From: Tubulanus polymorphus
Taxonomy: Eukaryota; Nemertea; Palaeonemertea; Tubulaniformes; Tubulanidae
Direction of reading: 5' to 3'
Assembly (NCBI RefSeq): GCF_964204645.1
Contig: NC_134027.1
Span: 23,424,485-23,488,484 of the forward strand
DNA length: 64,000 nucleotides
Shown here: piece by piece, positions 1 through 64,000 of the stretch
How the letters are laid out: each line of letters opens with the position of its first letter
Position numbering within the stretch: the first letter of the stretch is position 1
The notes under the pieces: model-generated
What the model was told of the DNA's origin: nothing
Databases searched by the model: none
Seen by the model: only the letters and a program-made list of their open reading frames with translations
Translations under genes and position numbers: made by a program

Positions 1-296
1 TGATTCAGGCCATACTAAAAATAGCGAAACGCGAGCAAGAAACAAATATTTATACAACAATTTTTTCTCGCGCGATCAATTAGTTTAGTTTTCGAACTTC
101 TAAATTTTTCGCGTCGGAAAACACAATTTTTGTGGCTAGAAAAGCGATATCTTTGAATATTCCATAACCCACCAGAGAAAACAAAACTTTATGATTGCTC
201 GCGCGAAAAAACAAAAAGAAATGTGAGCACGTAATTTGCCTACCGAATCAACCACCATAGAAAATGTTTAACTTTTTACAATTTCATTTTTTGCAG

Positions 297-3200
297 GATA
301 TGCACGGTATCGGGAACGAAATACCACTACAGGACAAGAAAAACAACTGGAACCTGATAGAGGGTAATGAAGAGAATGGCTATACACAACTAACGTTTTC
401 TCGCAATCTAGATACGTGTGATGAAGGAGAAGATATTAAGATTGAGGTAAAGGCGAAAAATGAATGCAATTGGTGGAGTACTGTAGATGCAAGCTATTGT
501 CAGTTACCGATTTTTCAGTAGCTCAACAGAAGTTGAAGATCGAGGAAGCATCCGGGTAAAGCCAGGGGCGAACTTCGGTCTTCGTATTTAGTCGTTGATT
601 AGCGGTCGGAACTTTTAAAATCGATCGCGCTACGCGGTTCGGTATAATTGCATGTCACGGTGTGTGTCGGCCATCTTGGAACTCGGTCCTGACATTCCGA
701 TTCACTTAGTTCGCAAATAGTCGACTAACTCCGATAACTGATGTTCGCCCAGGTGTAGGTTGACCAACCAGTCGACGAGTCGCACATGTACGTTCCCAGT
801 CCTAACATACGCTGTTCAAAGACTCTTGTCGCACACTGTCGCTGAGAAGATCTCAGTTGCAACCTGACGCAAGTCGACCTACGCGCACGACTCCTTTTTC
901 GGCAGAGTGATCTTGGAATTTTCTACCCAAGACTTTTTGTTTAGAAAATGATGAAATTAGTGAATATATTTCATTACTTTTAATCTAAACCATGAAAGTG
1001 CTCAGAATGCATCTAATTTTTCAAAATGTTCTGGAGGAGCAAACACCCAGTCCCCGCCCCATATGTTAGTGGCCCGAGTAAGTAGTGCGCGCCCCCTTTT
1101 CCCAATAGCTAGATCCGTCCCTGATATACGGACCCCTGACCTGTTTTTTCTAGGGCGGTGTATATAAAGCAAAGGCGTATCATGCATCTGCAAGTACTTT
1201 TCTACCAATAAATCATTCTCCTTTAATATTGTGAATGAACTAATGACCCATCCTAATGAAAGGTGTTTCTTTTTTCATTCAACGTCGCCCGGATGTTCAT
1301 CAGTCTGGAGCAATAAAAATCATATTCTCATTCAACAACGAAGACCCAATCGATATCGGCAATGCTAGATACCACGGGTCTAACCGAGGTGTACGTACTC
1401 TGTATTTACTGGATGAACCTGAACCGACCGTCAAGCCAGGACCTGACGTCAAAATCTACGACTTGCGGCCACGTAAGGTACAATATGTAATATAGTTCAC
1501 TATGAGTTCGATTCTGAATTTATTCATGTTCAAGAAGGCATATTTTGCTACCACAATTAATTGCAAAATAGTAGCTCGTGACATGCTCTATGATTGTAAC
1601 GAGTTTCAAGGTTATTGGCCCTTAACATATTCACTAGGGGCGTTTGGCACTGAAATATTCTGATTGTTGAACATTTCAAGCCACTTCCCATGTGGGCGTG
1701 GTTTCCTTGGGCCCCTAATTCATTCAGTGTGATATTTTATAGATTCAAATTCAACCCACATAAGGAAAGTTGATCTAAATTGTATTTTTCTGTACGTCGT
1801 TTTTCTATAGGTAGCCCTTACCTCCGCCAAGACTACTTATTATTGCTCGTTTGTTAAGATGCAGTTACCGGTTGGGCAGATATTCCACGCATTAAAGGTA
1901 ATATCAGGTTTTTTTATGAGCGAGGGGTTTATAAAATTAGTAAACATGATAAAATTATGAGTTTTACCGTGGAGCGATGGGGCCAAGAGGCTAGAACGTT
2001 CGCCTCTGGGAATCCAGGTCGTGGGTTCGAACCCCGTACAGTACCGCAGTGTCCTCGGACTAGACACTTATCCTCATTGCCTCTCTCCACACAGGAGTAA
2101 ATGGGTAACTGGCCTGATAGATGACTCCTGTGCGCTTGTTAGCCGCTCACTGTTACTTATCCGCAGGGAGAGATGACTGATACATGTTAGAGTATTAAAT
2201 GGCCGGGGTAATAATGCCAAAAAAGTTAAGCGCTCTGAGCAGCCTGGATTTATATGTGTCTAATAATAGCGTTCAACGCTATTATTAGACACATATTATC
2301 ATTATTATTGTCTTTATTATTTACCGAATTTTGGTGCCATGCAAGTTATTTATTGAATACCACATCCGTCTCTGATGTTATCTTATTTTCAATTTTGATT
2401 TCCAGTTGCGACACAATGTCGTTAAAGGCAACGAACTTATCGTTCACCACGTGCTTGTCTACAGATGTCCAGCGGGAATGTACAACGATTCCCTATTGAA
2501 TGTACACGGTGAATGCAGTTCAATGATCGAGCATAGACTTGCCTGCCGCGATATTCTGGCTGCTTTCGCTGTCGGTTCACATGTACGTATAAACGACCAA
2601 ATAAGACTTACTTTTTACATTTTTGACCCCGTGAACGCCGTTACAATAATTCTATTCAACGGCTATGCGTTATTCAAGGGGTTCTGTGTTAGTCGATGTG
2701 GACTACGTCATCTATGTTGGTGTTACAAAATAAACAAATAAACTATATTTGAATGTAGTTGCTTTTTGTAATTGAATAAAATTCATAAATCTTGCTAAGT
2801 TTAAAACCCACACAATTTGAAAGATTAAAATCGAATTTTGATTTTCAATCATTAGAATAGAAATACACGACTCGGACTCTATCAGTCAAGCTATTCTACT
2901 TTCATAACTAATTTTCAATTCAATGAATATCCTTATCTTTTGCATATTGCATTTTTGAGTGAATGTGCAATACCTCATTGATTAGTGGGGCTAGGCGGCT
3001 TGCCGGTCCCAATTCAATTCAAATTCGGATTTAAGATAACTTTATTGATCCATAATATATATCGTTATTCGTTATCGATATCCGTTGAATTGCGTATCAA
3101 TATCTAATAAGGTTACGGGGGAAACTTGAACTTGTCACATTTCTTATTGAAGGAAACGTCCTTTCCCGAAAACGTCGGCATGCCGATTGGTGGCGCTGCT

Positions 3201-6200
3201 GATTCCATGTACTTCATGTTCGAAACCCATTATGACAACCCGGAGAAAAGAACTGGTAAAATCGAATTTGACCTTTGTCATTGATATAAAGATTATCAAA
3301 AATAGTTCTAGAAGTTTGGGTGTTTTTTTTAAATATATTTTTCAAGATATCGTCGATGATTCGAGCATTGAGATTACGTATACAAGTAAACTACGTCAAC
3401 ACGAAGCTGGAACGATATTCATGGGATCAAGCTTCTTGAGTCCTATAGCGATCGTTGTACCGCCTCGTCAGAAGAAATTTCTTGTTCGAGGAGTATGTTC
3501 AAATTCGTGTTTAAGTAAGGTAAGTGATGTGTTAGATTGCTTTCACAAGAGAAATACATGATAAATTTTAGCGAAATTCGACTTATTCGAGTTTTTCGTT
3601 TGTTTTGGCACGGGTGCCAAAACGGAATTACATTTCGGCGGGGGGCGCAAAAACAAAAGTTATTTTCGATGGGAGCGCCATAAAGGAAAATTCTTTGTTT
3701 TGGTGCGCCAATAACGCAATTTCACAGGGAATTCCACGTTCTTTTCGTTTTGGCGCCCTCATCAGGAATTTTACTGAATTTTTAGTGAATATATATATAT
3801 AGGAATATATATAGAAGCGCTACAGAAATAAAATCACTATTGAAATTTCTATTTCAAAAGGTTGCACCACTAGGACTAGTCGACTAGTGGTCGGAACTAA
3901 TAATCGAACGCAATTAGTTCGGTCGTAACATATTTCACAGTGTCGGCCATCTTTGAACTAAGTCTAAACTTACAGCTACGGCGCTCAATCCCAGGTGAAC
4001 TTCGGTTATCGGTCGTTAGTTAGTCGACTATTTGCGAACTAAGTGAAACCGAACGTCAGTTAGTCGGAACTATGGTCTCGAAACGGTCGAACGCAGGACT
4101 TTCGTTTTCTGTCTGTCGTTACCGAAAAGTGGTGTAAGCGGGTTACTGATAAAAGAGGCCTCGACGACTGGATTTTCCGTAGAAACAGCGACAATATCCT
4201 CACCGTTGACTGTTCAACATCCAGGATAGCAACCTGAATATCAAATAACAAAGCGAGCATGAACATTATGATCATGAAGTTATTATCACATTAACCTTAT
4301 TCTTACAATGACCAGGCAAAACTGATCTGGTCAGCTGATATCAGGTGTTCCTGAGAGGGCAGCACAATACAACCATGAAACAAGTTATTAGCTGGAATAA
4401 AAATACTGGCTACCACATGTCGAAGAACTTTTTCATTCGCACATCTTTTGTTTTATATTTCAGGTTTTAAACAAGTACTCGGACCAGAAAGAGATTCACA
4501 TTTTTTCCGTATTAGGACACGCCCATTTACTGGGTGCAGGCATACGCACTCGTCATTTCCGTGACGGATATGAGTTGCCATGGATACTCAACGACATGAC
4601 CTACGACTTCAACTATCAAACATGGCGACCGCTGAAAAAATACTTGACAATTAAATCGGTAATTATCGAGTTTTTTTAAGCCAATTGGTGAATGAAGAGG
4701 TTTTCAGTGAGTGACCACATTCAGTAAAATGCAGTAATTCAATATAGTTAATGAAGAGATATGTTATATAAATACCAATAACTATTACATTTTTTGCGCG
4801 CTAAGAGTTGGTGATGTCATTTCTAGGCAATCAGATATCCCGTTCTATTTCATCAGTTCGGAATTTCCCATGTATGGTTCTTCCGTGAAATTTGCCTCAG
4901 CAAGCTGATTTGTGCCGCAGGTTTTAGCGCGGTAAACCTACGCATGTACCTGCGCACCCAGTCTAGTGTGGCAGGGTTTCGTGACGTGGCTGAGTGTAGC
5001 GATGCCATCGGGTTCAAAGCCCTGCCGACGGATGATGTAGAAAATTAGATTTTTACTGTTTTTTGGTTTCTTTTATGAGCCATCACCTGAACTCCCCAAA
5101 AACGCGCAAAATAAATGTAATAGTTATTTTTGCTCGCTAAAATGTTGTTATTTTCACGGTAAGTTTCGTTTTTGCGCGTTTTCGTGGAGGATGAAAATAT
5201 TACATGTCCAGATTCAGCCATCATCGGGCTCTGACATTCAGCAGAGTATACATACTTCAATAAATGCGATATATGTATTTTGTTGCACTGTATTTTCAAT
5301 TGCTTTCTTTTATAATGCGATCAGACTGACACCGTTGTTACTGACTGCTACTATAATTCGGAAAATAGACAGAACGTTACATTCGTAAGTATCAAACGAA
5401 ATGAAGTAATAATGATTAGTAATGATAATATATCAATGGAGTACCGAATAATATCAATGGCAGACGAGGATCGGTCAGGTTCATATCATATCATATCATA
5501 TCATATTTATTTTCTGAATAATTTACATCAATGTATAAAAGATATATAAGACTTACATTAAAAAAGTACTTTAAGTGATTTATTGTTTTGCATGGATGCA
5601 TACATATTGCATATATGATTACCGCGCTACAATTTCTTCTACATTTCAATTAAATTTGAATCAACTTTTCTCATTAGTAAATCGATTTCCAATAGAACTG
5701 TACCATACACTTACTGGGAACGTCAATCTCATATCTTTGTGATGACTTGTTTGACAAATTGCAATAATTTGGGAACCAATACGCCCAGTTCAAAGTTAAT
5801 TGAAAATGAACTAACTTTCTCTATGTATAACTGAGTGTATTATTACGCCATCTGGTGTGTGCCGGTATCCCATAAGAATAGTCGATAGTAATGAGACCAT
5901 TTGGAAAAGTATCAAGGTATATCGGCAACAGTTGCCGCTGTTAAGAGCTAAAATTTCATGTTTTTAAATTTTTTATATTCAAGTCAAACTCGAGGGTGGG
6001 GGTAAAGAAAATCACATATAACTTGTTATATTTTCAATGGTTACCGTTGTGAATTTCTTTTTATTCGATTTAAAAGGCTGGCGAAGGAACCGAGGAAGAA
6101 ATGTGTTATTCAGTGTTCATGTACTACCCGAAAATACCGATGGCGACTTGCGAAAGTACCGCCGATACAACTACACCCGCCATGCAAAACTTCAACTGGG

Positions 6201-7512
6201 CGATGAAAATGGGCCAGTAAGTGCATTGTCTTCGTTATTTCAGGAGCCGTATTTACACATGAAGACTGGTAGTAATTTTAGGTTAACAAGATGATAGACG
6301 TGATCTAAATTTTACGTCGATATCAAGGTCACTGGTTACCTGGGCCACCTTCGGTTGATTTAGAAACCGAATGTCCGTTAGTCGGAACTGTAGTCCGGAA
6401 ATGGTCGACCACGCAATTGAGCACGGTCGCTACAGTTCGGACCTAGGTTCAAGATGGCCGACACTGTGTAATACGTTACGACTGAACTATAGTGTGTTCG
6501 GTTATTAGTTCCGACCACTAGTCGACTAGCTACGAAAACCGAAGTTGGCCCAGCAGAATGTTCAAACTTCGTGTACCAAACATTTTCTTGTAGTTTTATG
6601 GGTCTTTGTTCATTAGAAATGCATATAAATTGACTTTGAAATTAAAGTCAATGTATAAACAAAGATTTATTGCCCATGAAGAATTCATCGTCAATAGAAA
6701 TAGTCCTCGGTTAAAGGGTTTTAAGTCAAACAGAAGTTCCATGCGTAAATTCCGCGTATCTTAAGTACCGTCATCGAAAGTCTCTACTTTTATTTACCAA
6801 GCCGAGAAGAAAATTTGATAACTACTTCCCCTTCTTTTTTAAAGGCACCACTTATCTGAAATCAAACAAGATATAGAATACAGTTTGATATATATTTGAG
6901 TCAGATTTGAGATGATATGCAGATTTTCATTTTCTATTCATTATCTCACAATTTTTAGCGTAAACTGGATGAATTCGACAGAGGTTACCGCGAAAATGAA
7001 GAAACTGTACGAATCGAAGGATACATGGGCCGATCAGTCCGCTATAGATTACTTCCAGAAACGACTCCTTGATACCGATTATTACCCATTCTGTCGCGCT
7101 GAAGGTTCATTTCTAGTACGTTTCAAATCGATTTCTTAAATTGAACCTCAAATGGTATAGATCAGATTCTTTGAGTCCCCTCTGTCTTCTATGGTATTTT
7201 CTATACTAATGGTTGCCCCATGAGCTCCAACTGGAATCAACCAAACTCTCGCAAGTGACGATGTCCATACATAAAACAAAATCAAGGGATTTGAAAACGT
7301 TGAAGATCGAAAATAGATTGATACATGAATCAAATGTATTTTTTCTTTTTCAGGCCAGTCCGTTTGAAAAGTTAAAATTTGAAATGAAACAGAAATACGA
7401 GCCGTTGCGACGAGACACTTGTGGGACGATGGTCTCTCCCGCTACCCGAATTCATGCTTCGTTCACTGCTGTTATTCTGATGTCCGTCCTAACCTTGATT
7501 CCACGTGCCTGA
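297..7512 (+). CDS. MOXD1: DBH-like copper monooxygenase (MOXD1-like), 3' eleven exons
   Basis: Partial gene, 5' exons lie before the window. Exons by GT/AG borders and unbroken phase: 297-446, 1304-1477, 1811-1897, 2406-2582, 3153-3255, 3347-3519, 4464-4658, 5325-5384, 6077-6216, 6959-7115, 7354-7512; together 524 codons plus stop (human MOXD1 is about 613 aa). Exons 1-2 encode the second half of a DOMON domain (DMHGIGNEIPLQD; ARYHGSNRGVRTLYLL). The copper type II monooxygenase domains follow. All six copper ligands expected from PHM/DBH are visible: the His pair in HHVLVYRC, the His of FETHYDNP, the HxH of GHAHLLG and the Met of EEMCYS. The last 20 or so residues are hydrophobic, suggesting a membrane or GPI anchor as in MOXD1. 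The family hydroxylates its substrate using copper, O2 and ascorbate in the secretory pathway; the substrate here is unknown. DBH or tyramine beta-hydroxylase is less likely because of the hydrophobic C-terminus. The longer introns carry MITEs, a SINE and a tRNA-like repeat, listed separately. Confidence 0.85.
578..755 (+). mobile_element. GTCGACTA-type MITE, copy 1 (degenerate)
   Basis: Intron sequence sharing blocks with 3870-4075 and 6340-6545: a GGTCGGAACT block, GTGTCGGCCATCTT and AGTCGACTAA. It is related to the other two copies in the same gene, but the ends are eroded and no target duplication is visible. Confidence 0.5.
1968..2328 (+). mobile_element. tRNA-derived SINE, full-length-like
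   Basis: The head has pol III promoter boxes: an A-box-like GGCCAAGAGGCTAGAACG near 1981 and a B-box GGGTTCGAACCCC near 2024. A body follows with GGGTAACTGGCCTGATAGAT, then AAGCGCTCTGAGCAG, then a GCGCTATTATTA plus ATT-rich tail. The same body occurs inverted at 34690-34893, which shows dispersal. The tail forms a perfect 43-bp palindrome at 2253-2295. Confidence 0.75.
2253..2295. repeat. Perfect 43-bp palindrome (21-bp arms)
   Basis: The arm TATGTGTCTAATAATAGCG and its continuation is mirrored exactly around a single C at 2274. It sits at the 3' tail of the SINE at 1968-2328 and may have arisen during insertion or by tail self-priming. Confidence 0.8.
3011..3065 (-). mobile_element. Possible LINE 3'-tail fragment
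   Basis: AATTCAATTCAAATTCG followed by a TTTATTGATCC-like segment resembles the simple-repeat 3' end of a 5'-truncated LINE on the minus strand. The call rests only on its likeness to 5483-5570, 36716-36805 and 61921-62049. Confidence 0.25.
3870..4075 (+). mobile_element. GTCGACTA-type MITE, copy 2
   Basis: Begins with CTAGTCGACTAGTGGTCGG, contains GTGTCGGCCATCTTTGAAC and ends in GTTAGTCGGAACTATGG. It matches 6340-6545 in inverted orientation. It lies in a MOXD1-like intron and has no coding capacity. Confidence 0.6.
4815..5032 (+). mobile_element. tRNA-like foldback element, copy at 4.8 kb
   Basis: A spacer block (CAATCAGATATCCCGTTC through GTGAAATTTGCC) is followed by CTACGCATGTACCTGCGCACC, cut here to fit, and a tRNA-like end. 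That end has GTTTCGTGACGTGGCTGAG, GATGCCATCGGGTTCAAAG and CCCTGC, the GGTTCAAA part resembling a pol III B-box. The same modules recur at 32958-33166, 43301-43627 and 48101-48168. Confidence 0.6.
5483..5570 (-). mobile_element. Microsatellite plus possible LINE/SINE tail
   Basis: Five TCATA units run straight into TTTATTTTCTGAATAATTTAC and an A-rich stretch, an arrangement like the simple-repeat 3' end of a truncated retroposon on the minus strand. Confidence 0.35.
6340..6545 (-). mobile_element. GTCGACTA-type MITE, copy 3 (inverted)
   Basis: Reverse-complement relative of 3870-4075. It reads GTTAGTCGGAACTGTAG at the left, CAAGATGGCCGACACTGTG in the middle and CCGACCACTAGTCGACTAG at the right. 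It lies in the intron between 6216 and 6959. Confidence 0.6.
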
Positions 7513-7905
7513 AGATGTTTATACTCCCAGTTACATGAATATCGGTTATCTATCCATATACACCGCTCAAATCTACTAATTTCTTGTAATTACTAACAGT
7601 TGGTAAATAGTTTGTAAGAATTAAAGTTATTAATTGTATTTATTTATTTATTTATTACTCATCACAGTTTTACAAACTAATCCTATTTGCCCACTCTAAC
7701 TTCATATTTTCTTGTATTCGTACCTATAATATATTGTGTTCGTTTTGAATGTGTGCCACTTCAGGCCTATAACGTATTTTTTCTATATTAGGTTTTTCTA
7801 GTTATGAATATATGCATGTACTGACTTGCATAAATTGTGTATTTATTCATGTTTTAACTTCGTAACGATGTTTATGCAAATAAAGCAAAGTAATCAAACC
7901 AAACC
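7513..7905 (+). other. 3' UTR and poly(A) signal of the MOXD1-like gene
   Basis: AT-rich sequence after the stop at 7510-7512 with a TATT microsatellite near 7637-7656. A canonical AATAAA at 7879-7884 is the best candidate cleavage signal. No transcript evidence is available. Confidence 0.5.
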
Positions 7906-8120
7906 TGTCTTTGTCTTCAGAATACACTAAAAATCAATGTTCCTTTAAGTTGCATTCGTTTCAACAACGGCCAGCTCGGTGTGCACACGTAGCAAGACAT
8001 ATTGTCCGAATCACGAAACCGAAACTTCTTTTGGCTATTTTAGACAGACTGATGATATCCAATAAATGCTGGGTAAGACAATAGTGGGCAAAAACCTCCC
8101 CAGTAAATATTCCCCTTCCA

Positions 8121-8386
8121 TAAGATAATGTAAAAACCCACTATTTAAAAATTAAAAGAAATCTAACATCGAGAATGTTTTTATTAAAACAATTTTAAAT
8201 ATAAGAACATGACGTTTCGATCTCACACTAGAGATCATCGTCAGGTGTCATCGTCTATAAACGTCGCGTTCTTATATTTTAAATTGTTTCAATAAATAAA
8301 TTCTCGATTTTAGATTTCTTTTAATCTTTAGATAGTGGGTTTTTATCTTATCATCTGTTCACCACGTTTGAGTGCGGTTATCGTAC
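8121..8386. mobile_element. Foldback MITE (GATCTC..GAGATC family), copy 1
   Basis: Inverted repeat with outer parts AAAACCCACTATTTAAA / AGATAGTGGGTTTTTATCT and an inner hairpin ACGTTTCGATCTCACACTAG / AGAGATCATCGTC. The same structure occurs at 29570-29948 and 56158-56420. It lies downstream of the MOXD1-like gene. Confidence 0.65.
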
Positions 8387-9514
8387 TCTTCCATAAATAT
8401 CCCCTACGCGAAATCCCCCTGGTAAACGTGCCGCAAGTTGCTTTTCACAACGAAATATACGAATATCCTTAAGTTGATTGTGAACAACTAAGATTTCACA
8501 TTTTCTATAAATGCTATCTATGCCTATTGACTCTGGATGACTATTCTTTCAATTAAATGTACAATATGACCGCCGAATGCAGTATGGAATAATTACTCCA
8601 GTGACAATATTTTGATTCTATCCGAGTTGAGTGATCTATTGCTCAGTCTGCAGAAGTCACTCGTGGTATCACTCGTGGTCACTTTTGTTCAAGTCGAATT
8701 CTTCTTGATCTATCAATTGGCGATTTATAAAGAACATGTCAAAGCAAAATATTTCTCCAATTCATGCATTTAAAATTTTTAGTGGGTTTCCGTCTTTTGT
8801 CAGAATGAAAATACGACAAAGGATAAATGAAATTTAGAATAGATGAACTTTAAATTTGTAAAAATTTTCATATTCAAACTGTGATATATTTGAATTGTGC
8901 GGTAAGTTATGTCGATATATATTACACAATGCGAGCCATACATTTTTAGAATAGATGAATTTAGTTCGTGTCAAATTTAAGACGTATTATATTTTGACTG
9001 TGCAATGAACTCTGTGCGATGTTTTTTTTTCTTGTGATATATTTCAGCTGCGAAACTTTTACTTGGAGATTTCTATACTTGCTTTGTAGAATTGTCGATT
9101 TTTACTAAGGGGATTATCATCTTGGTGATGTTTACCGCTAACCGGTTAACCTTTACGTCGAAATCAACCTCAGAATCATGGGTATATGGGTTGCATATGG
9201 GTAAACATTTGACTTTAAAGTTGAATAAATGGAAATGTCATATATCTAGATATCTCTTGCACTGATTATAAACAAGCCAATGAAATTCTGAAATGTTAAA
9301 CTCATCATTTTCGACACTTGAGGTTTATATTTTGATTGCAATATGTATTTTGATTCGATGAAACCCACATCTAAACGGTGTGTAGAAAGTTGTAGAGACT
9401 TCAACAAATATGGTCGAGGACAATGGAGAGAGTGAAATGAATTGAATTTACTCCGACTCGCTGGACGTGAATTTTCATAGGATATTCAATTTGAGAGTTT
9501 GCAGGGCTTATGAG
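8387..9514. other. Intergenic AT-rich DNA upstream of the GPCR
   Basis: No coding signal or clear repeat recognised. A possible 3' splice site (TTTGCAG at about 9497-9503) lies just before the GPCR start, so a 5' UTR intron is possible. Confidence 0.4.
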
Positions 9515-10555
9515 ATGTTCGATAACAACATTACTAGCACAATCGCTGCATTGACAACAACTAAACTCAGCCGTTGTCAGCGGATTCAAACTCAACCATT
9601 TCAATGGACGGCTAAATTCAGTGTTCTTGTGTATTTAGGCTGGTATCTACCGGCGTCTGTGCTTGGTTTAATATTCAACTCATTCACGTTGTTAGTTCTG
9701 GAACAATTTAAATCCGATATCTATTTTCTTATCAAAATTCTCGCTTTAAACGATCTTTTGTTTATGATCGCTGCATTCATTCTTTACCCGCTGAGAACTG
9801 CGTACATTTACGCCGTTTTGGGAGATATGTTGTTTCGCGTAAGCGACTGGAATTTCGGTTGGATTTTTATCAAAGTCGCCATGCCGTTTTTCTACATGTT
9901 TCAGATGACGCGTAACTGGTGCACTATATTGCTCAGTCTAGAGCGGTTAATCGTCGTATTGTTTCCACTAAAATCTCGTAGATTTCCCAAGAGGTTGATA
10001 TCACTGTGGGCGATGATGTTTATTGTACTAGTCGCGTTAGGTGGTTTTTCAGTTTACTTGCTACCCTCCCGTCGGCTTGGATTTATGAACTGCCCCGATA
10101 ATTGGCCATTCATAACTGTTCGCAAAAAGCCCTTTCAGTACAAGGGAAAACATCTAAAGGCGTGGAACAAGCTTTCCCAGAACATTTTCTTTCTGTATCT
10201 TACTGCTACGTTTCCAATTTGCTTTTTGGTTTTCGTAAATTTAATTCTTATTTCGGCGACATTTTACCGTCGGGTCACTCGACGTTCAGAGCTCGGTGTT
10301 ACTGATGAATCGTCAAGAAGGGAAATGAAGGTTTTAAGGATGGTTGTAACAGTAGTTTTGTTGTTTATCATTTGTGAAGGTTTTGGTTTTATCGACCGTT
10401 TAATGAGTTTGGGAATCCGCAAGCTTGTTGGTATGAGACAAATAGCGTTAGGATTTTCTATCGTCGATTCTTCAGTAAACTTTATCGTGTATTGCGCTAC
10501 AAATAAAAAATTCAGGAAAGTAGCTGTCGGCATTTTAACCATGAATGCCCGATGA
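9515..10555 (+). CDS. Orphan class A GPCR, peptide-receptor-like, single exon
   Basis: A 346-aa seven-transmembrane receptor. The start is the ATG at 9515 (MFDNNITSTIAAL); the frame is open further upstream but without an ATG. An N-glycosylation site NIT lies in the short N-terminus. TM1 carries N1.50 in LGLIFNSFTLLVL; TM2 has ALNDLLFM (D2.50). TM3 ends in LSLERLIVVLFPLKS, an ERL variant of the DRY motif. TM7 reads VDSSVNFIVYCATNKKFRK, where NPxxY is NFIVY, a form common in invertebrate FMRFamide/peptide-type receptors. Helix 8 is short and basic. The ligand is not deducible. A MITE begins within about 10 bp of the stop codon, so the 3' UTR is formed by or interrupted by it. It is not closely related to the four GPCRs at 52-63 kb. 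Confidence 0.85.
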   Translation: MFDNNITSTIAALTTTKLSRCQRIQTQPFQWTAKFSVLVYLGWYLPASVLGLIFNSFTLLVLEQFKSDIYFLIKILALNDLLFMIAAFILYPLRTAYIYAVLGDMLFRVSDWNFGWIFIKVAMPFFYMFQMTRNWCTILLSLERLIVVLFPLKSRRFPKRLISLWAMMFIVLVALGGFSVYLLPSRRLGFMNCPDNWPFITVRKKPFQYKGKHLKAWNKLSQNIFFLYLTATFPICFLVFVNLILISATFYRRVTRRSELGVTDESSRREMKVLRMVVTVVLLFIICEGFGFIDRLMSLGIRKLVGMRQIALGFSIVDSSVNFIVYCATNKKFRKVAVGILTMNAR

Positions 10556-10562
10556 GTGAAAA

Positions 10563-10672
10563 GACTCGATGAGTAAAAAAATCCCACAATGTATGACCGA
10601 ATCTAAAAAGTATATTTAAAAAATTAGAAATATTTCGGGTGGTTGTTCTTCAATCTAAACTCATTTTAGTTA
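10563..10672 (+). mobile_element. GACTCGATGAGTAAAAAA MITE, copy 1 (partial)
   Basis: Shares GACTCGATGAGTAAAAAA, ATCCCA, GAATCTAAAA and TTAGAAATATTTCGG with 54181-54332. The left end lies 7 bp after the GPCR stop codon. The right terminal repeat is not clear. Confidence 0.55.
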
Positions 10673-11549
10673 GTTTATAGCTCTTATAGTTTGCTATTCC
10701 TGCGTCAGTATAGTCTAGTACCTAGCCGTTGTTCCTCAAACAACGTTGTAGGGAACCGTAACAACGACTGGTATTCAGACTACAATAACACAAGCAACAT
10801 AAGTGCCGGCACGTAGAAATCACGATCGGAGGTACCGGTATTCGGCACTTTTTGCCGTAAGGCACTGCCGTTTTTCAAACTTTACGCAAAATGATAATTG
10901 CTTATTTGTCATGATAATTTCTGTTGGGTATCTATTATGTAGTAAGGAAAACAATATAAAATGTGACTCTTTTTAAACTTTTTAATCACTCACTTAAGTC
11001 CATTGATTGATTCTTGTCGAAAGATCTGCCCACCAATCGCATCGCCGCGTTGTTAACTACTATGGGATTCGAACCTGCTCCGACCGAGCGTGAACACATA
11101 CAGGCCGTCGGTGCCGCCTGCGAACGAGTACTAACAACCCGGAATTCTTGAATAAAATAAATTCCAATTGAGACCGTTTAAACGCGTCAACTGGCAACGA
11201 AAACGTTATTCTATTCATTCGACTGACAGCATCAAGGTAAGATCCACGCAATGGCAAATAATTGAATGAAAATGAACTTCACAGTTTTCCACACGCAGGT
11301 TTTGAAATCTATGTGGTCGCGCTAATTACAGCAATCCACCATTCTTTGTCCTCAATCAAACTAAAATTAACTTGGCAGTGGATATTTTTACCGTATACGG
11401 CTGAGTATTTTTTTCCGCTATTGCACCGTACATCGTCGCTGATTGGCTGATTTACGCCGCGCATGGGTACAGAGGTGCGTGACTTAGAAGATTCAAGGAA
11501 AGTGTGGAGAACAGAGTTAGACTTTAGACTAGAGAAAATATAGCGGATA
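10673..11549. other. Gene-free intergenic DNA
   Basis: No conserved coding sequence recognised. Short reading frames here lack homology and codon signal. Confidence 0.4.
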
Positions 11550-11625
11550 GAGCGAGACTCGAACCCGGGCTAGGAAATTTCTAGCTAGGGCAGCGTCATA
11601 CCACTAGGCTAGACCACCGAGCTTG
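11550..11625 (-). repeat. tRNA-like sequence, probable SINE head or tRNA pseudogene
   Basis: On the minus strand it reads TGGTCTAGCCTAGTGGTATG (A-box-like), then an anticodon-arm-like CTAG..CTAG hairpin, then GGGTTCGAGTCTCGC (B-box-like). The acceptor and T-stem pairings are poor, so a functional tRNA is unlikely. Confidence 0.4.
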
Positions 11626-11828
11626 CTGAAAACCACCCGAAAGTTTTAACTACCTATAGTACCTTACCTTACCCTAAATCCTATCCCGAGGGGTAAAACG
11701 GAACCCTCTGGACCCTCTTGACACTAACCCTATCGAAACCCTAAACCCTAAACCCAATATAATGATTTTATTGTTACTTTTATAAGTTCATTCTATATAT
11801 ATAGTAATAATGTACGGTAAAATAGGGA

Positions 11829-12638
11829 AGTAAATACCACAGGGGTTTGGCGATGGGCTTGGATTTTATTTCCGGGTTGTTGATAATCTCGCGAGAATGG
11901 CGCTAAATATGAACTGCGAATAAAATCAAAATATCACGGAAATACCTTGTGTTTATATTGTTTATTTATCCGCTATAAAGTTTTGATAAACAATTGGTTG
12001 TTAAGAATCATTATCAGACGGTCGTCACGCTTTACTATATAAAATCACAAGGGATGAAACGCCAGGCCTCCGCTGTACTTAAATTTTCAGCCAGAAAGTT
12101 GGGACAGTCACGTGACATTCTGATGACGTCATCGCATTTAAAACTTCAACACGAAAAGTTAACATATTCACAGACCGATATCAATTGTCAGATTATGATT
12201 CATATGAAATAAATAACTTATAAAGAATAAATTATGATGAAATATATAATTCATAGTCAAAAAATGCATTTGAATGTAAGTTATTCTCAAACATTTTTCG
12301 TATCATAGTTTCCATCTTATATGCTTCAGGTTCGCGTTCAGTCAAATAAGAAGCGTTAAGTCACGTGACTGTCCCAACTTTCTGGCTGGCACGACTTGAA
12401 CTGCGTTTCATCCCTTGTGATTTTATATAGTAAAGCGTGACGACCGATTGATAATGATCCTTAACGACCAATTGTTTATCAGAACTTTATAGCGGATAAA
12501 TAAACAATATAAACACAAGGTATTTCCGTGATATTTTGAATTTATTCGCAGTTCATATTTAGCACCATTCTCGCGAAATTATCAACAACCCGGAAATAAA
12601 ATCCAAGCCCATCGCCAAACCCCTGTGGTAAATACTTT
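11829..12638. mobile_element. Large foldback element with ~285-bp inverted arms
   Basis: Left arm 11829-12117 and right arm 12360-12638 are near-perfect reverse complements. Landmarks are ACAGGGGTTTGGCGATGGGC versus GCCCATCGCCAAACCCCTGT at the ends, and GTTGGGACAGTCACGTGAC versus GTCACGTGACTGTCCCAAC at the inner borders. A loop of about 240 bp separates them. No transposase is encoded. The outer ends also read AAGTAAATACC / GGTAAATACTTT. Confidence 0.8.
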
Positions 12639-13028
12639 GCCGTTTATGGTTAAATATCCACTTTGAATTAACTTCGGAATCGCATCGATGGATCACTTTC
12701 CACGTCAAATCTTGATCCGTAGATGCGATTTCAAAGTTGATTTCATTTTGAAGGAGGACAAGGAATGCATTCTATTTTCAGGCCTACCATCTTAGATAGA
12801 GGCCCTACTCTGGTAGACTACTTTAGATGCCCGCCCTCTTGAGCTTGATGAGTAACGCCGACAGCAAGCAATTCTGGCTTTTTCGTTAGCGGGGGATAGA
12901 GGGTTAACTGCACTTAGAGCCGCCGTTTGAAGGCTTAAGTCAACGGAGCCTTTATCACTTCCTCAGACTGCTCAGAGAGATGGTTCCTGTCAATGGTCCT
13001 CCTCTAGTCCTATCCCCTTCTAGTCTAC
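12639..13028. other. Spacer between two foldback elements
   Basis: No gene or clear repeat recognised in this stretch. Confidence 0.35.
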
Positions 13029-13530
13029 TAATGTCTATTTCAACCTGACTTGAGAGCATTCCGGGTGGCCTAGCTCGCTAATTTTTGGTTGTACATACCT
13101 GACAAAGGTCTTAATAAGACCAGAAAGGACAGGCAGTCGACCTAAATCATCATTTTTTAATCCATTCGAAACTGTATTGAAGGATATCCAAAAAGTCTTC
13201 ACTGAAAGGGGTTAAATGAAGAGAATTGACTCCATGATTTGAAAGTTTAACAATATGTTTCCATGCCTACGTATCAAATTTCAGTTGGTAGGCATGGAGA
13301 CATATTGTTAAACTTTCAAATCATGGAGTCTCTTTTCTCTCAGGAACCCCTCTCAATGCAGATTATTTTGGATATCTTTCAAAATAGTTTAAAGTGGATT
13401 ACAAAATGATATTTTAGATCAGCTGCCAATGCATTCTGGTCCTAATAAGACTTTTATCAGGTATGTACTACCAAAACTGACTGAGCTAGGCCACCAGGAA
13501 TGCTCTCAAGTCAGGTTGAAATAGACATTA
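13029..13530. mobile_element. Second foldback element, ~245-bp arms
   Basis: The ends TAATGTCTATTTCAACCTGA and TCAGGTTGAAATAGACATTA are exact complements. Pairing continues with mismatches to the centre at about 13280, where CCATGCCTAC and GTAGGCATGG flank a short loop. It is unrelated in sequence to 11829-12638. Confidence 0.75.
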
Positions 13531-14450
13531 GGCCTAGCAGCGTTTAAATCCATAATTTCGTAAATAATCAGTTGATGTGTGTATATGATGCATCAATTCA
13601 TGCAGTAGGATTTAACATTCAGAATCGAACTATGAAATTCATATAAACATGTTTTTGTTTTCATCTATCAGCGATTGTTTACCGAGAATACGCTTGCATA
13701 ATGCTAAAAAAAGGCTTCCGCGTTACACCGGCCTGTGCTGAGTAAATTGCTGATAAATGAAAACAAAAGCAACTTTAATCTAATTAAGGAAAATTGTTTG
13801 TTCATTTCCGATTAAGGTTAGACTTGGGAAACCAAACTCTGAATGACGTAAAACAAAATGGAATGCCCCTTCTTGATTGTAAGATCAGCTCTTATTATAG
13901 TGGATACGTTTTTATTTTTTCAGCTAGAGACCACTACAAAAAATTTGGACCAATTTTGAAAATTGGTCATACCATTCACTGACGAATTAGAGAATTTCCA
14001 GCGGCTTTATAAAAAACGCACCGACGTCAATGAGGACAAATTTGTTCGGAAAAATTGCGTAGAAATTTGGAAATGAAACGCGCAAAATGATGAGGAGGAT
14101 TGTGTAGGAAGAATTGCAACAAGGATGCAAGAAATATCTTTGGAAATGATAAAAATGGAAAGTCATCGGATGTCATCGCATATTTTAGGCGAAATTTAGG
14201 CGATTCATATTACCATCGAAGAGAGAAACGGCGTAGGCCCTAAGCGAAATTTAGGCGATTTATATTGTTAGTGAAACAGGGAAAAAATTTAGACGAATTA
14301 TGTGACCAGCCAGACGAGAAGAGAAATAACGACGGACAAGATTTCTACAATTCATAGTACTAGCGGAGAGACGGTCGATTTTAGGCGAGATTTAGGCGAT
14401 TATTCTAGCGTTCTCGATGCCGGTTCGAAATACGGACTATTAACGAGAGA
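13531..14450. other. Upstream region of the PORCN gene
   Basis: AT-rich DNA grading into a more purine-rich stretch. From about 14180 to 14400 there is a recurring AAATTTAGGCGATT motif (four or more times), probably 5' UTR or promoter of the gene starting at 14451. No TATA box can be assigned with confidence. Confidence 0.4.
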
Positions 14451-15881
14451 ATGGATCACCACGAGGATTTAAGCGATCTCTACGGCGGCGCCGACGACGA
14501 CGCAGGCGCCGACGAGATATCGATATACACGCGCATCTCGCTTCCCGAACTCGTCGACAAGTGCATCTTACCGACGCTGCAGCAGGCGTCGACGCACATC
14601 GTTCCGAGCGTCGTTTTGGCGACGTTGTGCAAGTTCATCAGCCACACGGTCGGCGAGGGTTTCGAGGTGACCGGTTTGTCGTTCCTGCCGCGTCAGATGA
14701 TCCACCTGACGTCGGCGTTCATGGGCGCGTTGCTGCTGCATCTGTTCTTCCAGGAGCAGATCGTGTTCGTCGCGACGCTCGCCGCGTTGTCGTATCTCGT
14801 GTTGTTGACGACGAAGTCGGCGATGCCGCGTTACTGCGGCACGGCGACCGCCGCCGCCGTCGTCGCGTTTCTGCTCGTCTGCGAGTTGTTCGTCGTTTCG
14901 AGCGCCGACTGGCACCGGATCCGCGGCGCGCAGATGATCCTCGCGATGAAAGTCATCTCGATCGGTTTCGACGTCGATCGCGGCGTGCTGATCAAAGTTC
15001 CCGGCATTTCCGAGTTCGTCGGCTATGCGTTCAACGTCGGCACGGTGATATTCGGTCCGTGGATCAGTTTCCTCGATTACATGACGATTCTGCAGCTGCG
15101 CGAGCGTAAAATGTCGTTCTACTGGATTTTCAAAATGATTCGAAGTTTCGTCGCGTCGATGCTGTGCATCATCACGTCGACGTGCGTCGTTCACTGGGTG
15201 ATCATCGAAGGCTCGTGGAAGTGGTTGATCGCGTTTCGCGACGCGCAATCGTTCCGTTTCAGCCACTACTTCGTCAGCTACCTGTCCGAGTTGACGATCA
15301 CGAGCGTCGGGCTCGGCGCGATGCGCTCGTCGAACGGCGACGTCAAGTGGGACTTCTCGGTCGCGCGGCCGACCGAGATCGAGTTCCCGCGCAGTCTCGT
15401 CGAGGTCGTCACGAACTGGAACGTGCCGATGCACCACTGGCTGAAGACGTACGTGTTCAAGACGGCGCGCGCGCTCGGTACGTTCGTCGCCGTTCTGCTG
15501 ACGTACGCGGCGAGCGCGATCCTGCACGGACTCAACTTCCAGCTCGGCGCCGTCTTGCTGTCGCTCGGGTTCTACTCGTACGTCGAGTACGTGTTGCGCG
15601 CGCGGCTGTCGACGATATTCAGCGCGTGCGTCGGCGCCAAGCGGTGTCGCGGCGATTGCGCGCACGACTACAAATCGAATTCGCCGTACGTGATATTTAC
15701 GAACGCGATGTTCGGTTGTTTGTCGGTGTTTCACCTGGCGTACCTCGGGCTGATGTTCGACAGCAGCTCTCAACAGGAGAAGGGCTACACGATGTCGCAC
15801 ACGTTGAGTAAATGGTCGGAATTAAACTACGCCAGTCACTGGGTGGCGCTTGTGTCATACGTGTTCTATTTGCTCGTATGA
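14451..15881 (+). CDS. PORCN: Protein-serine O-palmitoleoyltransferase porcupine (MBOAT), intronless
   Basis: A complete 476-aa reading frame (human PORCN is about 461 aa) with multiple hydrophobic segments. The conserved MBOAT core is clear: RGAQMILAMKVISIGFD in the middle, NWNVPMHHWLKTYVF with its invariant Asn region, then ILHGLNFQLGAVLLSLGFYS with the catalytic His in LHG. The end matches family sequence: FHLAYLGLMF and KWSELNYASHWV. Porcupine attaches palmitoleate to a conserved Wnt serine in the ER membrane, a step required for Wnt secretion and receptor binding. The start is the first ATG (ACGAGAGAATGG) followed by an acidic cytosolic N-terminus. The coding region is markedly richer in G and C (CG-rich third positions) than its flanks and has no intron, unlike the many-exon vertebrate gene; a retrogene or lineage-wide intron loss is possible. 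The frame is intact, so it is probably functional. Confidence 0.95.
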   Translation: MDHHEDLSDLYGGADDDAGADEISIYTRISLPELVDKCILPTLQQASTHIVPSVVLATLCKFISHTVGEGFEVTGLSFLPRQMIHLTSAFMGALLLHLFFQEQIVFVATLAALSYLVLLTTKSAMPRYCGTATAAAVVAFLLVCELFVVSSADWHRIRGAQMILAMKVISIGFDVDRGVLIKVPGISEFVGYAFNVGTVIFGPWISFLDYMTILQLRERKMSFYWIFKMIRSFVASMLCIITSTCVVHWVIIEGSWKWLIAFRDAQSFRFSHYFVSYLSELTITSVGLGAMRSSNGDVKWDFSVARPTEIEFPRSLVEVVTNWNVPMHHWLKTYVFKTARALGTFVAVLLTYAASAILHGLNFQLGAVLLSLGFYSYVEYVLRARLSTIFSACVGAKRCRGDCAHDYKSNSPYVIFTNAMFGCLSVFHLAYLGLMFDSSSQQEKGYTMSHTLSKWSELNYASHWVALVSYVFYLLV

Positions 15882-15989
15882 AACCGGCTTTTCTAGTTTC
15901 ATAATCAATTTAGCGATAAATGATATATACGGTATATAAACGGTAGACTCGGCTCAAGTCAGATCCGATCCACTCGCAGATGACTGTTT

Positions 15990-16470
15990 TTTTCAGAGAT
16001 TACTGTTTAACTCATCGACATAAGTAACTTTTTTACTCGGAGATACCCATCTCAGCAGAGGAAACCGCTTTACTCAGAGATAACCGTTTAACTCAATGAG
16101 AACTGCTTAACTCAGAGATAACCATTTAACTCGGAGATAGCCGCTTGTCGTTAACTCTTGAGCTAACTGTTTAACTCAGAGATAACCGTTTAACTCAGAC
16201 ATAGCCACTTGTCGTTAACTCTTGAGCTAACTGTTTAACTCAGAGATAACCGTTTAACTCAGACATAGCCACTTGTCGTTAACTCTTGAGCTAACCGTTT
16301 AACTCGGGGATAACTGCTTAACTCAGAGATAACCATTTAACTCGGAGATAGCCACTTGTCGTTAACTCTTGAGCTAACTGTTTAACTCGGAGATAACCTT
16401 TTAACTCTTGAAATAACTGCTTAACTCAGTGATCTGCGTAACTCTTGAGGTAACTGTTTAACTCGGGATA
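15990..16470. repeat. TTTAACTCAGAGATAACCG minisatellite
   Basis: Tandem modules of about 20 bp (TTTAACTCAGAGATAACCG and variants). In places these form a 64-bp higher-order unit that adds GACATAGCCACTTGTCGTT and AACTCTTGAGCTAACTG. It starts about 100 bp after the PORCN stop, so it may be transcribed in the 3' UTR. Confidence 0.85.
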
Positions 16471-17596
16471 TCTGTTTGGGATAAAGTTCCTCGGGCCAAA
16501 GAGATCAGACTTGAGCGGAGCCTATTGTTGTTGGTAATTTACCTCATCAGGTATCTTGACACTTAATGACATCACAGCTGAGCCTGTTTGGGTCAGTCTT
16601 AAGATAATCATTATGATTTCAGACTGGTCGCTGTTAATGATTCAAGCCCAGATGTTTGTAGGCATCAATCACGAGCCTGGAATCACCGCTGCAGAGATTT
16701 ACCCTTCTAGTGTGAATTCTTGATGAAATGTATTAATGTCTGGTGTTGGTTCTTCATTTTCAATCAAAAATGTCCGCATTTATCAGTTCTTACAGGATTT
16801 TCAACATCTATGTCAATAATATTGATAAGTGGCACTTATTTACTTTGAATGGGCCTACAATGCCTGTTCTAAGTTGGTTATGTGTACAGGGTATGGAAAA
16901 TTTATAATCCGGGAATGGGAAAGCTATGAAAAATGAAATTGGGTAACCCGTAAGAACTCTGCCCCGTTGAAATCCTGAACACAAAGTCTGGACAGTCAGG
17001 ACACATGAAGTCTGGACAATCATAATTTGGAAGAAAGTTAATGAATTATCGAATGTCTGAGAGGTGATGGGTGCAGGCTGCAGATTGATACCTGCATTGC
17101 AGGATTCAATTCCATAGTTGATGTCGGCCTTCAGAGATGATATGAGGTCATTTCAGATATTTTATCGCGAAGGCCAAATTTTTATCGAGAATTACGGAAA
17201 TCGAACTAGCATCCAGGACTTGTATTTTTATACAATTTGTACTTAAATCTTACAATTAAACCATATATCGATTAAAAACTGTTTTCTCGTGTTGTCAACG
17301 CGTGCATGCCTGAATGATAATGCGCGAGAAGCTAAATCAAAAATTCCGTAGTGTAGTCACTAGGACAGTTTTTTCTGAATAGGCCCAAGAGATCGATAGT
17401 CGAATATAACACTCAAATCCGTGTTTTAAACTGTAAAAGAATGAAGTAGTCCAGCAATATAATGTAATACGATAAAATTGATTAAAGTGGTATCATTTTG
17501 ATAAATTCTATCGTATGAAATTCTATTGTGGGACTTCTTCATTCATTTAAGAGATTGATAATTGTTGGATGCTGATTTTGTAGAGTTTTGAGTGCG
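16471..17596. other. Gene-free DNA downstream of PORCN
   Basis: No coding exon or structured repeat recognised. It could include 3' UTR. Confidence 0.35.
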
Positions 17597-17854
17597 GGGT
17601 CCGATCTAAGCACTTGTCCGATTGCCCGGGACAAGTATATTCTCATCAGGGCAAGTAGGTTATCATTCATTACTTGTCCCCCGGGCTAGTGAAATTTTAT
17701 GTCACAAAGCTTTTTTCCCACTCGATACGACAGATGATAGTGCCACCATTCGGACTGCCTGCGTAGGGCAAGTAGTTTTTGGGGGGGGGGCAAGTGAAAT
17801 TTCAGATATGCTTGCCCCCCCGGGCAAGTAGCTTTCATTCCTTAGATCGGACCC
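17597..17854. mobile_element. Foldback MITE with GGGTCCGATCTAAG termini
   Basis: Exact 14-bp terminal inverted repeats, GGGTCCGATCTAAG at 17597 and CTTAGATCGGACCC at 17841. Inside are repeated GGGCAAGTA / TACTTGTCCC and GCCCGGG motifs in both orientations. It is 258 bp long and no clear target duplication was found. Confidence 0.7.
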
Positions 17855-17950
17855 TGGAGTGTTTGAATTATTGTTAAGTTTTGCCAAACACATTGATAAA
17901 ATATGTAGTAAACCACCTTCCTTGATCCACCGCCAAAATGTTTAATTCCC

Positions 17951-18429
17951 CGGACCCAGTTCTACAGTTCCTTGTGAGTAGAGAGTTAAAGTTAGCTCAT
18001 TTTCAATGAGTTAACTCAAGGTCAGGTTTAACTCGGAACTGTGGAACTGGACCCTGAATGCTTACAAAAGTTTTGTCCACCATCGAGAATGATATAATTT
18101 GATTATCCGCCAAAGAGCCATTAGTCGCAGAGTTTTGACTGTATTTTAAACTCATTTTGCTGTATAAACACTGGGCGCGGTTTTATAGACTGGTATTAAC
18201 TTGAACCCCTGGGTCCAGTTCCACGGTTTCGATTTAAGATTTAACACTGGGTTAACTCGTTGAAAATGAACTAACTTTAACGCACAGTTAACTGTAACTC
18301 CCAACCGTGGAAGTCCTGGACCCGGTTCCACAGTTATGAGTTAAACTTAACTCTGAGTTAAAATCAGTTTATTTTCATTGAGTTAACCCGGGGTCAAATA
18401 TTAACTCACAACTGTGGAACTGGGTCCTG
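17951..18429. repeat. Cluster of three CCAGTTCCACAGTT palindromic elements
   Basis: Three adjacent units (about 17951-18055, 18211-18323, 18318-18429). Each starts like GGACCCAGTTCCACAGTT, ends like AACTGTGGAACTGGGTCC and has GAGTTAA-rich interiors. Single fragments of the family also occur near 30945, 43180, 43245, 46400, 46660, 51895, 57960 and 58070. Confidence 0.7.
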
Positions 18430-19370
18430 GGGGTTAGCTCTATTCATTTTACTAATGAGTTAGCACCCCGGGTTAGAAGTTGATACAAGTCTGTAAACCG
18501 GGCACAGGAAAAAGCTCCAATGATGAAAGATTGAATGAATGTTGTGCTGCTATATTGAACGATACCTGCGTTTTATGTTGAAAAAAACCACCAGAATCTC
18601 AGAGATATGACCCACATTTATTATCAGGATAAGAGAACATGAAAATTAGTCAAACTCGTTTGTGTCGTCATCTGATAAGACTTTGCGTTGCATCAGTTGT
18701 CTCGATTTGTATTTCCAATTCAGTATGGGCTATCGTTTGGATACCCATTAAGTTGGGTTAAAGAAAAATGATACCTTGTTTCTCCTGATGGACCATGTCA
18801 CTTTTGTTAACCGCAATGAAATTTGTAATGTGTTCATTTCTATATCTGCCGGGTCTGGTATGCTTAGCCTGATCGTGATTTTTCAGTTATGTAGAAGGAA
18901 GATAGGCAGAAAGGATGAACTTTGAAGCTCAGCAGAAATGAAAATCTTTTTTTTTAGCCTTGTCAAAACAATGATGATCTTGACTATGGCAACATTTAGT
19001 GAATTAGCCCAAGCTATTCCATGGAACTGCACTCGAGAGTCTAATCTGTACTCGCGTAAGAATGTGTTAGACTCGAGCGATATCCGATTTGGATGTTAGG
19101 GATCATTCATTTATTACGTACGCATAAAATTTGAAATTTTCAACTGTACGCAAAATCGGCCATTTTTTCATATACATTAAGCATTACAGTAGGCAATTGC
19201 CCTAACCCCTCCCCCCTCCCCTAATGCATACGTAATAAATGAATGACCCCTTATGTATTTCATAAATAGTGTCAGAAAATATTTCAAAAAACATCCGAGT
19301 TGAACGGTTATCCGACTTGGGGCGGAGTCTACTGTTCTATACCATATACAATACGGGAGACTCCTCATTA
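18430..19370. other. Gene-free intergenic DNA
   Basis: No exon recognised. An inverted pair ATTCATTTATTACGTACGCA / TACGTAATAAATGAATGACC spans about 19106-19250, probably another small foldback element. Confidence 0.4.
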
Positions 19371-19495
19371 CGGTCAAACCCGCTTTATTCGGATCAGCTT
19401 GATCCGGATTTTGATCTTTGTAGTCCATTTGTTCATTAAATGACTTTTAATCCGGTTTTCCCTTAAACAGGATGAATTTTGGGATTCTACTGTAG
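19371..19495. mobile_element. pogo/Tigger-like MITE (GTCAAACCCGCTTTATTCGG)
   Basis: The left end GTCAAACCCGCTTTATTCGG and the right end GGGATTCTACTGTAG resemble the ends at 56893-57068 and 20501-20620, which is the style of non-autonomous pogo/Tigger elements. Confidence 0.45.
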
Positions 19496-19989
19496 ATACC
19501 TACTCAAGTCGGTGCATTTTATGAAAATAATATTTCGAAAGCCTTTTATTTTCCCGATTCTCAGCTTATTGAAATGTTTAGTTGCAACGCTACGTAAGCA
19601 AGGCAGAATCTGTACTTATTTATGAATGGGCTGAACAGCAATAAATGATGCTAAGTTATACTTATTTTTTGACGGCTGCTCGGTATCGGACATCTCCAAC
19701 GCCGAGGTTTATGAATCGATTGTGATATTACAAAAGTGTGAAACGAAATGATTTTCATTTATATTGTGTGTGTGTGTAATGTTTTTCTTTAAGTAATGCA
19801 AATATTTACAAATAAACTACTTAAACTATTACGAAATATGGTTCGTGTTTATTTGTTGTTGTTCATCGACTTTCCTTCAAACTAGTGACAACGAGTCTCA
19901 AGAAAAATAGCGAAACATTGTCTTACTCATGCTATTTCATGGAAGAGGAGGGATGTGACAGGATCTTGCAAGGGAGGAATGTAACAGTC

Positions 19990-20265
19990 TTGTTGCCATC
20001 AGGTTCAAACCCCTGCGAGATGGTGACACTCTCCCCAAGCCACCGACCAAGTCCAAAATCTCAGCAAGGGGGAATTTGACGGTGTCATGATGCCATCAGG
20101 TTCGAATCTCTGAGGACGGAATCGAATGATCATCTCGCAAAGCCACCGACCAGGTCCAAATATCTGCAAGGGGAATGTGGCAGTCTTGTGATGCCATCAG
20201 GTTCAAATACCTATGAACGAGAGGAATGTGACTGTCTTTAATGCCGCCAGGTTCAAATCTCTACT
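19990..20265 (+). repeat. Degenerate tandem of tRNA-like B-box modules
   Basis: Four units carry TGCCATCAGGTTCAAAC or a close variant near 19994, 20090, 20189 and 20243, with CAAGCCACCGACCAAGTCC between some of them. The module matches the tRNA-like end of the foldback family at 4815-5032 and 43301-43627. Confidence 0.55.
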
Positions 20266-20500
20266 GACCGAGTACCTACTTAGGTTATGTAAGTTACCTG
20301 TAATGACAAATACCAAGATCTCGAATCAGAAATTTCTAAAGACTAAAATAAAAGCATTGACTTATTATAAATGAATATACATATATTGTTAATTTTTCCT
20401 GATCACAATTCTATATACAAAATGGAATAGATTAAAATTTAGCACTGCAAAATGAATATAGGCCTATAACCTAATAATAATCAACATAACTTATTCAAAT

Positions 20501-20620
20501 ACAGTAAATCCTGCTTAATCCAGATATTTTGGTGGGATCAAATCAATCCGGTTTATCAAAAATCCGAATCAAATTCTATGGATGGATTAGATCAAAATCC
20601 AGATTAAGCAGGTTTTATCG
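20501..20620. mobile_element. pogo/Tigger-like MITE (CAGTAAATCCTGCTTAATCC)
   Basis: The ends ACAGTAAATCCTGCTTAATC and GATTAAGCAGGTTTTATCG are inverted repeats about 120 bp apart. The interior contains AATCCGGTTTATC-like imperfect pairing. Confidence 0.5.
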
Positions 20621-22392
20621 TAACGTAATTAGATGTCAATGGAATCACCTAAATGAGTAAAGAAAACAACCAATTACATTTCAGTAAATTTGCATGTACA
20701 AAATATGAACATTTTTGACGGAATATTTTCGATGGACGGAACTAAAATCCCACCACGCAATGGCATTGCAACACGGTCAATATTGTAACATGGGTTAGAT
20801 TGATGAACGCTGGAATTCTCGCACTTTTTTACATCTTCAAGTTTTTACACATTTTTTTCACATCAAAATATCACGATTTTCACGAAATCTTGTCACGATT
20901 TGTCACGTCGAGGTACAATACCTGCGTATCAATAAGGATTTCTGATGCGCAGAAATGACACACTAAGGCAGGCCTACTGACTGAACTACTGAAACAGAAA
21001 CTCCGAATTGAGAATATCAGACAGGAATCACAAGCTAGCAAAGGCAATTCTGTGCTCCATGGTCTACGGCATAAAGAAGGCATCAAAATGTTTTCATAGG
21101 TCTCACTTTTTTCCATATATGTTTTCAAAATTCTTTAGGTAGGCATCCATTTCCACATCAATCTAACAGGCATATCCAGGCCATACCACTACCCTTCCTA
21201 CTGATGACACAGTAGACTTCACCTTACTGCGTACAGTTTTACTATGGCTTTAAATTTTTTCTAAAATTCAACGACTTGGAACAGCTCTCCATTTTGACTC
21301 GTACCAAGTAACGAGGAGTCTACTGTATGAAACTTTCGCAATGAACCCTTTATACTTCACCAGAAGTCAGTCCAAAAGTGTAATCAAACCTAAACAGTGG
21401 TAAATACCGGGTAGTTTTGTAGAACCAAAACTGTTTCTTACACTGGTCTTAAAACTAAGTTTGGCGCAACTTAAGTAGATCCTGAATAAAAATAGCAGTA
21501 CTATTTCTCGTTCAGAGACCAGGAAGGTTTCGTAACAATTGCGGAATAGCACAATCTGTAAACCCGCTAGAAGCGGCAGAGTTTGCAATCCGGAATTGCT
21601 AGTCTTAAACTGGAATACGTCCAATCAATAACTCACATACATAGTTTCCTGTCATAACAGAATTTGATATTAGCTTCAACATGGCACAACATAATATCAC
21701 ATGGTTTTATCAAACGCCAGACATTTTGATGTGATACCAGTTTTTTTCTTATCGATATTGTATAATCTATTGCAAGGTTTATGATTCATACAAAAAAGCA
21801 GAAATCCGCACAACACCTATCCTATTAGTAAAACACGTCTAGAATTCATATTCTTGATGCACCGAACAAACGACGTACTCTTATTAAAAGACTATTCATT
21901 CCTGGACAGCAGTTCAGTAGTCTCAGTGCTGAAGTCGTATCTTTTAAAAAATCTTCCGACTTAAGAGACCGATATCCGAGTCGATCGGATCTGACTTGAG
22001 CCGAGCCTACTGTACGGCACAGCCTAGAAGTGACATAACTCACAACGCCTTCGTTCGGATAGCAGCTCCCTTCTTTTCGAGTGCAACTTCTTGTATTTGG
22101 ATGACTACGCGGTAAAATACAGGTACAAACATTATAAACGCCTAGTAGGAGCGTTCGAAGTTTCGTTGCACCCATAAGCGTGCAGCGAAACGCGTAATTC
22201 TGAAACGCATATTTGTCTCTAACGAACGAGTGTCGAACACGTTCGAAACTAAACGAAAACGAATTACAGAACGCGGTTTGAACGATATGCGACTAAACGC
22301 AAACGGAGTTGAATTTCTTCTAGGCTGTGTACCGTACGTAGTTCATTAAGGACCATGTACTTTCAGACACACACAAGATACTCCGTAAAATC
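20621..22392. other. Gene-free region downstream of NEK11
   Basis: No exon recognised on either strand. The part adjacent to 22393 would be the 3' UTR of the minus-strand kinase gene, but no clear AATAAA was identified on that strand. Confidence 0.35.
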
Positions 22393-25300
22393 TCAAGACA
22401 ATTTCGCCTGCTCCTCCAGAAACAGTAATTGATCGACAAGAAAACAGTCACTCATATTATCGACGATGTCGATGAGACCCTTGTGAATTTTGTTCTCGTC
22501 CTGAGTCGTTTTGCGAGCGTTCTTCAGGTAATCGTAAACTTTCTGAAAGTTTTTGTCGCCGAGAGCCTTCTCGCATTCACTGCGGCAGACGAATGAAGGA
22601 ATTTAACACCGAAACTGATGGAAGTTTGTTAGATGTTAATCAGTGTGCTTAAATACTACCATAAAAAGCTCAGTCGCAGAAAAGTTGGTTGAAACCAGTA
22701 TTTGTTTACCACAGTACGGGGATTGTTTAACCCTTTCAGTGCGTCTACACCGCAGTGGGGTGTACGAATCAGTGATGGATTTTGCTAGTACACCGCACTG
22801 TGGAGTATTGATTTAATTAGTAATTACTAATTATCTCTCTTGAAAGATGGCAGCACCTGTCAAACATAGTGAAATATTAGTAACTAACGATATACCGCGC
22901 CAGGGTGTAGACGCACTATAGTGCTATTCCCGTTATTCAACACACTAGGGTGGAATTTTTACAGAATTTTCAAATTATCTTCAGCACTATAGGGTATTAA
23001 TTAGCCAGCACTGAAAGGGTTAATGAAACATCATCCAAATTAACGGCACATTGAGATACCGTGGTACAGGGATCAGTAACTGAACAGTAGCTAAATCATA
23101 TCTTACCATAAATACCATGGTACAGGGATCAATTACCAAAACGTTAACCATGTTTAGTCTAAATACAAGTCAAGTGGTTATTCGTTCCATGTTAACTGGA
23201 ATTGAAATACTGAGCGTCCTTTTTGGAAACTGACCCCAGACGTAGTTTGATTATTGTAAAAAGATACGCTCTCATATTCTTGATCTTAATCTCACGCACC
23301 GTTGGACCGTAAGCACCTGCCTTCACGTCGTCCATAATCGTGGCCGTATGCCCTACAAATAAACGCAATAAATTGATGAATGAGGGTTCCGCAATCGACT
23401 GTTTGCAACTGAGGATTAACCAGGTATGTGCGTGCAGTAGATCACCCACAACTGCGGCAGTAAAAGAATCCAATTTTGGTCGGTAAAGATCCACAAATTG
23501 CCAACAGTCAGGAGTAAACAGTCGATTGCTAGCGTGCTATGCATGGCCATCACGCATATTAGACGAGAAGATACACAATATCCGTGTATGATGATGACGA
23601 GAGAAATCCCACAATAACGATGCCAAGATTGAAAAATTCTATATCAGAATGATTGCATTTGAGGAGCGACGTTTCGGCTAACAACTGTTAACCATCATCA
23701 GGCATACTGAGTGCATATTGATCACATTCCTCATATTGTCCACCAAATGGCCATCGATATTGTGACTAGTGATTTCAAGTAGCCATCTAACCTGTTCACT
23801 ATCAATTTAAACCAAAATTTCGGTCACTTACTAAGCCAATATTTTACCACTGCGAAGTTTTGGTCGGCTATATACGACCTGTAAAAGTGTGCTAGTACAG
23901 CACAGTACACTACTACACATAGGTGTTTATTATTGATTAGCAAGAGACAAGACTGCTTTCATTGTGGATCCTATGCAGCATCAAAAATGTCTGGGGGTAA
24001 CAGGGTTAAAAAATCGATCGGGTATCCAATCTTCCAATTCAAATGAATGACGAACAGAAAATGAACCCAATCTGAGACATGATTTGCCTCAGACTGAAAA
24101 TCAAAATGAAAGTCATCGAAAGTCAATATTAGTTCATTTTTGATCTAGTAAGTCCTACTGTTGTAGGAACGCCACCTGGTGGGGAAACATCTAGACTACG
24201 AACCTAATTCTCCCGCATCAGTCGAAGCTAAAGCACTTTCCATACAATCTATCAAATCTCCGTATTCATCATCGCTGAATTCATCCTGCTGCTCGTCGTC
24301 GCTGCCAGAGGGCGCTTCATCTTCTTCAAAATCGTTGTATTGAGAGTAGTATGTTTCGGCTAATTGAGGTTCATCGGGAATTCCTGAAAAACAAGAGTTC
24401 AGGATATATACTTGACTCACTTTCTCAGATAAAGTTGGACCCAGTAAAGTGTATCTGAGGTTTAAGACTCATGCTCGAGTTTATTGAGTCCTATCTGAGT
24501 TCTAAGAACCATAACTGAGTTCATACAGTCCTATTTGAGTTCGAAGAGTCATGCTTGAGTTCAAAGAGTACGATCTGAGTTCTAAGAGTCGTGTTCAAGT
24601 TCATTGAGTCCTATCTGATTTCTAAGAGTCATGCTCGAGTTCATAGAGTGTGATCTGAGTTCTAAGAACCATAACTGAGTTCATTCAGTCCTATCTGAGT
24701 TCTAAAGTCATGCTCTCAAGTTCATAGAGTCCTATCTGAGTTCTAAGAGTCATGCTCGAGTTCATAGAGTCCTATCTGAGTTCTAAGAACCATAACTGAG
24801 TTCATACAGTCCTATCTGAGTTTTAAGAATCATGCTCGAGTTCATAGAGTACGATCTGAGTTCTAAGAGTCATGCTCACGTTCATGGAGTCCTGAGTTCT
24901 AAAGGTCATACCCGAGTTCATGGAGTCCTATCTGATTTTTAAGAGTCATGCTCGAGTTCATAGAGTACGATCTGAGTTCTAAGAACCATAACTGAGTTCA
25001 TACAGTCCTATCTGAGTTCTAAGAATCATGCTCGAGTTCATAGAGTACGATCTGAGTTCTAAGAGTCATGCTCACGTTCATGGAGTCCTGAGTTCTAAAG
25101 GTCATACCCGAGTTCATGGAGTCCTATCTGATTTTTAAGAGTCATGCTCGAGTTCATGGAGTCCTATCTGAGTTTTAAGAATCATGCTCGAGTTCATAGA
25201 GTACGATCTGAGTTCTAAGAGTCATGCTCACGTTCATGGAGTCCTGAGTTCTAAAGGTCATACCCGAGTTCATGGAGTCCTATCTGATTTTTAAGAGTCA

Positions 25301-28300
25301 TGCTCGAGTTCATAGAGTACGATCTGAGTTCTAAGAACCATAACTGAGTTCATACAGTCCTATCTGAGTTCTAAGAATCATGCTCGAGTTCATAGAGTAC
25401 GATCTGAGTTCTAAGAGTCATGCTCAAGTTCATGGAGTCCTATCTGAGTTCTAAAGGTCATACCCGAGTTCATGGAGTCCTATCTGATTTTTAAGAGTCA
25501 TACCCGAGTTCATGGAGTCCTATCTGAGTTTTAAGAATCATGCTCGAGTTCATAGAGTACGATCTGAGTTCTAAGAACCATAACTGAGTTCATACAGTCC
25601 TATCTGAGTTTTAAGAATCATGCTCGAGTTCATAGAGTACGATCTGAGTTCTAAGAGTCATGCTCACGTTCATGGAGTCCTGAGTTCTAAAGGTCATACC
25701 CGAGTTCATGGAGTCCTATCTGATTTTTAAGAGTCATGCTCGAGTTCATGGAGTCCTATCTGAGTTTTAAGAATCATGCTCGAGTTCATAGAGTACGATC
25801 TGAGTTCTAAGAGTCATGCTCACGTTCATGGAGTCCTGAGTTCTAAAGGTCATACCCGAGTTCATGGAGTCCTATCTGATTTTTAAGAGTCATGCTCGAG
25901 TTCATAGAGTACGATCTGAGTTCTAAGAACCATAACTGAGTTCATACAGTCCTATCTGAGTTCTAAGAATCATGCTCGAGTTCATAGAGTACGATCTGAG
26001 TTCTAAGAGTCATGCTCAAGTTCATGGAGTCCTATCTGAGTTCTAAAGGTCATACCCGAGTTCATGGAGTCCTATCTGATTTTTAAGAGTCATACCCGAG
26101 TTCATGGAGTCCTATCTGAGTTCTAAGAGTCATGCTTGAGTTCATAGAGTTCTAAGAACGATAACTCATGAGTTCATAAGAGTCCCATCTAAGTTTCAAA
26201 AGCCATATAACTGAATTCATGTCATGTTTGAGTTCATAGAAACCTTTCTAAGTTCTAAGGGTTCTATCGTAGAATCCTGTCAAGAATTCAAAGGCGCCTA
26301 TTTCAGTTCTAGGAGCCCTACCAGAGTTTATAAAGTCCAATCTGAGTTAAAGGAGTTCAGAGAGTGATATTTGGGTTCTAGAAATTGAAAATTCTATTTT
26401 CGGTACCATCTTTAAAATCGAGTGATGAATGTTCCATATTGTAAACCATCGTATTTTTCATCGGCGTTATGGGTCGATCGTCCGATGCCCTGTGGTAAAC
26501 TGGCTGTAATAAAGTGCCCTCGTCTTTCACTGTCTGTTCTTCATCTCTCTCCATCAGAGCAGAGTTATACGCGCGAAGAGTTTCATCATTGTCATCGTCA
26601 TCATTACCAACAACAATATCATCATCATCATCATGGTACACTAGAATTATATGTAGATTAGTATCCAATAGAGAAGTAATAAGTGATTTCATGATACGGT
26701 AAACAGTGCATAATTCAGAGATGGCTAATTCTGACTTCTAGCAAGCTTCGCTGAAGCAAGCAAATTCTAGATCAGTTGGAGCGACAATGGGTCTTCACGA
26801 CATAAATTAGGGTTTCTAAAATTATAACTTCAAACATTTTGTAGTCTGGGGTACACAGGGCAATCAGCATCTACTGTATTTAAACCGATGATTAAAACTG
26901 ATTGTATTTTCCTTGAGGGAGGGCAGATTTTCCAGGTGACTATGACATCACCGAACCCATTTTGTAAGCACCAATGAAGCAAAACTTTGCAAGGAGGGTG
27001 CAAAGGGGCGTCCTGGCAAAAATTTTGAAAATTAGAAATATTTGTCGGGAGATGCATTCTTCAGTTACTTTTGCAGATGACAGTACATGGTTACAGTTGA
27101 ATTAAAAATTCCCAGGCTTTTCCCGAGTATTTCATGGGTGATTCATGCTACAGTCAACATCTTAGTGGGGACTGGTCGATAAGGTGAAGAAAGTTACCCT
27201 TGGCAAATGCAATACATGAAATGTAAATGAATTTCCCAAACATCTCCCCGATTTGAGGGAAATTTTTCAAATTCCCAAATATTTCCCAACTGGGAATTAT
27301 TATTTCAAATTCCCAAGTTTTTCCCAATATCCATTATGTGGGAACCATGGAATGAGTCGAAGATGGTTGGCGCCAGCAGCACTACCATGTTTGCCCACTC
27401 TGGTAACTTACTGGGAGCTGGTTTAGGATCGACGGGAAGGTTGTATCTGATATCGTGTATTCGTGTTTTCTGTTCGGCAGACCGCGACCACGGAGGAGGC
27501 TAAAATCACACAAACGTTTCACTATACAGCACGGTACGAAATATACGTTCGAACAGGTTCGAAAACTTGCACAAACATATCTATTTACCTTCGAAGAATC
27601 AAACGATAACTTTGTGGCTGACCTTTGCGTTTGGTTCGCTAAAAACTGGGCTTTTGCGGCTTCTCTGAAATTTCAAAAGATCCAAATCATTCAAAACCAT
27701 GCACTGCTTCTATGCGTCATTTTTCTTTTTTATTCAAATCAATATATACACTAGATGCTCCTTGCAGTTATAAAGTGATAAAGGTTCATCGTAAAATAAA
27801 TTGAAGTAGGAAAAACATTTCTTCAGGAATAATCTGAGGGAATTGGCTTCCTGGCAAGCAGAGTCTACTGTACCTCCGTATGTTTTTGAGGATTTGTATC
27901 TACAAGGCAAGCATATCACAGGATAGTTGGAGTCACGATGGATCATCATCAAAGTTTTCAAAATTTACAAGGAGCCTATCGGCTTATATAGCTCCACTGT
28001 GTGATTTGAAGAAATAGAAACCCCAAACCTAGGGACATCCCTCATGGCCAAACCCAAAAAAGGGCTCTGTACTTTGTAGGTATTGGTCCATAGAATATTC
28101 ATACCAAATTTGGAATTGATCTGATTAAAACTGTAGGACTAGTAGCCATTTGAAGAAATAGAAGCCTGGCCCCAGTGTCGCCCCTGGAAGACAAATCCGC
28201 AAAATGCTATGTTACTTGGTAGGTCTTGGTCCATAGAGCATTCATACCAAATTTGGAATTGATCTGATTAAAACTGTAGGACAAGTAGCCATTTGGAGAA

Positions 28301-31300
28301 TTAGAAGCCCACCCCCAGTGTCGCCCCTGGAAGACAAATCCTCAAAATGCTATGTTACTTGGTAGGTGTTGGTCCATAGAGCATTCATACCAAATTTGGA
28401 ATTGATCTGATTAAAACTGTAGGACAAGTAGCCATTTGAAGAATTAGAAGCCCACCCCCAGTGTCGCCCCTGGAAGACAAATCCGCAAAATGCTATGTTA
28501 CTTGGTAGGTCTTGGTCCATAGAGCATTCATACCAAATTTGGAATTGATCTGATTAAAACTGTCTAGAACAATTTGAAGAAAGCGATTTGAAGAAATAGT
28601 AGGAGCCCCCATCCCCTTGTTCCATACAATATTCATAACAAACTTGACACGATGAACGATCGTCCCCCCGAACCGATCAACTATCGGTCACAGCAGAGCT
28701 AAAAATCTAAACAATTTTGTCATTTTGTTGTCTAGGGTATGCAACGCAATCAGTTCCGTGGCAAGCGGAATGTACTGTATTTCAAACTGACTGTATTTTT
28801 CTGTATTCCTCGTCGGCCTTCTGTTGTTTTCGCAGCCGCATTCGTTCCCTCGCCGACAAATTCTTCCACTTGTCCTGTTTTTCTTTCTCCTGCAGATCTC
28901 GTAGTTTGTATTTAACTCTACTACAAACAAAGACGACCTCCCCGAGTTACAACACGCTCTACAGAAATTGCTTGTTTATAAAATGTGACGATTAATTCAT
29001 TTTCAAACGAATGATGTATTGATAAAGAAACTTGCAGTCGATAGCTTATCAAAATTCAATAAGTTTTACAGGTTTCTGACAAAATTTGTCAAGTTCCCTG
29101 AGTTAACCCATATTTTTCTGGTTCTCAATGAGGTGTTAAGGTATTCCACATCACCCGCCACCCTGCCGGGAAATTTTACCTCAGTATTCTCTACAATTAC
29201 CATCTGAAGGTTGAGGTGGTGGGTCTACTCAGTGTTTTCAATAAGAAATTAACAAGCCAGGTCCCTTTGAAAAACAGGAGGGTCCCATAATATGTCACAG
29301 TACCTGATACGAAAGCTGGTTTTAAAAAACACAGGTGGGTTCTTTAGAAACGACAGACGGGTCTGGGACCTGGGACCTGGCTCTCATTGAAAACACCGGT
29401 CTACTCTATTTGGGGAGAAGATAAAACCCGCTGAAACGAAAGGATTCTACTTACAGCACTTGAGCGATATCAGCAGTGTCTTTGGTAGCTATCACAGTCG
29501 AATCTTTAGCGTAACGTTTTTCGCTCATCGTTTCTTTCATTCGCTGCGAAACAGACGAAACATGAAAATAAGATAAAATCCCACTATTTACAGATTAAAA
29601 GAATTTAAAAACCAGGGGCCGGTTGCTCAAAAGTTGCTTAGAGTTAACCAGTGGATAGTTGATATGGTGACAATTGAAATTTCATTGTTACTATGGTATT
29701 TAACGGCCGCTTATCTTTAACCAACTTTTGAGCAACTGGCCCCGTAATTTATTCATTCAATCAAAAATAAAAGACACGACGTTTCGATCTCACCCTAGAG
29801 ATCATCGTCAGGTGTGAACACGAAACATCGTGTCTTTTATATATCTTTGATTGAATAAATAAATTCTGGTTTTTAAATTCTTTTAATCTGTAAATAGTGG
29901 GATTTTATCTTATTATCCATTCACCACGTTTGAGTGTGGTTATCGTTCGAAAAATGAAAATATTTGACGAGAGAAATCCCACGACGATTCAGACTTTATT
30001 ACGAGAAAAGTTTCGGCTAAACACTATTAGCCATCATCAGGCGTACTGATGATGGCAGTACGCTTGATGATTCTATTCAAGAATTTTTCACCTTTGACTG
30101 AATAATTGTGGGATTTCTCTCGTCATCCGTCCAGGGATGAAAACGGCCCATATTGAAAAAGTATTGAAAATATTTTCAAAAAAAAGAATTTTTTTTGGGA
30201 ACAAAAATCAGTTACTTTTAGCCAAAAAACTTACTTCCTTTTGGTCAAAATGTAAATAGTTTGGGCCTGAATTAGAGCCGCTTTTTGAATGAGACACCAT
30301 ATTGGTTTCTCCGAATCCACAGTTGTGCTAACAACTGCCGAAAACCGTCTTAAGGAGCACTCCTAACTACGGAGCGCTCCGATGTGACACCCGCGATTGA
30401 GGCGATTAAAGCAATTGAGGTGATTTACACTGTTCTCAGGAATAAAGAAAATGTTAGAAAAGGTCGGAAATCCGTCTATGGTCGGAAGATTTTCATCCCT
30501 GTCCATCTTACACGGATAGTGTTTATCTTCTCGACTCATTAGAATATTTATACAGGACCAACTTCTGGCGTTTTATTTTCCATTGATGAGGTCTTGCAAT
30601 GTTTTTTTTTAATCGAATTACTATTATGTAGCGTATTACATACCTCCATTTGTTTTGCAATAAATGACATTTTCAGAACTTCCCCGGCTGATGGGCGTTC
30701 TACAGGATTTTTAGTTAACATTCTGTAAGGAAAATGTATAGATTATCGGAATGCTGTAGCTAAACAAGTTTTTAGTCTCAGTCATAGCTGTAGGCCTTTT
30801 GCCCCCCCCCCCTGTTCACGAATTACATGCTAATTGGTCAAATTCCCTGAGTTTTCCCAGATAATAATTTCGAGATTTTTCTGATTCCTCAAACTTTCCA
30901 GGTTTCCCAGGTCAGAGGCCATCATGATGTAATCAGAATCCAGTTCCACAGTTGTGTGGGTTTAATTCTACTCTGAACTCAGTCCCGCGCAGTGGTGCGC
31001 AGTGAATTTCGTTCCGGATAATTACCGTTTTAAAACCGCAGTTATTTGGCTGGTGTATTGCGATGGCATTTCCGGGCATTGGCCCTCGACGATTTTATAC
31101 ATGACTCCCATCAGGTTTTGACCTTCGAACGCGTGCTGTAAGGCACATAACTCATACAGTATACAACCCACCGACCTGAAATACGAATGCCAATACGAAT
31201 ACCATGAACAGGCGCGGATCTAGGCGGTCTTACAGGCCTTCTGGAAGACCCTCGAAAGGGCTTCGCGCTGAAGCAGTGTTAGCTTCGCGCACTGTGCTCG

Positions 31301-34300
31301 GTGTGTTATCAGTGCCCTTTTCTTTTAGATATGCCCCTAGAATTCTGAGAAGACCCCTAGATCTGCCCCTCATGAACATAGTTTTAGATGAGAGGGTGCC
31401 TTTCCTGGCCTACTATGGTAGCTTAACCCATTAGCACGCAGGAATTTCACTATGTAGGTTATCTAATAATCCAATGAAAAGGAGAAAATTTGGTTAAAAT
31501 CCCAGTTATGGACTTCGAAATGAATTCCGTAAATTCCTCCGATCATCCAACTATATATGTACTTTAATTTCTTCGTTTCCAGCAGGTGTGTAGGGTTCGT
31601 AAGCGTTACAAAAATCTAAATTAATCAATCAATCGAACAAATAAGAAGGGAAATGCCCTATTTCAAGATCTAATACAATCTAATTTGAAACCAATACATT
31701 TGTAACACTACACAATGATACAGACAATATCCCAAAATATATGGTTAGTTCAGTCTGGCAGACTGAACACTTGAGCCACAATGCAATGATAGTGGTGCCA
31801 AGGTAAGATTCAATCTATTAGGGAGCAGATGATAAAATTCATACCATTTCATAATTGGCGCCATCTATAGGGTTGTGTTCAATTTAGCGGATAATACAAT
31901 TCGTAATGCTACACAATGATATAGACAATATTGCCATCTATATGGTAAAGTTTGAGCGGTAAACTGATATAAATATCAGTATATCAGAGTACCTGGTAAA
32001 TGCGTGAAACCTACAGTTGATGGTAAAACAGTTTATTCTGAAATTTTTACTAAACTTCATCATCAGAGAAACAAAAAACGTTATCATTTTTCTGATGATG
32101 TTAAGTCAAAACTGTCAAAATAAATCGTTAAATCATCAACTGTGGGTTCCCTCGTTAACCCTTTCAGTGCTGACAAATCAATACCTAATAGTGCTGGAGA
32201 TAATTTGAAAATTTTTAAAAATTCCACAGTGTTTTGAATAATAGGAATACCGCTATCGTGTGTCTACACCACAGCTCGATGTATCGTTAGTTACTGGTAT
32301 TTCACTATGTTTGACAGGTGCTGCCATTTTTCAATAGAGATAATTACTAATTACTAATTACATCAATACACCGCAGTGCGGTGTACTTGCAAAATCCATC
32401 ACCGATTCATGCACCGCACTGCAATGAGTAAGTTTGATCTATAGTCGGGTTGGAGAAGATCTTATTGCATTCATTGTAGACTCAAAATCAATTCGCGGAT
32501 CGATATACATTTCACGCGACGGACAGACTTACCAAACGTCCGATTTCGAGTTATATCCTTCGTGTTTCAGAACTTCCGGACTCATGTAGTACGGCGTGCC
32601 CGTGAACGTCGACGCCATATCCGACGTTCCCATCAAAATCCTCGATATTCCGAAATCGCCGATTTTTATCATGTTATTACGAAGAAATATATTCCTAGGC
32701 AAAAAAAGAACGACTTCACATGAATATAACCAATCTGATACAGAAAATATCATTAAATATATGTAATAGGAAGTAAATATGAAATAGATATTTTTCTTAG
32801 AGAATGCCTGACCTCGTTTTAAGATCCCTGTGTAGAATACTCCTAGAAAAGAAAAAAGAAAAATATGTTGGATCCAGTTGAAATCTAATTGGGTTCTACA
32901 TGCACGGCTGCCTACTTCTGACGAGTACTTTCACTGATAACTCAAAACTTTTTTTCAGGAACATTTCAAGAAAATCGGATTGCTCGTTGTAAGATCGGCG
33001 AGGAAGATTTCATGAAAAACTATAAATGGGAAACCCGCGCTAACATAAAACCGGATATCTGATCGGCTAATAATGACATCATCGAAGCATCGAAGGGTTT
33101 CGTAGCATGGCAAGCCTCGATGCCGTCAGGTTCGAATCTCTGCTAGGGAGGATAGAGGGAAAATAAGAAAAGATTGGGACGAAATGGGAAGGGTGGAATG
33201 GGAAGACATCAAATAAAGATAATTCCAGAAAATTCAGTATTGTATATTTACTGGGAATGCATGTATTGCACAGCTAACAGCAGTTGAACGAGCCAGTCCA
33301 GAATCAACGTTTCATCGAAGGATTTTCCACTTTTATTCATTTGAGAAATTTGCACGTCTAAATCTCCACCCTACAAAAAAGAGTTAGAATCATTTGGTTT
33401 TTTGGGCTCCACATTTTTTGTAATGGGAATACAGGCTAAAATCTCAAACCAAATCAACTAAAGATTTCGCAGAAATCGATCTTGAAATACAATTGTAAAT
33501 CTTAAAATAAAACCCGGAAGTAAAACGATAGACGATACCGCGGGTTCATGTGAACACCTGCTGATTTCTGCGGCTAAACCAATCATAGAGGAGTCTTTGC
33601 CTTCTGATTGGCGAAAAGCTCATATACATTTTAACGAGGCCCTTTTTCATAATTCAGCTCCATAAGATTTAGAGAATGGATAATGCTTTAATGAATGATT
33701 TGTATGAATATATGCCCATTTGCGGAGTCAAAGAGCCTTAGCTCTGGAAACCATGTCATTTAAATTAACTCCATTTGTATAGTGTAAGGCTCAGCCTATG
33801 GCTGGCCTAAAAGATGAAGGTTTATTGAAAACACATTTGAACGTTTCCTAACAACCCCCATCAGTCATTCCGATAGCTAGTGATCTTATCGCCACTGGTA
33901 AGAGCCGCGATCACACTAGCATTTTTGGCCCAGGCCAAATTTGACCCGTGCCAAATTTTGCCCGGAACAACTGTTCACACAGGTGCCAAACGGGCCCGAG
34001 CCTGTTTGGCCCTGGCCAAATTGGTCCGACCAAAAACGTCGGACCAGGCTCGAGCCAAATTTTAGCACCAGACAAATGATTGCGTTTGAATTGCAACTGG
34101 CACCGGAAATGATCCACTTGGCTTTGTTCAGTATCGAGTGGATGGTTTGCGTGTGAACAAGCTCTCTAATAAGGCACGGGCCAAATTTGGCTCAAGCCTG
34201 AACGGTGCCAATTTGGCCCGGGCTTAATCGTGTGCGCCGTGTGATCGCGGCTGAGGTTTCATATAATCGCATCGACTTGTATCAACGTTAGGGACAACGC

Positions 34301-35079
34301 GGGCAATAACATGGTTTGAAAAAGGATCGATTTATCTTTTTTAACTCATACACATACCTCGCAATATTCCGTAACGATGCAGAAGTATTCTCCGTCCAGG
34401 AACTTGTCGTAGAATTTGACGATGTTCGGGTGATCGAGTTTCGCCAATAGATTAGCTTCGTGTACGGCGTCGACCGTTTCATCCGGCAACAAATCACCGA
34501 CGGGAATCTCCTTCAAAACTTTACTGCTCGGTCAAATTTCAGCGTGAGAGAGGAAAAAAAACAGAACTTACAAGGACTCCCGCGAGATTATCAAAAACTC
34601 GAGAGCCCCATTTATTTACGGGCTCTTTTTTTAGAAATGGCAAATAGCAAAATCAAAAATTTTGTCAAAAAAAGTGAATCCAATTGCCAAAAATTCTGGA
34701 AAGGATACTCTAACATCGGTCATCTCTCCCTGTGAAAAAGTAACACCGAGGGCTAACAAGCGCTTAGGAGTCATCTATCAGGCCAGTTACCCATTTTTTC
34801 CTGGGTGCAGAGAGGTAATGAGGATAAGTGTCTCGCCCGGGGACACTACGGTAATGTACAGGGTTTGAGCTGACGACCTGGCTTCCCAGAGTCGAACAGG
34901 TAACACATTTGATGGAGACTAACTTACAGTCGATTCGCCTCGTCGGTGCATTTCAGATCGGTCACCAAAAATGCCGTGCCGAAATTACCACTGCCGAGTC
35001 TCTTCTCAACCTGGTACCGATTCGCCAACACCCTCTTCTTGGCGGAGGCTTTATCCTTTACGGTTCTTCTCAGCGGCAT
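22393..35079 (-). CDS. NEK11: NEK11-like serine/threonine protein kinase, 14 exons
   Basis: Exons in transcript order: 34928-35079 (ATG at 35077-35079), 34358-34523, 33252-33370, 32813-32842, 32533-32694, 31026-31175, 30644-30722, 29455-29543, 28792-28920, 27412-27499, 26407-26640, 24204-24383, 23268-23352, 22393-22579 (stop 22393-22395). About 616 aa (human 645). Kinase motifs in order: glycine loop [11 protein letters not shown], Lys in RLKVLKEI, ITEYCE-like [33 protein letters not shown] and [16 protein letters not shown]. The DFG and activation segment is nearly that of vertebrate NEK11. After the kinase come a basic coiled region ([17 protein letters not shown]), an acidic region, and a C-terminal block ending [19 protein letters not shown] that matches the NEK11 end. 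NEK11 acts in DNA-damage and replication checkpoints in vertebrates. All phases agree except exon 9 to 10, where ending exon 9 at 28788 or an unseen exon would restore the frame. It diverges from SSR1. Confidence 0.9.
22727..23023. mobile_element. TTAA-flanked piggyBac-like MITE, copy A
   Basis: 297 bp from TTAA to TTAA. The terminal inverted repeats are CCCTTTCAGTGC and GCACTGAAAGGG. Sub-terminal palindromes contain CTACACCGCAGTG and GTGTAGACGCACTATA. It sits in the last NEK11 intron. TTAA target sites and CCC ends are typical of piggyBac elements; no transposase is present. Confidence 0.8.
23596..23725. mobile_element. GACGAGAGAAATCCCAC MITE, copy 1 (truncated)
   Basis: The left end GACGAGAGAAATCCCACA and interior GACGTTTCGGCTAACAACTG, then CCATCATCAGGC, match the element at 29966-30124. 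The right inverted repeat is missing. Confidence 0.6.
24440..26365. repeat. 2-kb satellite, 40-bp units with ~590-bp higher-order repeat
   Basis: About 48 tandem units of 40 bp, each built from two diverged 20-bp halves (GAGTTCATAGAGTCCTATCT and GAGTTCTAAGAGTCATGCTC). Variant units recur in a fixed order; for example the CACGTTCATGGAGTCCTGAG variant at 25229 returns at 25821, giving a higher-order period near 590 bp. The array lies in the NEK11 intron between exons 26407-26640 and 24204-24383. It has no coding capacity. Confidence 0.95.
28002..28575. repeat. Four tandem copies of a 143-bp repeat
   Basis: Units start at about 28002, 28145, 28288 and 28431, exactly 143 bp apart. Each contains CCAGTGTCGCCCCTGGAAGA (units 2-4), TACTTGGTAGGTCTTGGTCC and AAATTTGGAATTGATCTGAT. 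The inner copies are nearly identical and the first is diverged. It lies in the NEK11 intron between 27499 and 28792. Confidence 0.95.
29570..29948. mobile_element. Foldback MITE (GATCTC..GAGATC family), copy 2, interrupted
   Basis: The same family as 8121-8386 and 56158-56420: AGATAAAATCCCACTATTTA at the left, AAATAGTGGGATTTTATCT near the right, and the inner hairpin GACGTTTCGATCTCACCCTA. A different palindromic element occupies 29615-29743 inside its left arm. Confidence 0.75.
29615..29743. mobile_element. Nested GGGGCCGGTTGCTCAAAAG MITE
   Basis: 129-bp palindromic insert with ends GGGGCCGGTTGCTCAAAAGT and ACTTTTGAGCAACTGGCCCC-like (one mismatch). It splits the AAAACCAG / AATTTATTCATTC junction that is continuous at 56200-56220. 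Confidence 0.75.
29966..30124. mobile_element. GACGAGAGAAATCCCAC MITE, copy 2 (complete)
   Basis: 159 bp with 17-bp inverted ends GACGAGAGAAATCCCAC and GTGGGATTTCTCTCGTC. The interior has TTCGGCTAAACACTATTAGC and CATCATCAGGCG. It directly abuts the next transposon at 30126. Confidence 0.8.
30132..30501 (+). mobile_element. CAGGGATGA MITE with 6-bp target duplication, copy 1
   Basis: 370 bp. The ends are CAGGGATGAAAA and TTTTCATCCCTG. Flanks TCCGTC (30126-30131) and TCCATC (30502-30507) look like a 6-bp duplication with one change. The interior contains CACATCGGAGCGCTCC-like and AATTGAGGTGATTTACACTG sequence. The inverted copy is at 41004-41381. Confidence 0.75.
31209..31376. mobile_element. 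Possible GGATCTAGG MITE
   Basis: The left GCGGATCTAGGCGG and the right CCCCTAGATCTGCCCC are inverted-repeat-like ends about 165 bp apart. Similar wording (GACCCCTCTAAATCTGCCCC) occurs at 60136. No target duplication was identified. Confidence 0.35.
32155..32425. mobile_element. TTAA piggyBac-like MITE, copy B (truncated, inverted)
   Basis: Starts TTAACCCTTTCAGTGCTGAC and contains GTGTCTACACCACAGC, CACTATGTTTGACAGGTGC and CACCGCACTGC in the order expected of an inverted copy. The right TIR and TTAA are lost. It lies between NEK11 exons 31026-31175 and 32533-32694. Confidence 0.7.
32958..33166. mobile_element. tRNA-like foldback element with inverted spacer
   Basis: The spacer block (CGGATTGCTCGTTGTAAG through AAAACCGGATATCTGATCGG) is the reverse complement of the spacer at 43409-43500. 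It is followed by a plus-oriented tRNA-like end GGTTTCGTAGCATGG and GATGCCGTCAGGTTCGAATC. It lies in a NEK11 intron. Confidence 0.6.
33903..34252. mobile_element. MITE with AGCCGCGATCACAC termini
   Basis: 350 bp with exact 14-bp inverted ends AGCCGCGATCACAC and GTGTGATCGCGGCT. The interior has many GGCCAAATTTG / CAAATTTGGC blocks in both orientations. It lies in a NEK11 intron and encodes nothing recognisable. Confidence 0.75.
34690..34893 (-). mobile_element. tRNA-derived SINE, 5'-truncated, inverted copy
   Basis: On the minus strand it reads CTCTGGGAAGCCAGGTCG, CGAGACACTTATCCTCATTA, GGGTAACTGGCCTGATAGAT and CAGGGAGAGATGACCGATG, matching the body of the SINE at 1968-2328. The A-box and 3' tail are missing. 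It lies in NEK11 intron 1. Confidence 0.75.
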
Positions 35080-36534
35080 CTCAAATGAATGAATTATCTA
35101 TCAACCAGACACATCCACGGGTTACTACCACATTCTGCAACATAATCATCGACTATTAGATATCTTATTTGAACAGCAATTATGTTCATACATGATGATG
35201 CCTAGTATCAGGGGCTTTGGAAGCAATTTTTTATTGCAGTGGCCAAATACCGATTTTGGACAGGTTCTAAATATTGCCGCGGCGAATTTACTTAATTTCT
35301 TCAAAAATGTGGTATTCAAAGAAAAAAAAACGTCATTCAGTAAAGTATTGCCGCAGCTTTCGCTGCTGCAGGAGTATGCGTCGTTATTCCTGGTGTCCTG
35401 TGTGGGTCGATGTACACTACGTCATCGATACAAGCGTTTCGAAATATCAATTACAACTTTGAATAATGTTATCAAATATATTCGATAACTCTTTATTTCA
35501 TATTTTTATAACTAATTCTGAGAGGATGCGCACTACGTCATCAATGCATACATACATGTACCGGTATATGTATATAACAGCTAGACTGGTTTCTGGTCAA
35601 TTCAACTATTCATACAATCAAATCCAAAATAACTTAGTTGACCCTTAGTATAAGCCCCAGTAATTTATATTTCATTATTAAGCAATAAGTCTATATTTGT
35701 CTTTTTTTCAAGCGACTTTTCCTGTTTTAGGCCAGCTCCTTGCCATATTTAATACTACGGATACAGCTTGAATGCCTGATCTGTAGGGACCCCGTATTTC
35801 TCAAAGGGACCCGACTTGTCGACTTCAATTTCTTGAAAACACTGAGGACCGACCCACCGGCGTAATGTAATGCGGGAGACAAGGAGGCTAAAAAGCCATT
35901 GGTCAGCGACATAACCTTAAAAGCGCGCAAAAATGGATACAGGGAGCATTGATATATTTCACGAGAACAAGAGCAAGTCATCTAACACATAGAAACTTTT
36001 AGGCAAAACCATGAGACATAAGTAAGACTTATTAATTTCTTAGGAGCGCCTTCATAAAAAAACATTTTTACATACCTACACCACAAAGGACACTAAATGT
36101 CTGTTATAACTTATACAACTATGTATGTGTTGTATAGTATAGGCCTATTTAGCCCAAGCCCCCAGGCAAATAATGTCAATGACAATGACATGATAAATGA
36201 TGACGCTTATAAGTTAGGCAACTATGCCCCCTGAATTACGACACTGGGGAATTAATTTTCTTCATCGATTGCAAATAGTTTCATAAATAGTTTTATTTCA
36301 GTAATTAGTGCGTCAATTTTGTCATCCAGTGAACAGAACACCTCCCGTCGTGTTGAAACAAATTTCGGATTTCGCAATTTATGGATACGAAAATGATTTC
36401 TGCAATAAAACCGGAACGTAATGTTCGATGAAATAATGGTTTCGAGCTAATTTCGCCACTTACTCGAATATCTAAGCGTTGAAATGTCACTTGAAGCGTT
36501 TTCTGTCAAAAACTGGGAAGCGTCCCAAGATACT

Positions 36535-36546
36535 ACGCGCACGCGC
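36535..36546. promoter_or_regulatory. NRF-1-like site CGCGCACGCGCG
   Basis: The core GCGCACGCGC fits the NRF-1 palindromic consensus and stands out in an AT-rich background. Such sites are common in housekeeping promoters. It is sequence resemblance only. Confidence 0.3.
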
Positions 36547-36715
36547 GTTGATAATTTCCGTTATTGCGCAATCTCAATACAATACAAAACAATTTATTGT
36601 CCATAACATAAATAAATACATGTAAATTGTTCGATTTTATTATCGTTTTCCATTAACTAACATACTAAATCTAGATTCATCAGTCGATTTATTACCAGAA
36701 ATATCAAGAAAGTAT

Positions 36716-36805
36716 AATTCAATTCAACTCAAAAATTTATTCAGTAAATATCATATAAATGATCAGCGGCTGAACAAAATAAAATTACAACAAATGTGTT
36801 AAAAA
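36716..36805 (-). mobile_element. Possible LINE 3'-tail fragment
   Basis: AATTCAATTCAACTCAAAAATTTATTC followed by AAATAAAATTACAACA, cut here to key words: a simple repeat, TTTATT and a low-complexity tail like those at 5483 and 61921. Confidence 0.25.
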
Positions 36806-36970
36806 AGTTAAAAATACGCAAATAAGATAACCATGCTGTGAAAAACAAGTGCTTTATTCGTTATCTCATATGTTGCTTTTATGCTGGTCTTGCCTTTCAA
36901 AATTTTTCTTTTATAGTTTAAATCTTAAATTTGTTATGAACGTTCTAAACGTTCGTATTCTGTGTCTTAG

Positions 36971-36993
36971 CAGGGAGGTGGGAGACCTCCCTG
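36971..36993. repeat. Perfect hairpin flanked by GTCTTAG direct repeats
   Basis: CAGGGAGGT and ACCTCCCTG pair perfectly around GGGAG. GTCTTAG occurs on both sides. It lies 200 bp upstream of the SSR1 start. Confidence 0.5.
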
Positions 36994-37191
36994 GTCTTAG
37001 TTAGGCATTTTCCTCAATTTCGCCAATAAGTTCGGTTTGAATTGAAATTCCGGAAACTACCGATCGGGCTTCGGCAATCTCCGTCGTGTTGACGCTTCAC
37101 TTCCTCTTCCTGTTTTAATTATTAGGTCCAGCTGGATTGAAAGCCGGTTTTGGATCAGAATCCTCGTTCATCTCGGTTATCAAACGCAAAA

Positions 37192-40100
37192 ATGGCAAGA
37201 TTTTTCGGCAGATTATTGTTGGTGCTGTTACTGGTGTTCCCGTCCACGGTGCTGTTTACTGCTAACGGTAAAACCTCGAAATAATCGTAAATGAAATTCG
37301 GTGTTTAAATTCGTTACCTCTATACCATACGTGGCACCCGGAAATAGGTGTTAAAACGTCTGAAAATCTGAAATTATCACTTTATATACTTTTTTACGGT
37401 TGGATATATTAGTCCCGACCATTGTTGATAATTGATTTGAAGTCGCCTCTGTTTTTTAAAGTGAAAGCAAGTTTCCAAGTTTAAATGATTAGAAAGTTCC
37501 TTAAAAATTAATTTTGGTTTGCTCCGCTCTAATACTTAATAGGCCTAGAGCCTGTAGACTCCATCAACATCATCGAAATTAGGGTTAAGGTTCTATATAA
37601 GATAAAAATCTGTTCCCAGGACCACCAAATGAGATAAACCGTGCCGGAAGGGTCTAAAATTGAGGTGATGCGGTTATCCCCATCCCTACCTACCCAAAAA
37701 TGACTTGATTTTTAGGGTCCTTGTAATATAATCTTTTAGTGAATACTGTTAAAAACAGCCGGTAGCTTCTTCTAAGTTATACACGCAAAAGAAAGAATTG
37801 ATTGATTTTATCTCCGATGTTCGTTTGGTTTTAGATTCGCCCTCGTTTATGGTGACGGCTCAGGACGCGTCGGAAGATTCCGTCGACGGAGAAGATAACG
37901 AGGACACGGTCGTGGAAACGGACGACCCGGCTGCGGCAGCCGGCGCCGATGCCGGAACGGTAACGGCGACTCAAGACGAAGAGGAATCCGACGATAAACC
38001 GTTGAAACCGTCGCCCGACGCCGATACGAAACTGATCTTCACCAAACCGGCGATTACCGGCAAGATAGGTGAGAAAGCTACTTACGTGTAGATGAATTAG
38101 TTACGGTGTTACGTCGTAATACTGAATTTCAAGGGATCAGAAAAAATGTTTGTTTTATGCCTAGCCCATATAAATAAAACAATCTTTATTAACCCTTTCA
38201 GTGCATTTACACCGCAGTGCAGTGTATAAATCAGTGATAGATTTTGCTAGTACACCGCACTGCGGTGCACTGATGTAATTAGTAATTAGTGATTATCTCT
38301 CTTGAAAAATGGCAGCACTTGTCAAACATAGTGAAATACAAGTAACTAACAATATACCGCGCCAGGGTGTAGACGCACTATAGTGGTATTCCTGTTATTC
38401 AACACTCTAGGGTGGAATTTTTAAAAATTTTCAAATAATCTCCAGCACTATAGGGTCAGGGATGATAATTTTCCGCCGATCGGCGGATTTCCGCCTTTTA
38501 AATCAATTTTTATCATTTCTCAGATCAATGCATATCCGTTGAAAAAATGGGGGGGGGGTGGGGGGGTTAGGATGATGACTGTGGTTTTCCAGCATTGTAA
38601 GGATAGATTGGCATGACCATAAAAGCGTTTCCCGATCTATTTTTAAATGCGATCATTTAGCGGTATTTGTATCCTAACAAAGTTTTCTCTGTCGTTTGGC
38701 CGACGCATGTCTGGATATATGTATATGTATCTACATTATTGATTTTTCATCAAGTAGTGGTGTTTTTAATACGTACATGCTTATATTTTAAACACGTGTG
38801 TGTGGTGTGACAATGCGATATAGAATCATGTGGAAAATTTTAGTTTTTTTAAATGGAAATCTAGCTTGTTGTAATATCAGTACTGATATTAGTTCGTAAT
38901 ATCAGTACTGATATTAGTTCATTAATAAAGGATGCTGGAAAATAAAGTCTAATTCAATTATCTATTGCGTGGGCGAGTGATCGTCGCTTTCAAGAAGATT
39001 GATCAATGTGGGATTCGAACCTACTAGTTACATTATAGTTGTCTCTGCATCAATTATGTCCCTGCCGTCTTGGAACTAGCAGTGTGTTGTGTAAAACATG
39101 GACGATGTTGTTTGATTTTTTGGCTTTGCTGAGAGAAATTTCAATCGGAAAACTGCTGAAAAACGATCTGAGACGATGTGAAAATCAAAAATTTTCTGGG
39201 GGAGGGTAATTACTTCGCGCCTACGGCGCTCGTTTCCGCCTTTTCAACATTGGTCTGTTATCATCCCTGTAGGGTATTAATCAGTCAGCACTGAAAGGGT
39301 TAATTCCGTAAGTACAAAGCTTTGTGGAATGGGACAAGTTAATAAAGAAGCAACACGACAATACAATGCAATTTACAAAATGCGATATAACATAACATAA
39401 CAACAGTGTGTTATCTGATGTTATCTTGTGTGTTGAACACACAAAAAAGAGACTGGTACATCTAAGAGACATTTACATGTACAAATTGCAATTAGCTGAC
39501 GATCATGTTAGGCGAATTGGGTAACAGTAATGCTACCGTGGCAAGCGAGGAAAAATTTGTGTCTAGTAAGGAACCACCCGGTTCATCATGGCTGTTCAGT
39601 CTTTAATTTATTCTCTATCCTAATGGGGTACGAGCTGCAACTGAGACAAGGATTCTGCTTGTGGCAAGCTATTCTCTTCTTCAATTCAATTAAAACCTAT
39701 ACAGATTATGAAAGATTGATAATGACTTGCAGCTGGTAGGCCATCAGGATGGAAAACTTTCGGCATTGGGGGTTATTAATCAATGATATATCTCGAGTAA
39801 ATTTGTAATTTTCAAAAAATTCTTTCTAGAATTCCCGGCCGGCGTTATCGTACGAGTTTTGGTCGGTTTCACGAACAACGGACAAAAAGATTTCATCATC
39901 GACAACATGGAGGCGTCATTCCGTTACCCGCAAGATTTCAGTTTTTACATCCAAAACGTGAGTCACAGTGCCATATAACATCAGGAATTAACATAACTTG
40001 TGATGGGGTAGGATATGTACTAGAAGTAAAGAAAGTGAATGCACAGTCATGTCCTTAATGTTTTTTGGCTGTTTCACCTGTAAAGGGTGGCAACAATTTG

Positions 40101-43100
40101 TGTCGCATTGTATAGGATTCGATTTAGAATTAATGTAGAAAATTGAGAGAATGACATCCAATTCATTGCTAGGAAAATCGGGCTACAGTTACATCTTTTC
40201 TTGGGGAGATATAATTGTGAGATCCGCTACAGTCAAACACGCTGAAGTTGTGTTTAAGTGGTCACTATTTTCGGCTCCTGATTAGCATATTTTCCCACTG
40301 AATTTACTAAGAGTTTAATTCTACACTTTACTAAGTGTTTAACCCTTTCAGTGCATCTACACCGCAATGCGTTGTATTAATCGGTGATGGACATTGCTAG
40401 TATACCGCAACACTGTGTAACGTAATTAGTAATTAGTTTAATTTCTAATGAAAGATGGCAGCACCTGTCAAACATAGTGAAATATTAGTAACTAATGATA
40501 CACCGCTCTGCAGTGTAGACACATTATAGCGGTATACCCATTATCTAACACACTGGGGCGAAATTTCTAGAAAATTTTAAATTATCTCCAGCACTTAGGG
40601 TGTTACTTAGTCGGCACTGAAAGGGTTAAGTGATCATTTAGATAAGTCGTGAACATAATAAGCGTTGACAACTACACAAGAGGTTGATTGTAGGCGTTTT
40701 TCTGTAACGGTTTTGACTAATTAGTCTTTATAGTATGGCTCTTAATTTTCGGTTTCTTTCCCCCATCGATAACCAAACGAGGGTCAGGAATCGTTTTCGA
40801 ATGAAAATTAATTATCTATGATGTTTCAGTTCACGACGGCGCGATTCGACCAGACCGTGTCGCCGAAACGCGAAGCTACGTTCTCGTACGCATTCATTCC
40901 CAGTGAACAGTTGACCGCGCGGCCGTTCGGATTGTCGATCAATCTCAACTATAAAGACGTCGTAAGTATTCTCGATAACCGCAGTAATGAATTAAAATAA
41001 TACCAAGCGATGAAAATCTCCCGACCATAGACGGATTTCTGACCTTTTCTAACATTTTCTTTATTCCTGAGAACAGTGTAAATCACCTCAATTGCTTTAA
41101 TCACCTAAATCGCGGGCGTCACATCGGAGCGCTCCGTAGTTTGGAGTGCTCATTAAGACGGTTTTCGGCAGTTGTTAGCACAACTGTGGAGTCTGAGAAA
41201 CCAAAATGGCGTCTCATTCAAAAAGCGGCTCTAATTCAGGCCCAAACTATTAACTTTTTGATCAAAAGGAAGTAGGTTTTTTTTTTTGGCTAAAAGTTAA
41301 TGATTTTTGTTCCCCAAAAGAATTCTTTTTTTTTTTGAAAATATTTTCTGACTTTTTCAATATGGGCCGTTTTCATCCTTGTAATACTTGCAGTCACCCA
41401 GCGGGTTTAGTTGTGTTACTGCAGTACATGTCAAAATGTAAGGCCACTGATAAAAGAAATAGTGAAAAAAAAATTTGGCAGAATATAATGAATGATTATT
41501 CTTGTATTCTATATAGGATGGCAATTTGTATCAAGACGCTTTATTCAACGATACCATTTCAATTATCGAACTGGACGAAGGATTAGATGGCGAAACGTAA
41601 GTGAGACGTTTCATTATTCGACATTGGTGAACAATGGGTTTTGAAAAGTTAATTCCTCGGTTCAGTTTGACGAAGAAAAGTTAACTCCGATTTTTGGTCG
41701 AAATTGCTATCGGTAGCTTCATATTTTCAATGTCGAGGACAACAATTCAAACTTAAAATCTGTCAACTTAACTCGATTTATTTGTATTCCTATAAGGATT
41801 AGCTGTGAACATATGTGTATTAAACTTTCTGCAAGTAGTGATCAAGGTCTAATGAGACCAGAGTACCATAACGGATACTGCTTACTACTATTACCCTGCT
41901 CGCTCAGTTCTCTCTAATTAGTGTCAGTCTGCCTATAAATACTGTTGTGTTTGAAATGACTATACTCATTCACCCGTTGAAGCTACTAAACACTAGGAGT
42001 GAAACCTCGCGCGTCAAATGAGTACCCAAAACCTACTCATCTCGTTGTACTTATGCTACACCCGGTTAACATGCTCTTCTGCGAAACCGTTTTAAGTTTT
42101 GAATTTTTCATGCCACTGCAGCCATTGGTCTAATAAGAAAAAAGCAAATTGCACGATTACTGTGATTGCTCTATATATGTTCGTCTTTTTCAGGTTCTTC
42201 TTGTACGTCTTCCTGGCTGCTGTAGGCGTTCTTTTACTGGTCGGAGCTCAACAAGTATTGGCTACATTCAGCGTAAGTTGACTGCTACTAACCGTAAAAA
42301 TCTGTTTTCGGAATCATTAATCGCGAAATGATAATTCATGGTCCGTGATTTTCGATGGGCCGTTTAATCTCGGAGGTCGAATTGTGGCTTGAACGCTTTG
42401 GAAAATTATTAAGACGAATCTGAAAAATCTTGCCACGTGAAAATTTGAGAAGAGTGGCAGTTGAAATGTTTTCAGTCGCTGCGCATAGCTGTGTTCAAAT
42501 TGAAGATATCTTTGATATCGATCCGTTCGGATTGTGATCGGTAACTGCTTATGTTATCTTATCATGAACAAAATGTGAAATGTCCGGAAAGCCAATTGTT
42601 AGGATGTGAAAATCCTACGAAGTTCGTCAATCTTACCTCTGCCTATTGTTCTCTGTGAATAGTTTCGTACTTGTGATCATTCTTGGTGTGTATAACGTTT
42701 CCCTTTATGATTTCGACAGTTGCGTAAAGAGATTAAACTATGGCTTAACCGAGAGGTATAAGATTCATTCGCTCCTAATCCGCTCAGTAGCTATTAGCGC
42801 CGGTTTTGGCGTCAGTCACTTGAAGGGCAAAAAGAAGTTGTTTTAACAAAGCTTAAATACCACAGTGAATGTCAACCGTACACTACGATACATGGTCCCA
42901 GTTTGGAAATATTTACGTATTTGAAAGATTTTCCTAATATCAGGGAAATATTTTGGGAAATTAATTCATTTAAATTTCACGTATTGTATTTGTCGGGGGA
43001 ATTTTCTTCAGCTATTCCCCTTGAAAATCACCTTCATCAACCAGTCACCACTAAAATGTTGACAGTAGCATGATGATATCTGTTCATTTCCGTTTGGAAA

Positions 43101-45049
43101 AACCTGGGAATTTTTAATTCATCTAACTGTGGGAACCATGATAATGAACCCTACTTTGAAATTCCAGGACCCTGTTCAATTCTACGGCCACCTATGTTAA
43201 GCTAAAACGACACGAGAGTAATATCCGATGTTTTGGCCCTCCTGCAACTGTGGAACTGCATCCACTGGTATTTTACGTACATCTCACTACTACATCCTCC
43301 CCCGGCAGGGATTTGAACCTGATGGCATCGAGATTGCCACGGCACGAAACCCTGCCATAATCGACCGGGTGCGCAGTACATGCGCAGTTCAGATGATGTG
43401 ATTTTTAGCCAATCAGAAATCCCGTTTTATTTTAGCCCGGGTTTTCCCATTTATAGTTCTTCCTTGAAATTTGCCCCAACGATTATACAACAAGCAATCT
43501 GATTGGTGCCGCCATTTTTCGTTCGGAAAGCTGCGCATGTACCTGCGCACCCGGTCTACTGATGCAGGGGTTCGTGTCGTGGCTGAGTGTAGCGATGCCA
43601 TCAGGTTCGAGTCCCTGCAGAGGGAGGATGCACTACAAGTGTGCTGCCTTTTTACTGTCGTCGGACTGTCGCCATCGCCAGACTATGGCCGGGGGGCTCC
43701 CCTCAATGAAAGTCTGTGTCTGAAGGAATTCCTGAAATTTGAAATGAAAATGTCTTCGTTCTAGACAGGACTTGATAATCAGTCTGTGTTGGTTGATTGT
43801 CTTATGGCGCGACGATGGTATTTAAGCTGCGGTCTTTAAAAGCAAGCATTCTTCAATTACCCACCTGAACCGTCTTTTCATCATCATCATCATCATCATC
43901 CAGTCATCTTTTTTAAATCGTTCCCCAAAATTCGATATGTTTTACATTTAGAACAGTAGCATTTCTTTTCCGTTTTATTTTCTCGTTTAATCAGAACCGT
44001 TTTATTTTCATTAATTCTGTCAATTTAATCATTGATATAAGACTACGTAGATCACTGGCTTATGGGTTGTTCTTTCTTTTTTTCCAGAAAAAACGTTTGT
44101 CGCGACCTAAACGTAAAGTGGAGATGGGAACGCAGAATGATTCCGGTATTGATTACAGCTGGTTACCGAAAGAAACTCTCAGCGGAATGAGTAAGTTGAA
44201 ATTTAATCACGGCACCACAGAGTGTGTAGGGGGGTTCGCTCTCAGAAAATTTTGAAATTTTGCTGCCTCTAGATGCAATCTTTGCATATGTGCGGACATC
44301 AAATTTGATTGTCCACGAATCCCAAAAAGTAGGATCCTAGGTTATTTTGAACTTTAATATCCACGAGTCCCACAAGCGCTAGCGAAGGTAGGCTAGACCT
44401 GCCCCCGGTTCCTCTGATGAGCATCAATCCAGAGTCCAGTGCTATACGGCAGAACCTTGTTATAACAAACTCCAGGGACCAGAAACTCAATACATCGTAA
44501 CCGATAGTTCATTATTTATATCCGATATATAATTATTGAAATAGTCCTATTTGGGACGGAATTCTATTTGTGTAATTCAGAGTGATGAATCGTTCCACTG
44601 TAGTTCATGATTGAGATTTAGCTAACTGGATTCATTTGTACAGCGGAACCTCGTTACAACGAACTTCATGGGGCCAGAAAATCTGTGCATGTTGTAACCG
44701 ATAGTTCACAGTTATATCCCAGAAAATCTGTGCATGTTGTAACCGATAGTTCACAGTTATATCCAGTGTAAAAATCATTGAATTATTCCTATTTTCGACT
44801 ATTTATAATTTAGGTTTTTAATAAAAACCGATAAATCGTTATATCCGAGGTGTTGTTAAAATGAGGTTCCACTGTATTCGAATGACTTTATGCCCCAGTA
44901 ACTACACCATGGAAAGCGCGTAGATTACGCATAAATCATACCGGTATTTGTTTATTTCGTTTACAGATAAATCGCCAAAGCGTTCCCCGAAACAGTCTCC
45001 TCATCAGCGACGAACGAAGCGACGCACGGCTGGCGGCGGTGATGAATAA
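37192..45049 (+). CDS. SSR1: Translocon-associated protein subunit alpha (TRAP-alpha)
   Basis: Eight exons with GT/AG borders and unbroken phase: 37192-37267, 37835-38068, 39830-39957, 40830-40961, 41517-41596, 42194-42272, 44088-44190, 44967-45049. The product is 304 aa (human SSR1 286 aa). Order: signal peptide ([20 protein letters not shown]), a long acidic lumenal stretch ([22 protein letters not shown]) as in the calcium-binding family members, the TRAP lumenal domain ([32 protein letters not shown]), one transmembrane helix ([20 protein letters not shown]), and a basic cytosolic tail ([20 protein letters not shown], then [11 protein letters not shown]). TRAP-alpha sits at the Sec61 translocon and helps certain secretory and membrane proteins enter the ER. 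The start ATG follows CAAACGCAAAA and begins the signal peptide. Introns carry two TTAA MITEs and two CAGGGATGA elements. No ERSE-type CCAAT-N9-CCACG element was seen upstream. Confidence 0.95.
38189..39303. mobile_element. TTAA piggyBac-like MITE, copy C, split by an insertion
   Basis: Outer ends TTAACCCTTTCAGTGC at 38189 and GCACTGAAAGGGTTAA ending at 39303. The sequence matches copies A and D up to AGCACTATAGGGT, resumes at TAGGGTATTAATCAG, and is broken between by the 813-bp element at 38457-39269. It lies in SSR1 intron 2. Confidence 0.85.
38457..39269. mobile_element. CAGGGATGA element nested in a TTAA MITE (813 bp)
   Basis: Termini CAGGGATGATAA and TTATCATCCCTG. It is flanked by an exact 6-bp repeat, TAGGGT at 38451-38456 and 39270-39275. 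It carries a poly-G run near 38550 and no open frame. Its ends match the shorter elements at 30132 and 41004, but the interior differs. Confidence 0.8.
40339..40629. mobile_element. TTAA piggyBac-like MITE, copy D
   Basis: 291 bp, TTAACCCTTTCAGTGC to GCACTGAAAGGGTTAA, with the same internal landmarks as copies A and C. It lies in SSR1 intron 3. Confidence 0.8.
41004..41381 (-). mobile_element. CAGGGATGA MITE with exact 6-bp duplication, copy 2 (inverted)
   Basis: 378 bp, near-complete inverted match to 30132-30501. The right end on the plus strand is GGCCGTTTTCATCCTTG. The flanking TAATAC at 40998-41003 and 41382-41387 is exact. It lies in SSR1 intron 4. Confidence 0.8.
43301..43627. mobile_element. 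Complete tRNA-like foldback element
   Basis: Left end 43301-43387 is minus-oriented tRNA-like sequence (GGATTTGAACCTGATGGCAT, then GGCACGAAACCCTGCC). A spacer starts at about 43409 (CAATCAGAAATCCCG). The right end has the plus-oriented match (GGGTTCGTGTCGTGGC-like, GATGCCATCAGGTTCGAG). GTGCGCAG / CTGCGCAC motifs sit inside each end. It lies in SSR1 intron 6. Confidence 0.65.
43879..43902. repeat. (TCA)n microsatellite
   Basis: About seven tandem CAT/TCA units in SSR1 intron 6. Confidence 0.7.
44639..44876. mobile_element. pogo/Tigger-like MITE (TACAGCGGAACCTCGTTA)
   Basis: The ends TACAGCGGAACCTCGTTACA and GAGGTTCCACTGTA are inverted repeats. The interior has a direct duplication of a segment containing AAATCTGTGCATGTTGTAAC. 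A diverged relative precedes it at about 44446-44600 (GGCAGAACCTTGTTATAAC). Confidence 0.6.
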
Positions 45050-47660
45050 TATTAGGAGGGGCATGCTGCGTGTGACGTCTGTCTGTCTGTGAGCGTGCGC
45101 GAACGAGACTAAACCGTTTTATAGTATGAACTATGAATGATTGGGATATGAACAGAGAGAGAGAGATAAGAGAGATGAGTCGGATCGATAGGAACTTCAA
45201 CGGCTATCTGCGCCCAGCTTCTCGCCGAGTCGATTTCGTTCTACCTGGTGATCGCAATTCTGGAAAATACAGGGAACTGATTTCTCTCAGGGAAAACATG
45301 GAGGATTCGATGAAACTCTGGTTAACGCAGGGAAACGGCGTTAATGTGGCTCGTGTGTTTTACATTCGCTATGCCCGTCATCAGAGAACTTCTAAATCTT
45401 CGAGTTTGGTAATTCGACGAAAGTGGACGGATTGTGGTCACCCTGTTCTATCGAGTTAAGTAACGTCTGTGGAACTGGTTCGCGAATCCCGATACTGCGT
45501 TCGCAGCCGTCAACGCGCTATGTTTTGTGCGCTGAAGAACCTTTGAGAGAATTTAGTTCCGCGGTCGTGGACTCACATAGAAATCAACTCGTCAGAATGA
45601 GTCGAAACGAATTCATTTTCGATCGGACTTTAAAATTGCGGAACTGATTCCGATCTTTCTTTCGTTTGAATATTATCGATAAGCTGTGTGTCATTATAAG
45701 GTGTTGGGATCGTAAGATATAAAGGGGGAAAAAAGATAAATTTTCATCAACATTTTCATCAATATATCCCGCATGTGAGTCTATGTATTTGTATAAAGGT
45801 ATTATTTATTTTATCGCGGTGCTGGGTGTAAAACACTTAATACAGTAAACATCGCCTCATTCGGGCATTTTTGATGAAATCGAGCGAAAAGAAATTAATT
45901 TTTCTGGCTTGCTAATTCATTTTCCTATCCGAGACTCAGAATTTGCATGCCTCGTGCGCTGATTTTGCCAGTCCCGGTTTGTGCGAGTAAGACGTTAGTT
46001 TACTGTAGTTGAATGAATATTGCATATATTCTGCTCTAGGGGAGCGGTGTAGGCTGCAAAATTTAAAGTTTAGCTTAGTTTTATTAATACTTGGACTAAT
46101 TTGGGCTCCGTTCTATACCGGTAGTTGCGATCGAAACTGGATGCCAAGTCGGATTATTCCCGCAATCATGTAGCGAACAGTTAAAAAACCGGCAAACAGT
46201 CTTACGAACTGATGATATTATTATCATGATAAGGCCTTTCTTCGATTTCGAAAGGGAGGAAACTTTAAACAGGGGTCGTTGAAGTTTTTGTTGGTTGGAT
46301 TTTTTTTTTTTTTTAATACACAAGAAAAAACCATTTATTATCATGCGTCATCGTCGTGTGCTCGAGTGCCATTTCATCCTTATTGCGCGATCTGTGTTAC
46401 GCGGTTCCACAGTTGTGAGCGGAGGTTTAATCGGAAATGAACCGATTTGAGCTCGGTAGGGTTCGAACTAAAAAGCGCAACCGCGTCGAGGAAAAAGTCC
46501 TTAGTGGTTCTTTTCGTCCTGGCCTTACCGCTGGAAACCTTGTTATCGACTACGAGGTTTAATTAAATTTTTCAAACGTTCGAACCTTCAATCCAGCTCG
46601 GCGGTCGCGAACGGAATTCGACTACGGCAGTTACGGAGAATTAAGTCTAGCTTACACCTGTGGAACTGGGCCGTGCTGTCAGTCCATTGTATTCTTATCT
46701 TAGGTCGACGTGTATGTATCTAAACGTTTGTTTATGTTTCTCTTGGTCGCACTACGTTCAACGTCGGGACATTTCTGATAAGATCGAGAACTTGATGCCC
46801 CGCACGAAACTTGAAATATTCGATACCCTGAACGCGTTCGCCTAGATAAATGATCCTTGACGAATAGATATATTTTTTCTTTTTAAATGTAGTGCAATAT
46901 ATTTATTTGTATATTTATTGTACAGTCCGTTCTGCGTTAGTGTGAACTCTGGCGCGTACGTCAAAACCATACACAGTCGGGGTCCCGGTTTCGTGGAGAA
47001 AAAAAAGTTTACGCTCGAATTTTTTCGCCCAAAACAAAGTCACGCAGAATTGAATTAGTATGGAATATAGTCGAATTCGATAAGGTTATTCATAGGCGCC
47101 TAGACCCTCGAATTCGGTCATCATACCCTCGTCAAATACCCCTCAAATTTCATATTGATGGTACTGTAGGAACCCTGTCAAGTTGAATGCGCTGATTAAT
47201 TTATACTCTCCTCAATGATTCTTAGAATCTTCTATTTTCGTATTGAAATTAGGCATATAATACTTAGACATATCGAAGCATGTTTTTGACTATGATAGAC
47301 TCCTAACTATCTGAATTGTGAACTGAAACCATTTTCTGGCTATTAATTTCTCCGAAGTCCTTATGCGAATTGTTATATTTGACACACTTTCGGAGTCGAG
47401 CATTTTCACATAAAATTGTAATTAGGTCGAATTGTCCCGATTTCATTCAATATGAGTTTGTGTGTGTGTGTCATGGATTGTTATTATAGTTATGAAGTCC
47501 CTCGGATACAGTTTTTAATGATTCGAACATTCCATGTTTGTTGTCTTCTCATGTCAATAGGTGTGAATGGGTTAATGTTTGAATGGTGTAAGATTTAAAT
47601 GCCGCTGCCACCACCACCACCACCAACTTGTGTAAAAACGAAAAGAAATAAATGAAAAAA
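45050..47660 (+). other. Probable long 3' UTR of SSR1
   Basis: No further SSR1 exon is needed after the stop at 45047-45049. A candidate AATAAA lies at 47647-47652, but shorter 3' ends are possible. The region includes an unexplained 108-codon reading frame (45133-45459), a poly-T tract near 46300 and CCACAGTTGTG-family fragments near 46400 and 46660. Confidence 0.35.
45133..45459 (+). other. Unidentified 108-codon reading frame after SSR1
   Basis: Starts MNDWDMNREREIREMSRIDR, ends at a TAA, and is rich in Arg and Ser. It has no recognised domain or homology. It lies about 80 bp after the SSR1 stop and is most likely UTR sequence; codon use is not obviously non-random. Confidence 0.15.
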
Positions 47661-47770
47661 ATTTAAGAGAGTTCTATTAAAAAATGGTTATTTTCGTCAA
47701 TTTCTGGAAATAATGGACAAAACTTCTGTCCGGTCTTTGGATGCAGTAAAATGATCTTTGAAATATTAAG

Positions 47771-47905
47771 TGAACCCCGATATACCGCCAAGGTTTTCTC
47801 AATAACGTACATCTCTATTCAAATACATGTACATAGTAAAACACCCGATATACCGCCAAAATCGTTCTACACCGATGTGGGCGGTGGGGGCTGACTGTAT
47901 TGGAG
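47771..47905. mobile_element. Tigger-like MITE (CCCCGATATACCGCC)
   Basis: The left GAACCCCGATATACCGCC and the right GGGCGGTGGGGGCTGACTGTA are imperfect inverted repeats, with another CCCGATATACCGCC at about 47843. A related half-element ends at 50712 (GGGCGGTATATCTGGGTG). Confidence 0.45.
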
Positions 47906-48100
47906 CTGGATGGCGACGACGAGGTGTCTTTGTAAAACGAGGGAATAAGAAGCTTTACAGGGGCGGATCCGAGCCGTATTCCGCAATGTACTCAGTAAAG
48001 ACGTGACAAACATGCATGTATTTTTAGAAGTACGCATGTACCTGACAGGTCCAGAATGCCTCGGATACAAGTGAGAAAACGAAACATTTTCAAAAATTTT

Positions 48101-48168
48101 CTTTGGGAAGGATTCGAACCTGATGGCATCTAGATTGCCACGGTACGAAACCCTGCCACACTTGACTA
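48101..48168 (-). repeat. Single tRNA-like foldback end
   Basis: GGATTCGAACCTGATGGCAT and GGTACGAAACCCTGCCA match the minus-oriented left end at 43301-43387. The rest of the element is missing. Confidence 0.55.
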
Positions 48169-48420
48169 GTATTTTGGCGGCTTGGAAACGTTTTGGTTTG
48201 CTGCGTGATGGTACTATTGAATTTAGTGAACGGCCGTGATACACCAAAGCATATGGGGAAATTTAGTATCAGTGGATGTCGAACATCGTAACATGTACAT
48301 GATGTGTATGTAATTAATTAAGTAAGAATAAAGTTTGGATTGCATTGGTGTATCCCCAACCAAACAATTGGCGATTCCTGATTGAATAATAACGATGACC
48401 CTCCAGGTCTTCCATAGTCC

Positions 48421-48450
48421 TGTCATCATCATCATCATCATCATCATCAT
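48421..48450. repeat. (TCA)n microsatellite
   Basis: About nine tandem TCA units at the 3' side of the minus-strand LINE remnant. Confidence 0.8.
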
Positions 48451-48499
48451 GGCTAGGGAGTCAATCAATCATTCATCAATAGAGTTGCCCGTTCTTGTG

Positions 48500-50375
48500 C
48501 TGCCACTCTCAAGGTGACGTTTGGTCTTCAGTGTCAGCTTCTCAGGTCGGCTCTAGGAGGTTGGTGTGGTGTCTTCCCCGCATTTTACTTAATGGAGCTT
48601 CCGATGATAGCAAACTCCAGGGCTTTTGGCTGTGCTGTTTGTGCCCGTGCGACGTGGCCAAATATGTTCCATCTGGCTTATTGAACTTTAAAAGAGAGTG
48701 GTTGTTCATTTTCGATGAGACTGTCGGGCCACATGTGGCCAGTAATAATCTGGAGATGGTTCCAGTGACAGGCATCTTACTTGTCGAGCGGAGATGAGCT
48801 CGTTGAGCAGCTCAATTGCTGCAGTTGTTGAGCATCACAACATATGGAGTTATAGAGACGGAGCCTTGTCTTGATGGGGATCATGGTCCGGCGGTTCCAC
48901 ATTTTTTCCAGTATGATTTGAATGCTATGTTACCGTGTGTGCATCGACGTTTGATATCTTCGATGCTACAGGGCCGATTAATTTCTTTCTGAGCCATGGT
49001 TATCTGCCACGAAGCGGTTCATTCTCTTCATTGGTTTCTCGGTTGTCTGCAAGGAACACACGTGTGAAATCTGTCTTAGTTTCGCTCATGAGTAAGTTGT
49101 GCTGTCGCTTCAATGCTTCAGCAGCAACAAGTCGAAGCTGGCCAAGGGGTTGAATCATCGGCATAAACCATTTCCATCGGGATTCCTAGCTCGGACACTG
49201 GAGGGTTGTCACGTTGAAAGTTGGTCCTAACTGAGTTCAGGGCTGCAGCAAGGTAACATGTGAAGAGAACTGGCGATAGGCTCTCTCTTGAAGTGAACCG
49301 ATAAGTCAGCTCCAGGTTTCTGAGTTTACCCTCACTCTTTATAATACTGTTATGTATTTGCTAAGAGGCAGCGAAACCCAGTCGTAGTTCATCACTGTTG
49401 CAACCGGCTTGTTGTAGGATGTCTAGCATCATTTTCTCTTGATTGTATCAAATGCACGAGACATGTATGTCGATGCCCATTTTGTCCAGCCTCGTTTAAA
49501 ACAACGTTGAGCAGTTCCTGTGAGTATGACTACAATGGTAGTGTGACGATGAGGGCCTTTCTGATGCTATTCAGCAGTTCGATCGGTCCGAAGGCTTGTT
49601 TGATTTGTAGGGCGATCGATATACCATAACCAGCTTTTGATTGTGTTCTATTCGTATGACATGTTGATGGTCCCAGCAATCTAGGTCGATATGATGTCCT
49701 CTTTCGAAAGCTAGAAGAGTTTACTGCGGATATTATCTGGTCCTGCAGCCCGGTCGTCTTGGAGCTGGGATAGGGCAGTCTTGGCCTCGTTTTCAGAGAT
49801 TGGGGTTTGCAGGGCTTCGGCTTCACCGGTGAATGGTTGGAAGAGGTTTGTCTTCGTCGTCGGTAAACTGTGGTTGTGGAACCAGGTTTTTATGTCTTCC
49901 CTTTGTCTGTGCGCATCGAGTTTCCGTCTGTGGCCTGTACTGAGGGGCGATGATGGGCTCATGGTTTTCAGCTGATTTGAAGCGCGGAACATCTTTCGGC
50001 AGTCATCGGTGGACGAGATTTTATAGGCTATTCTATCGGCTTGTTGGAAGGTTATTTCTTCCAAATGCTTGGCAATGCGTCGTAGCAGATGATGTCTCTC
50101 TCCTCAGGGCTGTATAGTCTTCACTCTAGCCGGTTTGGTAGATTTAGGAGACGCTGCTTTTTTGGTTTTTTTCTAAGAGGCCGAGTACTATAGGATCATT
50201 GCTCTGGTGGTTATTGCGGTGAAATTTTGGTTGGCCGGCAATTTTCAGCGCCGAGTTCTGCAAGCTTTTGAGAGTGGTGTTGAGGAGGACTGTGTTAGTG
50301 TCTCTGTTTGCGTTGAGACCAGTCTCATTTAGGTTGGTGGCGAGATCTTTCAAGTTAACAGATTGTAGCATGTGA
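48500..50375 (-). pseudogene. Decayed non-LTR retrotransposon (LINE) with reverse transcriptase
   Basis: Minus-strand fragments in changing frames spell a LINE reverse transcriptase in the right order: an upstream linker (ISENEAKTALSQLQDD, RAAGPDNIRSKL) near 49715-49830, the motif-A-like YMSRAFDTIKRK near 49430-49475, the catalytic motif EMVYADDSTPW with YADD encoded at 49154-49165, and a C-terminal RWNIFGHVARAQT-like segment near 48650. Many frameshifts and stops show it is dead. The endonuclease domain was not identified. The clade (RTE, CR1 or Jockey-like) cannot be decided by eye. Confidence 0.7.
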
Positions 50376-50584
50376 AACTTTCACACGCTACTTTCGGCGA
50401 TTATACTTACCAAAAGATGCTCCTTACCCCTCACATCCCCGGTTCTCCCTTTAAAACGCATCGGAAAACATAAACCTTATTTTCATACTCCATTAAACAA
50501 TACAATTTAAAGAAAATGGAAAAGCAATTTCTAGGGCACTTGAAAATTTCTTAGATCCGCCCCGGTAATATGTCTAAAAAGACA

Positions 50585-50712
50585 TAACTGAAAATTTTCG
50601 CATTATATCGGGGGGTTTTCTTCAGATTTCGAGGCAAATGTTACGTACGTTGAGGAAACCTAGCGGAGTGCTGGTATATATGGAAGGGCGGTATATCTGG
50701 GTGTGACTGTAC
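50585..50712. mobile_element. Tigger-like half element
   Basis: Ends GGGCGGTATATCTGGGTGTG then ACTGTA, similar to the inverted termini at 47771-47905. The left side is unclear. Confidence 0.35.
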
Positions 50713-52440
50713 TTAAATACAAACTACTACTCACAGAAATTACTCCGATTGTATACAATTGATAACTGACAAGTTTGGTGGACATAGTAATCTCACAGCC
50801 GGCAGTTCTATATCTTAAGCGAACAGGTCACCAAAGCAAAAATTATCGACACAACGTCATACCCAAACCAAGGACAGAACCGTGTAATATTATCAACCGA
50901 ATTGCACACTTAACAGCAGTTAAGAGTTGTATAGAAGATGATGAAATGCGCATTGGTTAACCGTATAACTGAAAAATATAATCCTTTGAAATTGTTCAAA
51001 ATACAGATTGGATAGTTTAGATATTAAAGATATATTTTCACCGCACAACTTTAAACCAGCATCTGGTACTCACTAAAGGCTGAACTGAGATGACGACGTT
51101 GTTAGTAGTTCTTCAGTCCTTGTACACTGATTCCAAGAGACAAATAACACATGAATTTACGATTTGCAAAATTAGTGTTGCTAAACCATCAGAGACTGTA
51201 TTTTGCTTTTCTCCGCAAAAGCAAAAAGAAAATACATCGTATATCCGTAATGTCGTTAGAAATGAAATAATCATAGAAATGTATACAATCATATAATGAT
51301 ACACCGGTCACAATTCCCTCTTTAATCGTTAATGATAAAATGTAGTGATTGGTCCCTGGCGAGGGAAGGGTGTCCGTGCGCAATTCGAAATGCCGGATAT
51401 TGGAAAACGGATAAACACATTTTTATTTACCTTATCGAGAACCCACTGTAAGTATAATCATGGACGTATAAACTAGATTTTATACGTCCATGGTATAATA
51501 TACTTTTACTCCGAGATCGTTATGATATTAGCACTTCCAGATAATAACAGCATATTCGGGCGTGAGTACCTTATCCGATAGCGACAACCTGTTGGAATCC
51601 TAGATCGAATTATGCTCTCTCAAGACTCTGGACCCCTTTTGTAGAAAAGAAACTTCGGATTCTCCCACTCGTGGTCTTCCAATTTTGGCAAGGAGCCAAG
51701 CAACCCATCGTCATAACCGTTCACTGCCCGTTTTTGGTTACGAAATGATTCAGCGCTTATGATTCACTAATCTAAAATAATTTTGGAAACTGATTTGCTA
51801 AACTTACTTTTTCCTTCCAACCGTCCTGTCATGACGCGTAATGATTCACTCACTCCCGGGTTTCATCGTTGAATGAACAGCTTTCAAAAACTATGGAACT
51901 GTATCCTCTGTCAAATTAAACCCACAAAACTGTGGAACTGTATGCACTGTCAAATAATTCAAAGTAAACGGATATAGCGAAATCATTCTACTATTTTTCT
52001 CAGTTATAGCTAGGGAGGGCCACCCCACATATTGGGTCCGTTTTAATCCAAAAACCAACGACGGAATAGGCGGACAATTTTTACTGGCTTATTAGAATAT
52101 AACCGTTTACTACAATACAAATTTCAAACATAAAGGTTTACAGAATATTGTTGTAATTATCAAAAATCAATGAAATTGGACGGAAACAGAGGAAAACCAA
52201 CCAGATTACAATTTATTCCGCTTCTTCATGTAACGAAACACTGCAGTGACCAAACCGCCACGCAGTCACAAACCCAACTGAACAGAAATGCACGTACGTA
52301 ATGTTAAACCCGGAAATACTCAAACCAATAATCAAATACTCAGAATCACAGCAGCGAAAAGAAATCCAAAAGCTCTGAAGCAACCAACAAACCCAACGGT
52401 CCGAAACACCGGTATCAAGAGCGTTGATTTGAGGAAAGCT
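50713..52440. other. Gene-free DNA upstream of the GPCR array
   Basis: No exon recognised. CCACAGTTGTG-family scraps occur near 51895-51950. A short inverted pair ATGGACGTATAAACTAGATT / TTTATACGTCCATGG lies at about 51460-51493. Confidence 0.35.
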
Positions 52441-52548
52441 ACACACGTGGGCGTGAATAAGTCTACGTGTATCACATTGTGCAGCGACTCATTGTTCGCA
52501 GAAATCTGAATTAAAACGCACGTAAGGTTTCTATCCGGAGCGTTCGCG
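52441..52548 (+). promoter_or_regulatory. Conserved upstream module of GPCR copy 1
   Basis: Shares GTGTATCACATTGTGCAGCG, ACTCATTG, TCGCAGAAAT, AAAACGCAC and TTTCTATC in fixed order with the sequences before the other three copies, ending at the start codon. It is probably core promoter plus 5' UTR. Confidence 0.5.
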
Positions 52549-53514
52549 ATGGATTTCAACGTTTCGACGACATGCACTAGCAAACATACTACGGATTACA
52601 ATACGATATTTCAAGGGATCGTTTCACTGGTCATACTTTTCGGTAGCGGTATTTTGATAATTTTGGTCGCTACGAAGCCGGATTTGCGCACGAATTTCAC
52701 CTATTTACTGGTCAGTATGGCAGGCGCCGATCTTACGGCCGGTGTGTATATGTTGTTGGCCACTGTTGATGGTATCATCCATTCCTCCTCAAATAACGTA
52801 CCGCTTTGTTTTTTGTTGAATCTAGTTGGGACACTTTCCATTGTATCATCTTCTATTCACGTTGTCCTGATCGGTATAAACAGACATATGGCCGTCAAGT
52901 ACCCGATCAAACACAGAAAACACGCCAGTTTATACACGTACATCAGTATTTGTGTCGGATGGACGATACCAATGCTGATCACGTTGGTGCGTTGTTTGTG
53001 GATGGTAAAATCGGGATTTCTAGAAAGCGCGGATTGCTGTCATACATTCAAGGTTGGCGGAACGGCCTATATTACCACTTTTACCCTCCTACTTGCTCTA
53101 TTGGTACTTTTATTGTTGATTCTTCACGTGGACATCATTCGGCTTTTAGTGTGGAAGAGAAACCGACAGATAGCTCCCGCGATACGTTCTGGTGGTATTA
53201 CGCAATACACCATTTCACGACTGAGGAACACGATCAGAATTTCGGTTATGGTTTTCTTGTCGTTCACGATCTGCTGGATGCCGTATCTGGTGGTCGCGTG
53301 GTACATACGTCTCCAAGGCCCGAGCGACACTCTTCTATCCACGAGGTATATCGTATTTATCATCCTGTTCCTCAATTCGTCGGTCAACCCGATTATCTAT
53401 ACGATATTCAATCCCGATTTCAAGAAAGCGTTTTGGTCATTTCTGTGTTATTTGAAACATCGTCGTCAACATCGGCTGCAGCAGCAGCAGCAGCAGCAGC
53501 AGCAAGCCGCCTAA
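52549..53514 (+). CDS. Orphan class A GPCR, tandem copy 1, intronless
   Basis: 321 aa, seven hydrophobic segments. Short N-terminus with glycosylation site NVS (MDFNVSTTCTSK). TM1 has GSGILIILV, so the usual Asn 1.50 is Ser. TM2 keeps Asp 2.50 in AGADLTAGVYM. Cys 3.25 (PLCFLLNLVG) can pair with the ECL2 Cys in SADCCHTF. The DRY motif is NRH in IGINRHMAVKYPIKH. Position 3.32 is Gly, so it lacks the Asp of amine receptors. TM4 has Trp; TM5 (LLLALLVLLLLILHVD) lacks its Pro. TM6 has FTICWMPYLV, TM7 NSSVNPIIYTIFNPDF. The C-tail ends in a run of nine Gln from a CAG repeat. TM7 resembles amine and adenosine-type receptors, but the ligand is unknown; a chemoreceptor role is a guess from the array. 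AATAAA follows about 65 bp after the stop. Confidence 0.9.
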   Translation: MDFNVSTTCTSKHTTDYNTIFQGIVSLVILFGSGILIILVATKPDLRTNFTYLLVSMAGADLTAGVYMLLATVDGIIHSSSNNVPLCFLLNLVGTLSIVSSSIHVVLIGINRHMAVKYPIKHRKHASLYTYISICVGWTIPMLITLVRCLWMVKSGFLESADCCHTFKVGGTAYITTFTLLLALLVLLLLILHVDIIRLLVWKRNRQIAPAIRSGGITQYTISRLRNTIRISVMVFLSFTICWMPYLVVAWYIRLQGPSDTLLSTRYIVFIILFLNSSVNPIIYTIFNPDFKKAFWSFLCYLKHRRQHRLQQQQQQQQQAA

Positions 53515-54180
53515 ATCGAGACTATCGCTCACCCTCCATCGACTGTATTGACTACTGCTGTGAGACCATTGTATCGTAAAATAAAACTTTAAAAAACTAG
53601 TTAAACTGACTCAGGTGGAGCTTCGAAGAATTATATGAAAGTGCACCCACCAAAGACTAAAAGTTTAAGTGGAGTCCTAGGAGTTCTCCCGTAGAACATT
53701 TTCCGAAAATTAGATGCAAAGAAGAACTATTTCACGGCTTCCGGCTTAAATTTATATGCGCGTGAACACGGAAGAAATTGTTACCACATTTCCTGCAATT
53801 TGACCGACGTCAAATCTTGTTTGGCAGAGATCTAACAAAAAATGTCGCCAATTAGTGAATGTTTTCAAAATACTGGTGAAATTAGCTTTAGACCAACAAC
53901 ATCAGGTTTTATGACCTTCGTCGATGAGCGGGGAGTGTTCATTCTTCGAGCCACTTGAACCCATAACGGACCTGATAGTTTACGTTTTACTCGTTCTACC
54001 CTTAAAGTGTGTTTTGATACAAAACTGTATGTATGCTGTGTGTGTACTTTAATTTAAAACTTTCTGCCAATGTTAATCTACGGTCAATCTATGATGAATA
54101 TGAAATTCTTTATTTGATATTATTCTGTATTTCTATATAACTATGAATCAGTTTAGAATCACAATATCCGTGATAATTAA
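53515..54180. other. Duplicated 3' flank of GPCR copy 1
   Basis: Shares TGGAGCTTCGA, AAAATTAGATGCAAAGAAGA, AAAATGTCGCCAATTAGTGA-type and CTTCGTCGATGAGCGGGGAG blocks with 56430-56800 after copy 2 and, in part, with the flank of copy 4. It marks the segmental duplication and contains no gene. Confidence 0.6.
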
Positions 54181-54332
54181 GACTCGATGAGTAAAAAATC
54201 CCAAAATGTGTGAACGAATCTAAAAGGTTTATTTAAAAATTAGAAATATTTCGGATGGTTGCTACCACCCTTCTTCAGTCTAAAATGATTATTTAGATTC
54301 GTTCACATATTTTGGGATATTTTACTCATCTA
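54181..54332 (+). mobile_element. GACTCGATGAGTAAAAAA MITE, copy 2
   Basis: The left GACTCGATGAGTAAAAAATC and right GGGATATTTTACTCATC, plus GTGTGAACGAATCTAAA and TTTAGATTCGTTCACA, form inverted arms of about 40 bp around TTAGAAATATTTCGGATGG. It is the same family as 10563-10672. Confidence 0.7.
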
Positions 54333-54552
54333 TGTCACTATATTACGTTAATCAACTCTAATTCGCGTAAAGCGACCATTAAAACTGTGCAGTCTGAATA
54401 AACCACGGTTTTCATATCCACTAACACTTGTATAGGCTAATAAGGATTGCCAAAGTCGTCATCTTCTTATGATGTTGAAAAGAGAAACGAAATTTTAAAC
54501 CTGACAGACTATCAGATTCAGCTATTGAATAAGATGGTGATTTTTTAAAGAA

Positions 54553-54605
54553 ACACACACACACACACACGCACGTACGCACGCACGCACGCACACACAC
54601 ACACA
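54553..54605. repeat. Alternating purine-pyrimidine tract, 53 bp
   Basis: Uninterrupted alternation of AC, GC and GT steps (ACAC.., GCACGTACGC, ACGCACGC..). It is of the kind that can adopt Z-DNA. It lies between GPCR copies 1 and 2. Confidence 0.75.
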
Positions 54606-55011
54606 AAGTCAAAGTGGTTTTTTAATATTGGATTCTCTGAAAGTTAATTTGCCCTTTTTAAAAATTTTGTCTCAGTATAGGCTCAGAAAATGTGCCCTTT
54701 CCTTTGATGTTTTTTTCTACCTTCTAGATATATTGAGAAACGTCTTTACTACGTCTTCGCGAAGACCTAAAATTCCATGTGAATGAGGATACAGTTAGGC
54801 TATAAATAATATACAGTCAACTGCTCTTAATCCGTTTAATCCGTACGAGTGGGACCAGGCAAAACCATGGCGGACTTTTCTGCGCCTTTGTAAACACGTA
54901 GATAATTATGGCTGGAAAAGTGAAAATAGATGTTTTGAGATTTTGGGCCGCCGCACTGCACTTCTGCCTCCGACAGGCCTGTATGTACCGAGAGTGTTGA
55001 TTGGTGCTCTG

Positions 55012-55135
55012 GCGAAAGCAATGAACTTGGGCGTTAATTAGTCTACGTGTAGTACGTATCACTTTGTGTAGCGACTCTTTGCTCGCAGAAATTTAAACCG
55101 AAACGCACATAAAGTTTCTATCTGCGGCATTCGCG
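55012..55135 (+). promoter_or_regulatory. Conserved upstream module of GPCR copy 2
   Basis: Contains CTTGGGCGTTAATTAGTC, AGCGACTCTTTGCTCGCAG, AAACGCACATAAAGTTTC and GGCATTCGCG directly before ATG. The last 60 bp are nearly identical to copy 3. Confidence 0.5.
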
Positions 55136-56129
55136 ATGGATTTCAACGTTTCAACTACATGCACTACCGAACATATTACAATTTACAATACGATATTACA
55201 AGGGTTAATTTCACTGGTCATACTTTTCGGCAGTGGTATTTTGATATTTTGTGTCGTTACGAAGCCGAATTTGCGCACGAATTTCACCTATATACTGGTC
55301 AGTATGGCAGCCGCCGATCTAACGGTCGTTGTGTACATGTTGTTGCCCACTGTTGATGGTATCATCCATACCTCTTCAAGTAACGTACCGTTTAGTTTTT
55401 TGTTGCATTTAGTTGGGACACTTTCTATAATATCATCTTCTATTCACGTTGTCCTGATCGGTATAAACAGACATATGGCCGTCAAGTACCCGATCAAACA
55501 CAGAAAACACGCCAGTTTACACACGTACATCAGTATTTGTGTCGGATGGACGATGCCAATGCTGTTCACGTTGGTGCGTTGTTTGTTGATGGTAGAATCG
55601 GGATTTCTAGAAGGCGTGGAATGCTGTCATACATTCAAGGTTTACGGAACGGCCTATATTACGACTTTTACGCTCCTACTTGCTCTATTGGTACTTTTAT
55701 TGTTGATTCTTCACGTGGATATCATTAGTGTGGAAGAGAAACCGACAGATCTGATAGCGCCCAAGATACGTTGGTATTACGCACTACACCATGACACGGC
55801 TGAGGAGCACGATCCAAATTTCCGTGATGGTTTTCTTTTCGTTCACGATCTGCTGGATGCCGTATCTGATAGTCGCGTGGCACATACGTCTCCACGGCCC
55901 AAGCGACACTCTTCTATCCACGAGGTATCTCGTATTTATCATCCTGTTCCTCAATTCGTCGGTCAACCCGATTATCTATACGATATTCAATCCCGATTTC
56001 AAGAACGCGTATTCGTCAGTTCTGTGTTATTTGAAACATCGTCGTCAACATCGGCTGCAGCAGCAGCAGCAAGCCGCCCAAATCGAGACTATCGCTCACC
56101 TTCCATCGAATGCACGTACATTAATGTGA
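55136..56129 (+). pseudogene. Orphan class A GPCR, tandem copy 2, frameshifted
   Basis: Residues corresponding to TM1-TM5 are read in frame to about 55726. An 8-nt deletion relative to copies 1, 3 and 4 (CGGCTTTT lost after ATCATT) plus small nearby indels then shift the frame. TM6-TM7 and the tail (FTICWMPYLIVAWH, NSSVNPIIYTIF) remain intact in another frame up to the stop at 56127-56129. The original start frame stays open to 56140, so a 334-aa product with five receptor helices and an unrelated C-terminal 130 residues could be made. The conserved Cys 3.25 is Ser here (VPFSFLLHLVG), removing the usual disulfide. The NRH motif is kept. It is most likely a young pseudogene. Confidence 0.8.
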
Positions 56130-56157
56130 GGCCATTATAACTTGCAATAAAACTCTT

Positions 56158-56420
56158 AATAAGATAAAATCCCACTATTTACCGATTAAAAGAATTTAAA
56201 AACCAGAATTTATTTATTCAATCTAAAATATATAAAAGATACGAACGACGTCACCCGATCTCAACCTAGAGATCATCGTCTAGGGTGAGATCGAAACATC
56301 GTGTCTTTTATATATTTTAGATTGAATAAATAAATTCTGGTTTTTAAATTCTTTTAATTTGTAGATAGTGGGTTTTTATCTTATTATCCGTTCACCACGT
56401 TTGAGTGTGGTTATCGTTCT
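56158..56420. mobile_element. Foldback MITE (GATCTC..GAGATC family), copy 3
   Basis: Inserted just after the AATAAA of GPCR copy 2, splitting AATAAAACTC from AAAACTCAAACTTGTTTTAC, which are contiguous after copies 3 and 4. The arms TAAATCCCACTATTTACC-like and ATAGTGGGTTTTTATCTTA, and the inner ACCCGATCTCAACCTAGAG, match 8121-8386 and 29570-29948. Confidence 0.8.
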
Positions 56421-56892
56421 AAAACTCAAACTTGTTTTACTGACTGAGATGGAGCTTCGATTTACATGAAAGTGGACTTTTTATAAGGTGCATCCACCAA
56501 CAAACACGAAAAGTTTTATACGTCGAGTCCCAGGAGTCCTCCCGCGGAACTTTTTTTGAAAATTAAATGCAAAGAAGAACATTTAACGGCTTAGATTTAT
56601 ATGCGCGTGAAAACTGAAGAAATTTCTGCTACATTCAGTCTGTGCAATTTGACCGGCCTCGAATCATGTACGTAAGTTTGGAAGAAATCTAACAAAAAGT
56701 GTCGCCAATGAGTGACCATTTTCAAAATACTGGTCAAATTATCTTTAGGCCATCGGCATCAGGTTTGACCTTCGTCGATGAGCGGGGAGTGTTCATTCTT
56801 CGAACCCCCTAAACCCAAGGGCTTAAGATAGTTTTAAGTTTTACTCATTTACCCTTACGTAGAAAAAAAAAGGTTATGACCTTTGGTACAAA

Positions 56893-57068
56893 ACTGTAAG
56901 TAGAGTCAAACCCGCTTAATCCTGATCGGCTTCTTCCGGATTTGCGTCTTATCTGGACAATATTGTTGCAGTCCATATACAAGAAATGAATCTTAATCCA
57001 GATTTCCCGTGAACCGGATGAGTTTTGTTTGTTCCCAAATGATCCGAATTAAGCGGATTCTACTGAAT
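56893..57068. mobile_element. pogo/Tigger-like MITE (GTCAAACCCGCTTAATCC)
   Basis: The left GAGTCAAACCCGCTTAATCC and right GAATTAAGCGGATTCTACTG are inverted ends. The interior has TCCAGATTTCCCGTGAACCGG. It lies in the 3' flank of GPCR copy 2. Confidence 0.55.
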
Positions 57069-58867
57069 AAGTTGTGTGTGCACTTAAGTTTGAAACTTTC
57101 TGCCAATGTTAATCTAAATGTTAATCTATGATGAGTATAAGATTCTTTATTTGCTATTGTTCTGTGTCTATGTGACTTATATCAATCACCTAATTTTTGT
57201 TAATACGACCAGTGAAACTGTGCAGTCAGAATAAGCCAACCATTTTCTGAAAGAAAGTGGTTTTTGGTAAACCTCGGTCAAATTTGATGTTGAAACGACG
57301 GAATAGGACCGTCTTGATGATTCCATAATGGATGTAACGAACTATCGGTTGACGAACATGTTTTTATTCTGAAGTTCTTCGTAACGATATTGCACTGCAG
57401 GCCTATGTTGTAGGCCTAGTTCCACATGGCCTTGGTTTTGAAATAGATCCGGAGGTACATTATGCTCAATGAGTTATACCATGTTTAGGAACAATTGAGG
57501 GTGAGCTTATACGGTATTTCATCATCTTTGTTTCGGGTCATGCAGATCGGTGAAATCCGGGAGAAGTTCTTTAAAATCGACTAACTTAGCTTCGCAAAAA
57601 TGAATCTAGATCACTCCTACTCAAATGAGGATATATGGGGGTATGAATGAATATTAGACATCTATTCTCAAAAATTTACGATACCAGCATATCCATTCTA
57701 GTCCAGTTCAATCTTGTACCAAGTGTGATGATGACCATTTTCACATAATTAGATAATTTGATTAGCACTAATTATGCAAATGTAATTTTCATCTAAATAA
57801 CAATGCTACAGGCTTTTATATCATGTATGCATTTTGTCTGCAATATAGAAATGAAAAATATTGCTGAGATAGTGGTCATACTGAGTCAATTCAGTGAAAT
57901 TCAATTTTAAATGATTCATTGATCCACGATTGGGTCCAAAATTAAATTCAACCCTCACTATTGTGGAACTGAATCCACAATTGAATTGAACCCTTGCACT
58001 GCTGTGGAATCAAAGTAAACCCACACAATTATGGTTCTGGACCCGAGACGACAAATTAAGCCCATAAAACTGTGGAACTGGATCCAACCCTTATCTTGAA
58101 CGGGGTTCAAAATTACCGGTGGTACCGGATCCAGAGTTATCTATGCGTCAGGTAAACCCTCTTCGACAATGCGTATGCTACGTCCCGGGGACCCGTTTGA
58201 AAAAGTTTCGAGTGATTTCCAACGTTAATTGCGAGTTAGCTAAGTCGGAATAAATGATTTTTCACAGGGGAAATATTTTCCGGGATTATTTCGAGATGGT
58301 GAAGTTAAAACGAACGGGTTTTCTCGGGAAGAAATTATTTCACCGGTGCAGTTTATCCCAAATTAACTAACTGGCAGCAGTTACCCAAGGCCGTCGGAAG
58401 GGGAGGGCCGCCCCACTTATTGGGTCCCGAGGTTTTTAGTTCATTAACAACTCGTTTTTCTGCTCAGATAGCCGTATGGCCGCTTCCCGCTATAAATTGC
58501 CGGCGTCGCAGCTACGTCACGCACTTACCACGCGACCTTGGTTCAACGTTATGATGATCCATGTGCATAAAGATATACGTAGCAGAAAATCTAGATATGA
58601 AAACTACTGCGAACATTTTTGTTATAGACATTGAACACCGCCCGAGTTTGGAAAAAATTCTGGATAATTCAATGTTGATCACTTGAAAAAGTAGTTTATT
58701 TTACAGGTGAGAATTCCATTCTGGAGTAGCTCAAAATGAAATATCCTGGCTTATAAGATCGAAAAATCTTCTGGGTGAGGGCTCTTCCTTTTATGAAATT
58801 TTGGGCTACCACACTGCACTTTTCCTTCCGACAGGTCTGTAACAGGTATCAAAAGTGTTGATGGGAG
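57069..58867. other. Intergenic DNA between GPCR copies 2 and 3
   Basis: No exon recognised. It contains CCACAGTTGTG-family scraps (57960-58090). The 3.9-kb spacing between copies here is the widest in the array. Confidence 0.35.
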
Positions 58868-58987
58868 CTCGAAAACAATGAACGTGGGCGTTTATTAAAG
58901 GTGGTACGTATCAGATTGTGCAGCGACTCATTGCTCGCAGAAATTTAAACCAAAACGCACATAAAGTTTCTATCTGCGGCATTCGCG
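58868..58987 (+). promoter_or_regulatory. Conserved upstream module of GPCR copy 3
   Basis: CAGATTGTGCAGCGACTCAT, TGCTCGCAGAAATTTAAACC and AAACGCACATAAAGTTTC, then GGCATTCGCG before ATG, as in copies 1, 2 and 4. Confidence 0.5.
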
Positions 58988-59983
58988 ATGGATTTTAACG
59001 TTTCAACTACATGCACTACCGAAAATACTACAATTTGCAATATGATATTACAAGGGATCATTTCACTGGTCATACTTTTCGGCAGTGGTATTTTGATATT
59101 TTGTGTCCTTACGAAGCCGAATTTGCGCACGAATTTCACCTATTTACTGGTCAGTATGGCAGGCGCCGATCTTACGGCCGGTGTGTACATGTTGTTGGCC
59201 ACTGTTGATGGTATCATCCATTCCTCCTCAAGTAACGTACCGTTTTGTTTTTTGTTGAATCTAGTTGGGACACTTTCTGTAATATCATCTTCGGTCCACG
59301 TGGTGCTAATCGGTATAAACAGACATATGGCCGTCAAGTACCCGATCAAACACAAACAACACGCCAGATTTCCCACGTACATCAGTATTTGTGGCGGATG
59401 GACGATGTCTGTGCTGTTCACGGCGCTGCGTTGTTTTTGGTTGGTTAAATCGGGATTTCTAGAAGGCGCAGATTGCTGCCACACATTCAAGATCGGCGGA
59501 ACGGGCTATATTGCGACTTTTACGTTCATACTTGTTCTAATGGTAATTATGTTGTTGATTCTTCACGTGGACATCATTCAGCTTTTAGTGTGGAAGAGAA
59601 ACCGGCAGATAGCTCCCGCGATACGCTCTGGTATTACGCAATACACCATGACACGACTGAGGAACACGATCAGAATTTCGGTTATGGTTTTCTTGTCGTT
59701 CACGATCTGCTGGATGCCGTATCTAGTAGTCATATGGTACATACATTTCCACGGCCCGAGCGACACTCTTCTATCCACGAGGTATATTGTATATATCATC
59801 CTGTTCCTCAATTCGTTGGTCAACCCGATTATCTATACGATATTCAATCCTGATTTCAAGAAAGCGTATTCATCGGTTCTGTGTTATTTGAAACGTCGTC
59901 TGCAGAATCGGCTGCAGCAGCAGCAAGCCGCCCAAATCGAGACTATCGCTCACCCTCAAACTAATGTACGGACATTAATGTGA
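58988..59983 (+). CDS. Orphan class A GPCR, tandem copy 3, intronless
   Basis: 331 aa, intact. The motif set is as in copy 1: GSG in TM1, AGADLTAGVYM, Cys 3.25 in VPFCFLLNLVG, INRHMAVKYPIKH, ECL2 Cys in GADCCHTFK, FTICWMPYLVV and NSLVNPIIYTIFNPDF. TM5 differs most (IATFTFILVLMVIMLLILH), as do the N-terminal TM4 residues, suggesting change around the ligand pocket. The C-tail has only three Gln before AAQIETIAH. The poly(A) hexamer of copies 2 and 4 is CATAAA here. It is closest to copy 2 at the 5' end. Ligand unknown. Confidence 0.9.
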   Translation: MDFNVSTTCTTENTTICNMILQGIISLVILFGSGILIFCVLTKPNLRTNFTYLLVSMAGADLTAGVYMLLATVDGIIHSSSSNVPFCFLLNLVGTLSVISSSVHVVLIGINRHMAVKYPIKHKQHARFPTYISICGGWTMSVLFTALRCFWLVKSGFLEGADCCHTFKIGGTGYIATFTFILVLMVIMLLILHVDIIQLLVWKRNRQIAPAIRSGITQYTMTRLRNTIRISVMVFLSFTICWMPYLVVIWYIHFHGPSDTLLSTRYIVYIILFLNSLVNPIIYTIFNPDFKKAYSSVLCYLKRRLQNRLQQQQAAQIETIAHPQTNVRTLM

Positions 59984-61203
59984 GACCATTATATCTTACA
60001 TAAAAACTCAAACTTGTTTTACTGCTTCGAATTGTATAGAAGTGAACTTTTTACAACGTGCACATAATATGTACTTATGATTTATTTGGGGTAGACATTT
60101 GTAGGGGCCTTCAATTTAGGTGGGGAGCGGGGTCCGGACCCCTCTAAATCTGCCCCTTGATAGATATGAATATCTACGTTCGGTATTATTCTATTTTTGT
60201 ATGTATTCTCTATGACTGTATGTTAATCGTTTGAAGTCTTAAACAATTGGCATAATGAACAACTAAACTGACTTAATGAACAACTAAACTGACTTACTAC
60301 TAGTTACTAACTTTATATCAACCCATTATAATAATTACATTTATCTTATGATCATTAAAGTCATCATTATAACTTATCATAGTTAATATGACTATAACAA
60401 TTATAGTTATCTAATGACTATAACACTTATAGTTACGTATCTAATGACTATATAGCAATCATGGTTATCTAACAAAGATGGAGTAGACTCCGCCTTGATC
60501 CGGTAATCTGTTCGATTCGGTGAAATAAAAATAAGATTTCCATTCATCCAATCACCCAGCCATCAATCCCCGAGTAACCATATGTATAACAATCTAACAA
60601 TCAACAATCTAATCTGAGGAGTTAACAGTATGCTAAGTTTATTATCCTTGCTCAGCTGACATAAACGTACATTATATGGTTCTTTATATTCTAAGATCGC
60701 TGTGGAACTGTATAGCCTACCTGTATAGACTACTTGTTTCTAAAAATTTTTGAAAGTGAAGTTTGAAATATATAATACATATACATCGAGGAAAACCATC
60801 TGAATTGTTTTTTTTTTGTATAACGATGATGTATTTTTAATAAAAGATTTTCCTTTATTTTCTTTGGAAAAAACTCTCAGTAAGTATACGTTTAATCGGT
60901 TTTCATCTCGGGATGTTGTAATCGGATCCAAAAATCGAAATTTTGCTTACAAATGAGGTTGTAACTTGAACACGTACGTCATGCAATCCACTATATTCAT
61001 GTGCAAGATGTAGCTTGATCATGCGGCTAAAATCTGTTGGAAATGGAATTTTGAAAGTTTCGTTGATTTTAAGAGAAATCGACGAATTTGTGGCGATTTT
61101 TAAGAAATCTGCCGCAGCCAATCAATGTAAGGGCATATTCGATTATACGACACAGACAAACCGGTCAATTAATCTGCTCGAATATTCGTGAGCCATTTTG
61201 TAG
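59984..61203. other. Intergenic DNA after GPCR copy 3
   Basis: The first ~80 bp match the shared GPCR 3' flank. Near 60265-60300 a GACTTAATGAACAACTAAACT-type unit is repeated, and 60360-60470 has repeated TAACTATAA/TCTAATGACTATAA words. No gene seen. Confidence 0.4.
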
Positions 61204-61419
61204 GATTTGCTTTCTCATTTCCCAGTCATTGGACAGTCTTATTATGAGTTTATTTTAAATTTGATAGTCGTCGTATTGATTCCGCCTATTCTATTATGCA
61301 AAAATCGGCGATTCAATCGATACGCTACATCGTCGACGCGCGCACAATCGAATCGGCCCAAACCCGACGCCGCGCTGATTGACATTACTAGACCGCTATT
61401 AGATTTTCTATCGGTTTAG
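61204..61419 (+). CDS. Possible terminal exon of an unidentified membrane protein
   Basis: After a splice-acceptor-like TTTTGTAG the frame reads 71 codons to TAG with no internal ATG start: a hydrophobic helix (YYEFILNLIVVVLIPPILL) followed by a polar, basic tail (NRRFNRYATSSTRAQSNRPK) and a short end (LIDITRPLLDFLSV). The last part has coding-like GC-rich codons. No upstream exon was found, so it may be an orphan exon, a retained fragment or chance. Family not recognised. Confidence 0.3.
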   Translation, partial: DLLSHFPVIGQSYYEFILNLIVVVLIPPILLCKNRRFNRYATSSTRAQSNRPKPDAALIDITRPLLDFLSV

Positions 61420-61920
61420 CGTTTATTTTACGAAGTAAGCAATTATTCATAACATAGAGTACTGATGATATTCATTAGCCCCACAATTCATTCCGCATCC
61501 CATTGATCCCACATCTCATTAGTCCGCAACGTCTCAATGGTCCCACAATTTCTTCATTTGACTTACTATGCGCCCGAGATATAAAGATCCGAGGATCTCT
61601 TGGTTTCAGCTTGGAGTAATCATTTATTACACCAAGGTTTCAGTTAGTGGTCAGTCTACCCTGACTCGTAGCTAAATTAAACTTTGAAGAAAGGTAAGAG
61701 TTTGTAAACGGTTTTTGAATAAATTTATTTTCTATTATGTACATGATTTATAATTCGACATAATCTGTTCTTGTTGATTTAATGAAAACTTTTGTATGCC
61801 GATCTTATTGCGTCATTTTTTGGTAATTAAAACCACACAACTGTGGATCGGAATGATCTACGTAGTTTTCTCAGGTTTATTCAGGGTAAGCCAAATCTGA
61901 TTAAACTATAGGCTCTGTCG
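61420..61920. other. Gene-free DNA
   Basis: A short tract of TCATTAGTCC / CCACAATTC / CCCACATCTC repeats near 61470-61550 and nothing else recognised. Confidence 0.35.
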
Positions 61921-62049
61921 CAGTTCAGTTCAGTTCAGTTTCAGTTTATTGCTCCGAAATTAATACTTAATGCACAGAACACAGAGTAGTTTACAAAATA
62001 ATAACAATCAAATAATACATTTTTGATACAAAAAAAATAATACAGGATG
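61921..62049 (-). mobile_element. LINE/SINE 3'-tail-like fragment
   Basis: Tandem CAGTT units (AGTTCAGTTCAGTTCAGTTT) lead into TTTATTGCTCCGAAATTAAT and an A-rich end. Probably a 5'-truncated retroposon on the minus strand, as at 5483 and 36716. Confidence 0.4.
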
Positions 62050-62344
62050 GAATATCATGACTTTAAACATATGATAATAAACCATTTTTAACGAATAATG
62101 CTAAAGTACTCAAGGCTTTACCTTTAGAATTTAGAAGGCGTGCGAATTGGCCTGGTAATCTCCAAATCACACTTAATCGCAATTAAGCGTCATTTTCTAG
62201 GTTTGATCTTGGAGTAATCATTTGTCAAATGATTACTCCAAGGTTTGATCCAGTTAGATCTCGGTCGGATAAACGAGTGCTCACAGTTGTACTAGTAACT
62301 AGCAGTGGTTTCCAGCATCAAATGTGTTAAGTGGTGCTCTGAGA

Positions 62345-62464
62345 TTAGCGAAGAATGAGGGTGTTAATTACTTAACGTGTATCATCATCACATCACGAAG
62401 CGACTCATTGCTTTCAGAAGCCTGAATAAAAACGCACATAAAGTTTCTACCTGTGACGCTCGCA
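62345..62464 (+). promoter_or_regulatory. Conserved upstream module of GPCR copy 4
   Basis: The most diverged of the four: TTAACGTGTATCATC, AGCGACTCATTGCTTTCAG, AAAACGCACATAAAGTTTC and GACGCTCGCA before ATG. Confidence 0.45.
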
Positions 62465-63472
62465 ATGGATTTCAACGTTTCGACGACATGCGCTGCCGAA
62501 CATATAATAGTTTCTCATATCATATTTCAAGGGATCATTTCACTGGTCATACTTTTCGGTAGCGGTATTTTGATAATTTTGGTCGTTACGAAGCCGAATT
62601 TGCGCACGAATTTCACCAATTTACTGGTCAGTATGGCAGGCGCCGATCTTGCGGTCGGTGTGTACATGTTGTTGGCCGCTGTTGATGGTATCATCCATTC
62701 CACCACAAGTGATGCACCCTTTTGTTTTTGGTTGCATTTAGTTGGGACACTTTCTCTTATATCATCTTCTACTCACGTAATGCTGATCGGTATAAACAGA
62801 CATATGGCCGTCAAGTACCCCATCAAACACAGAAAACACGCCAGATTATCCACGTACATCAGTATTTGTGTCGGATGGACGGTATCTTTTCTGTTCACGT
62901 TGTTGCGTTGTTTGTGGATGGTAAAATCGGGATTTCTAGAAGGCAAAGATTGCTGTCAAAAGTTCAGGATGGGTGGAACGGCCTATATTACGACTGTTAC
63001 GCTCCTACTTGCTCTATTGGTACTTTTATTGTTGATTCTTCACGTGGATATCATTCGGCTTTTAGTGTGGAAGAGAAACCGACAGATAGCGCCCGCGATA
63101 CGTTCTGGTATCCGGCATTACATTATTACACAACTGAGGAACACGATCAGAATTTCGGTGATGATTTTCTTTTCGTTCACGATCTGCTGGATGCCGTATC
63201 TGGTAGTCGCGTGGTACACACATTTCTACGGCTCGAGCGACACTATTCGATCCATGAGCTACAGTGTAGTTATCATCCTGTACCTCAATTCACTGGTCAA
63301 CCCGATTATCTATACGATATTCAATCCCGATTTCAAGAAAGCGTTTTGGTCAGTTCTGTGTTATTTGAAACGTCGTCGTCAGCGTCGGCTGCAGCAGGTG
63401 CAAGCCGCCCAAATCGGGACTATCACCGACCTTCCATCAAACGTACAGACTTTTAATGTGAGGCCATTATAA
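62465..63472 (+). CDS. Orphan class A GPCR, tandem copy 4, intronless
   Basis: 335 aa from the ATG at 62465 (MDFNVSTTCAAEH); upstream codons are open but lack an ATG, and the other copies start at the same place. GSG in TM1, AGADLAVGVYM, Cys 3.25 in APFCFWLHLVG, INRHMAVKYPIKH, ECL2 Cys in GKDCCQKFRM, FTICWMPYLVVAWY and NSLVNPIIYTIFNPDF are present. The C-tail CAG run is reduced to QQVQAA, and the end (TFNVRPL) differs from copy 3 (RTLM) by a small shift. AATAAA follows about 10 bp after the stop. It is the most diverged copy, probably the oldest split. Ligand unknown. Confidence 0.9.
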   Translation: MDFNVSTTCAAEHIIVSHIIFQGIISLVILFGSGILIILVVTKPNLRTNFTNLLVSMAGADLAVGVYMLLAAVDGIIHSTTSDAPFCFWLHLVGTLSLISSSTHVMLIGINRHMAVKYPIKHRKHARLSTYISICVGWTVSFLFTLLRCLWMVKSGFLEGKDCCQKFRMGGTAYITTVTLLLALLVLLLLILHVDIIRLLVWKRNRQIAPAIRSGIRHYIITQLRNTIRISVMIFFSFTICWMPYLVVAWYTHFYGSSDTIRSMSYSVVIILYLNSLVNPIIYTIFNPDFKKAFWSVLCYLKRRRQRRLQQVQAAQIGTITDLPSNVQTFNVRPL

Positions 63473-64000
63473 CTTACCAATAAAACTCAAATTTGTGGCG
63501 ATTGACACGAATATCGACTTTTGTCATTGTTACAAGGATATCGCAAAGAGGAACTACTTTTCATGGTTTCTATGGAACTGAAGAAAATGTGTCGCCAATA
63601 AGTGAATATTTCAAGCCAGCCTCAGGTTTGAACTTTATTCCCATTTTGCCTCTTCCCATTTCACCTTTTATGTACATTTTCAAAGACGCTAAATTCAATG
63701 TAGATAATGTAACATGATTGTGGTAAGTTGGCCTACCTTAAGTTATTTAGCTATGTAAGAGCCCAGGTGGGAAAGGCACAAATAAAAGAAGTGGCAAGGC
63801 GGAAAAAATTGGAAAGGGGTGAGATGGGAAGGGGACAGAATCGATAAGGGGCGACATCGAAAAGGGGCCAATTGGCGAGGAGTGAGATGGGAAGGGACAA
63901 AATGGGAACGGATTGGGGCCAAATAGGAAGAAACGAAATAGGAAGACACTGTTGGGTGTGTAATTTTCATATTTGAAACTATCTCTCAATGTCTATATGG
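63473..64000. other. 3' flank of GPCR copy 4 and purine-rich repeat
   Basis: Up to about 63610 it retains pieces of the shared GPCR flank (GTGTCGCCAATAAGTGAAT). From 63765 to 63955 it is a degenerate purine-rich tandem with GAGATGGGAAGGGGACA, GAAAAGGGGCCA and GAGATGGGAAGGGACA words. No gene seen. Confidence 0.45.

Follow-up and report, generated by a model that had tools for sequence, protein, structure and literature searches.

A small family of orphan single-exon class A receptors with local duplication, a probable pseudogene, and an altered core

On balance we favor, by a little, the view that the four homologous receptor loci on the + strand of the window (the whole stretch of 64,000 nucleotides that was analyzed, positions 23424485-23488484 of contig C3 in an animal genome of 267.8 Mb and 77 contigs) belong to an orphan family of single-exon class A receptors that has undergone local duplication and pseudogenization and that is probably chemosensory. 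The feature looks real but modest, an ordinary lineage-specific expansion of orphan receptors whose headline motif is older and commoner than had been thought. A tandem array of four receptors had been predicted here, and homologous loci do start at window positions 52549, 55136, 58988, and 62465; however, the second is broken, and the array comprises five, the last of them at C3:23493179 (window position ~68695), just beyond the window. When the genome was searched with copy 1 as the query, the family came to eight loci, six of them intact: besides the array there are a further C3 copy 0.78 Mb upstream of it (C3:22692702) and two copies on another chromosome (C11:9584721 and C11:9588151), one of which is intact. 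One C11 copy has one A too many within a run of As, either a true frameshift or an error. The traits of a lineage-specific expansion (a tandem arrangement, a single-exon coding region, and a clade formed by paralogues only, with a pseudogene among its members) are all present within this genome; it is the shared odd core, taken as the hallmark of that family, that has lost weight.

The intact window copies, copy 1 (52549-53514, +), copy 3 (58988-59983, +), and copy 4 (62465-63472, +), are class A receptor ORFs of 321, 331, and 335 amino acids, respectively, with 75-81% protein identity among them. The C-terminal tail of copy 1 is shortened by a TAA at the site of a CAA in the other copies. Copy 2 (55136-56129, +) is most likely a pseudogene, judging by its disrupted frame. 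Nucleotide alignment with the other copies shows that its ICL3 coding region has lost 8 bp at one point and 5 bp at another and has gained 5 bp at a third; TM1-5 run in one frame to ~55771, TM6-7 lie in another (55758-56129), and the long ORF at 55136-56140 lacks CWxP and NPxxY. In addition, Cys3.25 is Ser. Because there are several separate indels, a base-calling error is unlikely. CWxP and NPxxY had been thought to be kept in all four copies; this holds for the three intact ones, which read CWMP in TM6 and NPIIY in TM7, but in copy 2 TM6-TM7 are out of frame.

How did the copies arise? A homologous unit common to all of them (52434-53595, +, at copy 1) spans ~110-150 bp before the ATG to ~30-80 bp past the stop codon and ends near an AATAAA. 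Homology that stops near a polyadenylation signal could point to retroposition of each copy, a candidate that we rejected: flanks are shared by copies 1 and 2, by the pair c5/c6, and by the C11 pair, and for this reason we prefer DNA-level duplication with later decay. For example, the downstream flank of copy 1 (53594-54004, +) is 76% identical to positions 56428-56857 downstream of copy 2, and we take these two copies to be a tandem segmental duplication. Similarly, a stretch of ~1.8 kb matches at 94% between the C3:22.69 Mb and C3:23.49 Mb copies, which share further blocks as well, and the C11 pair is similar well into the flanks. Directly after copy 2 there is a 230-bp inverted-repeat element (56157-56386) with 88-nt arms that are 94% complementary.

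The predicted intronless state stands as far as the coding part goes, which in each intact copy is a single ORF. A CAG at 52499-52501 (+), 47 nt upstream of the copy 1 ATG and conserved at eight of eight loci, is a possible 3' splice site and leaves room for a 5'-UTR intron in the family genes. Single-exon coding is ordinary for class A genes here, the sister genes included, because most of the 7tm_1 matches listed in the genome search, in which 147 of 2676 first-look candidates were scored, sit in one open frame, aminergic-type genes among them.

What kind of receptor does the family encode? Pfam 7tm_1 matches the intact window copies at 85.7-92.7 bits (E 5e-24 to 4e-26; cut-off 30.5). The nematode Srsx profile (PF10320) also matches the family above its cut-off, at ~49-55 bits, but we rejected Srsx membership: the family scores better against 7tm_1, and within this genome Srsx also picks up aminergic, peptide-type, and melatonin-type genes (39-50 bits). 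To assign residue positions, the proteins were aligned with 39 other single-ORF class A genes and 10 melatonin-type genes, all from this genome. Retained in the intact members are D2.50 (as predicted), C3.25, S3.39, R3.50, W4.50, F6.44, W6.48, P6.50, N7.45, N7.49, P7.50, and Y7.53; D2.50, R3.50, W4.50, CWxP, and NPxxY are present in six of six, and copy 2 fails. Because these core residues are kept, the intact proteins are most likely working 7TM receptors, which would fold as such and activate G protein on ligand binding.

The intact members depart from the class A pattern at 1.50 (Ser), 3.49 (Asn), 5.50 (Leu, Met, or Ser), 5.58 (His), and 6.30 (Leu), and position 3.51 is His in the C3 copies (NRH) and Tyr in the C11 copies (NRY). 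The original prediction was right about NRH in place of DRY in the window copies and about the missing TM5 proline, for which the alignment gives the residues listed at 5.50. It also read GSG at position 1.50; N1.50 is indeed changed, but by alignment GS replaces GN and Ser33 is residue 1.50. The absence of Asp3.32 likewise stands, with Gly or Ala at this position, but it does not count as the loss of a canonical residue: Asp3.32 is the ligand anchor of aminergic receptors, not a general class A residue, and 19 of the 39 other class A genes sampled also lack it. With the exception of one gap, Asn occupies 1.50 in all of those 39 genes (38/39), and the 10 melatonin-type genes and the two sister genes have Asn there without exception. 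The acidic residue at 3.49, P5.50, and Y5.58 vary among the other class A genes of the genome, and 1.50 does not; Ser1.50 is the rarest change of the family, and the truly family-specific changes are N1.50 to Ser and His5.58. Structure prediction had been suggested as a further check. AlphaFold2 was run on the three intact window proteins and gave a mean pLDDT of 39.7, too low for a comparison of pocket or fold.

A neutral residue at 3.49 is by no means confined to the array. Among 79 further class A genes of this genome, a count by eye gave 49 with D at 3.49, 17 with E, 10 with N, and 3 with H; the 79 include one identical pair, and one of them is also among the 39 aligned genes. All ten genes with Asn3.49 are melatonin-type, as judged by ICL2 and by the tree. 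The nearest paralogue outside the family, C6:9659122, is ~32% identical to it and shares Asn3.49, Leu6.30, and a single exon; unlike the family, it is a single-copy gene with Tyr3.51 (hence NRY), a normal N1.50, the TM5 proline, and Asn5.58. The next relative, a gene on C2 that is also single-copy, reads HRF. Since the C6 and C11 genes read NRY and the C2 gene reads HRF, the loss of the acid most likely predates the array, and of this motif His3.51 alone is specific to the C3 copies. The idea that a shared unusual core marks a young chemoreceptor family is weakened accordingly, as Asn3.49 occurs in an old single-copy paralogue and in at least 10 melatonin-type receptors. A normal DRY in most relatives had been named as the finding that would make this an ordinary family with a local change; within this genome, the nearest relatives lack DRY. 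The family offers a small natural series, from relatives with an acidic 3.49 through NRY (C6, C11) to NRH (the tandem copies), that would be useful for studying class A function without the acidic lock.

Could the family have split off from the melatonin-type (NRY) branch and evolved rapidly, inheriting its neutral 3.49 and perhaps recognizing an indole or another internal signal? We regard this as rather improbable. The genome does hold at least 10 single-exon NR[YF] receptors of melatonin type, for one of which the top solved matches include GPR50 and MT1, and the C6 and C11 genes read NRY. MT1, MT2, GPR50, and the melatonin-type genes here resemble the family in combining Asn3.49 with a retained R3.50, and the melatonin-type genes of this genome resemble it also in being single-exon. 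In contrast to melatonin receptors, the family has Ser1.50, His5.58, and, in the C3 copies, NRH; it lacks the TM5 proline, and the melatonin-type ICL2 signature CxHxxYxKIY is missing from it. Among solved receptors, the family and the C6 gene match aminergic, histamine, LPA, and peptide receptors best and melatonin receptors less well, so that MT1, MT2, or GPR50 is not the best solved match of the family. In the free tree of genes from this genome, the six intact members form a clade with 100/100 support, which the C6 gene joins at 98/77 and the C2 gene at 100/100, and the melatonin-type genes fall into a separate clade. Constraining the family, C6, C2, and the melatonin-type genes to group together costs 1.24 log-likelihood units (p-AU 0.47), but joining the family, C6, and the melatonin-type genes without C2 comes near rejection, with a borderline p-AU of 0.059. 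A distant tie to the melatonin branch is compatible with these trees and disfavored by the solved-structure matches. The melatonin-type genes are an expansion in their own right, larger than the array family and spread over C1, C2, C3, C4, and C11; two of them adjoin on C2 (30025619 and 30027068).

What would the altered core do? In the family, R3.50 lacks both of its usual acidic partners (3.49 is Asn and 6.30 is Leu), and the original prediction pointed out that loss of the acidic 3.49 often raises basal activity in known receptors. High basal activity is unsupported here. NRY is the normal, wild-type motif of the human melatonin receptors MT1 and MT2 (PMC2904695), and in the thromboxane receptor neutralization of E3.49 and E6.30 left basal activity low and unchanged and raised agonist potency (PMC3610872); the 3.49 motif alone is therefore no predictor of constitutive signaling. 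That the changed core makes these proteins constitutively active, ligand-independent signalers is very improbable, in spite of non-acidic residues at both 3.49 and 6.30 and the further changes at 5.58 and 1.50: the two cited receptors speak against it, as does the extracellular side of the family, which is non-degenerate. We consider it highly unlikely, too, that the rebuilt cytoplasmic lock (Asn3.49, His3.51, Leu6.30, His5.58, and Ser1.50, with R3.50 and Y7.53 kept) constitutes a different activation switch, for example one worked by protonation of the two histidines on the cytoplasmic side. We propose that these receptors would stay inactive without the salt bridges that R3.50 usually forms, as do receptors that are naturally NRY.

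Selection on the family appears to be relaxed but purifying, a constraint that is weak but real. Neighboring copies differ at dN ~0.11-0.13, dN/dS is 0.42-0.78 between C3 copies and 0.32-0.44 between C3 and C11 copies, and the bootstrap ranges of dN/dS exclude 1 for most pairs tested, with the exception of c1-c4 and c5-c6. Variable residues are richer in the extracellular half (64 of 131, versus 49 of 172 in the intracellular half; p = 3e-4), the two halves having been delimited by hand with the motifs as guides. We considered diversifying selection on the extracellular residues as the cause and rejected it, since synonymous divergence is also higher in that half and omega is alike in the two halves (0.56 extracellular and 0.47 intracellular, with overlapping ranges), a comparison in which no diversifying selection was detected.

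We propose that the family grew by local tandem duplication, together with moves to a second C3 site and to C11, and that members may have been lost by frameshift; the two broken copies among eight count in favor of this birth-and-death reading. The likeliest role is a chemosensory one, and the ligands would be small external or diffusible cues. This proposal draws on the pattern of known systems. In Aplysia californica, the AcCRb set has 38 members, class A genes that lack introns, lie in clusters, and read ERC in place of DRY; it belongs to a group of subfamilies expressed in chemosensory organs, the rhinophore and oral tentacle (PMC2700072). Like the present family, AcCRb genes are intronless, class A, and clustered in the genome, R3.50 is kept between changed neighbors, and the proteins are of comparable length (319-364 amino acids) and identity (43-92%) (PMC2700072); unlike it, they number 38 and have an acidic 3.49 in their ERC, and the likeness drawn here is one of pattern. 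Similarly, tandem candidates for rhodopsin-like olfactory receptors are found in the crown-of-thorns starfish (PMC5442662). By analogy with these two systems, a chemosensory role is probable. Counting against it are the number of loci, eight being small for a chemoreceptor expansion, and the similar omega of the extracellular and intracellular halves. Receptors for an internal neuropeptide or transmitter, locally duplicated and non-chemosensory, would be an unlikely alternative: the sister genes on C6 and C2 are single-copy, as is usual for internal-signal receptors, and the solved matches are generic, but local duplication with pseudogenes and high divergence would be unusual for the receptors of one conserved peptide. 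The family adds one more case of local birth and death among invertebrate single-exon receptors, a pattern that is already well known.

Finally, we note several other features of the window and the genome. Receptor genes often stand in tandem groups here; the 7tm_1 search found other clusters of similar single-ORF class A genes at C9:11456041-11485656, C1:8138805-8162805, and C2:4103451-4111687. In the window, positions 9515-10555 (+) hold a single-ORF class A-like receptor with a very long branch (7tm_1, 36.7 bits) that reads ERL at TM3 and NFIVY for NPxxY. A partial protein kinase match at 32532-32930 (-) and a partial Cu2_monooxygen match at 2376-2738 (+) both look like single exons, and the neighboring genes therefore appear to be intron-bearing. 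An ORF at 49711-50103 (-), for which the Pfam search gave no match, contains a DDRAAGPDNI stretch that we take to resemble the reverse transcriptase of a non-LTR retrotransposon. Lastly, positions 14451-15881 (+) encode, in a single ORF, a 476-amino-acid MBOAT protein (PF03062), which presumably resembles Porcupine.
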